Shown here one piece after another: positions 1-64,000 of a stretch of 64,000 bases of DNA. Every line of letters begins with the position of its first letter. The stretch's first letter is position 1. Source of the stretch: Medicago truncatula. Taxonomy: Eukaryota; Streptophyta; Magnoliopsida; Fabales; Fabaceae. The translations under genes and the position numbers were made by a program. The stretch spans positions 13,356,001-13,420,000 of the forward strand of contig NC_053047.1 of the NCBI RefSeq assembly GCF_003473485.1, given 5' to 3'. The notes beneath the pieces are model-generated. The model worked only from the letters and a program-made list of their open reading frames with translations, was not told the origin of the DNA and ran no database searches.

Positions 1-949
1 GAACCATTACTTAGTAAGTTAAGTTTTCGTTCATTCCCAAAGAGTATGGTAGACAAGCTTTGAACCAACTATTCATTAGAACAAGTATGCATAACTTACA
101 CATAGAATCTCAGTACCGTTGATAAAGAGAATTGTAAAATGACACATTACGAAGGCCTTGTGTCATATATCCTTTTTCATGAGAACTTAAGAGTCAAACC
201 CTCGAAACTCCGTGAAGCGACCAAACTTCATTCTCACATAGGTAGACTATATCGGGATGCCCAATAAGTATGCATTTCAGAAAATATATGTTATATGTCC
301 ATTAAGAGAAAAATCTCATCCTACCCCTTTTCTTTCTATGGTCCAAGTACTTTGATCCCTTGGGATGCATCTATTGTCAAGTACTTCAATCACTCTAATA
401 GTATACCTTCACCATTGCACCCAAGACTTGATGTTACTCAAGTGTTGAGTTTCCACCATTGGTGATCAATTAGATTTGGGCTTATACCGCATCCCATATG
501 ATATCTTCAATGTTTCAACATCATATCCAAATTTATCATATCCTTGTCAATCATTTCGTCAAATAATTGCAAGATGTTCGTTTAACTTTTATAAACTTTG
601 AATATTCAATTCTTCACATAGATTTTGTGTTTTCATAGCTTTGTATATGGATCAACTTATACTCTTAATAGTGTTCACCTACTATCATTAAACCATGACA
701 TTATTGTCAATTTGAGTATATTGTACTAATAGACAAACTCTTATATCATTACACCTTTGCTATTAATTTATTTAACATGCATTTCAATTAAAACATCAAT
801 ATTTCTTTTATATCTTGGCCAAGATATATCATACTTTGAATGAATTAAACATACATAGCAAAATAAAACATGATCATAAAGGAATGGCATAACCAATTTT
901 CACTTCATAAGATGGGTTTAAACATCTAAGTCATATACTCCAGATAGAA

Positions 950-1564
950 TCAAATATAACACAAATATTTTGATCTTTCACTCTCAAACGCCCCATTCTG
1001 AACCTCCACTAACTTGAGCGTCAGAGTGTCTGTAAGTGCACATCCTTCATTCGGTCCAACGCTCACCACCTTGAACCACCGCATTAAAGAAAGCACCGGT
1101 AGCCACCTTCTGATCAGGTACGAACACATGGTATCTTTGAAAGATTCATAAGTTCTCGGAAGAGCACACAACATGAGTATAATTTTACCTTTATCCTCAA
1201 TATGCACCTCAATAGTCTTTAAGTCATCAAGGATTTTGTTAAACTCCGTAAGTTGCTCCATGATGGCCTTTAACTCCACCATCTTGAATGAGTAGAGTTG
1301 TTGCTTTAGGAATTCCCAATGAGCCAAAGACTTTGTCAACTTTGACCACATCGATGGCGCGGTTGGTTCTTTCGCTACATCTCTCAAAACTTTATCCCTG
1401 AGGCACAAGACAATGACACTCATGACCTTATCCACCATATCGGTCTTCTCCGCATGTGACATGGTGACCAGTAACGCACCTTCACCCTTTAAAAATTTCT
1501 CACCCTTCCATAAGCCAAAATCATTATCTTCGAAAAATTTCTCAATATCCCACTTTGAACCCAT
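950..1564 (-). pseudogene. Copia-type gag (UBN2-like) fragment
   Basis: A 204-residue ORF beginning MGSKWDIEKF. The first 140 residues match the layout of plant copia gag proteins of the UBN2 type: 'APSMWSKL', 'LKQQLYSFKM', 'LTEFNKILDDL' and 'LMLCALPRTYESFKDTM'. The usual CCHC zinc knuckle and pol are missing. After the 'ESFKDTM' block the protein leaves the gag family. The tail ends '...TLKLVEVQNGAFESERSK', which I cannot place. Compared with the copy at 26608-27257, this one lacks a short stretch inside the tail (near 1057) and so reads part of it in another frame, and it also lacks a few residues after 'MWSKL'. It is a broken retroelement gene, not a host gene. Confidence 0.65.
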
Positions 1565-1613
1565 GGTACTTGATTATCGTTTGATCCTTGCCCCACGGTG
1601 GACGCCCAAATAT

Positions 1614-2106
1614 TGTTGTGAATTCGTTAAAAATTACACCAATAAAATAATTGATGTGTGGAGGAAAAGAAAGATAGAACACACAAAATTTGTTTACCCG
1701 GTTCGTTCCAAAACAGACCTAGTCTGGGGGAGAGAGCAGCCCTCCGTTCCACTATAATGATGAGTAACTTTACAAAGAGATATTAAATGGTTACAAGAAT
1801 TAGCCTTCAAACCTAACTCTACCAAAAGTCTCAATCTATTATCGTGACTAAGAGACTCAATCTTAATAGTGTTTTATTCAAGGGGAAGCAAAACAATACC
1901 AACCTTATTGTCTACGACTTAGAGAAATATCTCTATACCCTAGTTTTTTGTTTGTTTCTAAACCCTGTTTTCAGCCCCTCTGTATCTCAAGGTTTATATT
2001 TGATACAATGTCTATATATTTATAGTAAAAGTATCCCTAAAAATTTGGAATAAATCTAAGCACAAAAATACGATTCTGTTTTATTTTCTGCTGGCAAAAT
2101 CCGACA
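1614..2106 (-). repeat. LTR of the copia fragment, copy A
   Basis: Read on the minus strand this 493-bp block begins TGTCGG and ends CACAACA (TG...CA ends). It lies directly upstream of the gag leader and carries a TATA-like CTATAAATATATAGAC element (near 2010-2030). The copy at 27301-27849 is about 55 bp longer because this one has lost a stretch near 1668. No second LTR is in view. Boundaries are inferred from TG/CA ends and the position next to the leader. Confidence 0.55.
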
Positions 2107-2383
2107 CCAATTTCTACTATTCGGGCGCTGACTTTTTCCGTAAAGAAAAGGCTCAAAACACAACCAAAATTGAGATCGATACAATACTGATTAGTAATCT
2201 ACCTGAAACAACTGCATTGTTTATGATAGAGGCAAGGAATAAACTGCTACTGATTAGTAATCTACCTGAAACACCTGAACCTCTCAGGAAAAGGAAGATT
2301 GCGCTGAGCGGAAAGAATTTAACTAGATGACAGAGGTATGATATAGTGCCAGAAAGAGAGCTCCAAAAAGATTAAAAGAAACA

Positions 2384-2470
2384 ATGCCGATACAACCAAA
2401 TATTACTATATGTGCTATTTTAAATGGTTGCAAGATTCATGAAAACACCTATGTTGCTAATAAATTTTTT
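2384..2470 (+). pseudogene. Short PPR-protein-like relic
   Basis: About 30 codons read MPIQPNITICAILNGCKIHE..., which resembles the start of the E-motif region of plant PLS-type pentatricopeptide repeat proteins (typical pattern: MP..P....WGALL.ACR.H.N). The reading frame ends without further PPR motifs. The same relic occurs at 28020-28105, so it predates the segmental duplication. The match is short and made by eye, and I hold it loosely. Confidence 0.3.
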
Positions 2471-2483
2471 AATACTAAATATT
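2465..2483 (+). repeat. Target-site duplication of the LINE (left)
   Basis: The 19-bp string ttttttaatactaaatatt is found here and again at 18825-18843 on the other side of the LINE. The paralogous locus at about 28101-28120 has it once, followed directly by the right-hand flank (agtctagtgagattcg). That is an empty site and proves the insertion. Confidence 0.9.
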
Positions 2484-2636
2484 TTTTTTTTGAAGAAGCT
2501 AAAATGGATTATATTACTAAAAGTCTGGAGATTTCAGCACAAGGAGTGTCAAAACCCCAGATGAAAGAGTCAAAATACAAGAAATAACAAAGAGTTGGAG
2601 CCTAAATAAGCTCAAAAAAATAAGAATGCTGCCCTG

Positions 2637-5022
2637 TTACAAAAATATTCCCAAGCAAGGTAAAGGATTCAACCACCATGAATGGTAGGAGAAAACAAAA
2701 CTAGGACGATTTGCCTTCAGCCACCAGTAAGATTGAAGCTTGACTTTATCTAGCAATTGATTAAAAGAAGCTTCTTTTTGGTGAAAGATCCAATCATTCC
2801 TTTCAAGCCATATCACCCACACACATGATAGCCAAATAAGGTTAAGAGCTGAGTGTTTGTTGTTTGAAAAACCGATAAAGGTGCCAAATTGATATAAATG
2901 GTCTGGCACGTTTTCAGGGAACACTATGTTATAACCAAGCCAGTTAGAAATACCATACCAAAGCTTTCCAAAAAAATCACAAGAGAGGAATAAGTGTTTT
3001 GCGTCTTCTATCGTACCGCATCCACCCACGCATAACTGAGCATTCGGATGTAAAATGTGTCTTTTGATTAGATTGTCCGTTGTTGGTAATCTATCACGTA
3101 ACAAGCGCCAAGCGAAGAAGCTGATTTTCAGGGGCACTTCCTTGTTCCAAATTTCAGTAATGTGAGTAACCGTCAAGTTGTTACTGTTTGATGTCAACAT
3201 ATGGTTATAAGCACTTGAGACATTATAACTGCTGGAGGCATGTAAGTGCCAAATCCACCTGTCAGGATGAGAAGGCTGCAAAACAATATTAGATAAAATA
3301 TCACAACACTCCCGCACCTTCTCCTCCTCCCAAGCTAACAAACGACGCCGCCACTGCCAAGCTACACCCTCAACCCCCCACCCAAGAGAGTACATTTCAG
3401 CCACCGTTGCCATTTTATTAGTAGCTAGATCAAAAAGACGACTGAAACTGTTCTTCAAAACTAACCCGTCAATCCAAGGATCCCACCAAAATAAAGTTTG
3501 GGCACCATCACCTACCTCCCGCCCCACATTATCATCAGACCACCGCCCACCTCCCACACCAGCCCCATTTTTAACATTTATCAAATTATTCCACCAAACA
3601 GAGTTAAACCTTCCCTCCTCGGCTATTTTACCTCCTACCTCACCATATTTGGCTGATAAAACTCTATACCACAAACTCATATTCTCAACCCGCAGCCGCC
3701 AACACCATTTACCAAGTAAAGCCAAATTAAATTCCCTAATCCTCCGCACTCCTAACCCGCCTTCCTCCTTTTTTGAACAAATAGTGCTCCAATTAATCCA
3801 AGAAATTTTCCTAACCTCCTCACAACCCCGCCAAAAAAAACAGTTAAATAAAGATTCAATAGAAGAAATGATACCTGCGGGAGCTTTGAAGAAGGAAAGA
3901 AAGTAGACCGGAAGAGAGGACAAGACAGACTTTAGGAGAACTAAACGGCCACCCAAAGAGAGATTTCTACTCTTCCAACCCGATAATCTTGATTTAATAC
4001 GATCAATCAACGGTTGCCAAAATTTTAATTTTCGAGGATCACCACCTATAGGCAACCCCAAATAAAGGAAGGGTGTCGTGCCCAATTTACAATTAAGAAC
4101 AAAAGCTGCCTCAGCCAACCAAGAGTCATGAATATTAACACCAACTAACATACTTTTGTGGAAGTTTGCCTTAAGACCAGATGTTGCCTCAGAAAGAAGA
4201 AGCAAAGCTTGTAGAGATCGAATATTAGCCCAACTTCGTTCCCCAATCAACAAGGTGTCATCAGCAAATTGTAAATGAGAGATGGAGACATGATTATTTG
4301 CTCCCACCTTGTAGCCAGAAAATAGGCCAACCTCTACTAAAGCCTTCATCATGACATTCAAACCTTCAGCTGCTATTAAAAATAGAAAGGGTGAAAGAGG
4401 GTCACCTTGTCTCAACCCACGTTCAAATTTGAATTCATCTGTTGGGCTACCATTAACAAGGATAGAAGCTGTGGCCGTACTGATGCATTCCATAATCCAC
4501 TTACGCCATAAGGTAGGGAAGTTCATTTTTTTCATGACAGATTCAAGGTAGGACCAATCAATGGAATCAAAAGCCTTCTCAAAATCAACTTTGAATAAGA
4601 GCAAATCTTTTTTCAAGCGCTTAGCGTCCTCCACAATCTCATTAGCAATGAGAATACCATCAAGAATTTGTCTACCATGAATAAAAGCGGATTGTGTTTC
4701 AGAAATAACACTAGACATAACCCTTCGCAATCTGTTGGAAAGAACATTGTAGAGACTTCCAACCATAGAGATTGGTCTGAAGTCATTCAGGCACTGCGGG
4801 CACTCGATTTTTGGAATTAAAGCAATAAAAGTATTATTGATGCCTTTAGACAACTTTCCATTCCTGTGAAAATCAGATAAGAAGCGCATAAAATCATCAC
4901 GGAGTTCCGGCCAAAAATCCTTAACAAAACCCATATTAACCCCATCTGGTCCAGGACTTTTAAAACTGTCACAATCCCAAACCGCTTGCTTAACTTCGTC
5001 AACTGAAAAAGTTTGATTAGGT
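2637..5022 (-). pseudogene. LINE ORF2, reverse transcriptase and zf-RVT half
   Basis: This is the C-terminal part of the LINE polyprotein, in one frame from about 5022 down to the stop at 2637. Visible in order: 'SPGPDG' and 'FRPISM' blocks of the RT fingers, 'QSAFIHGRQILDG', the 'GLRQGDPLSPFLF' block, the catalytic 'FADD' (4259-4276) and the RT thumb. A long linker follows, then a C-terminal zinc-binding region of the zf-RVT type with a 'WHLHASSSYNVSSAY' block and Cys/His pairs ('CVGGCG...HLFLSC'). These are standard for plant L1-type LINEs that copy their RNA at a nicked target. The upstream endonuclease half is in another frame: the shift lies near 5022, within the GGTCA/TGACC stretch, so no full polyprotein can be made. 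Confidence 0.92.
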
Positions 5023-6319
5023 CACCACACTGACCTACATTAAGCTTATTAAAATTGAGATTCTCAATGCAAGGTCTTTCAGCAGCCACAGATTGGAAAT
5101 GAGCTGAGAAATGATTGAAAACTAGTCCCCGGATCCCTTCAACTCCCTCCACAATAGTGCTATTAACAGATAAGGAAAAAATGGAGTTTGCTCGCCGCCT
5201 AGAGGACATAATGCAGTGATAGAACTTAGTGTTAGCATCTCCCTCTTTCAACCAAAGTAATCTAGATTTCTGCCATTGCATGCTGGCATTAATACGAGAT
5301 AGTGATAAAAAGTCAGAAGATAAAGAATGGAGCTCCTCAATTTCCTCCAATAAAAGATCATCCTCCTCCCCTTTAGCATCCAGAAAGGAGATACGATCTT
5401 GAACGTTGCTTAAGCGTCCTTCAAGGTTTCGAGTATGATTCTGATGCCACGTGTTCAGGCTTCCTTTAATCATCTTCAGTTTTTCTTTAAGAACAAAGCC
5501 TCCCCAACCATCAAGATGATAAGATTGCAAATTATCTCTGACAAATTGTTTGTAACCTGGTAAGTCCCCCCAACACTTCAGCATGCGCCTAGGACGAGGG
5601 CCCCAATTTTCTTCGTTCATAGACAACAAAATGGGACAATGATCAGAAAGGCCGCGGTTTAAAGCACGTTGCACCATATTGGGCCAAATAGTGCACCAGT
5701 CTTCAGAAAGGAGAAAACGGTCTAGACGGCTCATAGAAACACCATCCCCTCTAAACCAAGTAAAATTTTTGCCACAAAGAGGAAGATCAAAGAGGATGTT
5801 ACTGTCAATAAATTGATTGAAATGAGAATAATCTTCAATAAAAGAACCAACCACTCTGCTTTTACGTTCAGTGGGAGAACGAATAGCGTTAAAATCACCG
5901 CAAACACACCAACAAGTCTCTCTAAAATTACCAATAATTGTTCCAAGGTGATTCCAAACATCTTGCCACCGAAGGGGGTCACACGGTGCATATACATTTG
6001 CAAGAGAAAAAACAGCTCCATTTTTCACCATTGTGCCTTGAATAATAACAACATGAGCCACACTCCTTGTAATAATAACATCAACTTCCGCAGTGTCCCA
6101 AATAGTTAAGATGCCACCGGAAGCTCCCATAGATGGTCTGTAAGAGAAACCGTAGTTTTGATTACCCCAAAGCGAATAACAAAGAAAATCATTAATACTT
6201 TCCAACTTAGTTTCCTGAACACATAAAATCCACGGACGGTGAAATTTCACAATCTTTTGAATTTCCTTTCTTTTCTCAAAACTCCCCAACCCTCTTATAT
6301 TATAAGAAATAAATTTCAT
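5022..6319 (-). pseudogene. LINE ORF2, AP-endonuclease half
   Basis: The likely original start is the ATG at 6319 (MKFISYNIRGLGS), typical of plant LINE ORF2. An upstream in-frame ATG at 6361 only adds a hydrophobic stretch. The exonuclease-endonuclease-phosphatase fold is recognisable from 'SYNIRGLG', the catalytic 'QETKLES', 'WCVCGDFNAI', 'SRLDRFLLS' and the C-terminal 'LSDHCPI' (near 5636-5650). This enzyme nicks target DNA for target-primed reverse transcription. The frame then leaves the LINE consensus near 5022, where the RT half continues in another frame. ORF1 ends at 6355, 36 bp upstream, a spacing common in plant LINEs. Confidence 0.92.
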
Positions 6320-6354
6320 TGTGACCACCAACACGAAAAGTAACAACACAAAAA

Positions 6355-7797
6355 TTAACAACCTGCTGAGGAGACCGCAACATTGGCATGGCTGCCCTCA
6401 ACTCCTACAACTCCTTTGATTATCTTCCTCTCCAAAATATTAGGCCGAGAGAGAGCTTGGAACATATTAGAACAATCACCCTTGAATTGTAAATTGATAG
6501 CTTTACCAATATCTACAATATCTTTACCACGGCCATTAGATTTATCATGCAAAGGAATCCAATTTTTCCAATCTTCCCCGGATGCTGTTGAAGATGATTT
6601 CGCATCCAAACATTCTTTGTTCTTATTGTTAATAGAACAAGAGGGAGCTGCTGATTTTTTGTTGAGTTTCTTGAGCATATGAATTAAATTCTGTCGATCT
6701 TTGAGTGGCATACGGGCAATACGGCGGAGGCTAATAAGAGTAGGATTATGAGTAACATTATGCCGATGTTTCATCACCTTATTCTTTTTTGAATGTGAGA
6801 AAACAACACCAGCATCACCTACATGATGATCCTTGATCCAATCAATACTGCAAGGACCCGAAATTGTTGAAGATTTTCGAGTGTTGGAACAAGATGCTGC
6901 CTTTGTTGGATTAATTTTGCTTGCTGCCCCATTGCGTAAACTATTGGAAGAAACACGAGGGTCTGATGGTTGTCCTTCATAAACTTTTGGCTGCACGGGA
7001 TTAAAAGGTGAAGATACCTGTTGTTGTTGGAAATTAAAAGAAGCTGAGACATGGCTGTTTTGCGCAGCTGAGAGGGCAGCGGAGGGTGCTGCTGTTTTCT
7101 TATCAATAGAATGCTCCCAAGCCTCCTTGAGATCATCAACAAGGGCCTCAACAAATGGTTCTTCATTATGCATTTCCTCAAAATATTCCGAGCATTCAGA
7201 AACAGAATCAGAAGCTTCTTCCTCAAAACAAACATCACGAGCAAAAACCGCTTCTGCTTCCTCCACAAATTTAATACAATATTGTTTATCATCAATCAAA
7301 ATATTCTCCACCACATTAATGGCATCAAAACAATTTTTGCTAAGTAAAATACGAGCAAAATCAAACCTCTCCAAATTAGTAGTGCAAGGATCAATTTTTA
7401 ACAGTCTCCCAAAAGGTGATGAAATAAATTCAAGGAATTTAGAATGCCATACGTGTAAGGGAACACCATAGATCCGGAGCCAAACACCTCTTTCAGACAC
7501 AATGTCCTCAGCCAAGGACCAAGCACACACATCAGAAAAGAAACAGTTAAAAAAATCAGCAGCTTCGTGATAAACAAACATCATATCTTCTTTGCCGGGA
7601 CAAAAAAGAACCACATTATCTCCACCTCTAGGTAACACACGAATATTATCAAAACCAGCATCAATGATTTTTTGTTGCACAATAGGAATATAGTCCCCAT
7701 TCAGCACTCTTGCAAACGCCCCTTTACTTGCCCAAACAACATCTTCATTATCGGAAATAAACTTGCGTGCGACATTTGCACCACTACCGACGTGACT
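6355..7797 (-). pseudogene. LINE ORF1, C-terminal part (DUF4283-like)
   Basis: This is the part of ORF1 lying left of the CACTA insertion. The protein resembles the DUF4283-type nucleic-acid-binding domain of plant LINE and retro-gag-like proteins: '...CAWSLAEDIVSERGVWLRIYGVPLHVW...LKIDPCTTNLERFDFARILL'. A low-complexity Ser/Lys/Asn-rich tail follows. The ATG at 7860 lies inside the CACTA end and is fortuitous; the true upstream sequence is at 17549-18762. A typical CCHC knuckle is not evident. ORF1 proteins bind the LINE RNA during retrotransposition. Confidence 0.8.
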
Positions 7798-7800
7798 ATT
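7798..7800 (+). repeat. Target-site duplication of the CACTA element (left)
   Basis: The trinucleotide ATT directly precedes CACTACTAG and recurs at 17546-17548 directly after CTAGTAGTG. Three base pairs is the usual TSD of CACTA transposons. Confidence 0.9.
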
Positions 7801-8075
7801 CACTACTAGAAAATTCGTTTTTAGCGACGGAAATTTGTGAGGGTTTAATTTCCATCGCAAATTGTGACGGATTTTGTGAGGGGTACTCTTTTGATGTCAT
7901 TAGCGACGGATTATACGAGGGTCTACGTCGTCGCTACTTATCCGTCATAAATTCCATCAGAAATGTGACATTACGTAGTTTTGTGAGGGATTTAGCGAGG
8001 GTTTTATTCCATCTATAACTATTTCGTTACATATTCCGTCGCAGATTCCCCAAATAGTTTGCGACGTCCTTGAAT
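7801..8075 (+). repeat. CACTA left subterminal repeat region
   Basis: Besides the TIR this stretch holds many copies of GCGACGG(A/T), TGTGACGGA, GCGAGGG and TTTGTGAGGG and their complements, spaced 10-30 bp apart. In En/Spm such repeats bind the TNPA-type protein and bring the ends together. The matching right-end region is 17125-17545. Confidence 0.8.
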
Positions 8076-8149
8076 GCCGTCTCAATGAATTTAGCGTTTT
8101 TTAATTAAATGATGAAAAATATGAATTAATTCAAAACTTATGGGTGAGA

Positions 8150-8215
8150 TGGGACTTAAACTCGCGACCTTGGATCTGCAATCAATGTAATTTACAACCA
8201 GGCTATGGTAACTCA
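8150..8215 (-). other. tRNA-like motif inside the CACTA left arm
   Basis: On the minus strand this reads like the outline of a tRNA: an A-box-like stretch ending CTGGTTGTAAA, and about 35 bp later GGTCGCGAGTTTAAGTCCC, which resembles a T-arm/B-box. No full cloverleaf can be drawn, and the plus-strand phrase 'actcgcgacc' is common in plant repeats. It may be a tRNA- or SINE-derived relic. Confidence 0.25.
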
Positions 8216-8404
8216 TTTGTTATTTCTCTTAATTGTTTTTTATTAGTACTAAGTTATTTTAGATTTTTTTAATTGATTTTTATTAGTACTAAGTTATTTT
8301 AGGTTTTTTTTTTTTTTTGAAAATCTTTCCTTTTCTTCCACACATGACCTCACTAGTTTGCATTTTTTTCCTTCATTTTTACTTATTTTTTATTCAAATC
8401 TAAA

Positions 8405-9035
8405 TTTGGTTTAAATGTATTTTTGGTCTTCCTATTTATATATTTTTGAAGTTTTAATACCCTTATTTTAAAAACCAATATTTTGATCCTCTATTAAGAA
8501 AGTCAACGGATATTTTTGGTCCCCCAACAACATCATTGATGTGACGCTGACTTGGCACAATGATTTAAAAAATATATTTTTATTTTACTTATATATTACA
8601 ATATTAGTATTCATTATAAAAATTTCTTCAACAGATCTTCATCTTCAACAACCAACAACCACATACACATTTGGGGGTTGAGTTTTAAGAGTGCTGATGA
8701 TGGATTGTGATTAATCTTGTGTTAGTGTTGAATGTTGACGGTAAAGATGGAGGCAGTTATTTTAATTAATTTATAATATAAAAATAAAATAAATAATAAT
8801 ATTAATCAATAATAATGACATGGAAAATATTTTTTATACCTCATTAATACGCGGTCAGCACCATGTCATTAACGAGGATGTGACATCATCAAAATTTGTG
8901 GGGGATCAAAAAAAATTGTTGACTTCCTTAATATAGGGATCAAAAAGTTGGTTTTTAAAATAGGGGATTAAAACTTAAAAAATGTTCGACCAAAAAAAAA
9001 AACTTCAAAAATGTGTGTACAAAAAACCCTTAAAA
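8405..9035. repeat. Fold-back MITE-like element inside the CACTA
   Basis: The left part (tttttggtc...ttgaagttttaat...ttttaaaaaccaa...ttttgatcc...gtcaacgg) is the inverted counterpart of the right part (gttgacttcc...ggatcaaaaagttggtttttaaaa...attaaaactt...). This gives arms of about 110 bp or more around an AT-rich middle. The phrase 'tttttggtccc' is characteristic of Mutator-type MITEs frequent in legume genomes. The exact ends and the TSD cannot be fixed by eye. It lies upstream of the transposase gene and could affect its promoter. Confidence 0.6.
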
Positions 9036-9583
9036 AGAAAATTATATCCGTTACACCATTATTATAAAAATAAAATAAAAAATAAAAAATAAATAGAAAT
9101 AGTTGGACAACTTGCACCATTTTCTACCCATCCAACCTTTCTTTAATTATTATTATTTTTTAACAAGCAATGTAAAATTTGTAATGTTAATTTTTCCATT
9201 TTCAAATTATTATCAAATGTCGTAGAAATTTAAGTTCATACGAATAAATAAATATTTTATAATTTTTTTTAAGGATTGTAATTAAATATTATGAGGTAAT
9301 TTATAATTTAATTAATAAATTATTTTTGTTTAATAAGGCAAAGTTAGTGGGGCATATTTAAGTATTTTTCATTTGAATCCTTATTAGTGTATTGCCATTG
9401 GAGTCATTAAGTCCTTAATAGGTACTTTTTTTAATAGATTATAAATAAGTGATTAGTCTTTATAAGAAGAAGATATAAGCAAAATCTTAGTTTCCCGTAA
9501 GTTCTTAACACTTGATATTAAATTATCAAGTGATATACTGTCCATGACTAATATTGTAGTGTTGTGTAAATAATGCATCAGCA
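9036..9583. other. AT-rich leader region upstream of the transposase gene
   Basis: About 550 bp of very AT-rich sequence between the fold-back repeat and the transposase start codon. It probably holds the promoter and 5' UTR. I see no coding signal and no unambiguous TATA box, because AT runs are everywhere. Confidence 0.4.
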
Positions 9584-12500
9584 ATGGAAGTACCTGATAA
9601 TAGAAAGTGGATCGATAACCGTACTGATCCTAATCAGGAAGTTACTGAAGAATTTAAAATCGGAGTTCTTGAATTTGTTGAGTATGCTTTGGAACATGAT
9701 AAAGATAACATTGGAGGAGGGAGTATTAGATGCCCTTGTAAGAAATGCAAGTGTGCGAAATTTCAAATTCCAGACATGGTAAAGTTACATCTCTGTAAGA
9801 TGGGATTTATGAGTAATTATTATCATTGGACGAGCCATGGTGAACCGAGTCCCCCAATTCCCCCGGTGGTTGTAAGTCACTCATATTATGGAAGTAGAGG
9901 CCGTAGAGAATTATTTGGAAATTATGAGCAATTAGTAATGGATGCTGCAGGACCAACAATTGGTAATTACCTAGAGCAAGAAGGTCAAGACGAGGGAGAC
10001 ACAATGCTAGAAGATCCTAATGAAGAAGCAGAAAGATTCTTTGAAATGTTGAAGGCCGCGCAAACTCCATTATGGGATGGTTGTAGTAAATATTCCACAT
10101 TGTCAGCTTCTTTAACATTATTAAGTTTAAAAGCAGAATATGGTTTTTCCCAGGGTTGCTTTAATGCATTGGCGCAATTTATCGGAAATGCATTGCCAGA
10201 TAGTAACACTATGCCTAAAAATTATTACCGAGCGAAGAAATCAATTGAGGAGCTAGGTTTGGGATGTTCGAAGATTGAATGTTGCCCAAATGGATGTATG
10301 CTGTATTATAAGGAGGATGAAGTGCTCCAAAGTTGTAAAATATGTGGAGAGGAATGATATACACATGTCAGAAGACGGGGAACGGATGAATTAGTTCCAC
10401 GAAAACATATGTGGTACTTCCCTCTTGTTCCGCGACTACAATGTTTGTATTCCTCGATACAAACAGCCCGCGAAATGAGATGGCATCGTGAGAAACCAAT
10501 GGTGAATGGATCTTTGTCTCATCCATCAGATGCAGAAGCTTGGAAACACTTTGATGAAGCATGGCCTTCTTTCGCTGAAGAACCTCGAAATGTTAGATTA
10601 GGTTTATGTTCGGATGGCTTTGCTCCATTTGATAAAACAGGAAGGCGTTATTCTTCATGGCCTATCATTATTACTCCTTACAATTTGCCACCGTGGATGT
10701 GTATGAGAAGGGAGTTTATGTTTTTGACCATTTTAATTCCTGGTCCTTCCGACCCAACGAGGAGAATTGACGTGTATTTACGCCCTCTGATAGATGAATT
10801 GAAAATGTTGTGGGAGGATGGAGTCGTGACTTATGATGTGTTGTTGAAGCAAAATTTTTTGATGAAGGCGGCTGTAATGTGGACGATCAATGATTTTCCA
10901 GCATATGGGATGTTAAGTGGATGGATGACAATGGGAAAACGAGCTTGCCCAATTTGCATGGAGCGCTCTAAGGCATTTACCCTTGATACTAGTAAAAAGA
11001 CCTCATGGTTTGATTGTCATAGACAGTTTTTACCACAAGATCATCCGTTTAGAAGGAATAAGACTGCATTTACAAAAGATACAGTTGAGACGTCAACTCC
11101 TCCGCGAAGGCTGAGCGGTGAAGAAGTGTGGGAAATAGTTAAAGATTTACCAAGCGTTGAGGAATCTGTAAAACATTATCCTTCAGACTATAGGGTTAAG
11201 CATAACTGGACAAAGCGTAGTATATTTTGGGAACTACCGTATTGGAAAACTCATCTTCTTCGACATAATCTTGATGTGATGCACATAGAGAGAAATGTGT
11301 TTCTTAATATTTTGTTCACAGTAATGGACACCAAAGGTAAGACAAAAGATAATTGCAAATCTAGGAAGGACTTAGAAGCACACTGTAAGCGTAAGGGCCT
11401 AGAGCTGCAGCCTGGTAAGAATGGTAACATTGTAAAACCAAAGGCACCATATACGTTAACCAAACAACAAAGAATAGCTGTATGTGAATGGGTCAAAAAT
11501 CTTAAGCTTCCGGATGGTTATGCTTCTAATTTGAGTAGATGTGTTGACTTGAAGGAAGCAAAGTTATCTGGTATGAAGAGTCACGATTGCCATGTATTCT
11601 TGCAACGTCTTATACCATTAGCATTCAAAGCCTTGCCCAAACCTATATTGAACACACTTACTGAATTCAGCAACTTCTTTAGAGAAATTACTTCATCGTT
11701 ATTGATGGAAGATAAATTGCGCATCTTGGAGCAAAACATCCCAATCATTATGTGCAAATTAGAACAAATATTTCCTCCAAGCTTCTTTGACTCAATGGAA
11801 CATCTTCCTATTCATTTAGCTTATGAAGCAAGAGTTGGCGGTCCCGTACAGTATAGATGGATGTATCCATTCGAAAGGTCAGAATATACAATCTCCTCGT
11901 TACTTTTCTTATTTCTTTTCATTTGCCTAAGCTTAATCTTGATTTGATCAATAGGTTCATACGGTCTTTAAAACAAAAGGTAACAAATCAGGCCTATGTT
12001 GAAGGTTCAATGTGTAAAGAATACCTACTGGAGGAGTCGACAACATTTGCTTCGTATTATCATCCCCTAGATATTTTATCAAGGAGAACAAGAGTGCTAC
12101 GGAATGATGATGGAGGAGAATCTTCTATGAATCCTCCGTTGTCAATCTTTAACTATCGAGGCCGTCCTTATGGAAAATGTACCACTTCTTTCATAAATGA
12201 TAAGGAAATGAAAGCTGCACATTTGTATATTCTTTTAAATTGTCCCGAGGTGGCGCCTTATATTACGTAAGTATTTCCAAAACATAGCATGACTACTTTA
12301 TCATATGTAAATTGAAGTCTGATTTGTTTATTATATATGTAGCATGTACTCCGATATGTTACGGGAACTCGATCCAGAGCTTAACGAAGCAGATTTGGAC
12401 AAACAAGTATCCACGGCATTTCCAGCATGGTTCAAAAGATATGTATGTGAATCTCTATTCGTTAAAAGTATATTAACCTTCTTTCTTAGGTTGAAATTAA

Positions 12501-13312
12501 CAAAACTTTTTCGCGCTTAGGTGCTTGATTTCAAAAATGCGATAGATGATGCGCTTTTAAGGAGTTTGGCATGGGGCCCAAGTAGATCAGTCACCAAGTG
12601 GCCTAATTATCTTATCAATGGATACAAGTTTGTGACAAAATCTAAAAATGAAGGGATGAGTACAACAAATTGCAATGTATGCGTTCGAGGAGGGCAATAT
12701 GAATCTTTGGAAAATAATTACTATGGGGTTTTGACGAACATTGTTGAGTTACAGTACACATGCCATCCATCAAAAAAGGTGGTTTTATATCAATGTGATT
12801 GGTTTGATCCTAGTTCTCAAGGGACAAGGATAGATAACTATGGAAACGTTGAAATAAAAAAATCTAGGAGATATAACAATTATGATCCTTTTATATTAGC
12901 CCAACAAGCAGAGCAAGTGTATTTTACATCCTTTCCTGAAGGGAAACAAGGTTGGCTCGGTGTCATCAAAACCAAAGCACGCAGCACAATTCAATCTTTG
13001 GAAAAAAATGTACCCGAAACAACTCATGCATACCAGGATGATGCTGAACAACAAATGCCTGTGTTTGTTTCAGATGATGATTTTCAACAATGCATTGTTG
13101 ACACTAATGGTGTAGAAGAAGAAGTAGTACCAATCTCTGTCTTGGACCAACTTGATTTAGAGATAGAAGAACAATATGATGAGTTTGAGGAGGAGGAGGA
13201 GGAGGAGGAGGAGGATTATGAAGAAGTAGAAGTAGAAGTAGAAGATGAAATAGAAGTGGAAGAAGAAGAAGATGATGAATTTAGAAGAGGAAAAAGAAGG
13301 AGAACAATATGA
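9584..13312 (+). pseudogene. TNP2-type CACTA transposase gene with one nonsense codon
   Basis: Four exons with GT-AG introns: 9584-11877, 11955-12266, 12343-12442 and 12521-13312. They join in frame into about 1,165 codons. Domains in order: N-terminal transposase-associated domain with a Cys cluster ('CPCKKCKC'), Transposase_21/tnp2 core ('YSSIQTAREMRWH', 'GLCSDGFAPFD', 'WTINDFPAYGMLSGW'), DUF4218 ('MKSHDCHVFLQRLIPLA'), DUF4216-like block ('CDWFDPSSQGTR') and an acidic Glu-rich tail. The protein family excises CACTA elements by binding the TIRs. The frame is broken once, at codon 10355-10357, by TGA where the sequence context ('GEE*YTHVRRRGTDELVP') expects Arg. A CGA-to-TGA change, typical of methyl-CpG decay, explains it. 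All introns and the rest of the frame are intact. Confidence 0.92.
13174..13290 (+). repeat. GAG/GAA codon repeat (acidic tail of the transposase)
   Basis: A run of GAG, GAA and GAT codons encodes a Glu/Asp-rich C-terminus of about 40 residues, ending in basic RRGKRRR residues. Such acidic tails are common in CACTA TNP2 proteins. The run is prone to replication slippage. Confidence 0.7.
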
Positions 13313-13522
13313 CTAGTCTTTCTTTCTATTGTTATGTTAAATTTTTTAAGCAAATCCTTATGTGTGATTCTTATGCATATTAATGGAAAATGCTAATTGT
13401 GCTTATGTTTTAATTTTGTGTGCCTTTTAACTTGTTTATGCCCATGTCTAATTTTGTGCGCCTTTTAACTTTTTTTTTTATGTACAGTAGTTAATTACCT
13501 AGTTTTATATGTATATAGATAG

Positions 13523-16500
13523 ATGGAAGACAATGATATTACAAGGGGCAATGGAAGAGGTGCTGGTATAAGCATCAACAAAGTTAAGGGAAATAAGGGA
13601 GGTAAGCATAAAACTACTTTGTCACATTCTTCTAGATTACAAGCACCTAGGCCTGCAGACACCCAACAATCCCTATCTACAAAGCAACCTACACATCATC
13701 CCATATCTCAAACACATACTAACTTCCCACCTTTCCTCTCTACTTCAAGTCCACAAATGTCTACTATCCATGCTCCCACTTCTCAAATACCTACAAATAC
13801 CCAACAACCCCACTCTACAATGAAACCTACACATCATCTTACATCTAAAACACCTTCAAATATCCAACAATCCCTATCTACAAAGCAGCCTACACATCAT
13901 CCCATATCTCAAACACATACAAACTTCCCACCTTTCCTCTCTACTTCAAGTCCACAAATGTCTACTGTCCATGCTCCCACTTCTCAAATACCTACAAATA
14001 CCCAACAACCCCACTCTACAAGGAAACCTACACATCATCTTACATCTAAAACACCTTCAAATATCCAACAATCCCTATTTACAAAGCAACCTACACATCA
14101 TCCCTCTCAAACACATACAAACTTCCCACCTTTCCTCTCTACTTCAAGTCCACAAATGTCTACTGTCCATGCTCCCACTTCTCAAATACCTACAAATACC
14201 CAACAACCCCACTCTACAAGGAAACCTACACATCATCTTACATCTAACACACCTTCAAATATCCAACTTCCACAACCTACAAGGCAACTGAAACATCATC
14301 CCATATCTCAAACATTTACAAATTTCCCACCTTTCCTCTCTACTCCAAGTCCACAAATGTCTACAATTCATGCTCCCACCTCTCAAATACCTACATATAT
14401 CCAATCTCCCCACTCTACTCCTAGTCCACCACATCTTTCTAATACACATAGACCATATGATGTTGTATCTGGTGGTGATCCACATGCATCATCATCATTA
14501 TGTGATGATTCGTATCCGATAGCTGGGAGTACAGATCCTACTGATAGGCGTATATGGATCCGTCCGGGACCACAGTTAATGTAAGATTTTTTATAAGATT
14601 TTCCGTTTAATTCTATAATAACTTGTATCCTTGTATTTTACTACTTGTTTAATTTTATTTTTATAGGTTTGAGCCTGTTGTTAAGCCCCCACGTGACATT
14701 ACAAAGATTATGAAACGTTTGTTTCAAGGGACTTGGGCAACTTATGGAGAGTTAATGAAAAATGACACGGCTCTTGCGGACTTGTGGTATAACGAGTTTC
14801 AGGTACTGTCCTTCTCTTCCTCCAACTTATGTTTATCGTCCTCGTTGTTAGATTTGTCGCTCAGTCCATTTGTTATTTGGAATTGTCGGTTGAAGTTATC
14901 TTAGTCCATTTTTTATTTGGAATTGCTGGTATATATTATATTCCACCGCACTGCCTACCATCATTTTTGGCTCCCTCCTAAGTTTGGAGGGTATGGATTG
15001 GAATCTGTTACTAGTCTCTTATCAAAATTATAAAATGAAATGTTAGACCAATTAACATATATACAACCCTAATTGTTCAACTGTCGTCGGTACTTTTCTA
15101 ATTGTCGGTACTTTTCTAATTGTTCAACTGACTTTAATAGTGTCCGGCGGTGGTTAACTGTTTCTGGGTCAACGACAGTTGGAGGAAAAACAATTTCAAA
15201 AGTGAAAAGAGAGAGTTTTAATGAACATATCTGATAGGGCAGAGCTAATAAAACAGAATAAATCAATAGAAACAAGAGAATAGTGGTGAATATTAATAAC
15301 TCACAAAAGAGTTACAAGTTCCAGAGCAAAGCTCCTAGTGTGATGTCCGGTTTATCCTATATTAATTACATTGCTTGTATTGCAGAGGATATATAAGTGG
15401 CTTCCTGAGCATGATCAAGACATAAAGAAGACTTATCATCACAAGGCATCTGATGGTTACCAAAATACAATGTATCGGGTACGAAGAGGAATGGACAAAG
15501 GCGAATGGATCCCTGCTCTATTGCGTGAAAAATTGGAACAAAATTGGGAAGATAGTAAATGGAAGGACAAAGCAGCAGTTAATAAGCAAAATAGAAGATC
15601 CTCTAATGGTCCATTGCACACTTGTGGGTCAATTCCAACAATTGAACATTCTAAAAGATTAGTAAGTAAACAAATTATATTTGCAGTAAAGCATAGTGAT
15701 TTAAATTAATAATAATACTAATTTATTTATTTTGTACTATAGAAAACTGACTCAAACATGACTCCAAGTTGTTGGGAAGTGTATCTAAAGACACACAAAA
15801 TGAAAGGTGATCCATCAAAGTGGGTATCCTCCAAATCTCAAATGGTTGCGGTAAGTTACAATTCGATGATATTATCATTTCCAGCCCTTTGTCAAATGAA
15901 CATAAAACAATTGAAAATTTTCTAGAATTAGTTATATCTTTTTGTGGACTTGGTATGCTGGTGGCAAGTCAAGGTAATTGGAAAAACTTTAAAATTAGTA
16001 TTTATAATTGTCCTCATGTGTATTGATGCACGCTGCTACACTATAACTCTGCCATCATGTGCTATAATTGTTTTTGGTTATCTAATCATGTATATTGTTG
16101 TATATTACATGCTTTTGTGCCATAATTTTTAATGTTATGCATGCTTATTATTGTTCATCAGGTTCTGACATCTGAACATGATAATCTAATGTTTCTTCAC
16201 TTGGAAAGAAGTCATGATAACTTGGTTATTAGTTAAAAACTAGTTTTAATTTGTTTAACTTGTTATTGGTTGGTTTATATATGAATTTAATTGTAGTAAT
16301 TGATTTAATTTCATATTTTTGTAAGTAAGAATTAAGACAAACTCTAATTTTGTAGGATGAATATGAAAGACGGATTTTTGAAAGGAACTCACAACAAACA
16401 GAGGGGGATGATGTGTCTAATGACCATCAGTCAGACAACTTCATTTTCTTGGACGTAGTTGGAGGAGTCGACAAGAAAGGACGTATTTATGGTTTGGGGA

Positions 16501-16805
16501 CAGAGGCAGGAAAATACAAGCCTTCTTCATCCAGGTCATCTGATGGCATCTCACCATCTGAATATGAGCATATGAGGACTGCAATATCTAAAATGTCAGC
16601 TGAAAACATGGAACTCAAGGAATGGTTGAAGACTAACGAGGAATTGATTCGTGCATCACAGGAGGAGTCACGTTTAGCTCGAGAGCAGGCACAACAGTCA
16701 CAGGAGGATTCACGATTGCTCCGAGAGCAGTTCCAGAAATTAATGGAGTCTTTTACACAAGGCCATTCGCATCTACCTCCTTATCAACCTCATCGTTCGA
16801 GTTAG
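13523..16805 (+). CDS. TNPA-like Transposase_24 (Ptta/En/Spm) protein
   Basis: Five exons: 13523-14580, 14667-14802, 15386-15661, 15743-15850 and 16356-16805. All have GT-AG introns and join in frame to 675 codons. The N-terminal 350 residues are Pro/Thr/Ser/His-rich and built from a repeated unit of about 67 residues. After it comes the conserved Transposase_24 region ('DITKIMKRLFQGTWATYGE', 'GEWIPALLREKLEQNWEDSK', 'CWEVYLKTHKMK'), then 'GRIYGLGTEAGKY' and a C-terminal coiled coil rich in Glu, Gln and Arg (16590-16750). The family provides the second, subterminal-repeat-binding function of En/Spm-like elements. No stop or frameshift was found, so this gene may still be translatable. Start: first ATG of the first long exon. 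Confidence 0.85.
13665..14430 (+). repeat. 201-bp tandem repeat in the TNPA-like first exon
   Basis: The phrase 'acttcccacctttcctctct' recurs near 13722, 13922, 14121 and 14322, a period of 201 bp (one unit is 3 bp shorter). That gives almost four units of 67 codons. Each unit itself alternates similar CCTACACATCATC... and ACAAATA.CCAACA... blocks. All length changes are multiples of three, so the frame is kept. Confidence 0.9.
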
Positions 16806-17124
16806 GATTAACATCTGTGTCCACCTACTTGATTATTTATCATATTATTTTGAAAATTTGATTATAACTTTTAGTTTAAAGTAAATGTTCTAATATTATT
16901 TAGTAATTATTTCAATATATTTTGATGCAAAAGATAAGTAGTGTGATTTTTGTGAACGCAATCAAAAAGGTTTTTCATCAATGATTTTTATCATATTTTA
17001 TCATATTAATGTATTTTATCTTGTAATTTTTCATCATCTTGTTTTATATTCCAAAAGTGTTTTGAGAAATAATTGAGAAATTTTTTAAACTAATTTTAAG
17101 GGAAAAAAAAAAAAAACTTAATTG

Positions 17125-17545
17125 TGACGGAAAATATGAAAGTCACAAATATTTTGTCTTGCAGTGTAGCGTTGGATTTCAGAGCGTCGCTATTCAAATT
17201 CCCAGATATTTTGCGAGGGGATTCTTCTCTCAGTTATTTGCAACGGTTTTTTCCCTCAGTGATTTGTGACAGAAAATTTTAACGTCGGTATTTTGTGACG
17301 GAAAACTGGCTTACATATATCCATTTTGTGGGAGGTTTAGCGACGGAATTTTGATTTTTGCGACCGTGTCTGTGCCGCCGCAATTAGTGACGGAGTTGAT
17401 ATTCCGTCGGTCAATTTCTCCGACCCCCATTATTAGGACGGATTTTTGGAGCGTCGCAAAATCCGTCAGAAACACGTTTGCTACGGAATTTTAACGCTTT
17501 TGCGACGGAATATGGCCGTCGCTAAATCCGTGTTTTCTAGTAGTG
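17125..17545 (-). repeat. CACTA right subterminal repeat region
   Basis: Dense copies of GACGGAA, GCGACGGA, GCGTCGC and CCGTCGC motifs in both orientations, ending in the TIR CTAGTAGTG. They mirror the left end (7801-8075). Confidence 0.8.
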
Positions 17546-17548
17546 ATT

Positions 17549-18762
17549 TTTATTCTCTTTGACAGAGCAAGAAATGTCACCAACAACAACGGCACTTAAC
17601 CGAGCTTTCTCCCTTTCCTCCTCACTAACCTTAGCATCTAATTTAACCTGTTCAAGAGCCTGCTTTCTAGCCAACGCCTCTGTATCAAGCAAATTTTCTT
17701 CCTCAATATTTTTTCCCTTCCAACAATAATTTTACCTTCAAACATATTTTTCGACTTATTTTTTCCTCCCACTTCTGCCGATTTTTTACCATCCTCCAAC
17801 TCCTTCAACAGCTCCTTCCTAACCTCCCCAAACCTGTCAAAACGTGCGATATTCGCCCACACTCTATACTGGCCTAATGAAACATTATTAAGAGCTTTCT
17901 GCAATTTTACCACATCTTTAACTTTGATAAAACGCACAAAACCATAATTTTGGCCACGGGCGTTCCTATTTCTAGCTACATAGACATCCGAAAGAATACC
18001 GCAAACCTCAAAAGCCTTACGGATATCAACATAATGCGCATTATCTGGTAAGTTTGCAACATAAAAGGAAGCCCTAGAAGCATAATTATTACCTTTCGAA
18101 GTGGCATGGGGTGCAGAAGAAATAGAAACATGCCTGCTGGAATGATCGCTGGACTGTACAGTATGTCGACTAGTAGAGCGTCCACGCCGCGCTGATGCAG
18201 GCCGAGAATGGTGCTGTAAAGAAGCAGGCCGAGGGTGTTTCTGATGAAGATGAAGAGATGCAGGTCGATAATGATTGTAATGTGACCCAGAAAGGTGATG
18301 TCTCGATGCTGCAGGCCGAGAGCAATGGTTGCGAGAGAAGCCTGGCCGAGGATGATGATATCTAGGTCGTGAATGGCTGGTACGAGCATGATACTGATGC
18401 CTGCTGTTGTTGTAACGACGGAACCCTAAAAAATCAAAATCACGTGAGTCACAAGATAGGAATCTTGAATCCTGAGAGTGAACCTCCTGGTGTCTTCCTG
18501 AAGATTGAAATCTGTCCTCCCTATAACCTCCTTGCCGAGAAGAAACCCTATGTCTGTCCTGTCCTCGAACCCCCGGTCGGATTGCTTTCCGACGTCTGTA
18601 GCTCACCGTAGTCCATTCCCCTGAATCCCCTCCCCTTTGTGCCACCCCGGCAGGCGTCCCTTCCCTCCCATATGCCGGCGAGTGGTGCCGACGCGGTTGC
18701 CTGAGGTTTCCCTCAAAGCTGCCGCTCCTCTCTCTCACAATCGCTCCTCTCTCTCTCCTCAT
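17549..18762 (-). pseudogene. LINE ORF1, N-terminal part with RRM domain
   Basis: This is the part of ORF1 lying right of the CACTA insertion. It starts at 18762 (MRRERGAIV). An Arg/His/Ser-rich basic region of about 200 residues is followed by a clear RNA recognition motif: RNP2 'FYVANL' and RNP1 'GQNYGFVRF', about 75 residues in total. A Lys/Glu-rich linker follows. Near 17715 a 1-bp change in a G/A run shifts the frame. In the restored frame the text runs on to 17549 and then joins the DUF4283-like half at 7797 across the CACTA. RRM plus DUF4283 is a known ORF1 layout in plant LINEs. This is not a host SR protein, despite the RS-like composition. Confidence 0.82.
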
Positions 18763-18824
18763 ACGGTAACGTTGCCTCTGTGTTAATTTGTCTTCAAAAT
18801 ATTTTATTTTTTATTTTTTATTAT

Positions 18825-18843
18825 TTTTTTAATACTAAATATT
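18825..18843 (+). repeat. Target-site duplication of the LINE (right)
   Basis: Right copy of the 19-bp string also found at 2465-2483. It is followed by the same flank (agtcYagtgagattcg) as the empty site near 28120. Confidence 0.9.
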
Positions 18844-20090
18844 AGTCCAGTGAGATTCGATTGAGAGAGTAGACATAATTAATATATTATAATCACTATC
18901 ATTTTTATTAAGAAGATAAAGAAAAATAATTTAAATAATTTAATTGATTTGTGATAAATATTTGTCTCTTGAATGAATTATACGTTCGAATAGCTTCTTT
19001 AGAGACTCATTTAAATAAAAAACAAAAAACATGAAAACAAATGACTCTCATGTCATGAGCCCACTGGTATAGACCAGAAAACCATGACTCTGCTTGGATC
19101 TGTATAAATAAATTACCAACCAAGTGGATAATGGATATGTAGAAGAAAGAGCATAGATAATTTTTTTTATGAATGTGCTTGCAAGTTTCATCTTAGATCA
19201 ATTAATTTTTCTTACCTGATATCAACTTTACTCTTTGCTATTTGTATTCCAACTTATACCCTTAATTCTTTTTTTTTTTGGTTACAACTTATACCCTTAA
19301 TTCTAAATCATAATTTCACCCCAATTATTACGGCAGATACATCTTTTTTAGTAAAACACGTTCTTTGAAAATAAGCAATATCCCTTGTACAATTTCAAAA
19401 AGGAGCACATTAGTTTTTTAATATTAATATCCATCCAAGTTATAGGTAAATACCTAAATATTTGATGCGGTAATTGGAACAGAATTTGTACAATTTCAAA
19501 AAGGAGCATTTTAGTGGGTAGGTAGCTTTCTTTAGGTTCTCTTTTTTCAAAAAGGAGCATTATCTTTATTAAGAAACGATTGTCATGTTTTCTACCCCAA
19601 ATGAAACGATTGTCATGTTGAAATGGTAGTATTTACTTTATCATAGAAACATCGTCAAGAACGTATTAAGAGGGACATGATTAATGATCATAGTCATACA
19701 TTTATTATAATTTGATTATTATTTAAAACTAATTTTCCTCTATTATTTTTGAATCGATAGCAGCAAATTATCCATGTGCTGTATCATCAATTTTGACCTA
19801 AAATCAAGTTTAGTACTCTATTAGTTTCTCGATCCCTTCCAAATTATTTTTCCTTCTTTTATACATTTTTACATTTTTTTATGCGGTGTGATTTTTGATT
19901 TTCCGTCTTAGAGCTGCGTTTAAATAAGTTAGATCAAAAGATTTGCTTTGAACCTGTATATTTAATCAATGACTTTTGCATCAAAAATTATAGAAAGGTG
20001 ATTAATTATCTCCCTTGTCCCGTGCTTCTCGGTCTGTTCATTTAATTAACTTGAAAGATATTTACTTTAATTTGCTCTCCCACACACCAG
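18844..20090 (+). repeat. Duplicated flank upstream of RLK1
   Basis: 18841-19550 matches 28120-28830 almost base for base. 19560-20180 matches 35993-36565 and 44996-45711. It is therefore the 5' flank of the duplicated kinase unit. It contains no convincing gene. A small tandem duplication of GAAACGATTGTCATGTT lies at about 19574-19620 and is also present upstream of RLK3, but RLK2 is interrupted there. Short ORFs within it are AT-rich noise. Confidence 0.8.
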
Positions 20091-20182
20091 TATTTAAATG
20101 CATGTTCCCTCTCTATACCCACATCATAACTATCGAACACAAACAAAACTAAATAGCATAAACCACTTTCTTCTAAACCAAA
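20088..20182 (+). promoter_or_regulatory. RLK1 core promoter and 5' UTR
   Basis: A TATA-like TATTTAAA lies at about 20090-20097, roughly 90 bp upstream of the start codon. The next 80 bp are A/C-rich (…CGAACACAAACAAAACTAAATAGC…), typical of a plant leader. The same box and leader precede RLK2 (about 36472-36565) and RLK3 (about 45619-45711). The ATG at 20098 directly follows the box and would lie upstream of the expected transcription start, so it is probably not a uORF. Confidence 0.55.
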
Positions 20183-23100
20183 ATGAAGTCTTTTTCTTTG
20201 TTGTCACCTACACTTTTATACCTTCATCTCCTTTTTATGATTACCTTAAATTTAATGTGGTTTTGTCCAAACAAAATTAGGGCAGTGGCTGCAATAGGAA
20301 AGCAAACTGATCATCTGGCATTGCTCAAATTCAAAGAATCAATAACTAGTGACCCATACAATACTCTTGAATCTTGGAATTCTTCCATCCACTTCTGCAA
20401 GTGGCATGGAATCACATGTAGCCCCATGCATGAACGAGTTACAGAGTTGAGCCTAAAAAGATATCAGTTACATGGATCTTTATCTCCCCATGTTTGCAAT
20501 CTCACTTTTCTGGAAACTCTTGACATTGGAGACAACAACTTCTTTGGAGAAATTCCACAGGAGTTGGGTCAGTTGCTACATTTGCAACATCTTATTCTCA
20601 CCAATAATTCTTTTGTAGGTGAGATTCCTACAAACCTGACATATTGCTCCAATCTCAAATTATTGTATTTGAATGGGAACCATCTCAATGGTAAAATACC
20701 AATTGAAATTGGCTCTTTGAAAAAGCTTCAAGCAATATCTGTTGGGAATAACCATTTAACCGAAGGAATCCCTTCATTTATAGGAAATCTTTCATGCTTA
20801 ACACGTCTAAATTTGGGTGAGAACAATTTCTCCGGTAAGATTCCACAAGAAATATGTTTCCTCAAACACTTGACAATTTTAGGTGTGAGTGAGAACAATT
20901 TGTCCGGTAAGATTCCTTCTTGTCTTTATAATATCTCATCACTTATTTCCCTTACGGTAACACAGAATCACCTTCATGGCTCTTTTCCACCCAACATGTT
21001 CCACACCCTCCCCAATATTCAAATATTCGCTTTTGCAGCAAATCAATTCTCAGGTCCAATCCCTACTTCGATTGCAAATGCTTCTGCCCTACAAATATTA
21101 GACTTAGGAAACAACATGAATTTGGTTGGACAAGTTCCAAGTCTTAGGAATTTACAAGATCTTTCCTTCCTAAGTTTGGAAGTTAACAATTTAGGTAACA
21201 ATTCAACTATGGATTTAGAGTTTTTAAAATATTTGACAAATTGCAGTAAACTATACGTGCTTTCGATATCTTATAATAATTTTGGAGGTCATTTGCCAAA
21301 TTCCATAGGCAATTTATCGACTGAACTTCCAGAACTATATATGGGGGGTAATATGATATCAGGAAAAATTCCTGCAGAATTAGGACGTCTAGTTGGCTTA
21401 ATTCTCTTGACCATGGAGTCTAACTGCTTTGAAGGAATTATTCCAACAAATTTTGGGAAGTTCCAAAAGATGCAGGTATTATCTTTGAGGGAAAACAAGT
21501 TGTCAGGAGGTATTCCACCCTTCATAGGCAATCTCAGTCAATTGTATTATTTAGAATTAAATCATAATATGTTTCAAGGAAGTATTCCTCCAAGCATAGG
21601 AAACTGTCAAAATTTACAATCTCTTGATCTTTCTCATAATAAGCTTAGAGGAACCATACCTGTAGAGGTTTTAAATCTTTTTTCTTTATCAATCTTATTG
21701 AACTTGTCACATAACTCTTTAAGTGGTAGCTTACCAAGAGAAGTGGGTATGTTAAAAAATATTGAAGCATTAGATGTCTCTGAGAATCATCTATCTGGTG
21801 ATATTCCTAGAGAAATTGGTGAATGTACAAGCTTAGAATATATTCATTTGCAAAGGAACTCCTTCAACGGAACAATACCGTCCTCTTTGACTTTTCTCAA
21901 AGGTCTTCGATATTTAGACCTTTCAAGAAATCAATTGTCTGGATCAATTCCTGATGGTATGCAAAATATCTCTGTTTTAGAATATTTGAATGTTTCTTTT
22001 AACATGTTGGAAGGAGAGGTACCGACAAATGGTGTATTTGGAAATGCAACCCAAATAGACTTGATTGGAAACAAAAAGCTTTGTGGAGGTATTTCCCACC
22101 TGCATCTACCACCATGCCCTATCAAGGGTAGGAAACATGCAAAACAACACAAGTTCAGGTTGATAGCAGTGCTAGTTAGTGTGGTTTCTTTTATTCTCAT
22201 ACTTTCATTTATCATAACTATCTACATGATGAGGAAAAGAAATCAGAAGAGATCTTTTGATTCACCAACAATTGATCAACTAGCTAAGGTTTCATACCAA
22301 GAATTACATGTTGGAACCGATGGATTCTCAAATAGAAACATGATCGGATCAGGAAGTTTTGGTTCCGTTTACAAAGGAAATATAGTGTCAGAAGATAATG
22401 TTGTTGCAGTAAAGGTCTTGAATCTGCAAAAAAAGGGAGCTCACAAGAGTTTCATTGTTGAATGTAACGCACTCAAAAATATTAGACACCGAAATTTGGT
22501 TAAGGTTTTAACATGTTGTTCTAGCACAAATTACAAAGGTCAAGAATTTAAAGCACTAGTTTTTGAATACATGAAAAATGGAAGCTTAGAACAGTGGTTA
22601 CATCCTGAGACTTTGAATGCAAATCCTCCAACAACATTGAACCTTGGTCATAGATTAAACATCATCATCGATGTTGCTTCTGCATTGCATTACCTTCATC
22701 GAGAATGTGAGCAGTTAATCCTTCATTGTGATCTAAAACCAAGCAATGTCCTTCTTGATGATGACATGGTTGCTCATGTGAGTGATTTTGGCATAGCAAG
22801 ACTTGTCTCAACCATTTCCGGTACCTCTAATAAGAATACTAGCACAATCGGAGTAAAAGGAACAGTTGGTTATGCTCCACCGGGTATGTTTTAAATTCTT
22901 GAATCTTCCATTGTTTTTTTCAATCTTCATATGTTTCGGCATAGTTATATATAATACCGTTTGTTGCATGTTTTAGAGTATGGGATGGGTTCAGAAGTTT
23001 CCACATGTGGTGACATGTATAGCTTTGGAATCCTTATGCTGGAAATGCTTACTGGTAGAAGACCCACCGATGAACTTTTTGAAGATGGTCAAAATCTGCA

Positions 23101-23359
23101 TAACTTTGTTACAATTTCATTTCCTGATAATCTTATAAAGATTTTGGATCCACATCTTTTACCAAGAGCTGAAGAAGGAGCAATAGAAGATGGAAATCAT
23201 GAGATTCATATTCCAACTATAGAAGATTGCTTTGTTTCACTTCTTAGGATTGCACTTTTATGTTCTTTGGAATCACCAAAAGAAAGAATGAATATTGTGG
23301 ATGTCACTAGAGAGCTTACCACAATCCAGAAGGTCTTTTTAGCTGGTGAGATGAACTGA
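20183..23359 (+). CDS. LRR receptor-like kinase, subfamily XII type (RLK1)
   Basis: Two exons, 20183-22883 and 22977-23359, with a 93-bp GT-AG intron inside the kinase domain after 'GYAPP'; 1,027 residues. Layout: hydrophobic signal peptide (about 1-37), LRRNT_2 cap ('DHLALLKFKESI', residues 42-80), about 20 extracellular LRRs of the LxxLxLxxNxxxGxIP type, a transmembrane helix (about 658-682), then a Ser/Thr kinase. The kinase has the glycine loop 'IGSGSFGSV' (about 720), the Lys of 'VAVK' (about 740), the catalytic 'HCDLKPSN' (about 848) and 'SDFGIA'. The Cys before the catalytic Asp makes it a non-RD kinase, the class that includes the immune receptors FLS2, EFR and Xa21. A plasma-membrane pattern-recognition role is likely by family only; the ligand is unknown. 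Relatives are usually annotated as At3g47570-like. The reading frame is intact. Confidence 0.93.
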
Positions 23360-23832
23360 TATTCCTATATCTTTATTAGAATCATAACTACGTCATTAAT
23401 TGCTTAAGGAATTAGAGTTTTATTTTTATCATCTTATTTTGTATTTCAAAATTCCCAAACTACAAAATATAATGGTAATAATGACCTTCTTGATTTTAAT
23501 TTCAGGGTCTTGAACAAAATTTCTAAGTCATTTGTGGAAAGAGAAGATATGCAGCATAACGTACTTTGGTTAAGAAAATGAATGTTCAGCTTGAATCACA
23601 TGTCGCTATACTTTGTTTACTAGTTTTTTATTCTCGAATTATGTACAATTGATAATTCTCCCATATTTATTTTATCTTCATTCTCATAAGAATTGTCAAT
23701 GTAGTTAATTCAATGGGTGTATATTTAATCAAATCTTTATTAAAATATGTGTTCAATTCCTAAGTATCTTAAACTTTGTTTGCCCAAATAAAAAAGCAAA
23801 CAATTCATGTGAACTGATTTTACTTCTTAGTA
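23360..23832 (+). other. RLK1 3' flank with probable 3'-UTR intron
   Basis: The sequence stays similar to the regions after RLK2 (39700-40200) and RLK3 (48907-49380). A TTTTAATTTCAG acceptor-like site near 23505 precedes 'gtcttgaacaaaatttctaag' in all three copies, which suggests a spliced 3' UTR. Homology stops sharply at 23832, where a CACTA-like end begins. Confidence 0.5.
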
Positions 23833-24200
23833 TGACTACAAGAAAATGGTGTTTTAGATTCAACAGGAAAAATGGATCCTAAAAGACAAATTGTGGATGC
23901 TAACAGCCTTTTAGAGTTAATATAGAGTCAAAAAAATTTACGACAATAAACGCTTGGATGCTAAACACTAACTTCCAATTGACGCTAAAATAGCATTTTC
24001 AAAAGCGGACGCTAAAATTAAAGCTGGACGCATATTAAAGGTATATATAATGTAGACACTACATAGCATCTATAAAAGTGGATGCTAAATTTAGCATCCA
24101 CAAGTGTGAATGCTAACACAATTTAAAACTAAAATGCAAAGTTTAGAGTTCAAAATTGTGGACCCTAATATTAGGATCCAAATAAAAAAAAATTGACGAT
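23833..24200 (+). mobile_element. Relic of a CACTA-type transposon end
   Basis: Starts GACTACAAGAAAA, one base away from a CACTACAAGAAAA terminus, exactly where homology to the RLK2 and RLK3 flanks ends. The next 350 bp hold many short repeats of the GGATGCTAAA / TTTAGCATCC type in both orientations, the layout of a CACTA subterminal region. The motif differs from the GCGACGGA motif of the complete element at 7801, so this is a different family. No opposite terminus was found, so the element is truncated or its other end has decayed. Confidence 0.6.
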
Positions 24201-25100
24201 GCCATGAAAAATAGCCTATGCAATAGCATTCAATTCACTGATTCTAATTAACCTGAATGCATGTGGTTATTTTTTTGTTGATTAACAACCCCTAATCAAA
24301 CTTAGAAAATAATATTCATGACTTAATAATATAATTTTATAGAAATCAAAATAAGACTTGGAATTCTTACATGAATCCGGCATAGAGTTTGGGATATCTA
24401 TAGATATACATCAATTGCTATTCATAATTTACACAGTAGTAGAGACTGTTAACATTACTTTGAAATCATTCCAGGATACAATTAGGTTCTGCTAAATGCG
24501 GTGTTAGACTTTCTTGGAACTAAATAAAACAAATTCAAGACATTAGTCTATACATAGCACCGATGCCACAAACACAAGTTAGTAAGCATATAATCATTGT
24601 CATCATTAACAGAAAACTACAAGCAAATGAGTATTTATAAACATTACTTACATCATAAGCTGCATTCACCAGAATAAATGGAGTCGGGAAAAAAAATATA
24701 CTACTTACGCATGAAGAAAAAATCTTGCATCACTCAAACATTGCTATGTAACTTGATTGTTGGGAAGAGGCGGCTGCACTTAAAACCTGAAAAAATTAAT
24801 CATTATGCATGTAAACTTCAAAGCGCATGGGGTTGCCACACTAACCTTTATGTTCGATTCGCCCCCACCAATAACGGTATTTGAATCAATGCTAAGGTTC
24901 ATTAAACACCTTTTTGCCAAAGGTTCCAATGTATATGAATGATTCTCATGAAAAGTTACAACTCTTGGTGAAGAGTTACAACTTTTGGTTCTAGAGTGAT
25001 TCCATTATTTTGGAAATCACCAAGAATCCCCCACCATTATAAAAATACTAAATCTCACAAATCCGGAAATTTCATACCTTCAGATAATGGTATCTCTTGA
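24201..25100. other. Unassigned AT-rich spacer
   Basis: About 900 bp between the CACTA end relic and the second copia-type block. No ORF of note and no recognisable repeat motif. It may be interior sequence of the truncated CACTA, or part of the copia-type unit lying beyond the left window edge in copy A. Confidence 0.3.
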
Positions 25101-25389
25101 TTTGAACTATTACTTAGTAAGTTAAGTTTTCGTTCATTCCCAAAGAGTATGGTAGACAAGCTTTGAACCAACTTTTCATTAGAACAAGTATGCATAACTT
25201 ACACATAGAATCTCAGTACCGTTGATAAAGAGAACTGTAAAATGACACATTACGAAGGCCTTGTGTTATATATCCTTTTTCATGAGAACTTAAGAGTCAA
25301 AACCCTCGAAACTCCGTGAAGCGACCAAACTTCATTCTCACATAGGTAGACTATATCGGGATGCCCAATAAGTATGCATTTCAGAAAAT

Positions 25390-25951
25390 ATATGTTAGGC
25401 TTAATTACACTTTTGGTCCTCGTGTTTTGGCCTACTCACGAAACTGGTCCTGCCCTTTTAAAACAGAACAAAACGGTCCTTCAATTATCATTTTTGTTGC
25501 ATTTTTCGTCCTACCTCCTATTTTCAAACTCCATAAACGCAGAGAAATGACAGTTTTAGGCGGTTTTAGATATACCCCTATGCTCAACCATGAAATCAAC
25601 AAGGAATAAAACATGTGGGCACAACAAATCTATTCTATTCAGCATACTAACAAAAAAAACCCTAATTTGAAACATATCTTAGAAATTAGAGTTTTTTTGG
25701 TTAGTGTGTTGAATAAAGTGAATTCTTTGTACCCACGTGATTTATTCGTTGTTTATTTCATGGTTGAACATAGGGGGTAGGTCTAAAACTGTCATTTCTC
25801 TGTGTTTATGGAGAATAAAATGGGGGGTAGGACGAAAAATGTAACAAAAATGATAATTGAAGGACCGTTTTGTTCTGTTTTATAAAGGCAGGACCAGTTT
25901 CGTGAGTACGCCAAAACACGAGGACCAAAAGTGTAATTAAGCCTATATGTT
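25390..25951. mobile_element. 548-bp MITE with long terminal inverted repeats, inserted in copy B
   Basis: The element runs 25397-25944. It starts AGGCTTAATTACACTTTTGG and ends with the inverse, and the inverted arms extend well over 150 bp (…cgtcctacc…cccctacc…). The 7-bp string ATATGTT flanks it (25390-25396 and 25945-25951), and copy A (about 290-305) has the uninterrupted site. The 'TTTTGGTCC' terminus and arm-loop-arm form are typical of Mutator-type MITEs in legumes. Short ORFs inside it are meaningless. Confidence 0.9.
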
Positions 25952-26607
25952 ATATGTCCATTAAGAGAAAAATCTCATCCTACCCCTTTTCTTTCTATGG
26001 TCCAAGTACTTTGATCCCTTGAGATGCATCTATTGTCAAGTACTTCAATCACTCTAATAGTATACCTTCACCATTGAACCCAAGACTTGATGTTACTCAA
26101 GTGTTGAGTTTCCACCATTGGTGATCAATTAGATTTGGGCTTATACCGCATCCCTAATGATATCTTCAATTTTTCAACGTCATATCTGAATTTATCATAT
26201 CCTTGTCAATCATTTCGTCAAATAATTGCAAGATGTTCGTTTAACTTTTATAAACTTTGAATATTCAATTCTTCACATAGATTTTGTGTTTTCATAGCTT
26301 TGTATATGGATCAACTTATACTCTTAATAGTGTTCACCTACTATCATTAAACCATGACACTATTGTCAATAAGAGTATATTGTACTAATAGACAAACTCT
26401 TATATCATTACACCTTTGCTATGAATTTATTTAACATGCATTTCAATTAAAACTTCAATATTTCTTTTATATCTGGCCAAGATATATCATACTTTGAATG
26501 AATTAAACATACATAGCAAAATAAAACATGATCATAAAGGAATGGCATAACCAATTTTCACTTCATAAGATGGGTTTCAACATCTAAGTCATATACTCCA
26601 AATAAAA

Positions 26608-27257
26608 TCAAATATAACACAAATATTTTGATCTTTCACTCTCAAACGCCCCATTCTGAACCTCTACTAACTTGAGCGTCGGAGTGTCTGCAAGTGCACA
26701 CCCTTCATTCGGTCCAACGCTCACCGAAGTACTCTCACCACCGTGAACCACCGCATTAAAGAAAGCACCGGTAGCCACCTTCTGATCAGGTACGATCACA
26801 TGGTATCTTTGAATGATTCATAAGTTCTCGGTAGAGCACACAACATGAGTATAATTTTACCTTTATCCTCAATATGCACCTCAATAGTCTTTAAGTCATC
26901 AAGGATTTTGTTAAACTCCGTAAGTTGCTCCATGATGGCCTTTAACTCCACCATCTTAAATGAGTAGAGTTGTTGCTTTAGGAATTGCCAATGAGCCAAA
27001 GATTTTGTCATATACAAAGACTCCAACTTTGACCACATCGATGGCGCGGTTGGTTCTTTCGCTACATCTCTCAAAACTTTATCCCTAAGGCACAAGACAA
27101 TGACACTCATGACCTTATCCACCATATCGGTCTTCTCCGCGTGTGACATGGTGACCAGTAACGCACCTTCACCCTTTAAAAATTTCTCACCCTTTCATAA
27201 GCCAAAATCATTATCTTCTGAAAATTTCTCAATATCCCACTTTGAACCCATGGTACT
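26608..27257 (-). pseudogene. Copia-type gag fragment, copy B
   Basis: Same protein as 950-1564 but broken. TGA replaces the Trp codon of 'GLWKGE' near 27197. A further stop lies shortly after 'ESFKDTM' (near 26806). Beyond it the sequence reads 'IVPDQKVATGAFFNAVVHGG' and then '...VSVGPNEGCALADT', a well-formed peptide unrelated to gag that I cannot identify. Confidence 0.6.
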
Positions 27258-27300
27258 TGATTATCGTTTGATCCTTGCCCCATGGTGGATGCCCAAATAT

Positions 27301-27849
27301 TGTTGTGAATTCGTTAAAAATTACACCAATAAAATAATTTATGTGTGGAGGAAAGTAATCAACGTGGGAACAATTATAAACACAAGCAAAAGTAGAAAAC
27401 AACGAGAGAAAAGAAAGATAGAACACACAAAATTTGTTTACCCGGTTCGTTCCAAAACAGACCTAGTCTGGGGAGAGAGCAGCCCTCCGTTCCACTATAA
27501 TGATGAGTAACTTTACAAAGAGATATTAAATGGTTACAAGAATTAGCCTTCAAACCTAATTCTACCAAAAGTTTCAATCTATTCTCGTGACTAAGAGACT
27601 CAATCTTAATAGTGTTTTATTAAAGGGGAAGCAAAACAATACCAACCTTATTGTCTACCACTTAGAGAAATATCTCTAAACCCTAGTTTTTTGTTTGTTT
27701 CTAAACCCTGTTTTCAGCCCCTCTGTATCTCAAGGTTTACATCTGATACAATGTCTATATATTTATAGTAAAAGTATCCCTAAAAATTTGGAATAAATCT
27801 AAGCACGAAAATACGATTCTGTTTTATTTTCTGCTGGCAAAATCCGACA
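27301..27849 (-). repeat. LTR of the copia fragment, copy B
   Basis: On the minus strand it begins TGTCGG and ends CACAACA, at the same relative position as in copy A, with 549 bp against 493 bp. The extra stretch (near 27355-27410) is absent from copy A. Confidence 0.55.
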
Positions 27850-28019
27850 CCAATTTCTACTATTTGGGCGCTGACTTTTGCCGTAAAGAAAAGGCTCAAA
27901 ACACAACCAAAATTGAGATCGATACAATACTGATTAGTAATCTACCATAAACACCTGAAACAACTGCATTGTTTATGATAGAGGCAAGGAATAAACTGCT
28001 ATTGATAATTAAAAGAAAC

Positions 28020-28884
28020 AATGCCGATACAAACAAATATTACTATATGTGCTATTTTAAATGGTTGCAAGATTCATGAAAACACCTAAGTTGCTAATAA
28101 ATTTTTTAATACTAAATATTAGTCTAGTGAGATTCGATTGAGAGAGTAGACATAATTAATATATTATAATCGCTATCATTTTTATTAAGAAGATAAAGAA
28201 AAATAATTTAAATAATTTAATTGATTTGTGATAAATATTTGTCTCTTGAATGAATTATACGTTCGAATAGCTTCTTTAGAGACTCATTTAAATAAAAAAC
28301 AAAAAACATGAAAACAAATGACTCTCATGTCATGAGCCCTCTGGTATAGACCAAAAAACCATGACTCTGCTTGGATCTGTATAAATAAATTACCAACCAA
28401 GTGGGATAATGGATATGTAGAAGAAAGAGCATAGATAATTTTTTTTATGAATGTGCTTGCAAGTTTCATCTTAGATCAATTAATTTTTCTTACCTGATAT
28501 CAACTTTACTCTTTGTTATTTGTATTCCAACTTATACCCTTAATTCGTTTTTTTTTTTGGTTACAACTTTATACCCTTAATTCTAAATCATAATTTCACC
28601 CCAATTATTACGGCAGATACATCGTTTTTAGTAAAACACGTTCTTTTAAAATAAGCAATATCCCTTGTACAATTTCAAAAAGGAGCACATTAGTTTTTTA
28701 ATATTAATATCCATCCAAGTTATAGGTAAATACCTAAATATTTGATTCGGTAATTGGAACAGAATTTGTACAATTTCAAAAGGGAGCATTTTAGTGGGTA
28801 GGTAGCTTTCTTTAGGTTCTCTTTTTTCTAGTTTGTGAATGTGAGTTCTCTCATCAGCATTATCTTTATTAAGAAACGATTGTC
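28020..28884 (+). repeat. Duplicated flank of the RLK2 unit with LINE empty site
   Basis: 28020-28120 corresponds to 2380-2483, and the next base onward corresponds to 18844-19550. The join near 28120 is the pre-insertion state of the LINE locus. It also carries the second PPR-like relic (28020-28105). Homology to the other units breaks at 28884, after AAGAAACGATTGTC. Confidence 0.85.
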
Positions 28885-29654
28885 TTCTATGAAGAAGTCG
28901 AGAAATTGACTTTTTTAGTGAAGTCGTTTAATTCAACCAATCAGATTTTAAGCGATGACACGTCAGATGTTGGGACAAATTTTAATATGGATCACTTGCT
29001 TCATATGTTCCACCATAGACAAGTTTATTTCAAAATCTTAACGGTTAGATTTGTTTGGTCTCTATGTTATTGTGGTACACCCTCTACACATGATTTTTCT
29101 TATTTTTCCAATTCTCTTTCCTCTTTATCACTCATTCATCTCTCTCATATTTCTTTCTCTTTCTTTATTTATCCATATTCCCTTTCTTCCAGATTTTTAT
29201 CAAATCACTATGTCACTCTTCAACATCTTCATCATACATTCATCGTCTTCATGTGAAAAAAAATCGGAAAAAAAAGAAGAAAAAGAAATTACAAAATTAA
29301 AAAAAAAAATTAAAACATAATAAGTAATTACATTTGCATAGAAACAACAACAACGACGTAAAAATGCAGATGAAGCTATAGATCCATCACAATAAACCTA
29401 CCATAGATTCCAAAACATCAACAACAATTTTTGGTATTTTTTCTTGAAATTAAATTTATTTATTTCAATTTGATTGCTTAAAGTTACAAAACATTGTTTG
29501 AAATTGCAAAAAAATGTTACTTTTGTTCATGAATGTCTTAAAGTTATGTTTTTTTGGTTTTGGGTCGCATGGGTTTTAACCGGGTCGTTATGACCCGTCT
29601 AGAGGTAGAAGATGAAGTATAAAAAAAAATTAAAAAAAACATCTTTCAACATTA

Positions 29655-29720
29655 TGGGAATCGAACTTGTGACCAACCATTTAAAAATGTTTGCCTTAAC
29701 CAACCAACTAACCACTATGT
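29655..29720 (-). other. tRNA-like (SINE-head-like) motif 1
   Basis: On the minus strand an A-box-like GTGGTTAGTTGGTTGGTTAA is followed about 40 bp later by a B-box-like AAGTTCGATTCCC. This is the spacing of a polymerase III internal promoter, but no complete cloverleaf is present. It may be a SINE or tRNA relic. Confidence 0.35.
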
Positions 29721-30513
29721 TTTGGAAAATTAGGCGTTTTGATTTTATTTAACGGGTTTTAAATTATATTGAATGAACATATAATTATCATTAATTTCAT
29801 GCTTTAGAAATTTCAATACTACTCCTTTTTATAAGATACAATTGTAGAAAAATTCACCGAGCAAGAAAATCAATTTTTCTACTGTACTACCGGAAATTAT
29901 ATAAAAAAACAATTATATTGATAATTTTTTTTTGTTGATAATATTATTAAACTTTTAAAGATATCAAAGAAAAATCATAAGCAATAATTTAATGTTTTTA
30001 CTAATAAAAATTCTTTTATATGTAAATAATATATATTGTTTTTCTTATTATTTATGTCATAAATAAATTGTTTTTCTTATAATTTAATAGGAAATTGACC
30101 ATAAAGTCTATCAAAACAGTGACACTAACAGTACGACTGAAGACAATTTTGAAAAATTTATGATACATAAAAATTCAAAATAAAATCACTTGTCTAACCG
30201 TACCCACTAAAGTAAAGTCATAGGCCTTATGTTTTAAAAATTGGACATGTCATTAACACAGCAAGGGTATTGAACTAAATTAAATCAATTGACTTAGTTG
30301 AATAGTTGGTCTCTATAAAAAAATTGTAGGTTCTTGTTAATCGATGTCTTTAGGGTAATAGTTAAAGAATTTACAAATAAATTTTTTTTCTTAAAAATAT
30401 TTAATAAAAAATATTTATTAATGTTGATATTTTGAAATAGTCATGAGTTTTCAAAATAAATAAATTTCTTTTGGAGATATTTTAAAAATAATAATGAAAT
30501 ATTAAAGTTTTAT
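29721..30513. other. Unassigned AT-rich sequence within the composite insertion
   Basis: About 800 bp, very AT-rich, without a plausible ORF or a recognised repeat. Confidence 0.3.
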
Positions 30514-31786
30514 CTTCGGTGTAAGTTGATCTGACAAACTATCACATTTGAAACCTAGTCAACATGAAAGGACATTGATCTGACGATCAAAACGAACCAA
30601 ATCGACTAACGATGTAACACCCCGTTTTCCCGACTTAAAAATTTCATTTAATTAATCAGAGTATTCAACATGTAAACGGAATGCTACACTTCATAAAATC
30701 ATAAATAAGTTAATTAACTAATTTATCCTTCAACATATTAATTCAAACTTTGCAGCGGATTAAATTCATTAACATAAAAAGTCTTGGCACGAAGGCCTCA
30801 TCAAAACATCTCATAAAAATCCAATTAACAACTTAATCATGTAAATTTATAAACAATACGTAAGGAATAGAAAAGCATGCAACAAAGTTCCCATCCCGTT
30901 ACGTATCAGAGCACCTAAACGACTCAGTGAGGGATAGCCACTCACGACAGCAAAAACACAGCAACCTACTCTCGATCACCTGCAAGTTACTCATACGAAG
31001 AGCAACATTTTCAAGCAGAAGGGGTGAGATTCACAATCAATAATAATAATATATAATTCATCAAATGCATCTAACAACTTAAACTTCATCAATTAGTAAT
31101 AGTAATTCTTTTAACGACTCCTAAACCATATCATATACTCATCATATCAACAATCATAACTCGATATCATAAGCAACATCATAACAGCATCATTTAACTT
31201 CATAATTAACATCTTAATCATAATCATATAACATTATACTCATAATTCGTATACAACATGACAACTTCATAATCAATGACCTAAACAACGTAACAACATC
31301 ATATTCATAGTTCATATACAACATAACAACATCATTAATTCATGTTAACATTCTCCACCTAGCACCTTATTAACAACTCATGAATAGAGGACAACTTAGC
31401 AACTATACGTAACATCATCATTTCATAATAATAATTATTCATCAAACATTCCATCAGCAATTCATGAATAAAAGACAACTTATCAACTTAACATAACCAT
31501 CATCAAGTACATTTAACAACTCATAGATAACATCTCATAATCATCATCACAACATTCATAATCACCATCATGTAACATCATAACAATCTCATATTCAACA
31601 CCATAAACAGTCATCATAACATCGTAATCAATATCATAAACATCTTCTCATAATAATATAAACGACATGACATAATCATCACATCATAACAATATAAACA
31701 ACTACATATATTTAACAATAATGTTCTTACTTCTTTAACTTTAGTAACACTTACTAATTCAACCAACAACGACGATAACTACAATT

Positions 31787-31817
<31 letters not shown>

Positions 31818-34385
31818 TTCATAATCAACAATATCATCAATAATAAATATCTAACTCATCAATTAAATCTATCACCCTGTCATAATAATAATTCATCAAT
31901 ATATAAGTATATCATCATTAACAACATCAACCAAATGATAATTAAAACCAACAACAACGACTCATGCAACAACTCGACACCACCGCTAAGACTCATGCAA
32001 GACATGACAACTCCACTAAGACTCCTCAACAAATGAAACTATGCATGTGGTACCAAAATCAGGGCCGTGACCCACACCGCTGTCGAATGGTTAAAGCATT
32101 CTCATCAGGACATAAGTCCTCACCACTAACACCACTTTGAGCAACTAGTGCTCCACCACTTTGAACGACAAGGCGTTCCAGAGCCGAAGCTCTCCCACTT
32201 TTATGCTTATGCAACTGACCCACCTGTGTATATCTACATACAACTCAACTACAAACACCGACAGTATGAACGACGACAACCACCCCTCAACAAATACATA
32301 TATTTATATATATGAATAAGACTTACACCACAATAATACAACTAATGATAGCCAACAACAACTTCAACGCCATATATTTTCCACATAATATATATATATA
32401 TATATTTCACATTAACCAACACCAGCCAACATTTCCCACAACATTAACCAACGTCGCCTAAATATTAACCAACTTTAATCAAAGGTTAACCCACTTTAAT
32501 TAAACATTAACCCACTTTAATCAAATATTAACCAACATATTAACCAACAGATGCATCTTAATCAATAATAACCAGTAACATGGCAGCACACAAACAATCT
32601 CAAAATATAACAACATCAAATGGTAATCAACATCTTAAAACATCATATATACATATAACACTTCATCAATCATTGACAATATCGTATTCACAAATATATA
32701 CATACATATATTAATTCATCAATCATAAACAATTCTTCACTGTGACCTACGTGCAGTAATTCGACCATAACTCAAGTTCTATAAATCCTTTTGAAGTCAA
32801 ACCAACGACATTAGAAAGCTTACAACTTTCGTGTTTACACCTAAGACCAATTATGTACCAATCAATACCAGTTTTCATTTCAAATTCTGACAAAGTTGTG
32901 CTGAAATTCATAAAAATTCACTAAGACCTCCTTGGAGTATTTTCATCATATCTCATAAACCAAAAATCATTTTCGAGTCAAACTAAAGCCATTGGAAAGC
33001 TAACAAAATTATCTACAACTTTCATGTTTACACCAAAGACCAATTCAAAACAGAAACATGTGAAAAAGACGCAAGAACGCGAAACAGGTGATGCTGTCTC
33101 TGTGCAGCTCGCGAGGCGAGTAAGTTTACTCACTGTGGCGAGTTGCGACGAACAACCCTACGGGAACAGACCAGTTTTCAGCCAAAAACCCAATTTTTCA
33201 TCCACCCAAACCCCAAATTTGATAGGAAACTCAACCTATATTTATTCTACAATCTGAACATCGATTCTTAACACAATTGCCATCGTTTCTACACTTTTCA
33301 ATCCAAGAATCATACTCCAAAAACCTAACCCCCAATTCCCAATTTCAACTAGAACTATGCTAAACCAAAATCAGAATTATATAACCATTATCATTGAGAG
33401 ATAGTCTCACCCTTACCTTAATTCAGAAGAAAAATGCACAACGATCGGATTCCCTTGGCTCTACTTGCTCTTCTCTCCCTTGTCCTTGGTTTTTCTCTCC
33501 CAAAACTTGTTTTACGTAAAACTGCTTCTAACCTTTTCTTTTCCTAACTCCCAAAATATAACTCCTCCTTTATTTCATTAAACTCCCCTTAATTCTATTA
33601 ATTCCTAATTAACTCTCCAACCTCCAAAATAATATTAATTCTCACATTATTCTAATTAATATTAAAATAAACTATATAATAAAATAATACACACCACATA
33701 ATCAACCAATATTATTTAAAATCACATAAATTATATAAATATATCCTAACTCAATAAAAATAATTAAATAATCAAATAATTCAAGGAGGGCGTTACAAAC
33801 GATATCAAATATAATCAATCAGACCGTTGAGTATGACCTTATTAGAATAAGAACGAAGTAGGAACTGGGATTTTGAAAATTAGAATCTTCGGTGTAAGTC
33901 GGTCTTACAAACTATCACATTTGAAACCTAGTCAACATGGAAGGACATTGCTCCAACGATCAAAACGGACCAAATCGACTTAACAATGTCAAATATAATC
34001 AATCAGACCGTTGAATATGACCTTATTGAAATAAGAACGAAGCACAAACTGAAATTTTGGAAATCAGAATCTTTGATGTAAGTCAATATGACCAACTATC
34101 ACATTAGAAACATAGTCAACTAGGAAGTACGCTTGTCCGATGACTGAAAAGAGTCTAGGTCACAAACGAAAAACAAATATAATCAATCAAACATTTGAAT
34201 ATGACCTTAATAGAGTAAGAAGGAAGTAGGAATTTGAAATTTTCAGATCAAAATCTAATTGGTAAGTCGATCTGACAAACTATCCCTTCAGAAACCTAGT
34301 CAATCGAGAAGTACACTTGTCCAACGACTGAAAAGGGTCTAGGTCACAAAAAGAAACAAATATAATTAACCAGACCGTTTAATTA
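30514..34385. repeat. 184-bp tandem repeat array, interrupted by a solo LTR
   Basis: The block 'aaactatcacatttgaaacc' and variants occurs at 30536, 33909, 34093 and 34277. Subtracting the LTR and one TSD (3,190 bp) from the first interval gives 183 bp; the other intervals are 184 and 184 bp. Each unit also carries 'atataatcaatcagaccgtt', 'atgaccttat' and a 'cttSKYCYRAYGA' block. Four units are visible, the last one partial. No coding potential. Confidence 0.85.
30613..33797. mobile_element. Solo LTR, Tekay-like Ty3/gypsy type, 3,185 bp
   Basis: Begins TGTAACACCCCG and ends GGGCGTTACA (TG...CA), flanked by the 5-bp TSD AACGA at 30608-30612 and 33798-33802. No internal retroelement genes are present, so it is a solo LTR left by LTR-LTR recombination. 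Its middle (31060-32720) is low-complexity CATCATAAC-rich sequence with (TA)n tracts at about 31793-31817 and 32388-32406. The very long LTR with TGTAACACCC ends fits Tekay-type chromoviruses, judged by eye. The short ORF at 33024-33257 is not a gene. Confidence 0.9.
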
Positions 34386-34765
34386 GATTAACTTTTTTCT
34401 ATAAAGATATAGTAGTACAAATAAATATCAGATCGACAAAATATTTTATTTAATCTTTTTATTAACCAGACTGTTTAATTATTTTTATTTTTAAAATCAA
34501 TATTTTATTTCAAATAAATATCTCAACAAACTATTGATTTTATCCATAGTAATATCTCAACCAGACCGTTTATGTAATACTTTCAATCCTATCCATTAAT
34601 AATTTCACTCCATTTGTTAAATAATTTTTGGTTTAATGAATGAACGGTTACTTCAATTTTAACATTATTTGTTTCAATAAATTTAGTTTTATATTTATTT
34701 TTGAATTTAGAAATTTTCAATAAGTAGTAGTATAAATATATAATATATTTCACCCAATTAATATA
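34386..34765. other. Unassigned AT-rich sequence right of the 184-bp array
   Basis: About 380 bp of AT-rich sequence without ORFs. The phrase 'ccagaccgttta' from the array recurs in degraded form at about 34451 and 34560, suggesting decayed further repeat units. Confidence 0.3.
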
Positions 34766-34835
34766 ACAAGTACTTGATATAGTGGTTAGTATTTCAAGGA
34801 TTTACTTTTAAGTACACGGTTTGAAACCTTGAGCC
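34766..34835 (+). other. tRNA-like (SINE-head-like) motif 2
   Basis: Plus-strand TATAGTGGTTAGTATTTC resembles the D-arm/A-box of tRNA-Asp-type genes (about 34777). ACGGTTTGAAACC about 35 bp later resembles a B-box. The acceptor stem is not formed. Confidence 0.35.
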
Positions 34836-35099
34836 TTCAATATTTTCAAATTTTGAGTATTTTTTTCTATAAAAATCAAAAGTCAAAGATGTTCCAAAGT
34901 AATTACGCATTTATTTTGGTATTTACTATTATTAATAGGCATACCAAATCTAATAAATGCTTAATTATGTCTATAATGAAAGAAATCCAAATGTTAACTT
35001 TTTTATCATGATTTTTTCTTAGCTTTCCTTGAAAAAATTTGCTACCGTATTAATTGGAAAGGAATTGGAAAACATGTCAATTGCAAAACAAAATTAAAG

Positions 35100-35170
35100 A
35101 GAGCAGGGATCGAACCCGCGACCAAAATGTTTTGAAAATTCGCAAAACCACTACAACACATACAATCCAT
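35100..35170 (-). other. tRNA-like (SINE-head-like) motif 3
   Basis: On the minus strand TTGTAGTGGTTTTGCG (A-box-like) is followed by GGTCGCGGGTTCGATCCCTG, a near-perfect T-arm/B-box. The anticodon region and acceptor stem are not tRNA-like. Third such motif in the composite insertion. Confidence 0.4.
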
Positions 35171-35984
35171 TTGTTCATTTTTTCGCTCCTTTCTATTTGT
35201 AATAAAAAGTCCGATTAAAAAAAATAGGAAGTCGTCTTCAACCTCCAACCGGGTCGTTTGAACCCGATTCAGACCATTGGCATCCGAAATTGAACCCGAT
35301 GATTTGTACTTATTTTCAAGGTCGAAAATGATGATTATAATTCGTTTTCAATACTCTTCTAATTCTCCTCTTCCTTCCTATCTATTTAAATCACAAAATC
35401 AGGTGTTTGGAAAAAATGTTGTGTTGTTCAAACAACATTTAAACCATCGCCGGATTACTGTTGTTATCGTCGCGTTCATCCTATCTTTGCACCTATGTTG
35501 CTGAATATTACGACATAGATCTGGAAACTTTAATAACACAAATCATGACATTTTAATTTTTGGAGGTGAATTTGAGTAGCTATTTTGTTTTCTGTTCAAT
35601 AAAGAAGATGATGAAGGTATGAACATGGTGATGATGTTCATAATCTTCCTGGGTTTATTTATTTTTAATAATGAAATATTTTTTTATAAAAAGGATTATC
35701 TTAAAAAGGTTTATTTAAATATTTTTTGAAATAGAAGGACGAAAAATTCAAAAAGGAGAAAAGAAATAAATATAGTGTGAAAGGCAACACAATAATACTA
35801 GTGAAATGCTTAATCTAATGATTTAAAAAATCTAAAGGCTAAAATACAATTAAATTTGACTGAAGGTACACAATGCATACCATGCATCCGCCAGTATAAC
35901 ATGACATAACTAACACACGTGGCGTGTTTTTATTAGCTGTAGGGTTACTTCACCGAAAAAGTCATTTTGGCAACTTCACCATAG
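35171..35984. other. Right interior part of the composite insertion
   Basis: Contains an AACCGGGTCGTTTGAACCCG phrase (about 35247-35268) that echoes AACCGGGTCGTTATGACCCG at about 29578 near the left end. Short ORFs here show no similarity I can name. Confidence 0.3.
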
Positions 35985-35992
35985 AATTTCCC

Positions 35993-36565
35993 TTTACTTT
36001 ATCATAGAAACATCGTCAAGAACGTATTAAGAGGGACATAATTAATGATCATAGTCATACATTTATTAAAATTAGATTATTATTTAAAACTAATTTTCCC
36101 TTATTATTTAAATCGATAGCAGCAAATTATCGATGTGCAGTATCATCAATTTTGACCTAAAATCAAGTTTAGTACTCTATTAGTTTCTCGGTCCCCTCCC
36201 AATTGTTTTTCTTTCTTTTATACATTTTTTTAGTTTCTTTAGTTTGTTTCTGTGACTTCATAGTCTTTTTTGTTTTGACTTACCATTTTTATGCGTTGTG
36301 ATTTTTGATTTCCCGTCTTAGAGCTGCGTTTAGATAAGTTAGATCAAAAGATTTGCTTTGAACATGTATATTTAATCAATGACTTTTGCATCAAAAAATA
36401 TAGAAAGGTGATTAATTATCTCCCATGTCCCGTGCTTCTGGTCTGTTCCTTTAATTTGCTCTTCCCACACCAGTATTTAAAAGCATGTTCCCTCTCTATA
36501 TCCACATCATAACTATCGAACACAAACAAAACTAAATAGCATAAACCACTTTCTTCTAAACCAAA
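35993..36565 (+). promoter_or_regulatory. Promoter and 5' UTR of the RLK2 pseudogene
   Basis: Highly similar to the sequences before RLK1 and RLK3, including the TATTTAAA box (about 36472-36480) and the ACAAACAAAACTAAATAGC leader. The distal promoter is cut by the composite insertion at 35985, so RLK2 has lost its original upstream context. Confidence 0.5.
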
Positions 36566-39500
36566 ATGAAGTCTTTTTCTTTATACCTTCATCTCCTTTT
36601 TATGCTTACCTTAAATTTAATGTGGTTTGGTCCAAACAAAATAAGGGCAGTGGCTGCAATAGGAAACCAAACTGATCATTTGGCATTGCTCAAATTCAAA
36701 GAATCAATTTCCAGTGACCCATACAAAGCTCTTGAATCTTGGAATTCATCCATTCACTTCTGCAAGTGGCATGGAATCACATGCAGCCCCATGCATGAAC
36801 GAGTTACACAGTTGACTCTAGAAAGATATCAGTTACATGGATCTTTATCTCCCCATGTTTCCAATCTCACTTTTCTGAAAACACTCAACATTGGAGACAA
36901 CAACTTCTTTGGAGAAATTCCACAGGAGTTGGGTCAGTTGCTACATTTGCAACAACTTTTTCTCAACAATAACTCTTTTGCAGGTGAGATTCCTACAAAC
37001 CTGACATATTGTTCCAAACTCAAATTTTTGTTTTTGAGTGGGAACCATCTCATCGGTAAAATACCAACTGAAATCGGCTCTTTGAAGAAGGTTCAAGCAA
37101 TGACTGTTGCGAAAAACAATTTAATCGGAGGAATCCCTTCATTCATTGGAAATCTTTCAAGCTTAACACGTCTATTAGTTTCTGAAAACAATTTTGAGGG
37201 AGACATTCCACAAGAAATATGTTTTCTCAAACACTTGACATTTTTAGCTTTGAATGAGAACAATTTGTCCGGTAAGATTCCTTCTTGTCTTTATAATATC
37301 TCATCACTTATTGTCCTTTCGGTAACACTGAATCACCTTCATGGCTCTTTTGCACCCAACATGTTCCACACCCTCCCCAATCTTGAACTATTCTATTTTG
37401 GAGCAAATCAATTCTCAGGTCCAATTCCTATTTCAATTGCAAATGCTTCTGCCCTACAAAGATTAGACTTAGGACACAACATGAATTTGGTTGGACAAGT
37501 TCCAAGTCTTAGGAATTTACAAGATCTTTCCTTCCTAAGTTTGGAATTTAACAATTTAGGTAACATTTCAACTATGGACTTAGAGTTTTTAAAATATTTG
37601 ACAAATTGCAGTAAACTAAACATGCTTTCGATATCTTAAAATAATTTTCGAGGTCGTTTGCCAAATTCCATAGGCAATTTATCCACTGAACTTCTAGAAC
37701 TATATATGGGGGGTAATAAGATATCAGGAAAAATTCCTGCAGAATTAGGACGTCTAGCTGGCTTAATTCTCTTGACCATGGAGTGTAACTGCTTTGAAGG
37801 AATTATTCCAACAAATTTTGGGAAGTTCCAAAAGATGCAGGTATTATCTTTGAGGGAAAACAAGTTGTCAGGAGGTATTCCACCCTTCATAGGCAATCTC
37901 AGTCAATTGTTTGATTTAGAATTAAATCATAATATGTTTCAAGGAAGTATTCCTCCAAGCATAGGAAACTGTCAAAATTTACAATCTCTTTATCTTTCTC
38001 ATAATAAGCTTAGAGGAACCATACCTGTTGAAGTTTTAAATATTTTTTCTTTATCAAAGATATTGAACTTGTCACATAACTCTTTGAGTGGTAGCTTACC
38101 AAGAGAAGTGGGTATGTTAAAAAATATTGAAGCATTAGATGTCTCTGAGAATCATCTATCTGGTGATATTCCTAGAGAAATTGGTGAATGTACAAGCTTA
38201 GAATATATTCATTTGCAAAGGAACTCCTTCAACGGAACAATACCGTCCTCTTTGACTTTTCTCAAAGGTCTTCGATATTTAGACCTTTCAAGAAATCAAT
38301 TGTCTGGATCAATTCCTGATGGTATGCAAAATATCTCTGTTTTAGAGTATTTGAATGTTTCTTTTAACATGTTGGTAGGAGAGATACCGACAAATGGTGT
38401 ATTTGGAAATGCAACCCAAATAGAAGTGATTGGAAACAAAAAGCTATGTGGAGGTATTTCCCACCTGCATCTACCACCATGCCCTATCAATGGTAGGAAA
38501 CATGCAAAGCAACAAAAGTTCAGGTTGATAGCAGGGATAGTTAGTGTGGTTTCTTTTATTCTCATACTTTCATTTATCATAACTATCTACATGATGAGGA
38601 AAAGAAATCAAAAGAGATCTTTTGATTCACCTACAATTGATCAACTAGCTAAGGTTTCATACCAAGAATTACATGTTGGAACCCATGGATTCTCAGATAG
38701 AAACTTGATCGGATCAGGAAGTTTTGGTTCCGTATACAGAGGAAATATTGTTTCAGAAGATAATGTTGTTGCAGTAAAAGTCTTGAACCTCCAGAAAAAG
38801 GGAGCTCACAAGAGTTTCATTGTTGAATGTAATGCACTAAAAAATATTAGACACCGAAATTTGGTTAAGGTTTTAACATGTTGTTCTAGCACAAATAACA
38901 AAGGCCAAGAATTTAAAGCTCTAGTTTTTGAATACATGAAAAATGGAAGCTTAGAACAGTGGTTACATCCTGAGACTTTGAATGCAAATCCTCCAACAAC
39001 ATTGAACCTTCGTCGTAGATTAAACATCATTATCGATGTTGCTTCTGCATTACATTATCTTCATCGATAATGTGAGCAATTAGTCCTTCATTGTGATCTA
39101 AAACCAAGCAATGTCCTTCTTGATGATGACATGGTTGCTCATGTGAGTGATTTTGGCATAGCAAGACTTGTCTCAACCATTTCCAGTACCTCTAATAAGA
39201 ATACTAGTACAATTGGAATAAAAGGAACAGTTGGTTATGCTCCACCGGGTACGTTTTACATTCTTGAATCTTCCATTGTTTTTTTAATTCTTTAATTGTT
39301 ATATTTAATACCTTTTGTTACATGTTTTAGAGTATGGGATGGGTTCGGAAGTATCCACTTGTGGTGACATGTATAGCTTTGGAATCCTTATGCTGGAAAT
39401 GCTTACTGGTAGAAGACCCACTGATGAACTTTTTGAAGATGGTCAAAATCTGCATAACTTTGTTAAAATTTCATTTCCCAATAATTTCGTAAAGATTTTG

Positions 39501-39699
39501 GATCCACATCTTTTACCAAGAGCTGAAGATGGAAATCATGAGATTCTTATTCCAACTATAGAAGAGTGCTCAGTTTCCCCTTTTTAGGATTGGACTTTTT
39601 TGTTCATTGGAATCATCAAATGAAAGAATGAATATTGTGGATGTCACTAGAGAGCTTACCACAATCCATAAGGTCTTTCTAGCTGGTGAGATGAACTGA
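36566..39699 (+). pseudogene. LRR receptor-like kinase pseudogene (RLK2)
   Basis: Full-length paralogue of RLK1 and RLK3 with the same exon-intron layout (exon 1 to 39248, intron 39249-39330, exon 2 from 39331). Three lesions were found. TAA at 37637-37639 replaces a Tyr codon in the LRR region. TAA at 39068-39070 replaces the Glu codon of 'LHRECEQL', just before the catalytic loop. A 1-bp insertion at about 39577-39585 shifts the last 40 codons. All other codons stay in frame and the LRR, TM and kinase blocks are recognisable. The signal peptide is shorter by several residues ('MKSFSLYLHLLF'). The first stop would leave a secretable LRR fragment of 357 residues without TM or kinase, but nothing shows that it is used. 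Confidence 0.92.
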
Positions 39700-40540
39700 T
39701 ATTCTTATATGCTTATTTGAATCATAACCAACTCATTAATTGCTTATGAAATTAGAATTTTATTTTTATCATCTTATTGTGCATTTCAAAATTCCTAGAC
39801 TACAAAATATAATGGTAATAATGACCTTCTTGATTTTAATTTCAGGTCTTGAACAAAATTTCTAAGTCATTTGTGGAAAGAGAAGTTATGCAGCATAATG
39901 TACTCTGCTAAGAAAATGAATGGTCAGCTGGAATCACATGTGGCAATGCTTAGTATACTAGTTGCTATAAATAAACAATGTTTTCTGTATTGCTTTCTAA
40001 TTAAATGTGATGTGAGAATTGATAATTCTCCCATATTTATCTTCATTCTCATATGAATTGTCATTGTAGTTAATTCAATGGGTGTCGATTTAATCAAATC
40101 TTTATTAAAATGTGTTTAATTCATAAGTATATTAAACTTTGTTTGCCCAAATAAAACAACAATCAATTCATTTGAAATGATTTTACTTCTTGGTATATTA
40201 TTACATATGAATGATCAGTTACTTCCTTGGCAGTTAGAATCAAACTTAATTTTAAACTCAAAATCAATCATGTTAATCATAAGAAATAGTAAATCAATAT
40301 GCGTAAGCATATCTGAATTCATGATCAGATATCATTGACGTGATATGTCATTCTAGATCCATACACATTCTCAGTGAGAGAACTCTTTGTTATTCTCTTT
40401 ATCTCCTTGTGATGATGGGATGTCAACAAGATCGACAACCACTAGTATGTGTGACCTAGGGACCATGTTCTCCTTTATTTATAGAACCCAATTATGGTTA
40501 ATTATTGGCATTTCTATTTTATCCCCTCATAAAAATAGAA
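39700..40540 (+). repeat. RLK2 3' flank, duplicated after RLK3
   Basis: Similar to 48907-49690, including the UTR acceptor-like TTTTAATTTCAG (about 39845), 'atgatgggatgtcaaca' (about 40413) and 'tttatttatagaacccaatt' (about 40473). The duplicated kinase unit therefore extends at least 840 bp past the stop codon. Short ORFs here are noise. Confidence 0.75.
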
Positions 40541-41165
40541 TGAAAATTGTTTTTCCCACTTCAAAAATTGCTCAAGCACACCTGAAAATTAAATATATAA
40601 CCCAACGATACCTAATTGCCATTTGGCCTTTGCAACGGTCGTTAATTTCCATTCGCTTAAACCAACGATGGTTAACTACCGTATTTTCCTTGCAACGGTA
40701 CTTAACAACCGTTGCGTAGGAAACTTACCAAAACCAGCACAACCTACTCCTACCTCACTGTTCATCCATCACTTTTTTTGTCTCTTCCATCAAAACCACT
40801 AAAGTGCAAAAAAAAAAAAAAAACAAAAAATCCACAATCTTAGTCTCAAATCATTGAAGGAGTGCTACAAGGCTTCTACACACTTTTGACGTTAAGAAAC
40901 AGTTTTGTAAATTTTTCTGCTATATTTTGATGTTTTTGTGATATACTCACAACAGTAGGTAACTACCGTTGATAGAATGGTAAGTAACTACCGTTTGTAG
41001 ATTGACAACTAACTACCGCTGGTAGAGCAGCAGTTAATTGTCGTTGCATGATAGTAGCCACTGCCTTTTATTCTCAAGCCACACCTTTTTTAGCATTTTT
41101 ATTTTATTTTTTTCATTTGAATTAATTATTAATTAAATGTTTTTTTAAAAATGTTATGTTGTTTA
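40541..41165. repeat. Inverted-repeat-rich stretch with TAACTACCGTTG motifs
   Basis: Many copies of GGTAGTTAACTACCGTT-like words in both orientations: about 40600-40715 (cgatacctaattgcc, caacggtcgttaa, gatggttaactaccg, caacggtacttaac) and about 40950-41045 (ggtaactaccgttg, taagtaactaccgt, caactaactaccgc). The arrangement is like a CACTA or other DNA-transposon subterminal region, but I found no terminus. A 17-base poly-A run lies at 40809-40825. Confidence 0.45.
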
Positions 41166-41384
41166 TTTATAGTTATGGTTGAAAATGCGGATGATGATCC
41201 GGTTGAGAAAAAACCTAGTTATACCCAGACTCAAAGAATCCAATTTAAAAAATCCAATGTTGGTGTTGTTGTGTTTTAGGAGTGGCGATCTCAAAGCACC
41301 AAAGAAAAGATTGAAGCATGAACGCATTCTTCTTAGTTATACCCGGACTCCTTCATTCTTCTTAGTTAATTTGTCATCTTGCAG

Positions 41385-41815
41385 GCTCTGGGACCCTACT
41401 TCAGTAAGCTTCATGCAAAATGTTTTAAATGGAGATCAAAGTTCTCTGTTAGCTATTACTGAAGGAAGCCGGGTAATTTTTTAGATTTATAGTGATAAAT
41501 TATAAAAGCATAGAGACGCCATTTGGTATTGTGTCTGCTTGTTAGAAATCTTGTTTGACACAACATGTGTGCCGTGTCACATACTGTTTCAACGCTTGTA
41601 CTTCATAGGTTATAATGGATTCTGCTTTGTGCTTCCTCATCTGTTTTTCAATTGCAGCTTACTATGTGGGACTTGAGAGTGAAAGAAAATGGTGGTTGTG
41701 TACATCGGATTAGTGGTACCCCTGGTGATACTTTATATTCTGTTTGCAGTTCTTCCACTGGTAATATTGCCGTTGGTGGGGTTGATCGTACTGTGACTAT
41801 TTATGATCCTCGCAG
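41385..41815 (+). pseudogene. WD40-repeat gene fragment (two exons)
   Basis: Exon 41385-41472 and exon 41658-41815 with intact AG and GT borders join in frame to read '...LWDPTSVSFMQ...AITEGSR-LTMWDLRVKENGGCVHRI...GGVDRTVTIYDPRR'. This is a WD40 propeller segment ('LWD', 'TMWDLR', 'TIYDPR'). Both splice junctions keep the phase. Upstream sequence (41175-41384) has a short ORF but no clear WD motifs. Downstream, the donor at 41816 has no matching exon; a MITE and a LINE fragment follow. It is therefore a captured or degraded fragment of a host gene. I do not name the parent gene. Confidence 0.7.
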
Positions 41816-41926
41816 GTTAGCTTCCATCATCATTTCATGAATAACACTTCAAAAGTAATGGCTGCAATCCTGACTTGTCATTATTTTTTGTGAATCTGTA
41901 TACATATTTAACCTATGTAAACATGG

Positions 41927-42091
41927 TGCACTACTAAAAAAACAAAAATTAGTGAGGGAAATTTAGTGAGGGAAAACATGAAATCCCTCTCTAATTCCGT
42001 CATTAAATTTTGCGACCAAGGAATTTGTGAGAAATTTTATGTTTTCCGTCACAAATTTCCCTCTCTAATTTTGCTTTTCCTAGTAGTGGTG
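41927..42091. mobile_element. 159-bp CACTA-type MITE
   Basis: The element is 41930-42088. It starts CACTACTAAAAAAACAAAAA and ends TTTTCCTAGTAGTG, and its TSD is GTG at both sides (41927-41929 and 42089-42091). Its interior is almost entirely inverted repeat with TTAGTGAGGGAAATTT / AAATTTCCCTCTCTAA words. The terminal CACTACT.. and the 'gtgaggg' words resemble the complete CACTA at 7801, which could have mobilised it. Confidence 0.88.
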
Positions 42092-42183
42092 TATGCCTAT
42101 GACTAGATTGTATATATTTTCTTAATTGTTTTTTAATTCACTTTTACATTTTCCTAACTATGCTTCATAATTCATTTCATATA

Positions 42184-42670
42184 GATGGTTGGCTTGGTCT
42201 CTCAACAGTTTTTCATTGTCAGTTTTTCGAGCATTTGCATCAATTTGGTGGCTTGCGGGTTCTTCCAAGAAGACAACCGACTCCATGCACATTATTTGGC
42301 TGTTAGTTGTATGGACAATATGGAAAGAACTAAATAATAGAAATTTTCAAAGAAAACAGGACAACTTGCTTGCGTTAGGTGAAAGGGTAAAGCTTCAGTC
42401 ATTTTGGTGGTTGAAATCAAAATATAATAATTTTGATTTTGATTATCAAATGTGGCGGCGGAGTCCTTTAACTTGCTTAAACTCAGTTTTTTAGCTTATT
42501 ATTCTGTTTCTTTTTTCTTTTTGTTTTATAGCCTTATTAACGTTGTACACGATTGTTTGAACTTTGTTAGTGTCTAGTCGTTTTGGCACTCCTTGTGCTA
42601 AAGCGTTTAGCGGTCATTTTTATTTATATCATTTTGACTTTTTTATAAAATAAAATAAAAAAGAGAGAAA
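42184..42670 (+). mobile_element. 5'-truncated LINE, 3' end 1
   Basis: Plus-strand coding remnant (42189-42494, 'IIWLLVVWTIWKELNNRNF' and 'VKLQSFWWLKSK') matches the very C-terminus of LINE ORF2, as in the complete LINE near 2640-2850. It is followed by a 3' UTR with '...gtctagtcgttttggcactccttgtgctaa' and an AAAATAAAATAAAAAA tail near 42650. Everything upstream of the last 100 codons is missing, as in typical LINE 5' truncation. Confidence 0.8.
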
Positions 42671-42902
42671 AATAAACTTACATTAAACAAAGTAAAATAT
42701 TCCAATGGCTTCTTACTTTTATGTTGAAGATATAAAAAAATAAACACTAACTTTAATTGATTGCTATTAGACGATAGTATAAGTGATAAATTTCTTTAAG
42801 AGTGAGGCTATAAAAAATTATAATTCTCCCATTTCATTTACAAAGTTATCTATTGAGAGGAAAAAATATGCTAACGACTGAGGTCCTGTTCAGTTCAAGG
42901 AA
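42671..42902. other. Unassigned spacer
   Basis: AT-rich sequence of about 230 bp between a LINE tail and the solo LTR. No feature recognised. Confidence 0.3.
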
Positions 42903-44215
42903 TTAGTTGTTGGAATAAAATGTGTTTTAGAATAAACCTTAATGAGTTTTGATGATAACAAGGTATTAAAAATTGTCAATTGATTTTTGCTAATAATTGT
43001 TCAAGTGTACAGGACCATAGGCAAAGTTATTCAATTTCAATAGGTCTTGGAAAGAACAATAGAGAGCAAAGGAATTTAAAGCATCTGAAGAAAACTGCGT
43101 CTGAAGCTATGAAGTGCTTCTGAAGTTTCAAGTGCCTCTGAAGTGATTACATCATCAGAAGCAGAAGTTCATCAGAAGCAAAGTTCATCAGAAGCAAGAT
43201 TTCATCAGAAGCTATATCATCACCAGAAGCTACAGTTGATCAGAAGATTCAATCTGAAACCTCAAAGAGCTGATTCTTTACGTTAACCTCGTCTAAAAGA
43301 GCGAAGGATCAAAAAGGGGAGTGCCAACGTTCATTTGAAAAGCACTAGGTGCTTGTACCTCATTGAAGAGTTGACAAAGTACAAGTGTACAACCACTACC
43401 TCCACGACCCTGAGTGTGTCCTCGCTACAATACAAGATAACAGCTCTGCCTGTAGAATTGTTCCTTCAAGATAGGAATGAATTTGAAGTTGATCCTTCAT
43501 AGGACTACACCCAAATCAGGCAAAAGATTACTGGTGGATGATCAAAGGAACTCAACGACTCTTTAAGACGTGCTAAAAATCTCAACGTCTCTCTACTCAC
43601 CTCTATATAAAGGAGTGAAGACTTGATGATTGGTAGAGACATCAACACAAGTTAAAAGCGCCAAAACTCTGCCAAATTTGATTCTAAAAAGCACTTTGAA
43701 TTTCTGCACTGATTTGATATATCTTAGAAATTCTTAAGTCTAGAGTCTTTATTGCATTGTATTGTGAACACCACTGATTGTATATCAAGTGTTCAATTCA
43801 AACAAATTTTTGTGTAATTCTGTTTGATTAGAAGCCTCTTGCTTTAGTGCTTGAGCATTGGAAGTCTCTTGCCTGCGTGCTTGAGCATTTGAGAAGTCTC
43901 ATACTAGATAGTATTGAGCAATTGTAATCTGTGTGATTATTTCTTAGTGGAAATCTCCTTGGAAGTGCAAGGGGGACTGGACTACTTCCGGTTTGTGGAA
44001 GGAACCAGGATAATTGTTTGTGTCTCTCTTTCTTTTCTCTACTCTGTTTTATTCCGCTGCATATCCAATTCTGAACATCACATCAGAAGCTATCTCAACC
44101 AGCTTCTGAAGAGATATCAGAAGAAGATTTTTAAGGGAAAAGGAAAAAGAAAACACAATCCAACCCCCCCCCCCCCCCCCCCCCCCCTTCTTGTGTTTTT
44201 CTCACCTTCATTAGT
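42903..44215 (+). mobile_element. Solo LTR, SIRE/Maximus-like copia type, 1,303 bp
   Basis: The LTR is 42908-44210, beginning TGTTGGAATAAAATG and ending CTCACCTTCA. The TSD TTAGT lies at 42903-42907 and 44211-44215. It contains 'TTTTGATGATAACAAGG' near the start, a series of TCATCAGAAGC words (43140-43245), a TCTATATAAAGGAG promoter-like box (about 43604) and, near the 3' end, CCAACCCCCC...TTCTTGTG. This layout is familiar from legume SIRE/Maximus LTRs. The poly-C tract here is about 26 bases. No internal genes are present. Confidence 0.88.
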
Positions 44216-44850
44216 CTATCTTCATAACAGGTGGCCTACAAAGGACAATTTGGTGCGTTGAGGCATCATTCTGGTCGACGCTCAACTGTGTGTGTCCGGT
44301 TGTGGCAATAATGAAACAGAAGATCATCTCTTAATTTATTGTCCTACTTTCGGTGTGCTTTTGCATCATGTCAAAACTTGGATTGGTTTGAATTTTGTGG
44401 AACACCAACATATTTTGGATCATTTTACTCAGTTTGCTTATTCCATGGGAAGCTTTAAACCTCGTCGGTCGTTTTTGCAGCTTGTTTGGTTATGCGGCGT
44501 TTATGTGCTTTGGAATGAAAGAAATCACAGATTTCTATGGAATGAAAGAAATCACATATTGTTCTCTAATAAAGCTAAATCTGTTAGACAACTTTTGAAA
44601 AAAAAATCCAAAATACTATGTTACATTGGCTGAAAGCTAAAAATGTCTGTTTTCCTTTTGGGTACCATATATGGTGTGGCAACACCATTTTTTCTGTTTG
44701 GGCATTGGTCGACTTCTTTTTATCTGTAATTATTCATGATACTTTGTATACTCTTGTTCTGCTCTCCTTTGCACACCTTGTACCAGAGAGTAGTTCTGTT
44801 TTTCCTTGTGGTAATATATCTCATTTTTTATTGGTTAAAAAAAAAAAATT
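44216..44850 (+). mobile_element. 5'-truncated LINE, 3' end 2
   Basis: Plus-strand zf-RVT-like remnant with 'NRWPTKDNLVR', then in another frame 'CVSGCGNNETEDHLLIYCP', and 'LFGYAA/LVWLCGVYVLWNERNH'. A 25-bp tandem duplication repeats 'WNERNH' near 44512-44560. It ends in a poly(A) tail at about 44837-44850 after a 3' UTR. It is a second, independent LINE insertion, broken on the left by the solo LTR's site or by truncation. Confidence 0.75.
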
Positions 44851-44995
44851 AGTCTCTAAAGATATAAGTACACCAAAAAAAAAGGACACATAAAATATAT
44901 CTTTATAACAAAAAAAAAATGTGTGTGTAAATTATGTGAGAAGTCTCAACTCAACCCATCCGTGACGCTAAGCCAAATTGGAGATAAGTGTCGCA

Positions 44996-45711
44996 TCGCA
45001 TCATCAGCATTATCTTTATTAAGAAACGATTGTCATGTTTTCTACCCCAAATGAAACGATTGTCATGTTGTAATGGTAGTATTTACTTTATCATAGAAAC
45101 ATCGTCAAGAACGTATTAAGAGGGACATAATTAATGATTATAGTCATACATTTATTAAAATTTGATTATTATTTAAAACTAATTTTCCCTTATTATTTGA
45201 ATCGATAGCAGCAAATTATCCATGTGCAGTATCATCAATTTTGACCTAAAATAAAGTTTAGTACTCTATAAGTTTCTCGGTCCCCTCCAAATTGTTTTTC
45301 ATTCTTTTATACTTAAATAAGTAATTTTTACATTTTTTTAGTGTTTTTAGTTTATTTTTGTGATTTCGTAGTCTTTTTACGATTCTGTTTGTTTTGATTT
45401 ACCACTTTTATGCGGTGTGATTTTTGATTTCCCGTCTTAGAGCTGCGTTTAATTAAGTTAGTTCGAAAGATTTGCTTTGAACATGTATATTTAATCAATG
45501 ACTTTTGCTTTAAAAATTATCGAAAGGTGATTAATTATCTCCCATGTCCGGTGCTTCTCGGTCTGTTCGTTTAATTGACTTGAAAGATAATTTCTTTAAT
45601 TTGCTCTCCCACACACCAGTATTTAAATGCATGTTCCCTCTCTATACCCACATCATAACTATCGAACACAAACAAAACTAAATAGCATAAACCATTTTCT
45701 TCTAAACCAAA
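44996..45711 (+). promoter_or_regulatory. RLK3 upstream region with core promoter
   Basis: The duplicated unit starts here (TCATCAGCATTATCTTT...). It contains the doubled GAAACGATTGTCATGTT, a TATTTAAA box at about 45619-45626 and the conserved A/C-rich leader before the ATG at 45712. This is the longest uninterrupted version of the shared kinase promoter in the window, together with RLK1's. Confidence 0.6.
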
Positions 45712-48700
45712 ATGAAGTATTTTTCTTTGTTGTCACCTCCACTTTTATACCTTCATCTCCTTTTTTTGCTTACCTTAAATTTAATGTGGTTTGGTCCAAA
45801 CAAAATTACGGCAGTGACTGCAATAGGAAACCAAACTGATCATTTGGCATTGCTCAAATTCAAAGAATCAATTTCTAGTGACCCATACAATGCTCTTGAA
45901 TCTTGGAATTCTTCCATCCATTTCTGCAAGTGGCAAGGAATCACATGCAGCCCCATGCATGAACGAGTTACAGAGTTGAGCCTAAAAAGATATCAGTTAC
46001 ATGGATCTTTATCTCCCCATGTTTGCAATCTCACTTTTCTGAAAACTCTCGACATTGGAGACAACAACTTCTTCGGAGAAATTCCACAGGAGTTGGGTCA
46101 GTTGCTACATTTGCAACGACTTTCTCTCAGCAATAACTCTTTTGTAGGTGAGATTCCAACAAACTTGACATATTGCTCCAATCTCAAATTATTGTTTTTG
46201 AATGGGAACCATCTCAATGGTAAAATACCAACTGAAATCGGCTCTTTGAAAAAGCTTCAAAGAATGACTGTTTGGAGAAACAAGTTAACTGGTGGAATCC
46301 CTTCATTCATAGGAAATCTTTCAAGCTTAACACGTCTATCAGCTTCTCGTAACAATTTTGAGGGAGATATTCCACAAGAAATATGTTGCTGCAAACACTT
46401 GACATTTTTAGCTTTGGGTGAGAACAATTTGTCCGGTAAGATTCCTTCTTGTCTTTATAATATCTCATCACTTATTGCCCTTGCGGTAACACAAAATAAC
46501 CTTCATGGCTCTTTTCCACCCAACATGTTCCACACCCTCCCCAATCTTCAAATATTCGATTTTGCAGCAAATCAATTCTCAGGTCCAATCCCTATTTCGA
46601 TTGCAAATGCTTCTGCCCTACAAATATTAGACTTAGGAGACAACATGAATTTGGTTGGACAAGTTCCAAGTCTAGGGAATTTACAAGACCTTTCCAATCT
46701 AAATTTGCAATCAAACAATTTAGGTAACATTTCAACTATGGATTTAGAATTTCTAAAATATTTGACTAATTGCAGTAAACTACACAAGCTTTCGATATCT
46801 TATAATAATTTTGGAGGCCATTTGCCAAATTCCATAGGGAATTTATCCACTGAACTTATTCAACTGTATATGGGGGATAATCAAATATCAGGAAAAATTC
46901 CTGCAGAATTTGGACGTCTAATTGGCTTAATTCTATTGACCATGGAGTCTAACTGCTTGGAGGGAATTATTCCAACTACTTTTGGGAAGTTCCAAAAGAT
47001 GCAGGTATTATATTTGTGGAAAAACAAGTTGTCAGGAGATATTCCACCGTTCATAGGGAATCTCAGTCAATTGTTTAAATTAGAATTAGATCATAACATG
47101 TTTCAAGGAAGTATTCCTCCAAGCATAGGAAACTGTCAAAATTTACAATATCTGTATCTTTTTCATAATAAGCTTAGAGGAACCATACCTGTAGAGGTTT
47201 TAAATATTTTTTCATTATTAGTATTAGACCTGTCACATAACTCTTTGAGCGGTACCTTACCAACAGAAGTGGGTATGTTAAAAAATATTGAAGATTTAGA
47301 TGTCTCTGAGAATCATCTATCTGGTGATATTCCGAGAGAAATTGGTGAATGTACAATCTTAGAATATATTCGTTTGCAAAGGAACATCTTCAATGGAACA
47401 ATACCGTCCTCTTTAGCTTCTCTCAAAGGTCTTCAATATTTAGACGTTTCAAGAAATCAATTGTCTGGATCAATTCCTGATGGTATGCAAAATATCTCTG
47501 TTTTAGAATATTTGAATGTTTCTTTTAACATATTGGAAGGAGAGGTACCGACAAATGGTGTATTTGGAAATGCAAGCCAAATAGAAGTGATTGGAAACAA
47601 AAAGCTTTGTGGAGGTATTTCCCATCTGCATCTACCACCATGCCCTATCAAGGGTAGGAAACATGCAAAGCAACACAAGTTCAGGTTGATAGCAGTGATA
47701 GTTAGTGCGGTTTCTTTTATTCTCATACTTTCATTTATCATAACTATCTACATGATGAGGAAAAGAAATCAAAAGAGATCTTTTGATTCACCTACAATTG
47801 ATCAACTAGCTAAGGTTTCATACCAAGAATTACATGTTGGAACCGATGGATTCTCAGATAGAAACTTGATCGGATCAGGAAGTTTTGGTTCCGTATACAG
47901 AGGAAATATTGTTTCAGAAGATAATGTTGTTGCAATAAAAGTCTTGAACCTCCAGAAAAAGGGAGCTCACAAGAGTTTCATTGTTGAATGTAACGCACTC
48001 AAAAATATTAGACACCGAAATTTGGTTAGGGTTTTAACATGTTGTTCTAGCACAAATTACAAAGGTCAAGAATTTAAAGCTCTAGTTTTTGAATACATGG
48101 AAAATGGAAGCTTAGAACAGTGGTTACATCCTCAAATTTTGAATGCGAGTCCTCCAACAACATTGAACCTTGGTCATAGATTAAACATCATCATCGATGT
48201 TGCTTCTGCATTACATTATCTTCATCGAGAATGTGAGCAGTTAATCCTTCACTGTGATCTAAAGCCAAGCAATGTCCTTCTTGATGGTGACATGGTTGCT
48301 CATGTGAGTGATTTTGGAATAGCAAGACTTGTCTCAACCATTTCCGGTACCTCTAATAAGAATACTAGCACAATTGGAATAAAAGGAACAGTTGGTTATG
48401 CTCCTCCGGGTATGTTTTAAATTCTTGAATCTTCCATTGTTTTTTTGAATCTTCATATGTTTCGGCGTAGTTATATATAATACCTTTTGTTACATGTTTT
48501 AGAGTATGGGATGGGTTCAGAAGTATCCACATGTGGTGACATGTATAGCTTTGGAATCCTTATGCTGGAAATGCTTACTGGTAGAAGACCCACTGATGAA
48601 CTTTTTGAAGATGGTCAAAATCTGCATAACTTTGTTACAAATTCATTTCCTGATAATCTAATAAAGATGTTGGATCCACATCTTTTACCAAGAGCTGAAG

Positions 48701-48906
48701 ATGGAGCAAGAGAAGATGGAAATCATGAGATTCTTATTCCAACTGTAGAGGAGTGCTTAGTTTCACTTTTTAGGATTGGACTTTTATGTTCATTGGAATC
48801 ACCAAAAGAAAGAATGAATATTGTCGATGTCACTAGAGAGCTTACCACAATCCAGAAGGTCTTTCTAGCTGGTGAGATGAATATTCTTATATGTTTGTTT
48901 ATTTGA
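45712..48906 (+). CDS. LRR receptor-like kinase, subfamily XII type (RLK3)
   Basis: Two exons, 45712-48409 and 48503-48906, with a 93-bp GT-AG intron; 1,033 residues. Signal peptide, LRRNT_2 ('DHLALLKFKESI'), about 20 LRRs, a TM helix ('FRLIAVIVSAVSFILILSF') and a kinase with 'IGSGSFGSV', 'VAIK', 'HCDLKPSN' (non-RD) and 'SDFGIA'. No stop or frameshift was found. The C-terminus differs from RLK1: a 4-base loss (CTGA) removes the ancestral stop after 'LAGEMN' and the frame continues for 8 codons to TGA at 48904-48906, adding a short hydrophobic tail (ILICLFI). Differences to RLK1 cluster in the LRRs ('WRNKLTGGIP', 'FEGDIPQEICC'), where ligand binding is expected. A membrane immune-receptor-like role is inferred from the family. 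Confidence 0.93.
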
Positions 48907-49700
48907 ATCATAACTAACTCATTAATTGGTTATGGAATTAGAATTTTATTTTTATCATCTTATTGTGCATTTCAAAATTCCCAAACTATAAAATATAATG
49001 GTAATAATGACCTTCTTGATTTTAATTTCAGGTTTTGAACAAAATTTCTAAGTCAATTTGTGGAGTTATTCAATGGTTTGGGTGGTCAGCTGGAATCACA
49101 TGTGGTAATGCTTTGTTATTTTCTAATTTCAACATACATTCTCTATAAAAAAAAATATATATATGTTGTTTGTATTGCTTTCTAATTAAATAATGTGAGA
49201 ATTGATAATTCTCCCATATTTATCTTCATTCTCATAAGAATTGTCACTGTAGTTAATTCAATGGGTGTCGATTTAATCATATCTTGATTATAAAAATTGT
49301 TCAATTCCTAAGTATCTTAAAATATATTTGCCCAAATAAAACAATAAACATTTCATTGTGAAATGATTTTACTTCTTATTACTAAATATGAATGAGTTAC
49401 TTACTTCGCAGTTAGAATCGAACTTAATTTTAAACTCTAAAGTCAATAATGTTAATCATAAAAAATAGTAGATCAATATGCATAAGTGTACCTGAATTCA
49501 TGATCAGATAAAGTTGATGTGATATGTCTTACTAAATCAATACACATTCTCAGTGAAAGAACCCTTTATTACTCTCTCTATCTCTTTCTGATGATGGGAT
49601 GTCAACAACAACTACTAGTATGTGTGACGTAGGGACCATGACCTCTTTATTTATAGAACCCAATTATGGTTCATTATTGGTATTTTTATTTTATCCTTTG
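48907..49700 (+). repeat. RLK3 3' flank, duplicated unit
   Basis: Matches 39720-40540 after RLK2 and, in its first 450 bp, 23370-23832 after RLK1. It includes the UTR acceptor-like TTTTAATTTCAG (about 49030). Homology fades at about 49700. Confidence 0.75.
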
Positions 49701-50260
49701 ATAAATGTAGAATTACCCATTAGTCTATAGACATTAAAGGCTCACACTCTATTAGATACTCATAAGCCCAATTTAGCCAAACCTTATTAGATAACATTAA
49801 ATGGACCTAATTTAAGTGACAATCAACAATATAAAATTATTCGTATATAAGGCCAATGTTGGATTATTAATAGAATAATCTCCCACTTGGACTATATTTG
49901 CAACCTTATAATTATGCATTGCAAAAATTATCTCTATGAGCTAAAATGACTCTTATTATTGAATGTATTTATAACCAACCCAGTCCATTAATCATGCCAA
50001 CATAGGATCAAAACAGCCATCGTAACTTGTTTCGGACTTGCCAAGGCCCAATCCAACTAAGTTCTAGTATAACCCAAGTTTACTAAGTGGGTGACACCGT
50101 ACGATGGACACGCCCTAAACCTACTGGGTTATGGTACGGGTCGTGAGTTCCTCACCAATGGTCTAAAAGTTACTCACATCCGTACAAGCTGAGAGCTCCT
50201 CACCACCATGAGTGTTACTCATGTCCGTTGATGGACGATTTGACAAGTACATAAAATAGA
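49701..50260. other. Unassigned intergenic sequence
   Basis: About 560 bp. It contains two short related blocks ('gagttcctcaccaatggtctaaaagttactcac' type, near 50147 and 50192) but no ORF of interest. Confidence 0.3.
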
Positions 50261-50261
50261 A

Positions 50262-50880
50262 GTAATAAAGTCATAAGTTACCGTCTCCATAAAGATTGTC
50301 GTTCAACTTGGTAATTAGAGAAATTTCTTAAAAGTAAAAAAAATAAAAGAGATAAAGTGTAGGATTTTAATTGTCCTTCCCAATGCGAGATAAGGTTAGT
50401 CCGATTAAGATGGTAACGACGATTAGGGTATCCTTGAATCCATCCTCCTTTCTTTATTGGAATTAAAACAGTTACCATCTTCACTCCAATCTTCACTTGC
50501 TATGTTTCAGCATCTTTTTCCTTAACCACCATTATAAAACTTTATCCCTTTGGGTTATCTAAGGTAGCTCTTGAGAATCATACTCTAGACATGTTGGCAA
50601 GTTGCATAGAAATTCGCCCAATTTGTGTCTCGAGATTCTTGATTGAAGCATCATTATTTCTTTGACCTTCTTCTTGATTCTTCGAGATATCTTCAATTTG
50701 ACTTTATATTTTTTGAATGTATTGGGTTAGCATCTCTTCCAAGCTCTTTTTAAGTGGTTTTTGATTTGATGTTTGAGATGGATTAAGGGAATTATTTCTT
50801 CTCCATGAGAAATTTGGATGTTCTTCCCAGTTGGGGTTATTAGTGTTAGAGTATGGCCTTTTGCAATTTTCATTTTTTAC
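50262..50880 (-). mobile_element. Decayed Athila-like Ty3/gypsy fragment (leader and gag C-terminus)
   Basis: 50265-50480 is a diverged copy of the leader-like block found twice at about 56895-57125 and 59085-59300 ('gttaYcgtctcc...gattRtc.ttcaactYggtaatt'). 50590-50860 on the minus strand reads '...NWEEHPNFSWRRNNSLNPSQ', then 'LEEMLTQYIQKI', a stop, and 'LETQIGRISMQLANM'. This is the C-terminal gag region of Athila-type elements (HPNFSW motif). It holds at least one stop codon. The remainder of the element is not adjacent. Confidence 0.65.
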
Positions 50881-51520
50881 CGAGTTTTAAAATAAATAAA
50901 AAAAGTATGAGTTTCGTTGTTGCCTTGTGTGAACACCCATGCACTTAACTTCCTCCTTGGATAACCTTATTGAATCAATGTTTTTAGTGATTATGGTTCA
51001 GACAATTTCTAGTTCAACACTATAAATATGGTTTAGACAATTCAACAAACACCAGTGTGTAATTTGCAGCATGTTTTGATTCAATCTTTAAAGCTATAAT
51101 TTCATTGAAATACACAAACTTCGTTGTTCAAATTTCATAAAAGATTGATTTTATTAAATGACAAAATCCAGCAAATTTTATGTTTTTGCATAAAATTTTC
51201 TACACAATTTATAATAACACAAAATAAAAGAGAGGGATGAAAAGAACACAAGAATTAGTTTAGGAAGTTCTCCAAGTGTATTTGCTATGGGTACATGTAC
51301 CTCTAATTTCAAATGGAATTGAGATATTGATTTGCTTATGCAATAAGTGTATACAAGAAGAAAACATTACATCAAAATTAAAACCCTATTGAATCTTCAA
51401 TCCCTAGATGATGGCGATGATGAACTTTCTTCTTCCCAGCCCATGTTCTTCAACCAAGATCAAGTACCAAAATTGTTCAAACAATCCTCTGTTTGTTACT
51501 TCTGTGCAATTAAGTTTAGG
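50881..51520. other. Unassigned intergenic sequence
   Basis: About 640 bp, AT-rich. A 73-codon ORF at 51347-51568 runs into the inverted repeat and has no recognisable similarity. Confidence 0.3.
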
Positions 51521-51529
51521 AAGCCTAAA

Positions 51530-52285
51530 GTGATTCGATTCATACATCATACTTCCTTTGATATATAAATTAATTTACTATTTTTTCTTTGATGCCAAGC
51601 TGTAGTTTTTCTTCTATTTGAAAGAAGTAACTCGGTGTTTCTGGTATCCAGATTGAAAGGATTTTCACCTTCATTGTTGAAAATGCGGGCTCACTCCAAA
51701 ACTTGTGACTGCCAAGATGCAATATGAACGATTATGCAGTGGAACAAATAAACCAAAAGATTTCAATGATTTCCATCTTAGATTTGAGATACTGCATCAA
51801 AATTGGTGGTAATTCTATATAAACAATCGAGAAGAACTTCAAACATTTGGAAGTTTTCTGTCGTAATATGCATCTGATAGAAACTTTGAGAAAACCCTTT
51901 GAAGATAACATCTTCACAGGGTTTTCTAGAAGTTTCTAACAGATGCATATTGTGACTGAAAACTTCCAAGCATTTGTAGTTCTTGTTGATTGTTTCTATA
52001 GCATTGCCACCAATCTATTTGTTGCAAATCTAAGATGGAAATCATTGAAAGCTTTCGGTTTATTTGTTGCACTGCAAAATTGTTCATATTGTATCATGGA
52101 ATGCACAAGTCTTGGAGAGAGCCAACATTTTCAGTAATGGAGGTAAAAACCCTTTCAGCATGGATACCAGAAACATTGAGTTACTTCTTACAAATAGAAG
52201 AAAAACTACGACTTGGCATCAAAGAAAAGACAATAAATCAATTTATACATCAAAGAAAATATGAAGTATGATTGAATCAGTCGAG
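51530..52285. repeat. Long inverted repeat (about 375-bp arms, 3-bp loop)
   Basis: The left arm (about 51530-51906) is the reverse complement of the right arm (51910-52285), roughly 85% by eye with several small bulges. The centre is GAAGAT-AAC-ATCTTC at 51901-51915, so the loop is only 3 nt. Blocks that pair include 'tttctttgatgccaag', 'tttctggtatcca', 'aacaaataaacc' and 'atgatttccatcttagat'. Small ORFs in the arms are mirror images and not convincing genes. RNA from either strand would fold into a near-complete hairpin. The identity of the arm sequence is unknown. The right arm and part of the left arm recur at 57233-57830. Confidence 0.85.
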
Positions 52286-52379
52286 TCTTTGAACTGGTTT
52301 TTTTTTGTACGAGGTATTCATACAACACAATCAATTATATAACAAGTGTACCATATAATATTTTACCACAATTCATATT

Positions 52380-53170
52380 TGTTAATTTATATCCATATCT
52401 TACAACATCTTGAGCTTGATTATCACCCCGTTTGCTCATTTCCTCTTTTTGTGAGAGAACATCTTCGAGCTTCTAGTTGAGTAATGAGCGCATCTTTCTC
52501 ATGATTATAATTCATGGGAGGGGTTGGTTGCAAGTATCTGTTGAATTTTTTTCATAAGAATATTACTATATCATTTAGAAACTTTTGAATTAAACATATC
52601 TATGATTATGATCTTAATTGAATGATCTAGGAACCTTCACACATTCGATATGCAATCAAGATAATCACAAATTTACACAACCGTATGTTCGATCTTAACA
52701 TAAATATTGAAATTCATTTTAAAAAATGGATCTAAAACAAAAAATGAAAATACACACTATCTAGTCAAAATAGGATCAAAAACATTACAATAATTATAAA
52801 TCAAGCAGAGGATTGATGCTTTTAAATTGATCATAATTTCTAAATTATCATAAAATAAATTAATTCAAAATAAAATATAATAGATTTAGGAGATTATATA
52901 TTAATTTAATAATTATTAAAAATTTAAATCAAATAATGTTTCTTTTAGGCTTACCTTTTTCCGATATTTAATCAAATAAATTATAGCCGTCAGAGATTTG
53001 TCATGGAGATCGCAAAAACTAAAAATATAGTCCACGGATCTTGTTGTCTCCTCGCTGTAGATCTAGTAGAAAAAAACCATAAGATTAAAGAAGGGAAAAT
53101 AATCCAATAAAAACTATATATCAATATATGACTAAATAAGATAAAAGTCCTTAGGTTGAATACACACTTG
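52380..53170 (-). other. Conserved non-repeat stretch of unit 1, possible decayed gene piece
   Basis: The minus strand of 52390-52560 and the equivalent 57890-58080 carry a 77-codon ORF in unit 2 ('MNYNHEKYALITPLEARRCS'). In unit 1 it is broken by a 4-bp insertion ('ggttggttgc') and other changes. I do not recognise the protein. The unit-1 stretch 52981-53130 (equivalent to 58264-58412) is also closely conserved. Sequence between them in unit 1 (52720-52980) is missing in unit 2. Confidence 0.3.
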
Positions 53171-53176
53171 TATATA

Positions 53177-56100
53177 TATATTGTTATCACGATTTTGGGG
53201 TATCAAGTCATTAATTAGGCTTGAACCTTTCAATCTTTGATATTCTCTATTTTTTCTTGGGAAGGGTAAAATTGAGAAAACCTTTAGAAACTCTAAGTTC
53301 GGGGGTCGTTTTCGTTACGGGAAGGTGTTAGGCACCCGTAACGACTATAGTATTCTATAGGAACCGCTTTCCTAGCTTTATGTCTACGCTTTATTTTTAT
53401 GCTTATTTATTGAAAAGAAAGTTTATTTTGTTTAAGAATGGAGGGAGGAAACGTTTGAGATTTTATTTTATTGGACTTGGAGAGGTTTTGACCTCTTGCC
53501 TACATACCCTTTTAAGGGATCAAAATTCCATGTAGTTCTCTCTCAAAAATATTTTTGTGTGTTTCAATTGATTTTAAGTTTTGAAAAAATGGTTTTAAAG
53601 AAGGGAAAGAGGCCGTAAAGGCATGAGAGAAGAAAATGGTGAATGGTTGGTTCAATTATTAAAAAAAGTCTAAGTTGGAATTAGAGTTCATTTGAGTTTT
53701 TCTTAAGAAAATGAAGGGAAAATTCAATGGAGTTTCGACTCCAAGCTTTATTATGAAAAAAAATAATTCAAGTGATGGAATTTGCTTATTTAAAAAAGAA
53801 TATTTTCCTAAGTATCGCGTTCCCTAAGCATACATCTAAAGCGGTAAATCATCATACAACGTGTGTGCGTGTCGGTGCTTGTGTCGGTGTACATCATTAG
53901 AGTCCATTGTCCGTTACATTGGCCCTAGTTTACATTCTATGGTCTTGCAAGAAATTAAAAAAGAGAAATTGAAACTACCTAAATTTACATGCCAACTTTA
54001 ACATAGAAATTGAAGGGTAAAAATGCCTAAACTACAAGAAATTGAGATGGAGGTGGTAGAATGCTTATGAAATGCATGAAACATGAAGTAAAAAGGTTAG
54101 TAAAATGGGGTGTAAAATGATAGAACAAGTGAGCAAAGGAATACGAGATAAACGGTAAAAATGTCAACAATAACCAAAATGTAAAAAAGAAACACATTAC
54201 TTGCAACACAAGAAACTAACAAATCACATCAAAAACAGTAAAACAAACACATGATCAGAGGCATATTCATCACAAAATAGCATATCAATCATTCATACCA
54301 TGCCAAGATCTCATGAACAATTATAGCAAGAAAATTCACAAGTTTAGACAAAGAAAGGGAGCAAATCAATCAAGAAAACATCACATATGTTTTTATCATT
54401 TTTTAACATGTAAAAACATCACAAAAATATCAAAAATGCATCAAGAAACACATAGAAATTTTTAGGAATTTTTACAAGAAAATTTGAGCACACAGGAGGT
54501 TCACATAGCAAAACAGAGGGTGCACATAGCAAGAAATAGCAAAAACGCAGGAAACCACAGGGAAAAAAAAGGCCCAAGCCCAAGCCTATTGGACCTGGAC
54601 ACTCAGGGAGCGTTGGATTGATCCAGGGGATGAAACCCTAGGTCTAACGGCCAAGATCAAGGGAAAATGGACCGGACTTGGACCGGTCCGGTTCAGTGGC
54701 CTATATATATGTGGAGGCACCGGTTTATTTCATTTGCTACTCCCATTTCTCTCTCTAACTCTCACCTTCTCTCACTTGGTTCTTGTCTTCTCTTTTCTCT
54801 CCTCGCCGGTTTCTGCAGGAAACGGCCGGAGAGGATGAAGATCGGCCGGAACCTTCAAAGGTCCGCCGGAATCTTCATCTTCTCCGGCGAGAACTCCAGG
54901 TTCCGGTTGACCTAAGTTTCCAGATCTAACCCAAACTAACCCTAAACCACTCGTCTCTTCATTCTAAACACGAATTTGATATCAGAATTTGCATGCAAGC
55001 TTGGAATCGATGTAGATCGGAGAATTTGTTTACGGTTTTCAAAGATTTTTTTAGGTTTTCGGTTTTTTGAAAGAAACTTCTTGAAACTCCGCTGATCTAC
55101 ATTGATTCAGTCTTGTTGATGTTTTTGAGAAAGAAAGTGAAGTTTAAGTGTTACCTGTGGTTTTAATCGGAGATTTCGAACCGGAATCTTCAGAAAAAGC
55201 TTGAATCTGATTCTGTTTGTTGATTTCTTACTTTAAAACCGAAAATAAATCGGTGTTGTTCCTTCTTCTTCTTCACCGGTTCAATTTCTTCATCTTCTTT
55301 CCCTCTTCTTCTTCACTGATTCTCTGTGATCGGTGCTGGAGTTTATCACCGATTGGTGATGAATTCGCGCCTTGAATTGCAGAGAAACCGGTTCAATGAT
55401 GATGATTCCTTGATGAATCTCTGAGAACTGTAGCGAATTTGATGAATTTGTTGGTGAATTGTGGTTCTGGAAAGCTAGGGTTTGAAGATTGTTCTTCACG
55501 TTCTTGGTGATTTTGGATTTTGATCCTAACTGAAAAGAGAGAGAAATTTCTCTCTGTCTGTGATGTGGCGTGTATTGTGTGGCTCTCTGTGGCACTGTGC
55601 ACTATTTATAAGCTGCCAAGTGTGATCCTGGACCAATGAAATGGTGACACCTGTAATTTGGACATAACAAACTCGGCCTTGTACCATTTGGACTTGGGGA
55701 CCTTTCTGCAAAATAAGAAAATTGAAGGACTGGACTGCAATTTACAGAAAAGGACCAAAAAATGCAATTTTAAAAAGTATTGGACTAAAATGCAATTTTA
55801 GAAACTGTTTCAGGGACTAAAATGCAATTAAAATAAAATTGGACAAAACGTAAAGAGAAACCTAGAATAAAATCAACAAAAGGACTAAAATGAACCAATT
55901 ACAAAAATGAGGTGTTTTAAAATACCTCTTTGTCGAAATTTCAACAGGAAAAGACCAAAATGCCCCTAGGGACTAAACTGACTCAAATGCAATTTTGAAA
56001 TGGGTTTTTTTTTACAAAGACTTAACAATGATTTATACAGTCGAATTGAAAAGACTTAGAGACAAATACAGGGACAAAAATGGGTTCCACTGCAGGAAAT

Positions 56101-56349
56101 GACCAAAATACCTTTTTGTATGATTTTTTGCAGATGCTTTGAAATAAAATGCAAGAAAGACACTTTGGATGGTTTTATGCAAGAAAATCAAAGACAAAAT
56201 CATGATTGAAAATACTTCGGGACAGAGACAGTAAAATATGCAGGTGAAACAAAGTAAAGATTCAGAGTAAAACAGAAGTAAATTGACAAATATCAGTGGT
56301 GGAAAAGCAATTTGGATGAGTATTTTTAGGTCCAAAATCAGGGTATAGC

Positions 56350-56355
<6 letters not shown>
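53177..56355 (+). mobile_element. Solo LTR, gypsy-type (Ogre/Tat-like suspected), 3,169 bp
   Basis: The LTR is 53182-56350. It begins TGTTATCACGATTTTGG and ends CAAAATCAGGGTATAGCA, so the ends are imperfect inverted copies of each other (TG...CA). The TSD TATAT lies at 53177-53181 and 56351-56355; the target is (TA)n, so it is weakly diagnostic alone, but unit 2 lacks the whole block. It contains GGAAGGTGTTAGGCACC (about 53321), a CTATATATATG promoter box (about 54703) followed by a CT-rich leader, and many 'aaaatgcaattttag/ggactaaaatg' words in its last 700 bp. ORFs inside (for example 54667-54915 and 55290-55595) are not genes. Confidence 0.85.
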
Positions 56356-56390
<35 letters not shown>

Positions 56391-56410
56391 TATAGAGATA
56401 GAGAGAGAGG
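56351..56410. repeat. (TA)n-(GA)n microsatellite
   Basis: About 18 bp of TA repeat followed by a longer GA/GATA-type run. The shorter equivalent at 58571-58592 in unit 2 shows that the locus varies in length. Confidence 0.9.
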
Positions 56411-57232
56411 ATGAATGTAAGCAGCGCCGATTGCTTGTATTGTAACAGATAACCTAGGAACACATTTATAAATAGGTCATTTGAGGAGTTGTTGGTGTAA
56501 ATAGGTTAGGTTTCATTGACGGGCTTCACGAGTCCAAGAAGTATAGTGGATATATGGGCTCCTTCATTATATCTTGTTTGGACAAGGCCGACCTTTTCAC
56601 TACATATCCTTTTCTGATTAAGAATTTCTTTTCCCATCTTGTACCCTTCTCCTACGCCCTATTTTTTTTACAAAAATGACCATGAGATTTTCGGATTCTA
56701 TAATCCGAAATGAATTTTACCCCTATTTTGAGGTGGAAAAAAGAGTTCTCACCAATTCATATTTTATAATCTCAAAATCCCAAAAATTAGGGCGTGTTCT
56801 TTTTTTTTTTTTTTTTGGACTGTACAATCTGAACACCTCCTAAACACCTAGATGGTGTAAAATTCGGCAAGTGTACCAAAATATATCGTGTAACATAGTA
56901 GTAAGTTATCGTCTCCGTAGGGATTATCATTCAACTCGGTAATTGGCGGCATTTATTAGAAGTAGAGAATTTAGAAAAGATGAAGTGGTTTGTGAGGTTT
57001 TAATTGACTTGTCAAATACAAGAATAGGTATGTGGTTCAGAAGTATAATCGCGATTAGAGAATCCTTGAATCCCCCTTCATTATTTGTTGGAATTAACTC
57101 GGTTAATTATTAGTTTATGACCTAACTTTCGATTTAAGAAAGTAGAACATGTTGCCGTGATGAATCTGCAGAAGCTTAATTTTAATATCGCCACAATTCA
57201 ATTAGTTACAATTGTGAAATTCCCCTTCATTG
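56411..57232 (-). repeat. Athila-like LTR/leader block, first copy
   Basis: Matches 58590-59410 closely. It contains 'agcagcgccgattg', 'gggcttcacgagtcca', two 'ttYtataatccgaaa' phrases, and 'gtgtaccaaaatatatcgtg...gttatcgtctccgtagggatt', which resembles the leader of Athila-type elements. No coding sequence. Confidence 0.5.
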
Positions 57233-57590
57233 ATTATGCAGTGGAACAAATAAACCAAAAGATTTAATTGATTTCCATCTTAGATTTGAGATACGGCATC
57301 AAAATCGGTGGTAATTCTATATAAACAATCGAGAAGAACTTCAAACATTTGGAAGTTTTATGTCGTAATATGCATCTGATAGAAACTTTGAGAAAACCCT
57401 TTGAAGATAACATCTTCAAAGGGTTTTCTAGAAGTTTCTAACAGATGCATATTGTGACTGAAAACTTCCAAGCATTTGTAGTTCTTGTCGATTGTTTATA
57501 TAGCATTGCCACCAATGTTGATGCGGTGTCTCAAATCTAAGATGGAAATCATTGAAAGCTTTCGGTTTATTTGTTGCACTGCAAAATTGT
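57233..57590. repeat. Shortened inverted repeat (second copy)
   Basis: Arms of about 175 bp around GAAGAT-AAC-ATCTTC (57403-57417). The central 30 bp are a perfect palindrome here (…aaccctttgaagat…atcttcaaagggtt…), slightly better than in the first copy. The remaining right arm (57591-57830) has lost its partner. Confidence 0.85.
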
Positions 57591-57846
57591 TCATATTGTA
57601 TCATGGAATGCACAAGTCTTGGAGAGAGCCAACATTTTCAGCAATGAAGGTAAAAACCCTTTCAGCATGGATACCAGAAACATTGAGTTACTTCTTACAA
57701 GTAGAAGAAAAACTACGACTTGGCATCAAAGAAAAGACAATAAATCAATTTATACTTCAAAGAAAGTATGAAGTATGATTGAATCAGTCCAGTCTTTGAA
57801 CTGATTTTTTTTTGTGTTCGAGGTATATTTCATACAACACAATCAA

Positions 57847-58080
57847 TTATGCAACAAGTGTACCATATAATAATTTACCACAATTCATATTTGTTAATTT
57901 GTAGTCATATCTTACGACATCTTGAGCTTGATTATCACCTTGTTTTCTCATTTCCATTTTCCAATTCTCTGCTCTTTTAGTGAGAGAACATCTTCGAGCT
58001 TCTAGTGGAGTAATGAGCGCATATTTCTCATGATTATAATTCATGGGAGGGGTTGCAAGTATCTGTTGAATTTTTTTCAT
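57847..58080 (-). other. Unidentified 77-codon ORF in unit 2
   Basis: The reading frame has a protein-like, charged composition ('EARRCSLTKRAENWKMEMRK'), unlike the AT-rich noise ORFs around it. The unit-1 equivalent is frameshifted. It could be an exon relic of an unknown gene. No start context or splice model is convincing. Confidence 0.25.
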
Positions 58081-59410
58081 AAGAATATTACTATATCATT
58101 TAGAAACTTTTGAATTAAACGTAAATATGATTACATTCGATATGCAATCAAGATAACCACAAACTCACACAGCCGTATGTTCGATCTTAACATAAAATAT
58201 TGAAATTCATTTTAAAAAATGGATCTAAAACAAAAAATGAAAATACACACTATCTAGTCAAATTATAGCCGTCAGAGATTTGTCATGGAGATCGCAAAAA
58301 CTAAAAATATAGTCCACGGATCTTGTTGTCAACCTCGCTGTAGATCTAGTAGAAAAAAACCATAAGATTAAAGAAGGGAAAATAATCCAATAAAAACTAT
58401 ATATCAATATATGATAAAAGTCCTTAGATTGAATACACACTTATAATTCATTTGACTCAAATGAAATCACAAAGGATGTATCCCACCTTTACATATCATA
58501 ACCAAATCCACTGTACAAATTAATACATGTGAGCTCGTATTAAAAAGCCAAATAAAACATAACATGGGAAGATATATATATATAGAGAGAGATAGGATGA
58601 ATGTAAGCAGCGCCGATTGTTTGTATTGTAATAGTTTGTTTAACTAGGAACACATTTATAAAGAGGTCATTTGAGGAATTGTTGGTGTAAATAGGTTAGG
58701 TTTCATTAACGGGCTTCACGAGTCCAAGAAGCATAGTGGATATATGGGATCCTTCCTTATATCTTGTTTGGAAAAGGCCGGCCTTTTTCACTACATCTCC
58801 TTTTCTGATTAAGAATTTCTTTTCCCACCTTGTACCCTTTTCCTACGCCCTATTTTTTTTTACAAAAATGACCATTTGATTTTCGGATTCTATAATCCGA
58901 AATGAATTTTACCCCTATTTTGGGGTGGGAAAATGTGTTTTCACCAACTCATATTTTATAATCTGAAAACCCCAAAAATTAGGGCATGTTCTTGTTTTTT
59001 TTTTACTATACAATCCGAACACCTCCTAAACACCTTGATGGTGTAAAATTCGGGAAGTGTACCAATATATATCGTGTAACATAGTAGTCAGTTATCGTCT
59101 CCGTAGGGATTATCATTCAACTCGGTAATTGGCGGAATTTATTAGAAGTAGAGAATTTAGAAAAGATGAAGTGGTTTGTGAGGTTTTAATTGACTTGTCA
59201 AATACAAGAATAGGTTATGTGGTTCAGAAGTATAATGGCGATTAGAGAATCCTTGAATCCCCCTTCCTTATTTGTTGGAATTAACTCGGTTGATTATTAG
59301 TTTATGACCTAACTTTCGATTTAAGAAAGTAGAACATGACGCCGTGATGAATCTGCGGAAGCTTAATTTTAATATCGCCGCAATTCAATTAGTTACAATC
59401 GTGAAATTCC

Positions 59411-60150
59411 TTTAAGACGAGTCATAGCCCTAAATTCAGACTTAGATTCGATTCAAAAAATTTAATTTACAAATTAAGCAATTTACTACTTTCGGGTTTG
59501 GACAAAATTATATACTAAATAAGAACTTTATTCATTGAATCCAACAAATAAGAAGGGATTTATCATGGAACCCGAATCAATTTAGTTGCACATGGGAACA
59601 TGCATCATTACAATACAATAGAATATAACATACCATAGAGAGAACAAGAGGAGGATGAAGATCGTCTTCTTTGAAGATACTTGACCCATGACTTGTATCG
59701 TTAACTTTATTAATGAATAAAAGAGTCTGCAAGGGTCTCTATTTATAGTGCATCATTACGTAGGGGTTAAGGGAAGAAAACTGGGCTTTTTGCACCGGTC
59801 CAGCTTGAAAAACAAGCAAACATTCTGCCCATAAGGCATGTGCAGGGCTCATGGGATGATGAGCAGGTGCGCATGAGGCAGCCTTGGATGTTGTCTCATG
59901 CACAGTGGTGCATGGTATGTGCGCAAGAGAATATCAGGCATCAGCTCCTGTACGAATTTTGCAGTTTTCGTTACTTTTTCGAGCATTCTTCCGTCTTGCA
60001 ATGCCTTGAAAGTTTAAATGAATTGTCTTTAATGTCTGTTGTATTAAAATACCTTCAAAGAACCATTGATCTTCAATCTTCATATCATCGATCTTTCACG
60101 TTATGTCTTGGTTTTCTGATTTACATGATTTCTCCCTAAAAAGACTCAAA
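59411..60150 (-). repeat. LTR-like region with minus-strand promoter signature
   Basis: A minus-strand CACTATAAATAGAGACC box (about 59733-59750) and TGCACC/GCGCACATACC blocks suggest part of a retrotransposon LTR read leftwards, in the same orientation as the Athila-like pieces nearby. The ends cannot be placed. Confidence 0.35.
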
Positions 60151-61129
60151 ACACGTATGAAGTTGCATGATTTAGGATACAACTGAATTACAACGTCTTG
60201 AATGAAAGCAATACAAAATTTTCCGTAAAACATTGACAACTCCTCTAAATGACCTCTTAGTTGCCTTCAAATGCAAAGAAAATAACTAAAAACATAGCCA
60301 AAAATATCAAATGATGTTCTATCATCACTACCCCAAACTTAAATTGTTGCTTCTTCTAAAGCACCAAAATAGCAACAAGTTAGAATTTACATAAATTTTA
60401 AAAATTGAAATATACCTTTCCGTAGATGGTTCTAAGATTGTTGCTATTCCCACTTTCAGACTTGGCTAACTTACCACTTCCATGCAAGTGGGGCAGGCTT
60501 AGAGAAGATACCCTTACTTTCAACTACTTGAAATTCCAAGATACATGTATGTTCTTCTTAAATCAGTAGTGCTGGTCAAGGCATTTGCCACACTCCAATC
60601 ATCATGTGATTGTACCTTGCTATGAGATTGAATCAATTCTAAACAAACTTTTAAGATACATATTACCACACACATATAGAGGTACCAAGACAAGTGCCTC
60701 ATGTGTATGATAATATAACTGATAGTCCCTAGAGAGCGAGAGAAATTTCAAGCAAAAATAGAAAACCACATGGAACACACATATATGAAAGAATTAAGTA
60801 GAAAGTGGAATATATATTTGGCTCAAAATCTCACCGGTTATGCTATACAAAATTGAAATGATGAATATTTTTGTTTATCTTCCGCATCAAACCCTAACAT
60901 TTATCGTGCTCTTCAACTTCAAAAATAAGGTAGCACTCTGTTGTTAGTGGTTGGAATAATTCTCCAAGATTGAAACAAAATTTTTGGAATTTTTTCAAAA
61001 GGAAAGTTTATGCAATTCATGTAAAAACAACGAGCCTAGTTGCAAGTTAGCAAACAATAAAAGCTAAGAAATTGTTAGATGTAATTGTTGTAAAATAAAT
61101 GACCAAAAATTTAAATAACTGAAAATAAA
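60151..61129. other. Unassigned, probably decayed gypsy non-coding sequence
   Basis: About 980 bp without a coding frame. It lies between the LTR-like region and the 194-bp repeat, so it is likely interior retroelement sequence, but nothing specific is recognisable. Confidence 0.3.
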
Positions 61130-61475
61130 TTTATGGGTTTGCCTCTTACTATGTGCTTGTTCACGTCATTAGCTCGACGCCTCGACCCTTGTTAGGGTGG
61201 CTTATAGGATAGAAAGCACACATCACCCTTCATCTTCCACTTGTTTGGAAAGGCTTCTATTAATTTTACATGGAGAGGTAAGTGTAAAATAAATGAGATG
61301 AAATTGAAATAACTCAAAATAAATTTATGGGTTTCCTCCTATTCAGTACGTGTTTCACGTCATTAGCTCGACGCCTCGATCACTGTTAGGGTAGCTTAAA
61401 GGAAGGAAAGAACAAATCACCCATCATCTTCCACTTGTTTGGTAAGGTTCCATTAATTTGACATGGAGAGGTAAG
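61130..61475 (-). repeat. 194-bp tandem duplication in a gypsy remnant
   Basis: The block 'cacgtcattagctcgacgcc' to 'tacatggagaggtaagtg' occurs twice, with AGCTCGACGCC at 61171 and 61365 (period 194). The phrase 'gggttgcctc...cacgtcattagctcgacgc' is familiar from the region upstream of or beside protease in Athila-like elements. Confidence 0.7.
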
Positions 61476-61736
61476 TGTTCCAATGATCCATTTTGTAAGC
61501 ATTTGGAATTTGTGTACTTCGTTATCGGAGAACAATGAGACTTTTTCTTTGAAAGCATCTTCTCTTGGCTCTCTAATATCTCAAAATTTCATGGAAAGGA
61601 AAGCTTGTATCCTTGCATCACCATGTTCTTCACTTCTCCATGTGGAATTTTTAGTTCACCTACTTGCATATATTAGAGTGATGTTTGATGGTTTCAGTTG
61701 AATTTTTCTTTACTTTCTTATCATCGGTAACAACAT

Positions 61737-62018
61737 CTATTTGATACGGGCTTTAGTTGTTGTCGAAAATGTTATTCCAAGGAGAAGTGAACATTTATGA
61801 TATTCTTTCATATCTAGAATTACAAAGTCCTCTGGAAATACAGATTGGTTTGCTTTCACCATTACATCTTTGACGATGCCATAAGGGTTTTCAACTTTAC
61901 TGTCTGACAATGTGAGAGTTATGTTTGTTGGTTTCATCTTTACCTTTTTAAGTTTCTTAAACATTGATGATGGCATCAAGTTTACACTTGCTCCAAGATC
62001 ACATAAAGCAGGATTCAT
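61737..62018 (-). pseudogene. Athila-like gypsy aspartic protease fragment
   Basis: A 93-codon minus-strand ORF reads 'ALCDLGASVNLMPSSMFKKL' and '...TNITLTLSDSKVENPYGIVKDV...FPEDFVILDM'. This is the retropepsin region of Athila-type Ty3/gypsy polyproteins, with D-L-G-A-S in place of the usual D-S-G-A/T. No RT or integrase follows. It belongs with the gag relic and leader-like blocks to its left, but the pieces are scrambled by later events. Confidence 0.8.
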
Positions 62019-62264
62019 TTTTATGTCTTTGATGACGGAGCATCATATGATATTTTTTGCTATGGTTTTAGTACTTTTGAAGGCACACCTTATTGTAGCT
62101 ACACAGTTGGAGGTGGCATAAACATAGGCGGAGTTGCATGAGAGAGATAAGCGGAGGTTGTGTTGTGTTAGAAGTTTTATGCTATATCTTCTCGGGTGTA
62201 CGTTGTTCGCTGATAAGATGAACATACACATTGAGTTGATATTTCTTGACACGATGGTGGATGT

Positions 62265-63170
62265 AACACCCTAACTCTAAAAGCGATAAACTACATTAAT
62301 GATACGAGCATATCAAGAATCTAGATGTTACTTCTTCAATAAATCACCAAGCATGCATAAATAAGATTTTTCTCGAAACATCGGAGCGGAATATTACATC
62401 ATGGCATCAACACCTAAATAAAATATCTCAACAGTCATCCAACATAAAATAAGTCACCAATAGCCATGTCATCATACAACTCATGTCATCATCAATACAT
62501 AGTTTCAAAAATCTCCAACAGACATAATAAAGATAACAACAGACCGACCCCTAATCAGAGCCATAAAGTCTAAGACACCAAAAGTAGTAAATGAGGTAGC
62601 ATCCAAGCTATATCCTCCAGCAACTCACAAAAGCAAAACAAAGCAACAACTCATGCACGCCGTCTACCCATCCATACGGATAAGGAAGACGGTCAACCAA
62701 ACGATCACTAGGGGTAAGTTCACAATTCATAATCAAGACATAATCACCAAGTCACATATTGAATTATGACACGATTCACCAAATAATAAATGTATGCAAT
62801 GTTCTAGACATTTCTAGATGCATGTGGTACCATAGGATTCCAGATATAATTTTACCGTTAATGAATCCACGTCCAACATAATAAACACCATCAATTATGT
62901 TCTGCATAAGCTATGTAATAAACACCATCAATTACATTCTTCAAATCACCTCATTAGGCTATGAATGCATGGACTTCAAATAAGGACTCGACAATGCATA
63001 ACTCACTAACTTAGACATTAACATAATAATCACCACCAATTATGTTATTCACCAACAATTGCATTATCAAATACTTACATTCATACAATCAACAAGTCAT
63101 CGTCACAATCAACGCCAAAACAAAATCATGTTTATCATCAACCATTCATCAAATAGTCATCATCAAACGA
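62265..63170. mobile_element. Truncated Tekay-like LTR
   Basis: Begins TGTAACACCCTAAC at about 62265, like the solo LTR at 30613. Downstream phrases ('ggggtaagttcacaattcataat', 'gatgcatgtggtacca') correspond to 'ggggtgagattcacaatc' and 'atgcatgtggtacca' in that LTR. The right end with ...GTTACA and a TSD are not seen, so it is truncated. The right limit is approximate. Confidence 0.6.
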
Positions 63171-63788
63171 AGATTCTCTGACAAAAGGTTTGAATCGGTT
63201 CCACTACTAACTCTTTATCGTTTACATTTTAAAAATATAATGATTATTTTAATAAAAAGTACTGCGAAGTCCACTTAAGAATGTGGTATTAAATGAGACT
63301 TAAAAGATCCCAAAAAAATGCTCCAATGAAAATACCTATTATGTTTCAAGTCTTAAAACAGTGGAGACATCACGGATTGAAGTACGTTTTAGACACTTTT
63401 AGTCCATCTCCTCATTGGGTCCCCAACAACTTTAATTTAATATTTTTGTACTTAATTTTTTGTTAATGATGCCATAGTCCTTTTTATGGTAGGACCTCTA
63501 TCTAGAATCTCTCTATAAATTCCAATTACTTTTTCCCACCGAGTTTCCGTAATCGTTAGTTAGACTCGTAGTAGTACTTATTATTTTTTATTTCTTTTCC
63601 TTTTATATTATCCAACAACCGTTATTAAACGCGGTCCAATCTTCCACAATAAAACCAATCATTATTATAACTCTTTTTCCAAATTCAACTCTCTTCCTTC
63701 TTTGCTTTCTCACTTTTTCCTTTCTATTCAATCCATTCTCCAAATTTGATTCTTAAAATCACTTATTCTATAAATTTTCTCTTTGAGA
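63171..63788 (+). promoter_or_regulatory. Promoter and 5' UTR of the ROH1-like gene
   Basis: A TCTATAAAT box lies at about 63511-63519, 270 bp before the start codon. The CT-rich stretch 63680-63740 (ctctcttccttctttgc...) is typical of a plant 5' leader. A second TCTATAAAT at about 63768 is too close to the ATG to be the main box. Confidence 0.45.
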
Positions 63789-64000
63789 ATGCGTTTTGCA
63801 ACAAAATATAAAGGTTCATCAATTCTGAATCTACGTGCCACTCAAGTTCATTCAATGCAATATTCAAGCTTAGACAAAGAGCTTGATTTGTTTCAAAAAC
63901 ATGTATCTGATAGGTTCAATGAACTATCATCTATTTCAAATGATAATTTCTTATCTCTTTCTTGGGTTAGAAAGCTTCTTGACACATTCCTTTGTTGCCA
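63789..64000 (+). CDS. ROH1/BYPASS1-like (DUF793) protein, N-terminal part
   Basis: An open frame from ATG 63789 to the right edge (70 codons and 2 bases, no stop). It reads 'KYKGSSILNLRATQVHSM', '...DKELDLFQKHVSDRFNEL' and 'LSLSWVRKLLDTFLCC'. This matches the N-terminus of plant ROH1/BPS1-type proteins: a short basic leader, 'F(Q)K.V.DRF..L' and the signature 'LSL.W..KLLD.FLCC(Q)'. Arabidopsis ROH1 is linked to the exocyst and to seed-coat mucilage; BPS1 limits a root-to-shoot signal. Which subgroup this is cannot be told from 70 residues. The genes are commonly intronless or have an intron only in the UTR. Confidence 0.75.
   Translation, partial: MRFATKYKGSSILNLRATQVHSMQYSSLDKELDLFQKHVSDRFNELSSISNDNFLSLSWVRKLLDTFLCC

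Follow-up and report, generated by a model that had tools for sequence, protein, structure and literature searches.

In the stretch of Medicago truncatula DNA analysed here (the window, 64,000 nucleotides, C6:13356001-13420000), a long palindrome carries a fragment of an F-box/LRR gene in both arms. We interpret it as a gene-derived inverted duplication, with a probability of about 0.9 judged from sequence comparisons. The locus fits a known route, in which an inverted gene duplication leads to a proto-miRNA hairpin. That the gene-derived origin and the proto-miRNA type hold jointly appears quite probable. A first-pass annotation had pointed to this type of structure as a proposed source of young miRNAs, and the derivation of the arms from the F-box/LRR gene family lends support to that view.

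Geometry and gene content of the inverted repeat

The left arm (51531-51906, plus strand, 376 bp) and the right arm (51910-52279, minus strand, 370 bp) face each other across a 3-nt loop, AAC (51907-51909), in agreement with the two arms of ~375 bp described in the first-pass annotation. The turning point is the micro-hairpin GAAGAT-AAC-ATCTTC (51901-51915). The arms had been estimated to be ~85% alike; the value measured in the arm alignment is 82.9% over 379 columns (314 identical, 53 substitutions, 3 gaps). As anticipated, RNA from either strand gives a long duplex. The two strands each fold as a single end-to-end stem, with energies of -434.9 and -431.5 kcal/mol and z values of -36.5 and -46.9 relative to 20 dinucleotide shuffles per strand. 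None of 4227 Rfam families, among which a young miRNA family need not be present, reaches its gathering score anywhere in the window. The region to the left of the left arm has nothing in common with the right flank.

The palindrome was used to search the genome (429,922,655 bases, 42 contigs) with a tool that skips very common words. All 6 candidates were scored and yielded 13 matches, among them both window hairpins; these counts are lower bounds. Outside the window, matches fall at four places. Each covers one arm or less and none is two-armed. Three of the four places are paralogous F-box/LRR genes, L009, L010 and L011 (two on C5, one on C3). A genome search for the parent gene of the arms had been suggested beforehand, and these relatives are what it recovered. 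L010 is open across two exons. Its 316-aa product matches the F-box and LRR families of Pfam, the N-terminal F-box scoring 20.6 bits for a cut-off of 20.5. L009 has no intron and contains four in-frame stops within the matched stretch; it is therefore probably a processed pseudogene. L011 is a more distant paralogue, at about 60%.

Each arm holds, in its inner ~278 bp, about residues 86-178 of the F-box/LRR protein. The fragment is in sense orientation at 51629-51906 (plus strand) and inverted at 51910-52182 (minus strand). Left-arm identity is 79.5% with L009 (278 bp, ungapped); with the two exon pieces of L010 it is 78.3% over 230 bp and 85.5% over 55 bp. For the right arm, identity is 72.4% with L009 over 286 bp and 72.9% (221 bp) and 81.8% (55 bp) with L010. 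Both arms resemble one protein-coding gene family well past the length of a 21-nt site. The GT..AG introns of L010 (350 bp) and L011 (572 bp) are exactly missing from the arms, where the exon ends are joined. Similarity to the genes stops at 51906, immediately ahead of the loop, and the genes themselves continue with different sequence. With identity to the nearest genes at only ~79%, the direct parent would have been lost or have drifted.

The F-box parentage surfaced only through the genome search. Nothing exceeded the Pfam cut-off in ten open frames of the hairpin region, in the six left-arm frames or in three frames of the right arm of the second hairpin (X at stops), and a search of solved structures with one arm frame gave no match. 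Sub-cut-off Pfam matches on hairpin-region and arm frames (TMEM61, DUF7746, DUF5091, DUF2109 and RavZ_cat) were dismissed.

L010 is a putative FBW2-like gene. FBW2 is described as a protein of 317 aa with an F-box at its N-terminus, highly conserved across flowering plants (PMC2914764), and L010, with 316 aa and an N-terminal F-box, fits this size and layout. FBL9, FBL20 and SKIP1 are presented in the same article as FBW2 relatives without the overexpression effect of FBW2. FBW2 is reported to mark AGO1 for degradation (PMC9035678).

In a seven-sequence tree, the arms form one clade (support 0.937), to which L010 is joined (0.890). The arms are closer to each other than to any gene recovered. 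Distances from the left arm to L009 and L010 are about equal (0.205 and 0.201). At 9 sites, both arms have a common state that differs from both L009 and L010.

Differences were also counted at first, second and third codon positions. Between genes, the counts are 21/16/50 for L010-L011, 20/18/35 for L009-L010 and 28/19/41 for L009-L011. This third-position excess indicates that the gene branches are under coding constraint. Counts for the left arm, right arm A and right arm B (the right arm of the second hairpin) are, respectively, 21/19/48, 31/22/49 and 30/18/49 with L011; 14/14/28, 19/18/32 and 18/15/32 with L010; and 20/17/20, 28/23/23 and 26/19/23 with L009. The left arm differs from right arm A by 18/15/13 and from right arm B by 15/11/12. 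The arm-arm comparisons and all three comparisons of L009 with the arms are flat by codon position. The excess seen when the arms are compared with L010 or L011 may come from the gene branches alone, and the counts point to no codon signal assignable to the arms, before or after they split. The idea that the arm lineage was once coding was dropped, because the codon counts cannot tell it apart from constraint acting along the gene branches.

Flanks, tandem copy and order of events

The outermost part of each arm is not F-box sequence. The outer left arm (51531-51600, plus strand), separated from the F-box fragment by about 30 bp (51600-51628), matches a block located upstream of a Nodulin_late gene in locus L012. 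The outer right arm (52214-52279, minus strand) matches the same block and is contiguous in L012 with the right flank (52280-53172, minus strand): the segment 52441-52214 is found there in one uninterrupted stretch. Pieces of the right flank recur at many places, with at least 46 matches in the genome search (30 of 30 candidates scored). One nearby frame contains no Pfam family above cut-off. Since the outer arm and the right flank are found side by side at other sites, it is probably the right arm that is original, with the left arm as its inverted copy.

In L022, L023, L024 and L027, all on the contig of the window, the right flank lies upstream of 3' F-box gene pieces, in the same orientation as at the hairpin. 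A fifth 3' piece is found in L021, about 2 kb past the right-flank match. None of the relatives searched carries the hairpin's own F-box piece adjoining the upstream block. Ten relatives were scanned for inverted repeats longer than 60 bp (11 stretches, L021 being represented twice) and one was found, in L021. This repeat (1053-2039) has arms of 382 and 381 bp, 82% alike, with a 224-bp spacer. It adjoins a right-flank relative, and its sequence is unrelated to the window hairpin. A block of ~180 bp of the right flank (about 52850-53030) matches L025, L026 and L028, on several contigs, with three copies in L026 and two in L028; no family was found for it.

In L012, the right-flank-like and outer-arm-like blocks (1523-3599) are located upstream of the Nodulin_late (NCR) gene, the common block lying 212-445 bp upstream of its first ATG. 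Such a gene is to be expected in the Medicago clade. The five NCR promoter motifs were taken from PMC3613412. For motifs 1 and 5, the proximal promoter of L012 outscores every window position, and for motif 3 it beats all window places but one. Motifs 2 and 4 score unremarkably, in L012 as well, and none of the five is prominent in either hairpin region. Across the loci, motif 1 scores best in L012 (0.88 of maximum), followed by L023 (0.80). The motif 3 score of L012 (0.79) is equalled by L010, L021 and the window at 30072. An NCR-like frame pattern, which would miss intron-bearing genes, matched in L012 only among 12 loci and the window. Passages from PMC8982390 contain nothing decisive on the NCR-promoter question. 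We consider the link between the hairpin's upstream block and NCR promoters as a lead only.

The first-pass annotation had noticed that part of the palindrome was re-duplicated at 57233. The second copy is real (copy B, 57232-57787). It belongs to a larger tandem duplication and was not duplicated as a hairpin alone. Segments 51730-53172 and 56386-57223 match segments 57232-58445 and 58570-59410, with order and orientation kept. In detail, the flank of the second hairpin (57788-58445, plus strand) matches 52280-53172, and the downstream parts of units A (56386-57223) and B (58570-59410), both on the plus strand, match each other. From these matches, copy B arose through a ~2.2 kb tandem duplication with its junction inside the left arm. 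The junction cuts this arm, and hairpin B therefore keeps only 177 bp of it; its right arm is whole. Unit A alone contains a TG...CA insert of ~3.2 kb (53182-56350), possibly a solo LTR. This label comes from the insert ends, and the TATAT found on both sides is low-complexity sequence.

Units A and B differ at 13 of 544 positions in the palindrome and at 71 of 1470 in the flanks (24/454, 3/185 and 44/831 for the three pieces; Fisher p 0.016). The lower value of the palindrome might hint at constraint, but divergence in the middle flank piece is just as small, and no conclusion on palindrome constraint was therefore drawn. Divergence between the arms is 13.6-14.4%. This exceeds the A/B divergence, so the palindrome likely predates the tandem duplication. 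Arm rates were also compared. With both outgroups agreeing, the counts are 7 versus 21 changes for right arm A (p 0.013) and 7 versus 15 for right arm B (p 0.13), and tests with single outgroups gave p from 0.005 to 0.18. Arm rates thus look uneven in some of the tests; this was not relied on.

Origin, silencing potential and rival explanations

These observations suggest the following order of events. An internal, spliced portion of an F-box/LRR gene would have joined an unrelated upstream block to give the present right arm and right flank, a step seen indirectly through the relatives. This segment would then have been copied in reverse from the micro-hairpin GAAGAT/ATCTTC, creating the left arm and the 3-nt loop. 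The position of the micro-hairpin at the turning point suggests fold-back copying, and we infer the reverse-copy step from two points: similarity to the gene ends at the loop, and no TSD stands out. The 2.2 kb tandem duplication, itself directly visible, later copied most of the palindrome. The insert present in unit A, LTR-like by its ends, would have entered afterwards.

If transcribed, the RNA would form a ~370-bp imperfect duplex that DCL2/3/4 would dice into mixed 21-24-nt siRNAs. A minus-strand transcript starting in the right flank would carry the left arm as antisense. siRNAs antisense to the F-box fragment could silence paralogues, which corresponds to the proto-miRNA stage of the Allen/Fahlgren model. 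To assess targeting, we used a plant target-scoring scheme (mismatch 1, G-U 0.5, doubled at positions 2-13, cut-off <=4). For the left arm, antisense 21-mers within the cut-off number 93/258 on L010, 80/258 on L009 and 28/258 on L011. The corresponding values are 21/254, 48/254 and 12/254 for the right arm, 32/258, 67/258 and 15/258 for right arm B, and 32/157, 27/157 and 1/157 for left arm B. A control LRR-kinase gene gave 0 for all four arms, and one shuffled left arm gave 0 on L010. Elsewhere in the window, near-matches to palindrome 21-mers number 2, versus 2-5 in five shuffles.

The hairpin could nevertheless be a neutral relic, that is, an inverted duplication that is untranscribed, or silenced only in cis by 24-nt siRNAs, and is decaying amid transposon debris. 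We regard this as somewhat probable. In copy A, 307 of 370 aligned arm positions still form Watson-Crick pairs, and arm 21-mers are still able to match paralogues, two points at odds with a relic. In its favour, no codon phase is observed between the arms and no change is compensatory: among 18 ungapped arm columns that differ between hairpins A and B, 16 are Watson-Crick in one copy only and 0 are compensatory (for 5 of the 18, the left arm of copy A was used for the part absent from B). The tandem duplication has also truncated the left arm of the second hairpin, and the LTR-like insert breaks unit A. The locus had initially been put forward as an undescribed regulatory unit; differences between the arms that follow neither codon nor pairing constraint count against this. 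Among the matches listed, literature titles and abstract openings do not name the locus, which is no proof of its being undescribed. On the present comparisons, it is doubtful that the hairpin is active as a silencing locus today. A more specific scenario, which we consider very improbable, is that the hairpin is expressed and that its siRNAs damp FBW2-like F-box genes, whose Arabidopsis counterpart removes AGO1, so that silencing capacity would be raised. In this scenario, expression might even be nodule-linked, since in one relative this upstream block precedes a gene for a nodule peptide.

A different origin would be capture of the F-box fragment by a Pack-type or Helitron-like transposon. 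The transposon would have dispersed the chimeric unit along the chromosome, and the palindrome would have formed locally as a side product. The recurrence of the right flank with a 3' F-box piece at several places of the same contig is in line with this idea, but these copies may be ordinary segmental duplicates, and we hold such a capture to be unlikely.

Least of all do we favour a MITE or foldback DNA transposon whose ends have eroded: the outline recalls the MITE at 25396-25945 (long palindrome, nearly no loop, arms alike at 247 of 281 ungapped positions), but the inner part of each arm is exonic gene sequence, and this very unlikely reading was rejected on a TSD signal at chance level and on the absence of other two-armed copies in the genome search. 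The best score in the TSD scan, 9, lies at a position inside the arms, and 5 of 200 random placements attained it as well; at the outer ends of the palindrome, the best candidate is a 6-mer, not above chance. The view expressed at first pass that this is no obvious MITE thus stands. The hundreds of copies with TIR and TSD that would have spoken for one did not appear, the search giving four other places without a second arm (lower bounds).

The MITE at 25396-25945 is a long palindrome with a 9-bp TSD, TATATGTTA, and ends GGCTTAATTACACTTTTGGTCC; the paralogous region 1-2260 corresponds to the empty site. A shorter imperfect palindrome at 41892-42121, with CACTACTA in both arms, resembles a CACTA-type MITE. 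An imperfect inverted repeat of ~600 bp (8419-9012) has TTTTTGGTC close to both ends. A tandem array at 13663-14418 contains about 3.8 copies of a 201-bp unit and overlaps a 63-bp period. An LRR receptor-kinase region is present in three ~4-kb copies, 89-91% alike (19632-23833, 35993-40196 and 45082-49713). The frame is split in the second and open, with 902 aa, in the third. On the minus strand, a frame at 61737-62042 weakly matches an aspartyl protease (E 0.0035, below cut-off) and is perhaps a decayed retrotransposon.

Comparison with known systems and significance

Gene-derived inverted duplication, the origin we prefer, is documented in Arabidopsis, where 16 MIRNA loci have been traced to inverted duplication of coding genes (Fahlgren 2007, PMC1790633). 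In this scheme, the first stage of MIRNA birth consists of large foldbacks giving mixed siRNAs (PMC1790633, citing Allen 2004), and proto-miRNA loci are defined likewise in PMC13128112. As in MIR161, MIR163 and other Arabidopsis loci (PMC1790633), the arms resemble one gene family along the arm length and members of the family are plausible targets. The window hairpin differs from the Arabidopsis loci by its very long stem and intron-less arms, and it is known from sequence alone. MIR163 reportedly carries the promoter of its gene (PMC1790633), whereas an unrelated upstream block is found here. The Arabidopsis S-locus sRNA precursors (PMC13128112) are also long hairpins, and mixed siRNAs would be expected in both cases, but those precursors are transcribed and acting.

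The same type of comparison can be made in legumes with the soybean CHS inverted repeat. There, the I locus consists of near-identical copies of a coding gene and is able to silence the family in trans. Both loci are inverted repeats of a coding gene of this potential kind, with the difference that the window hairpin is a fragment ~79% like its nearest paralogues.

The hairpin seems to stand at an early stage of the proto-miRNA route, or to be fading already, and does not look like a jumping gene. It offers a snapshot of the proposed first step of miRNA birth, in which one can point to the related genes, to the intron that is missing, to the arm that is probably original, to its copy and to the place of fold-back. 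The intact paralogue L010 provides a testable target. If active, the locus would be a young hairpin tied to a possible AGO1 regulator. If silent, it would be an example of a failed proto-miRNA.
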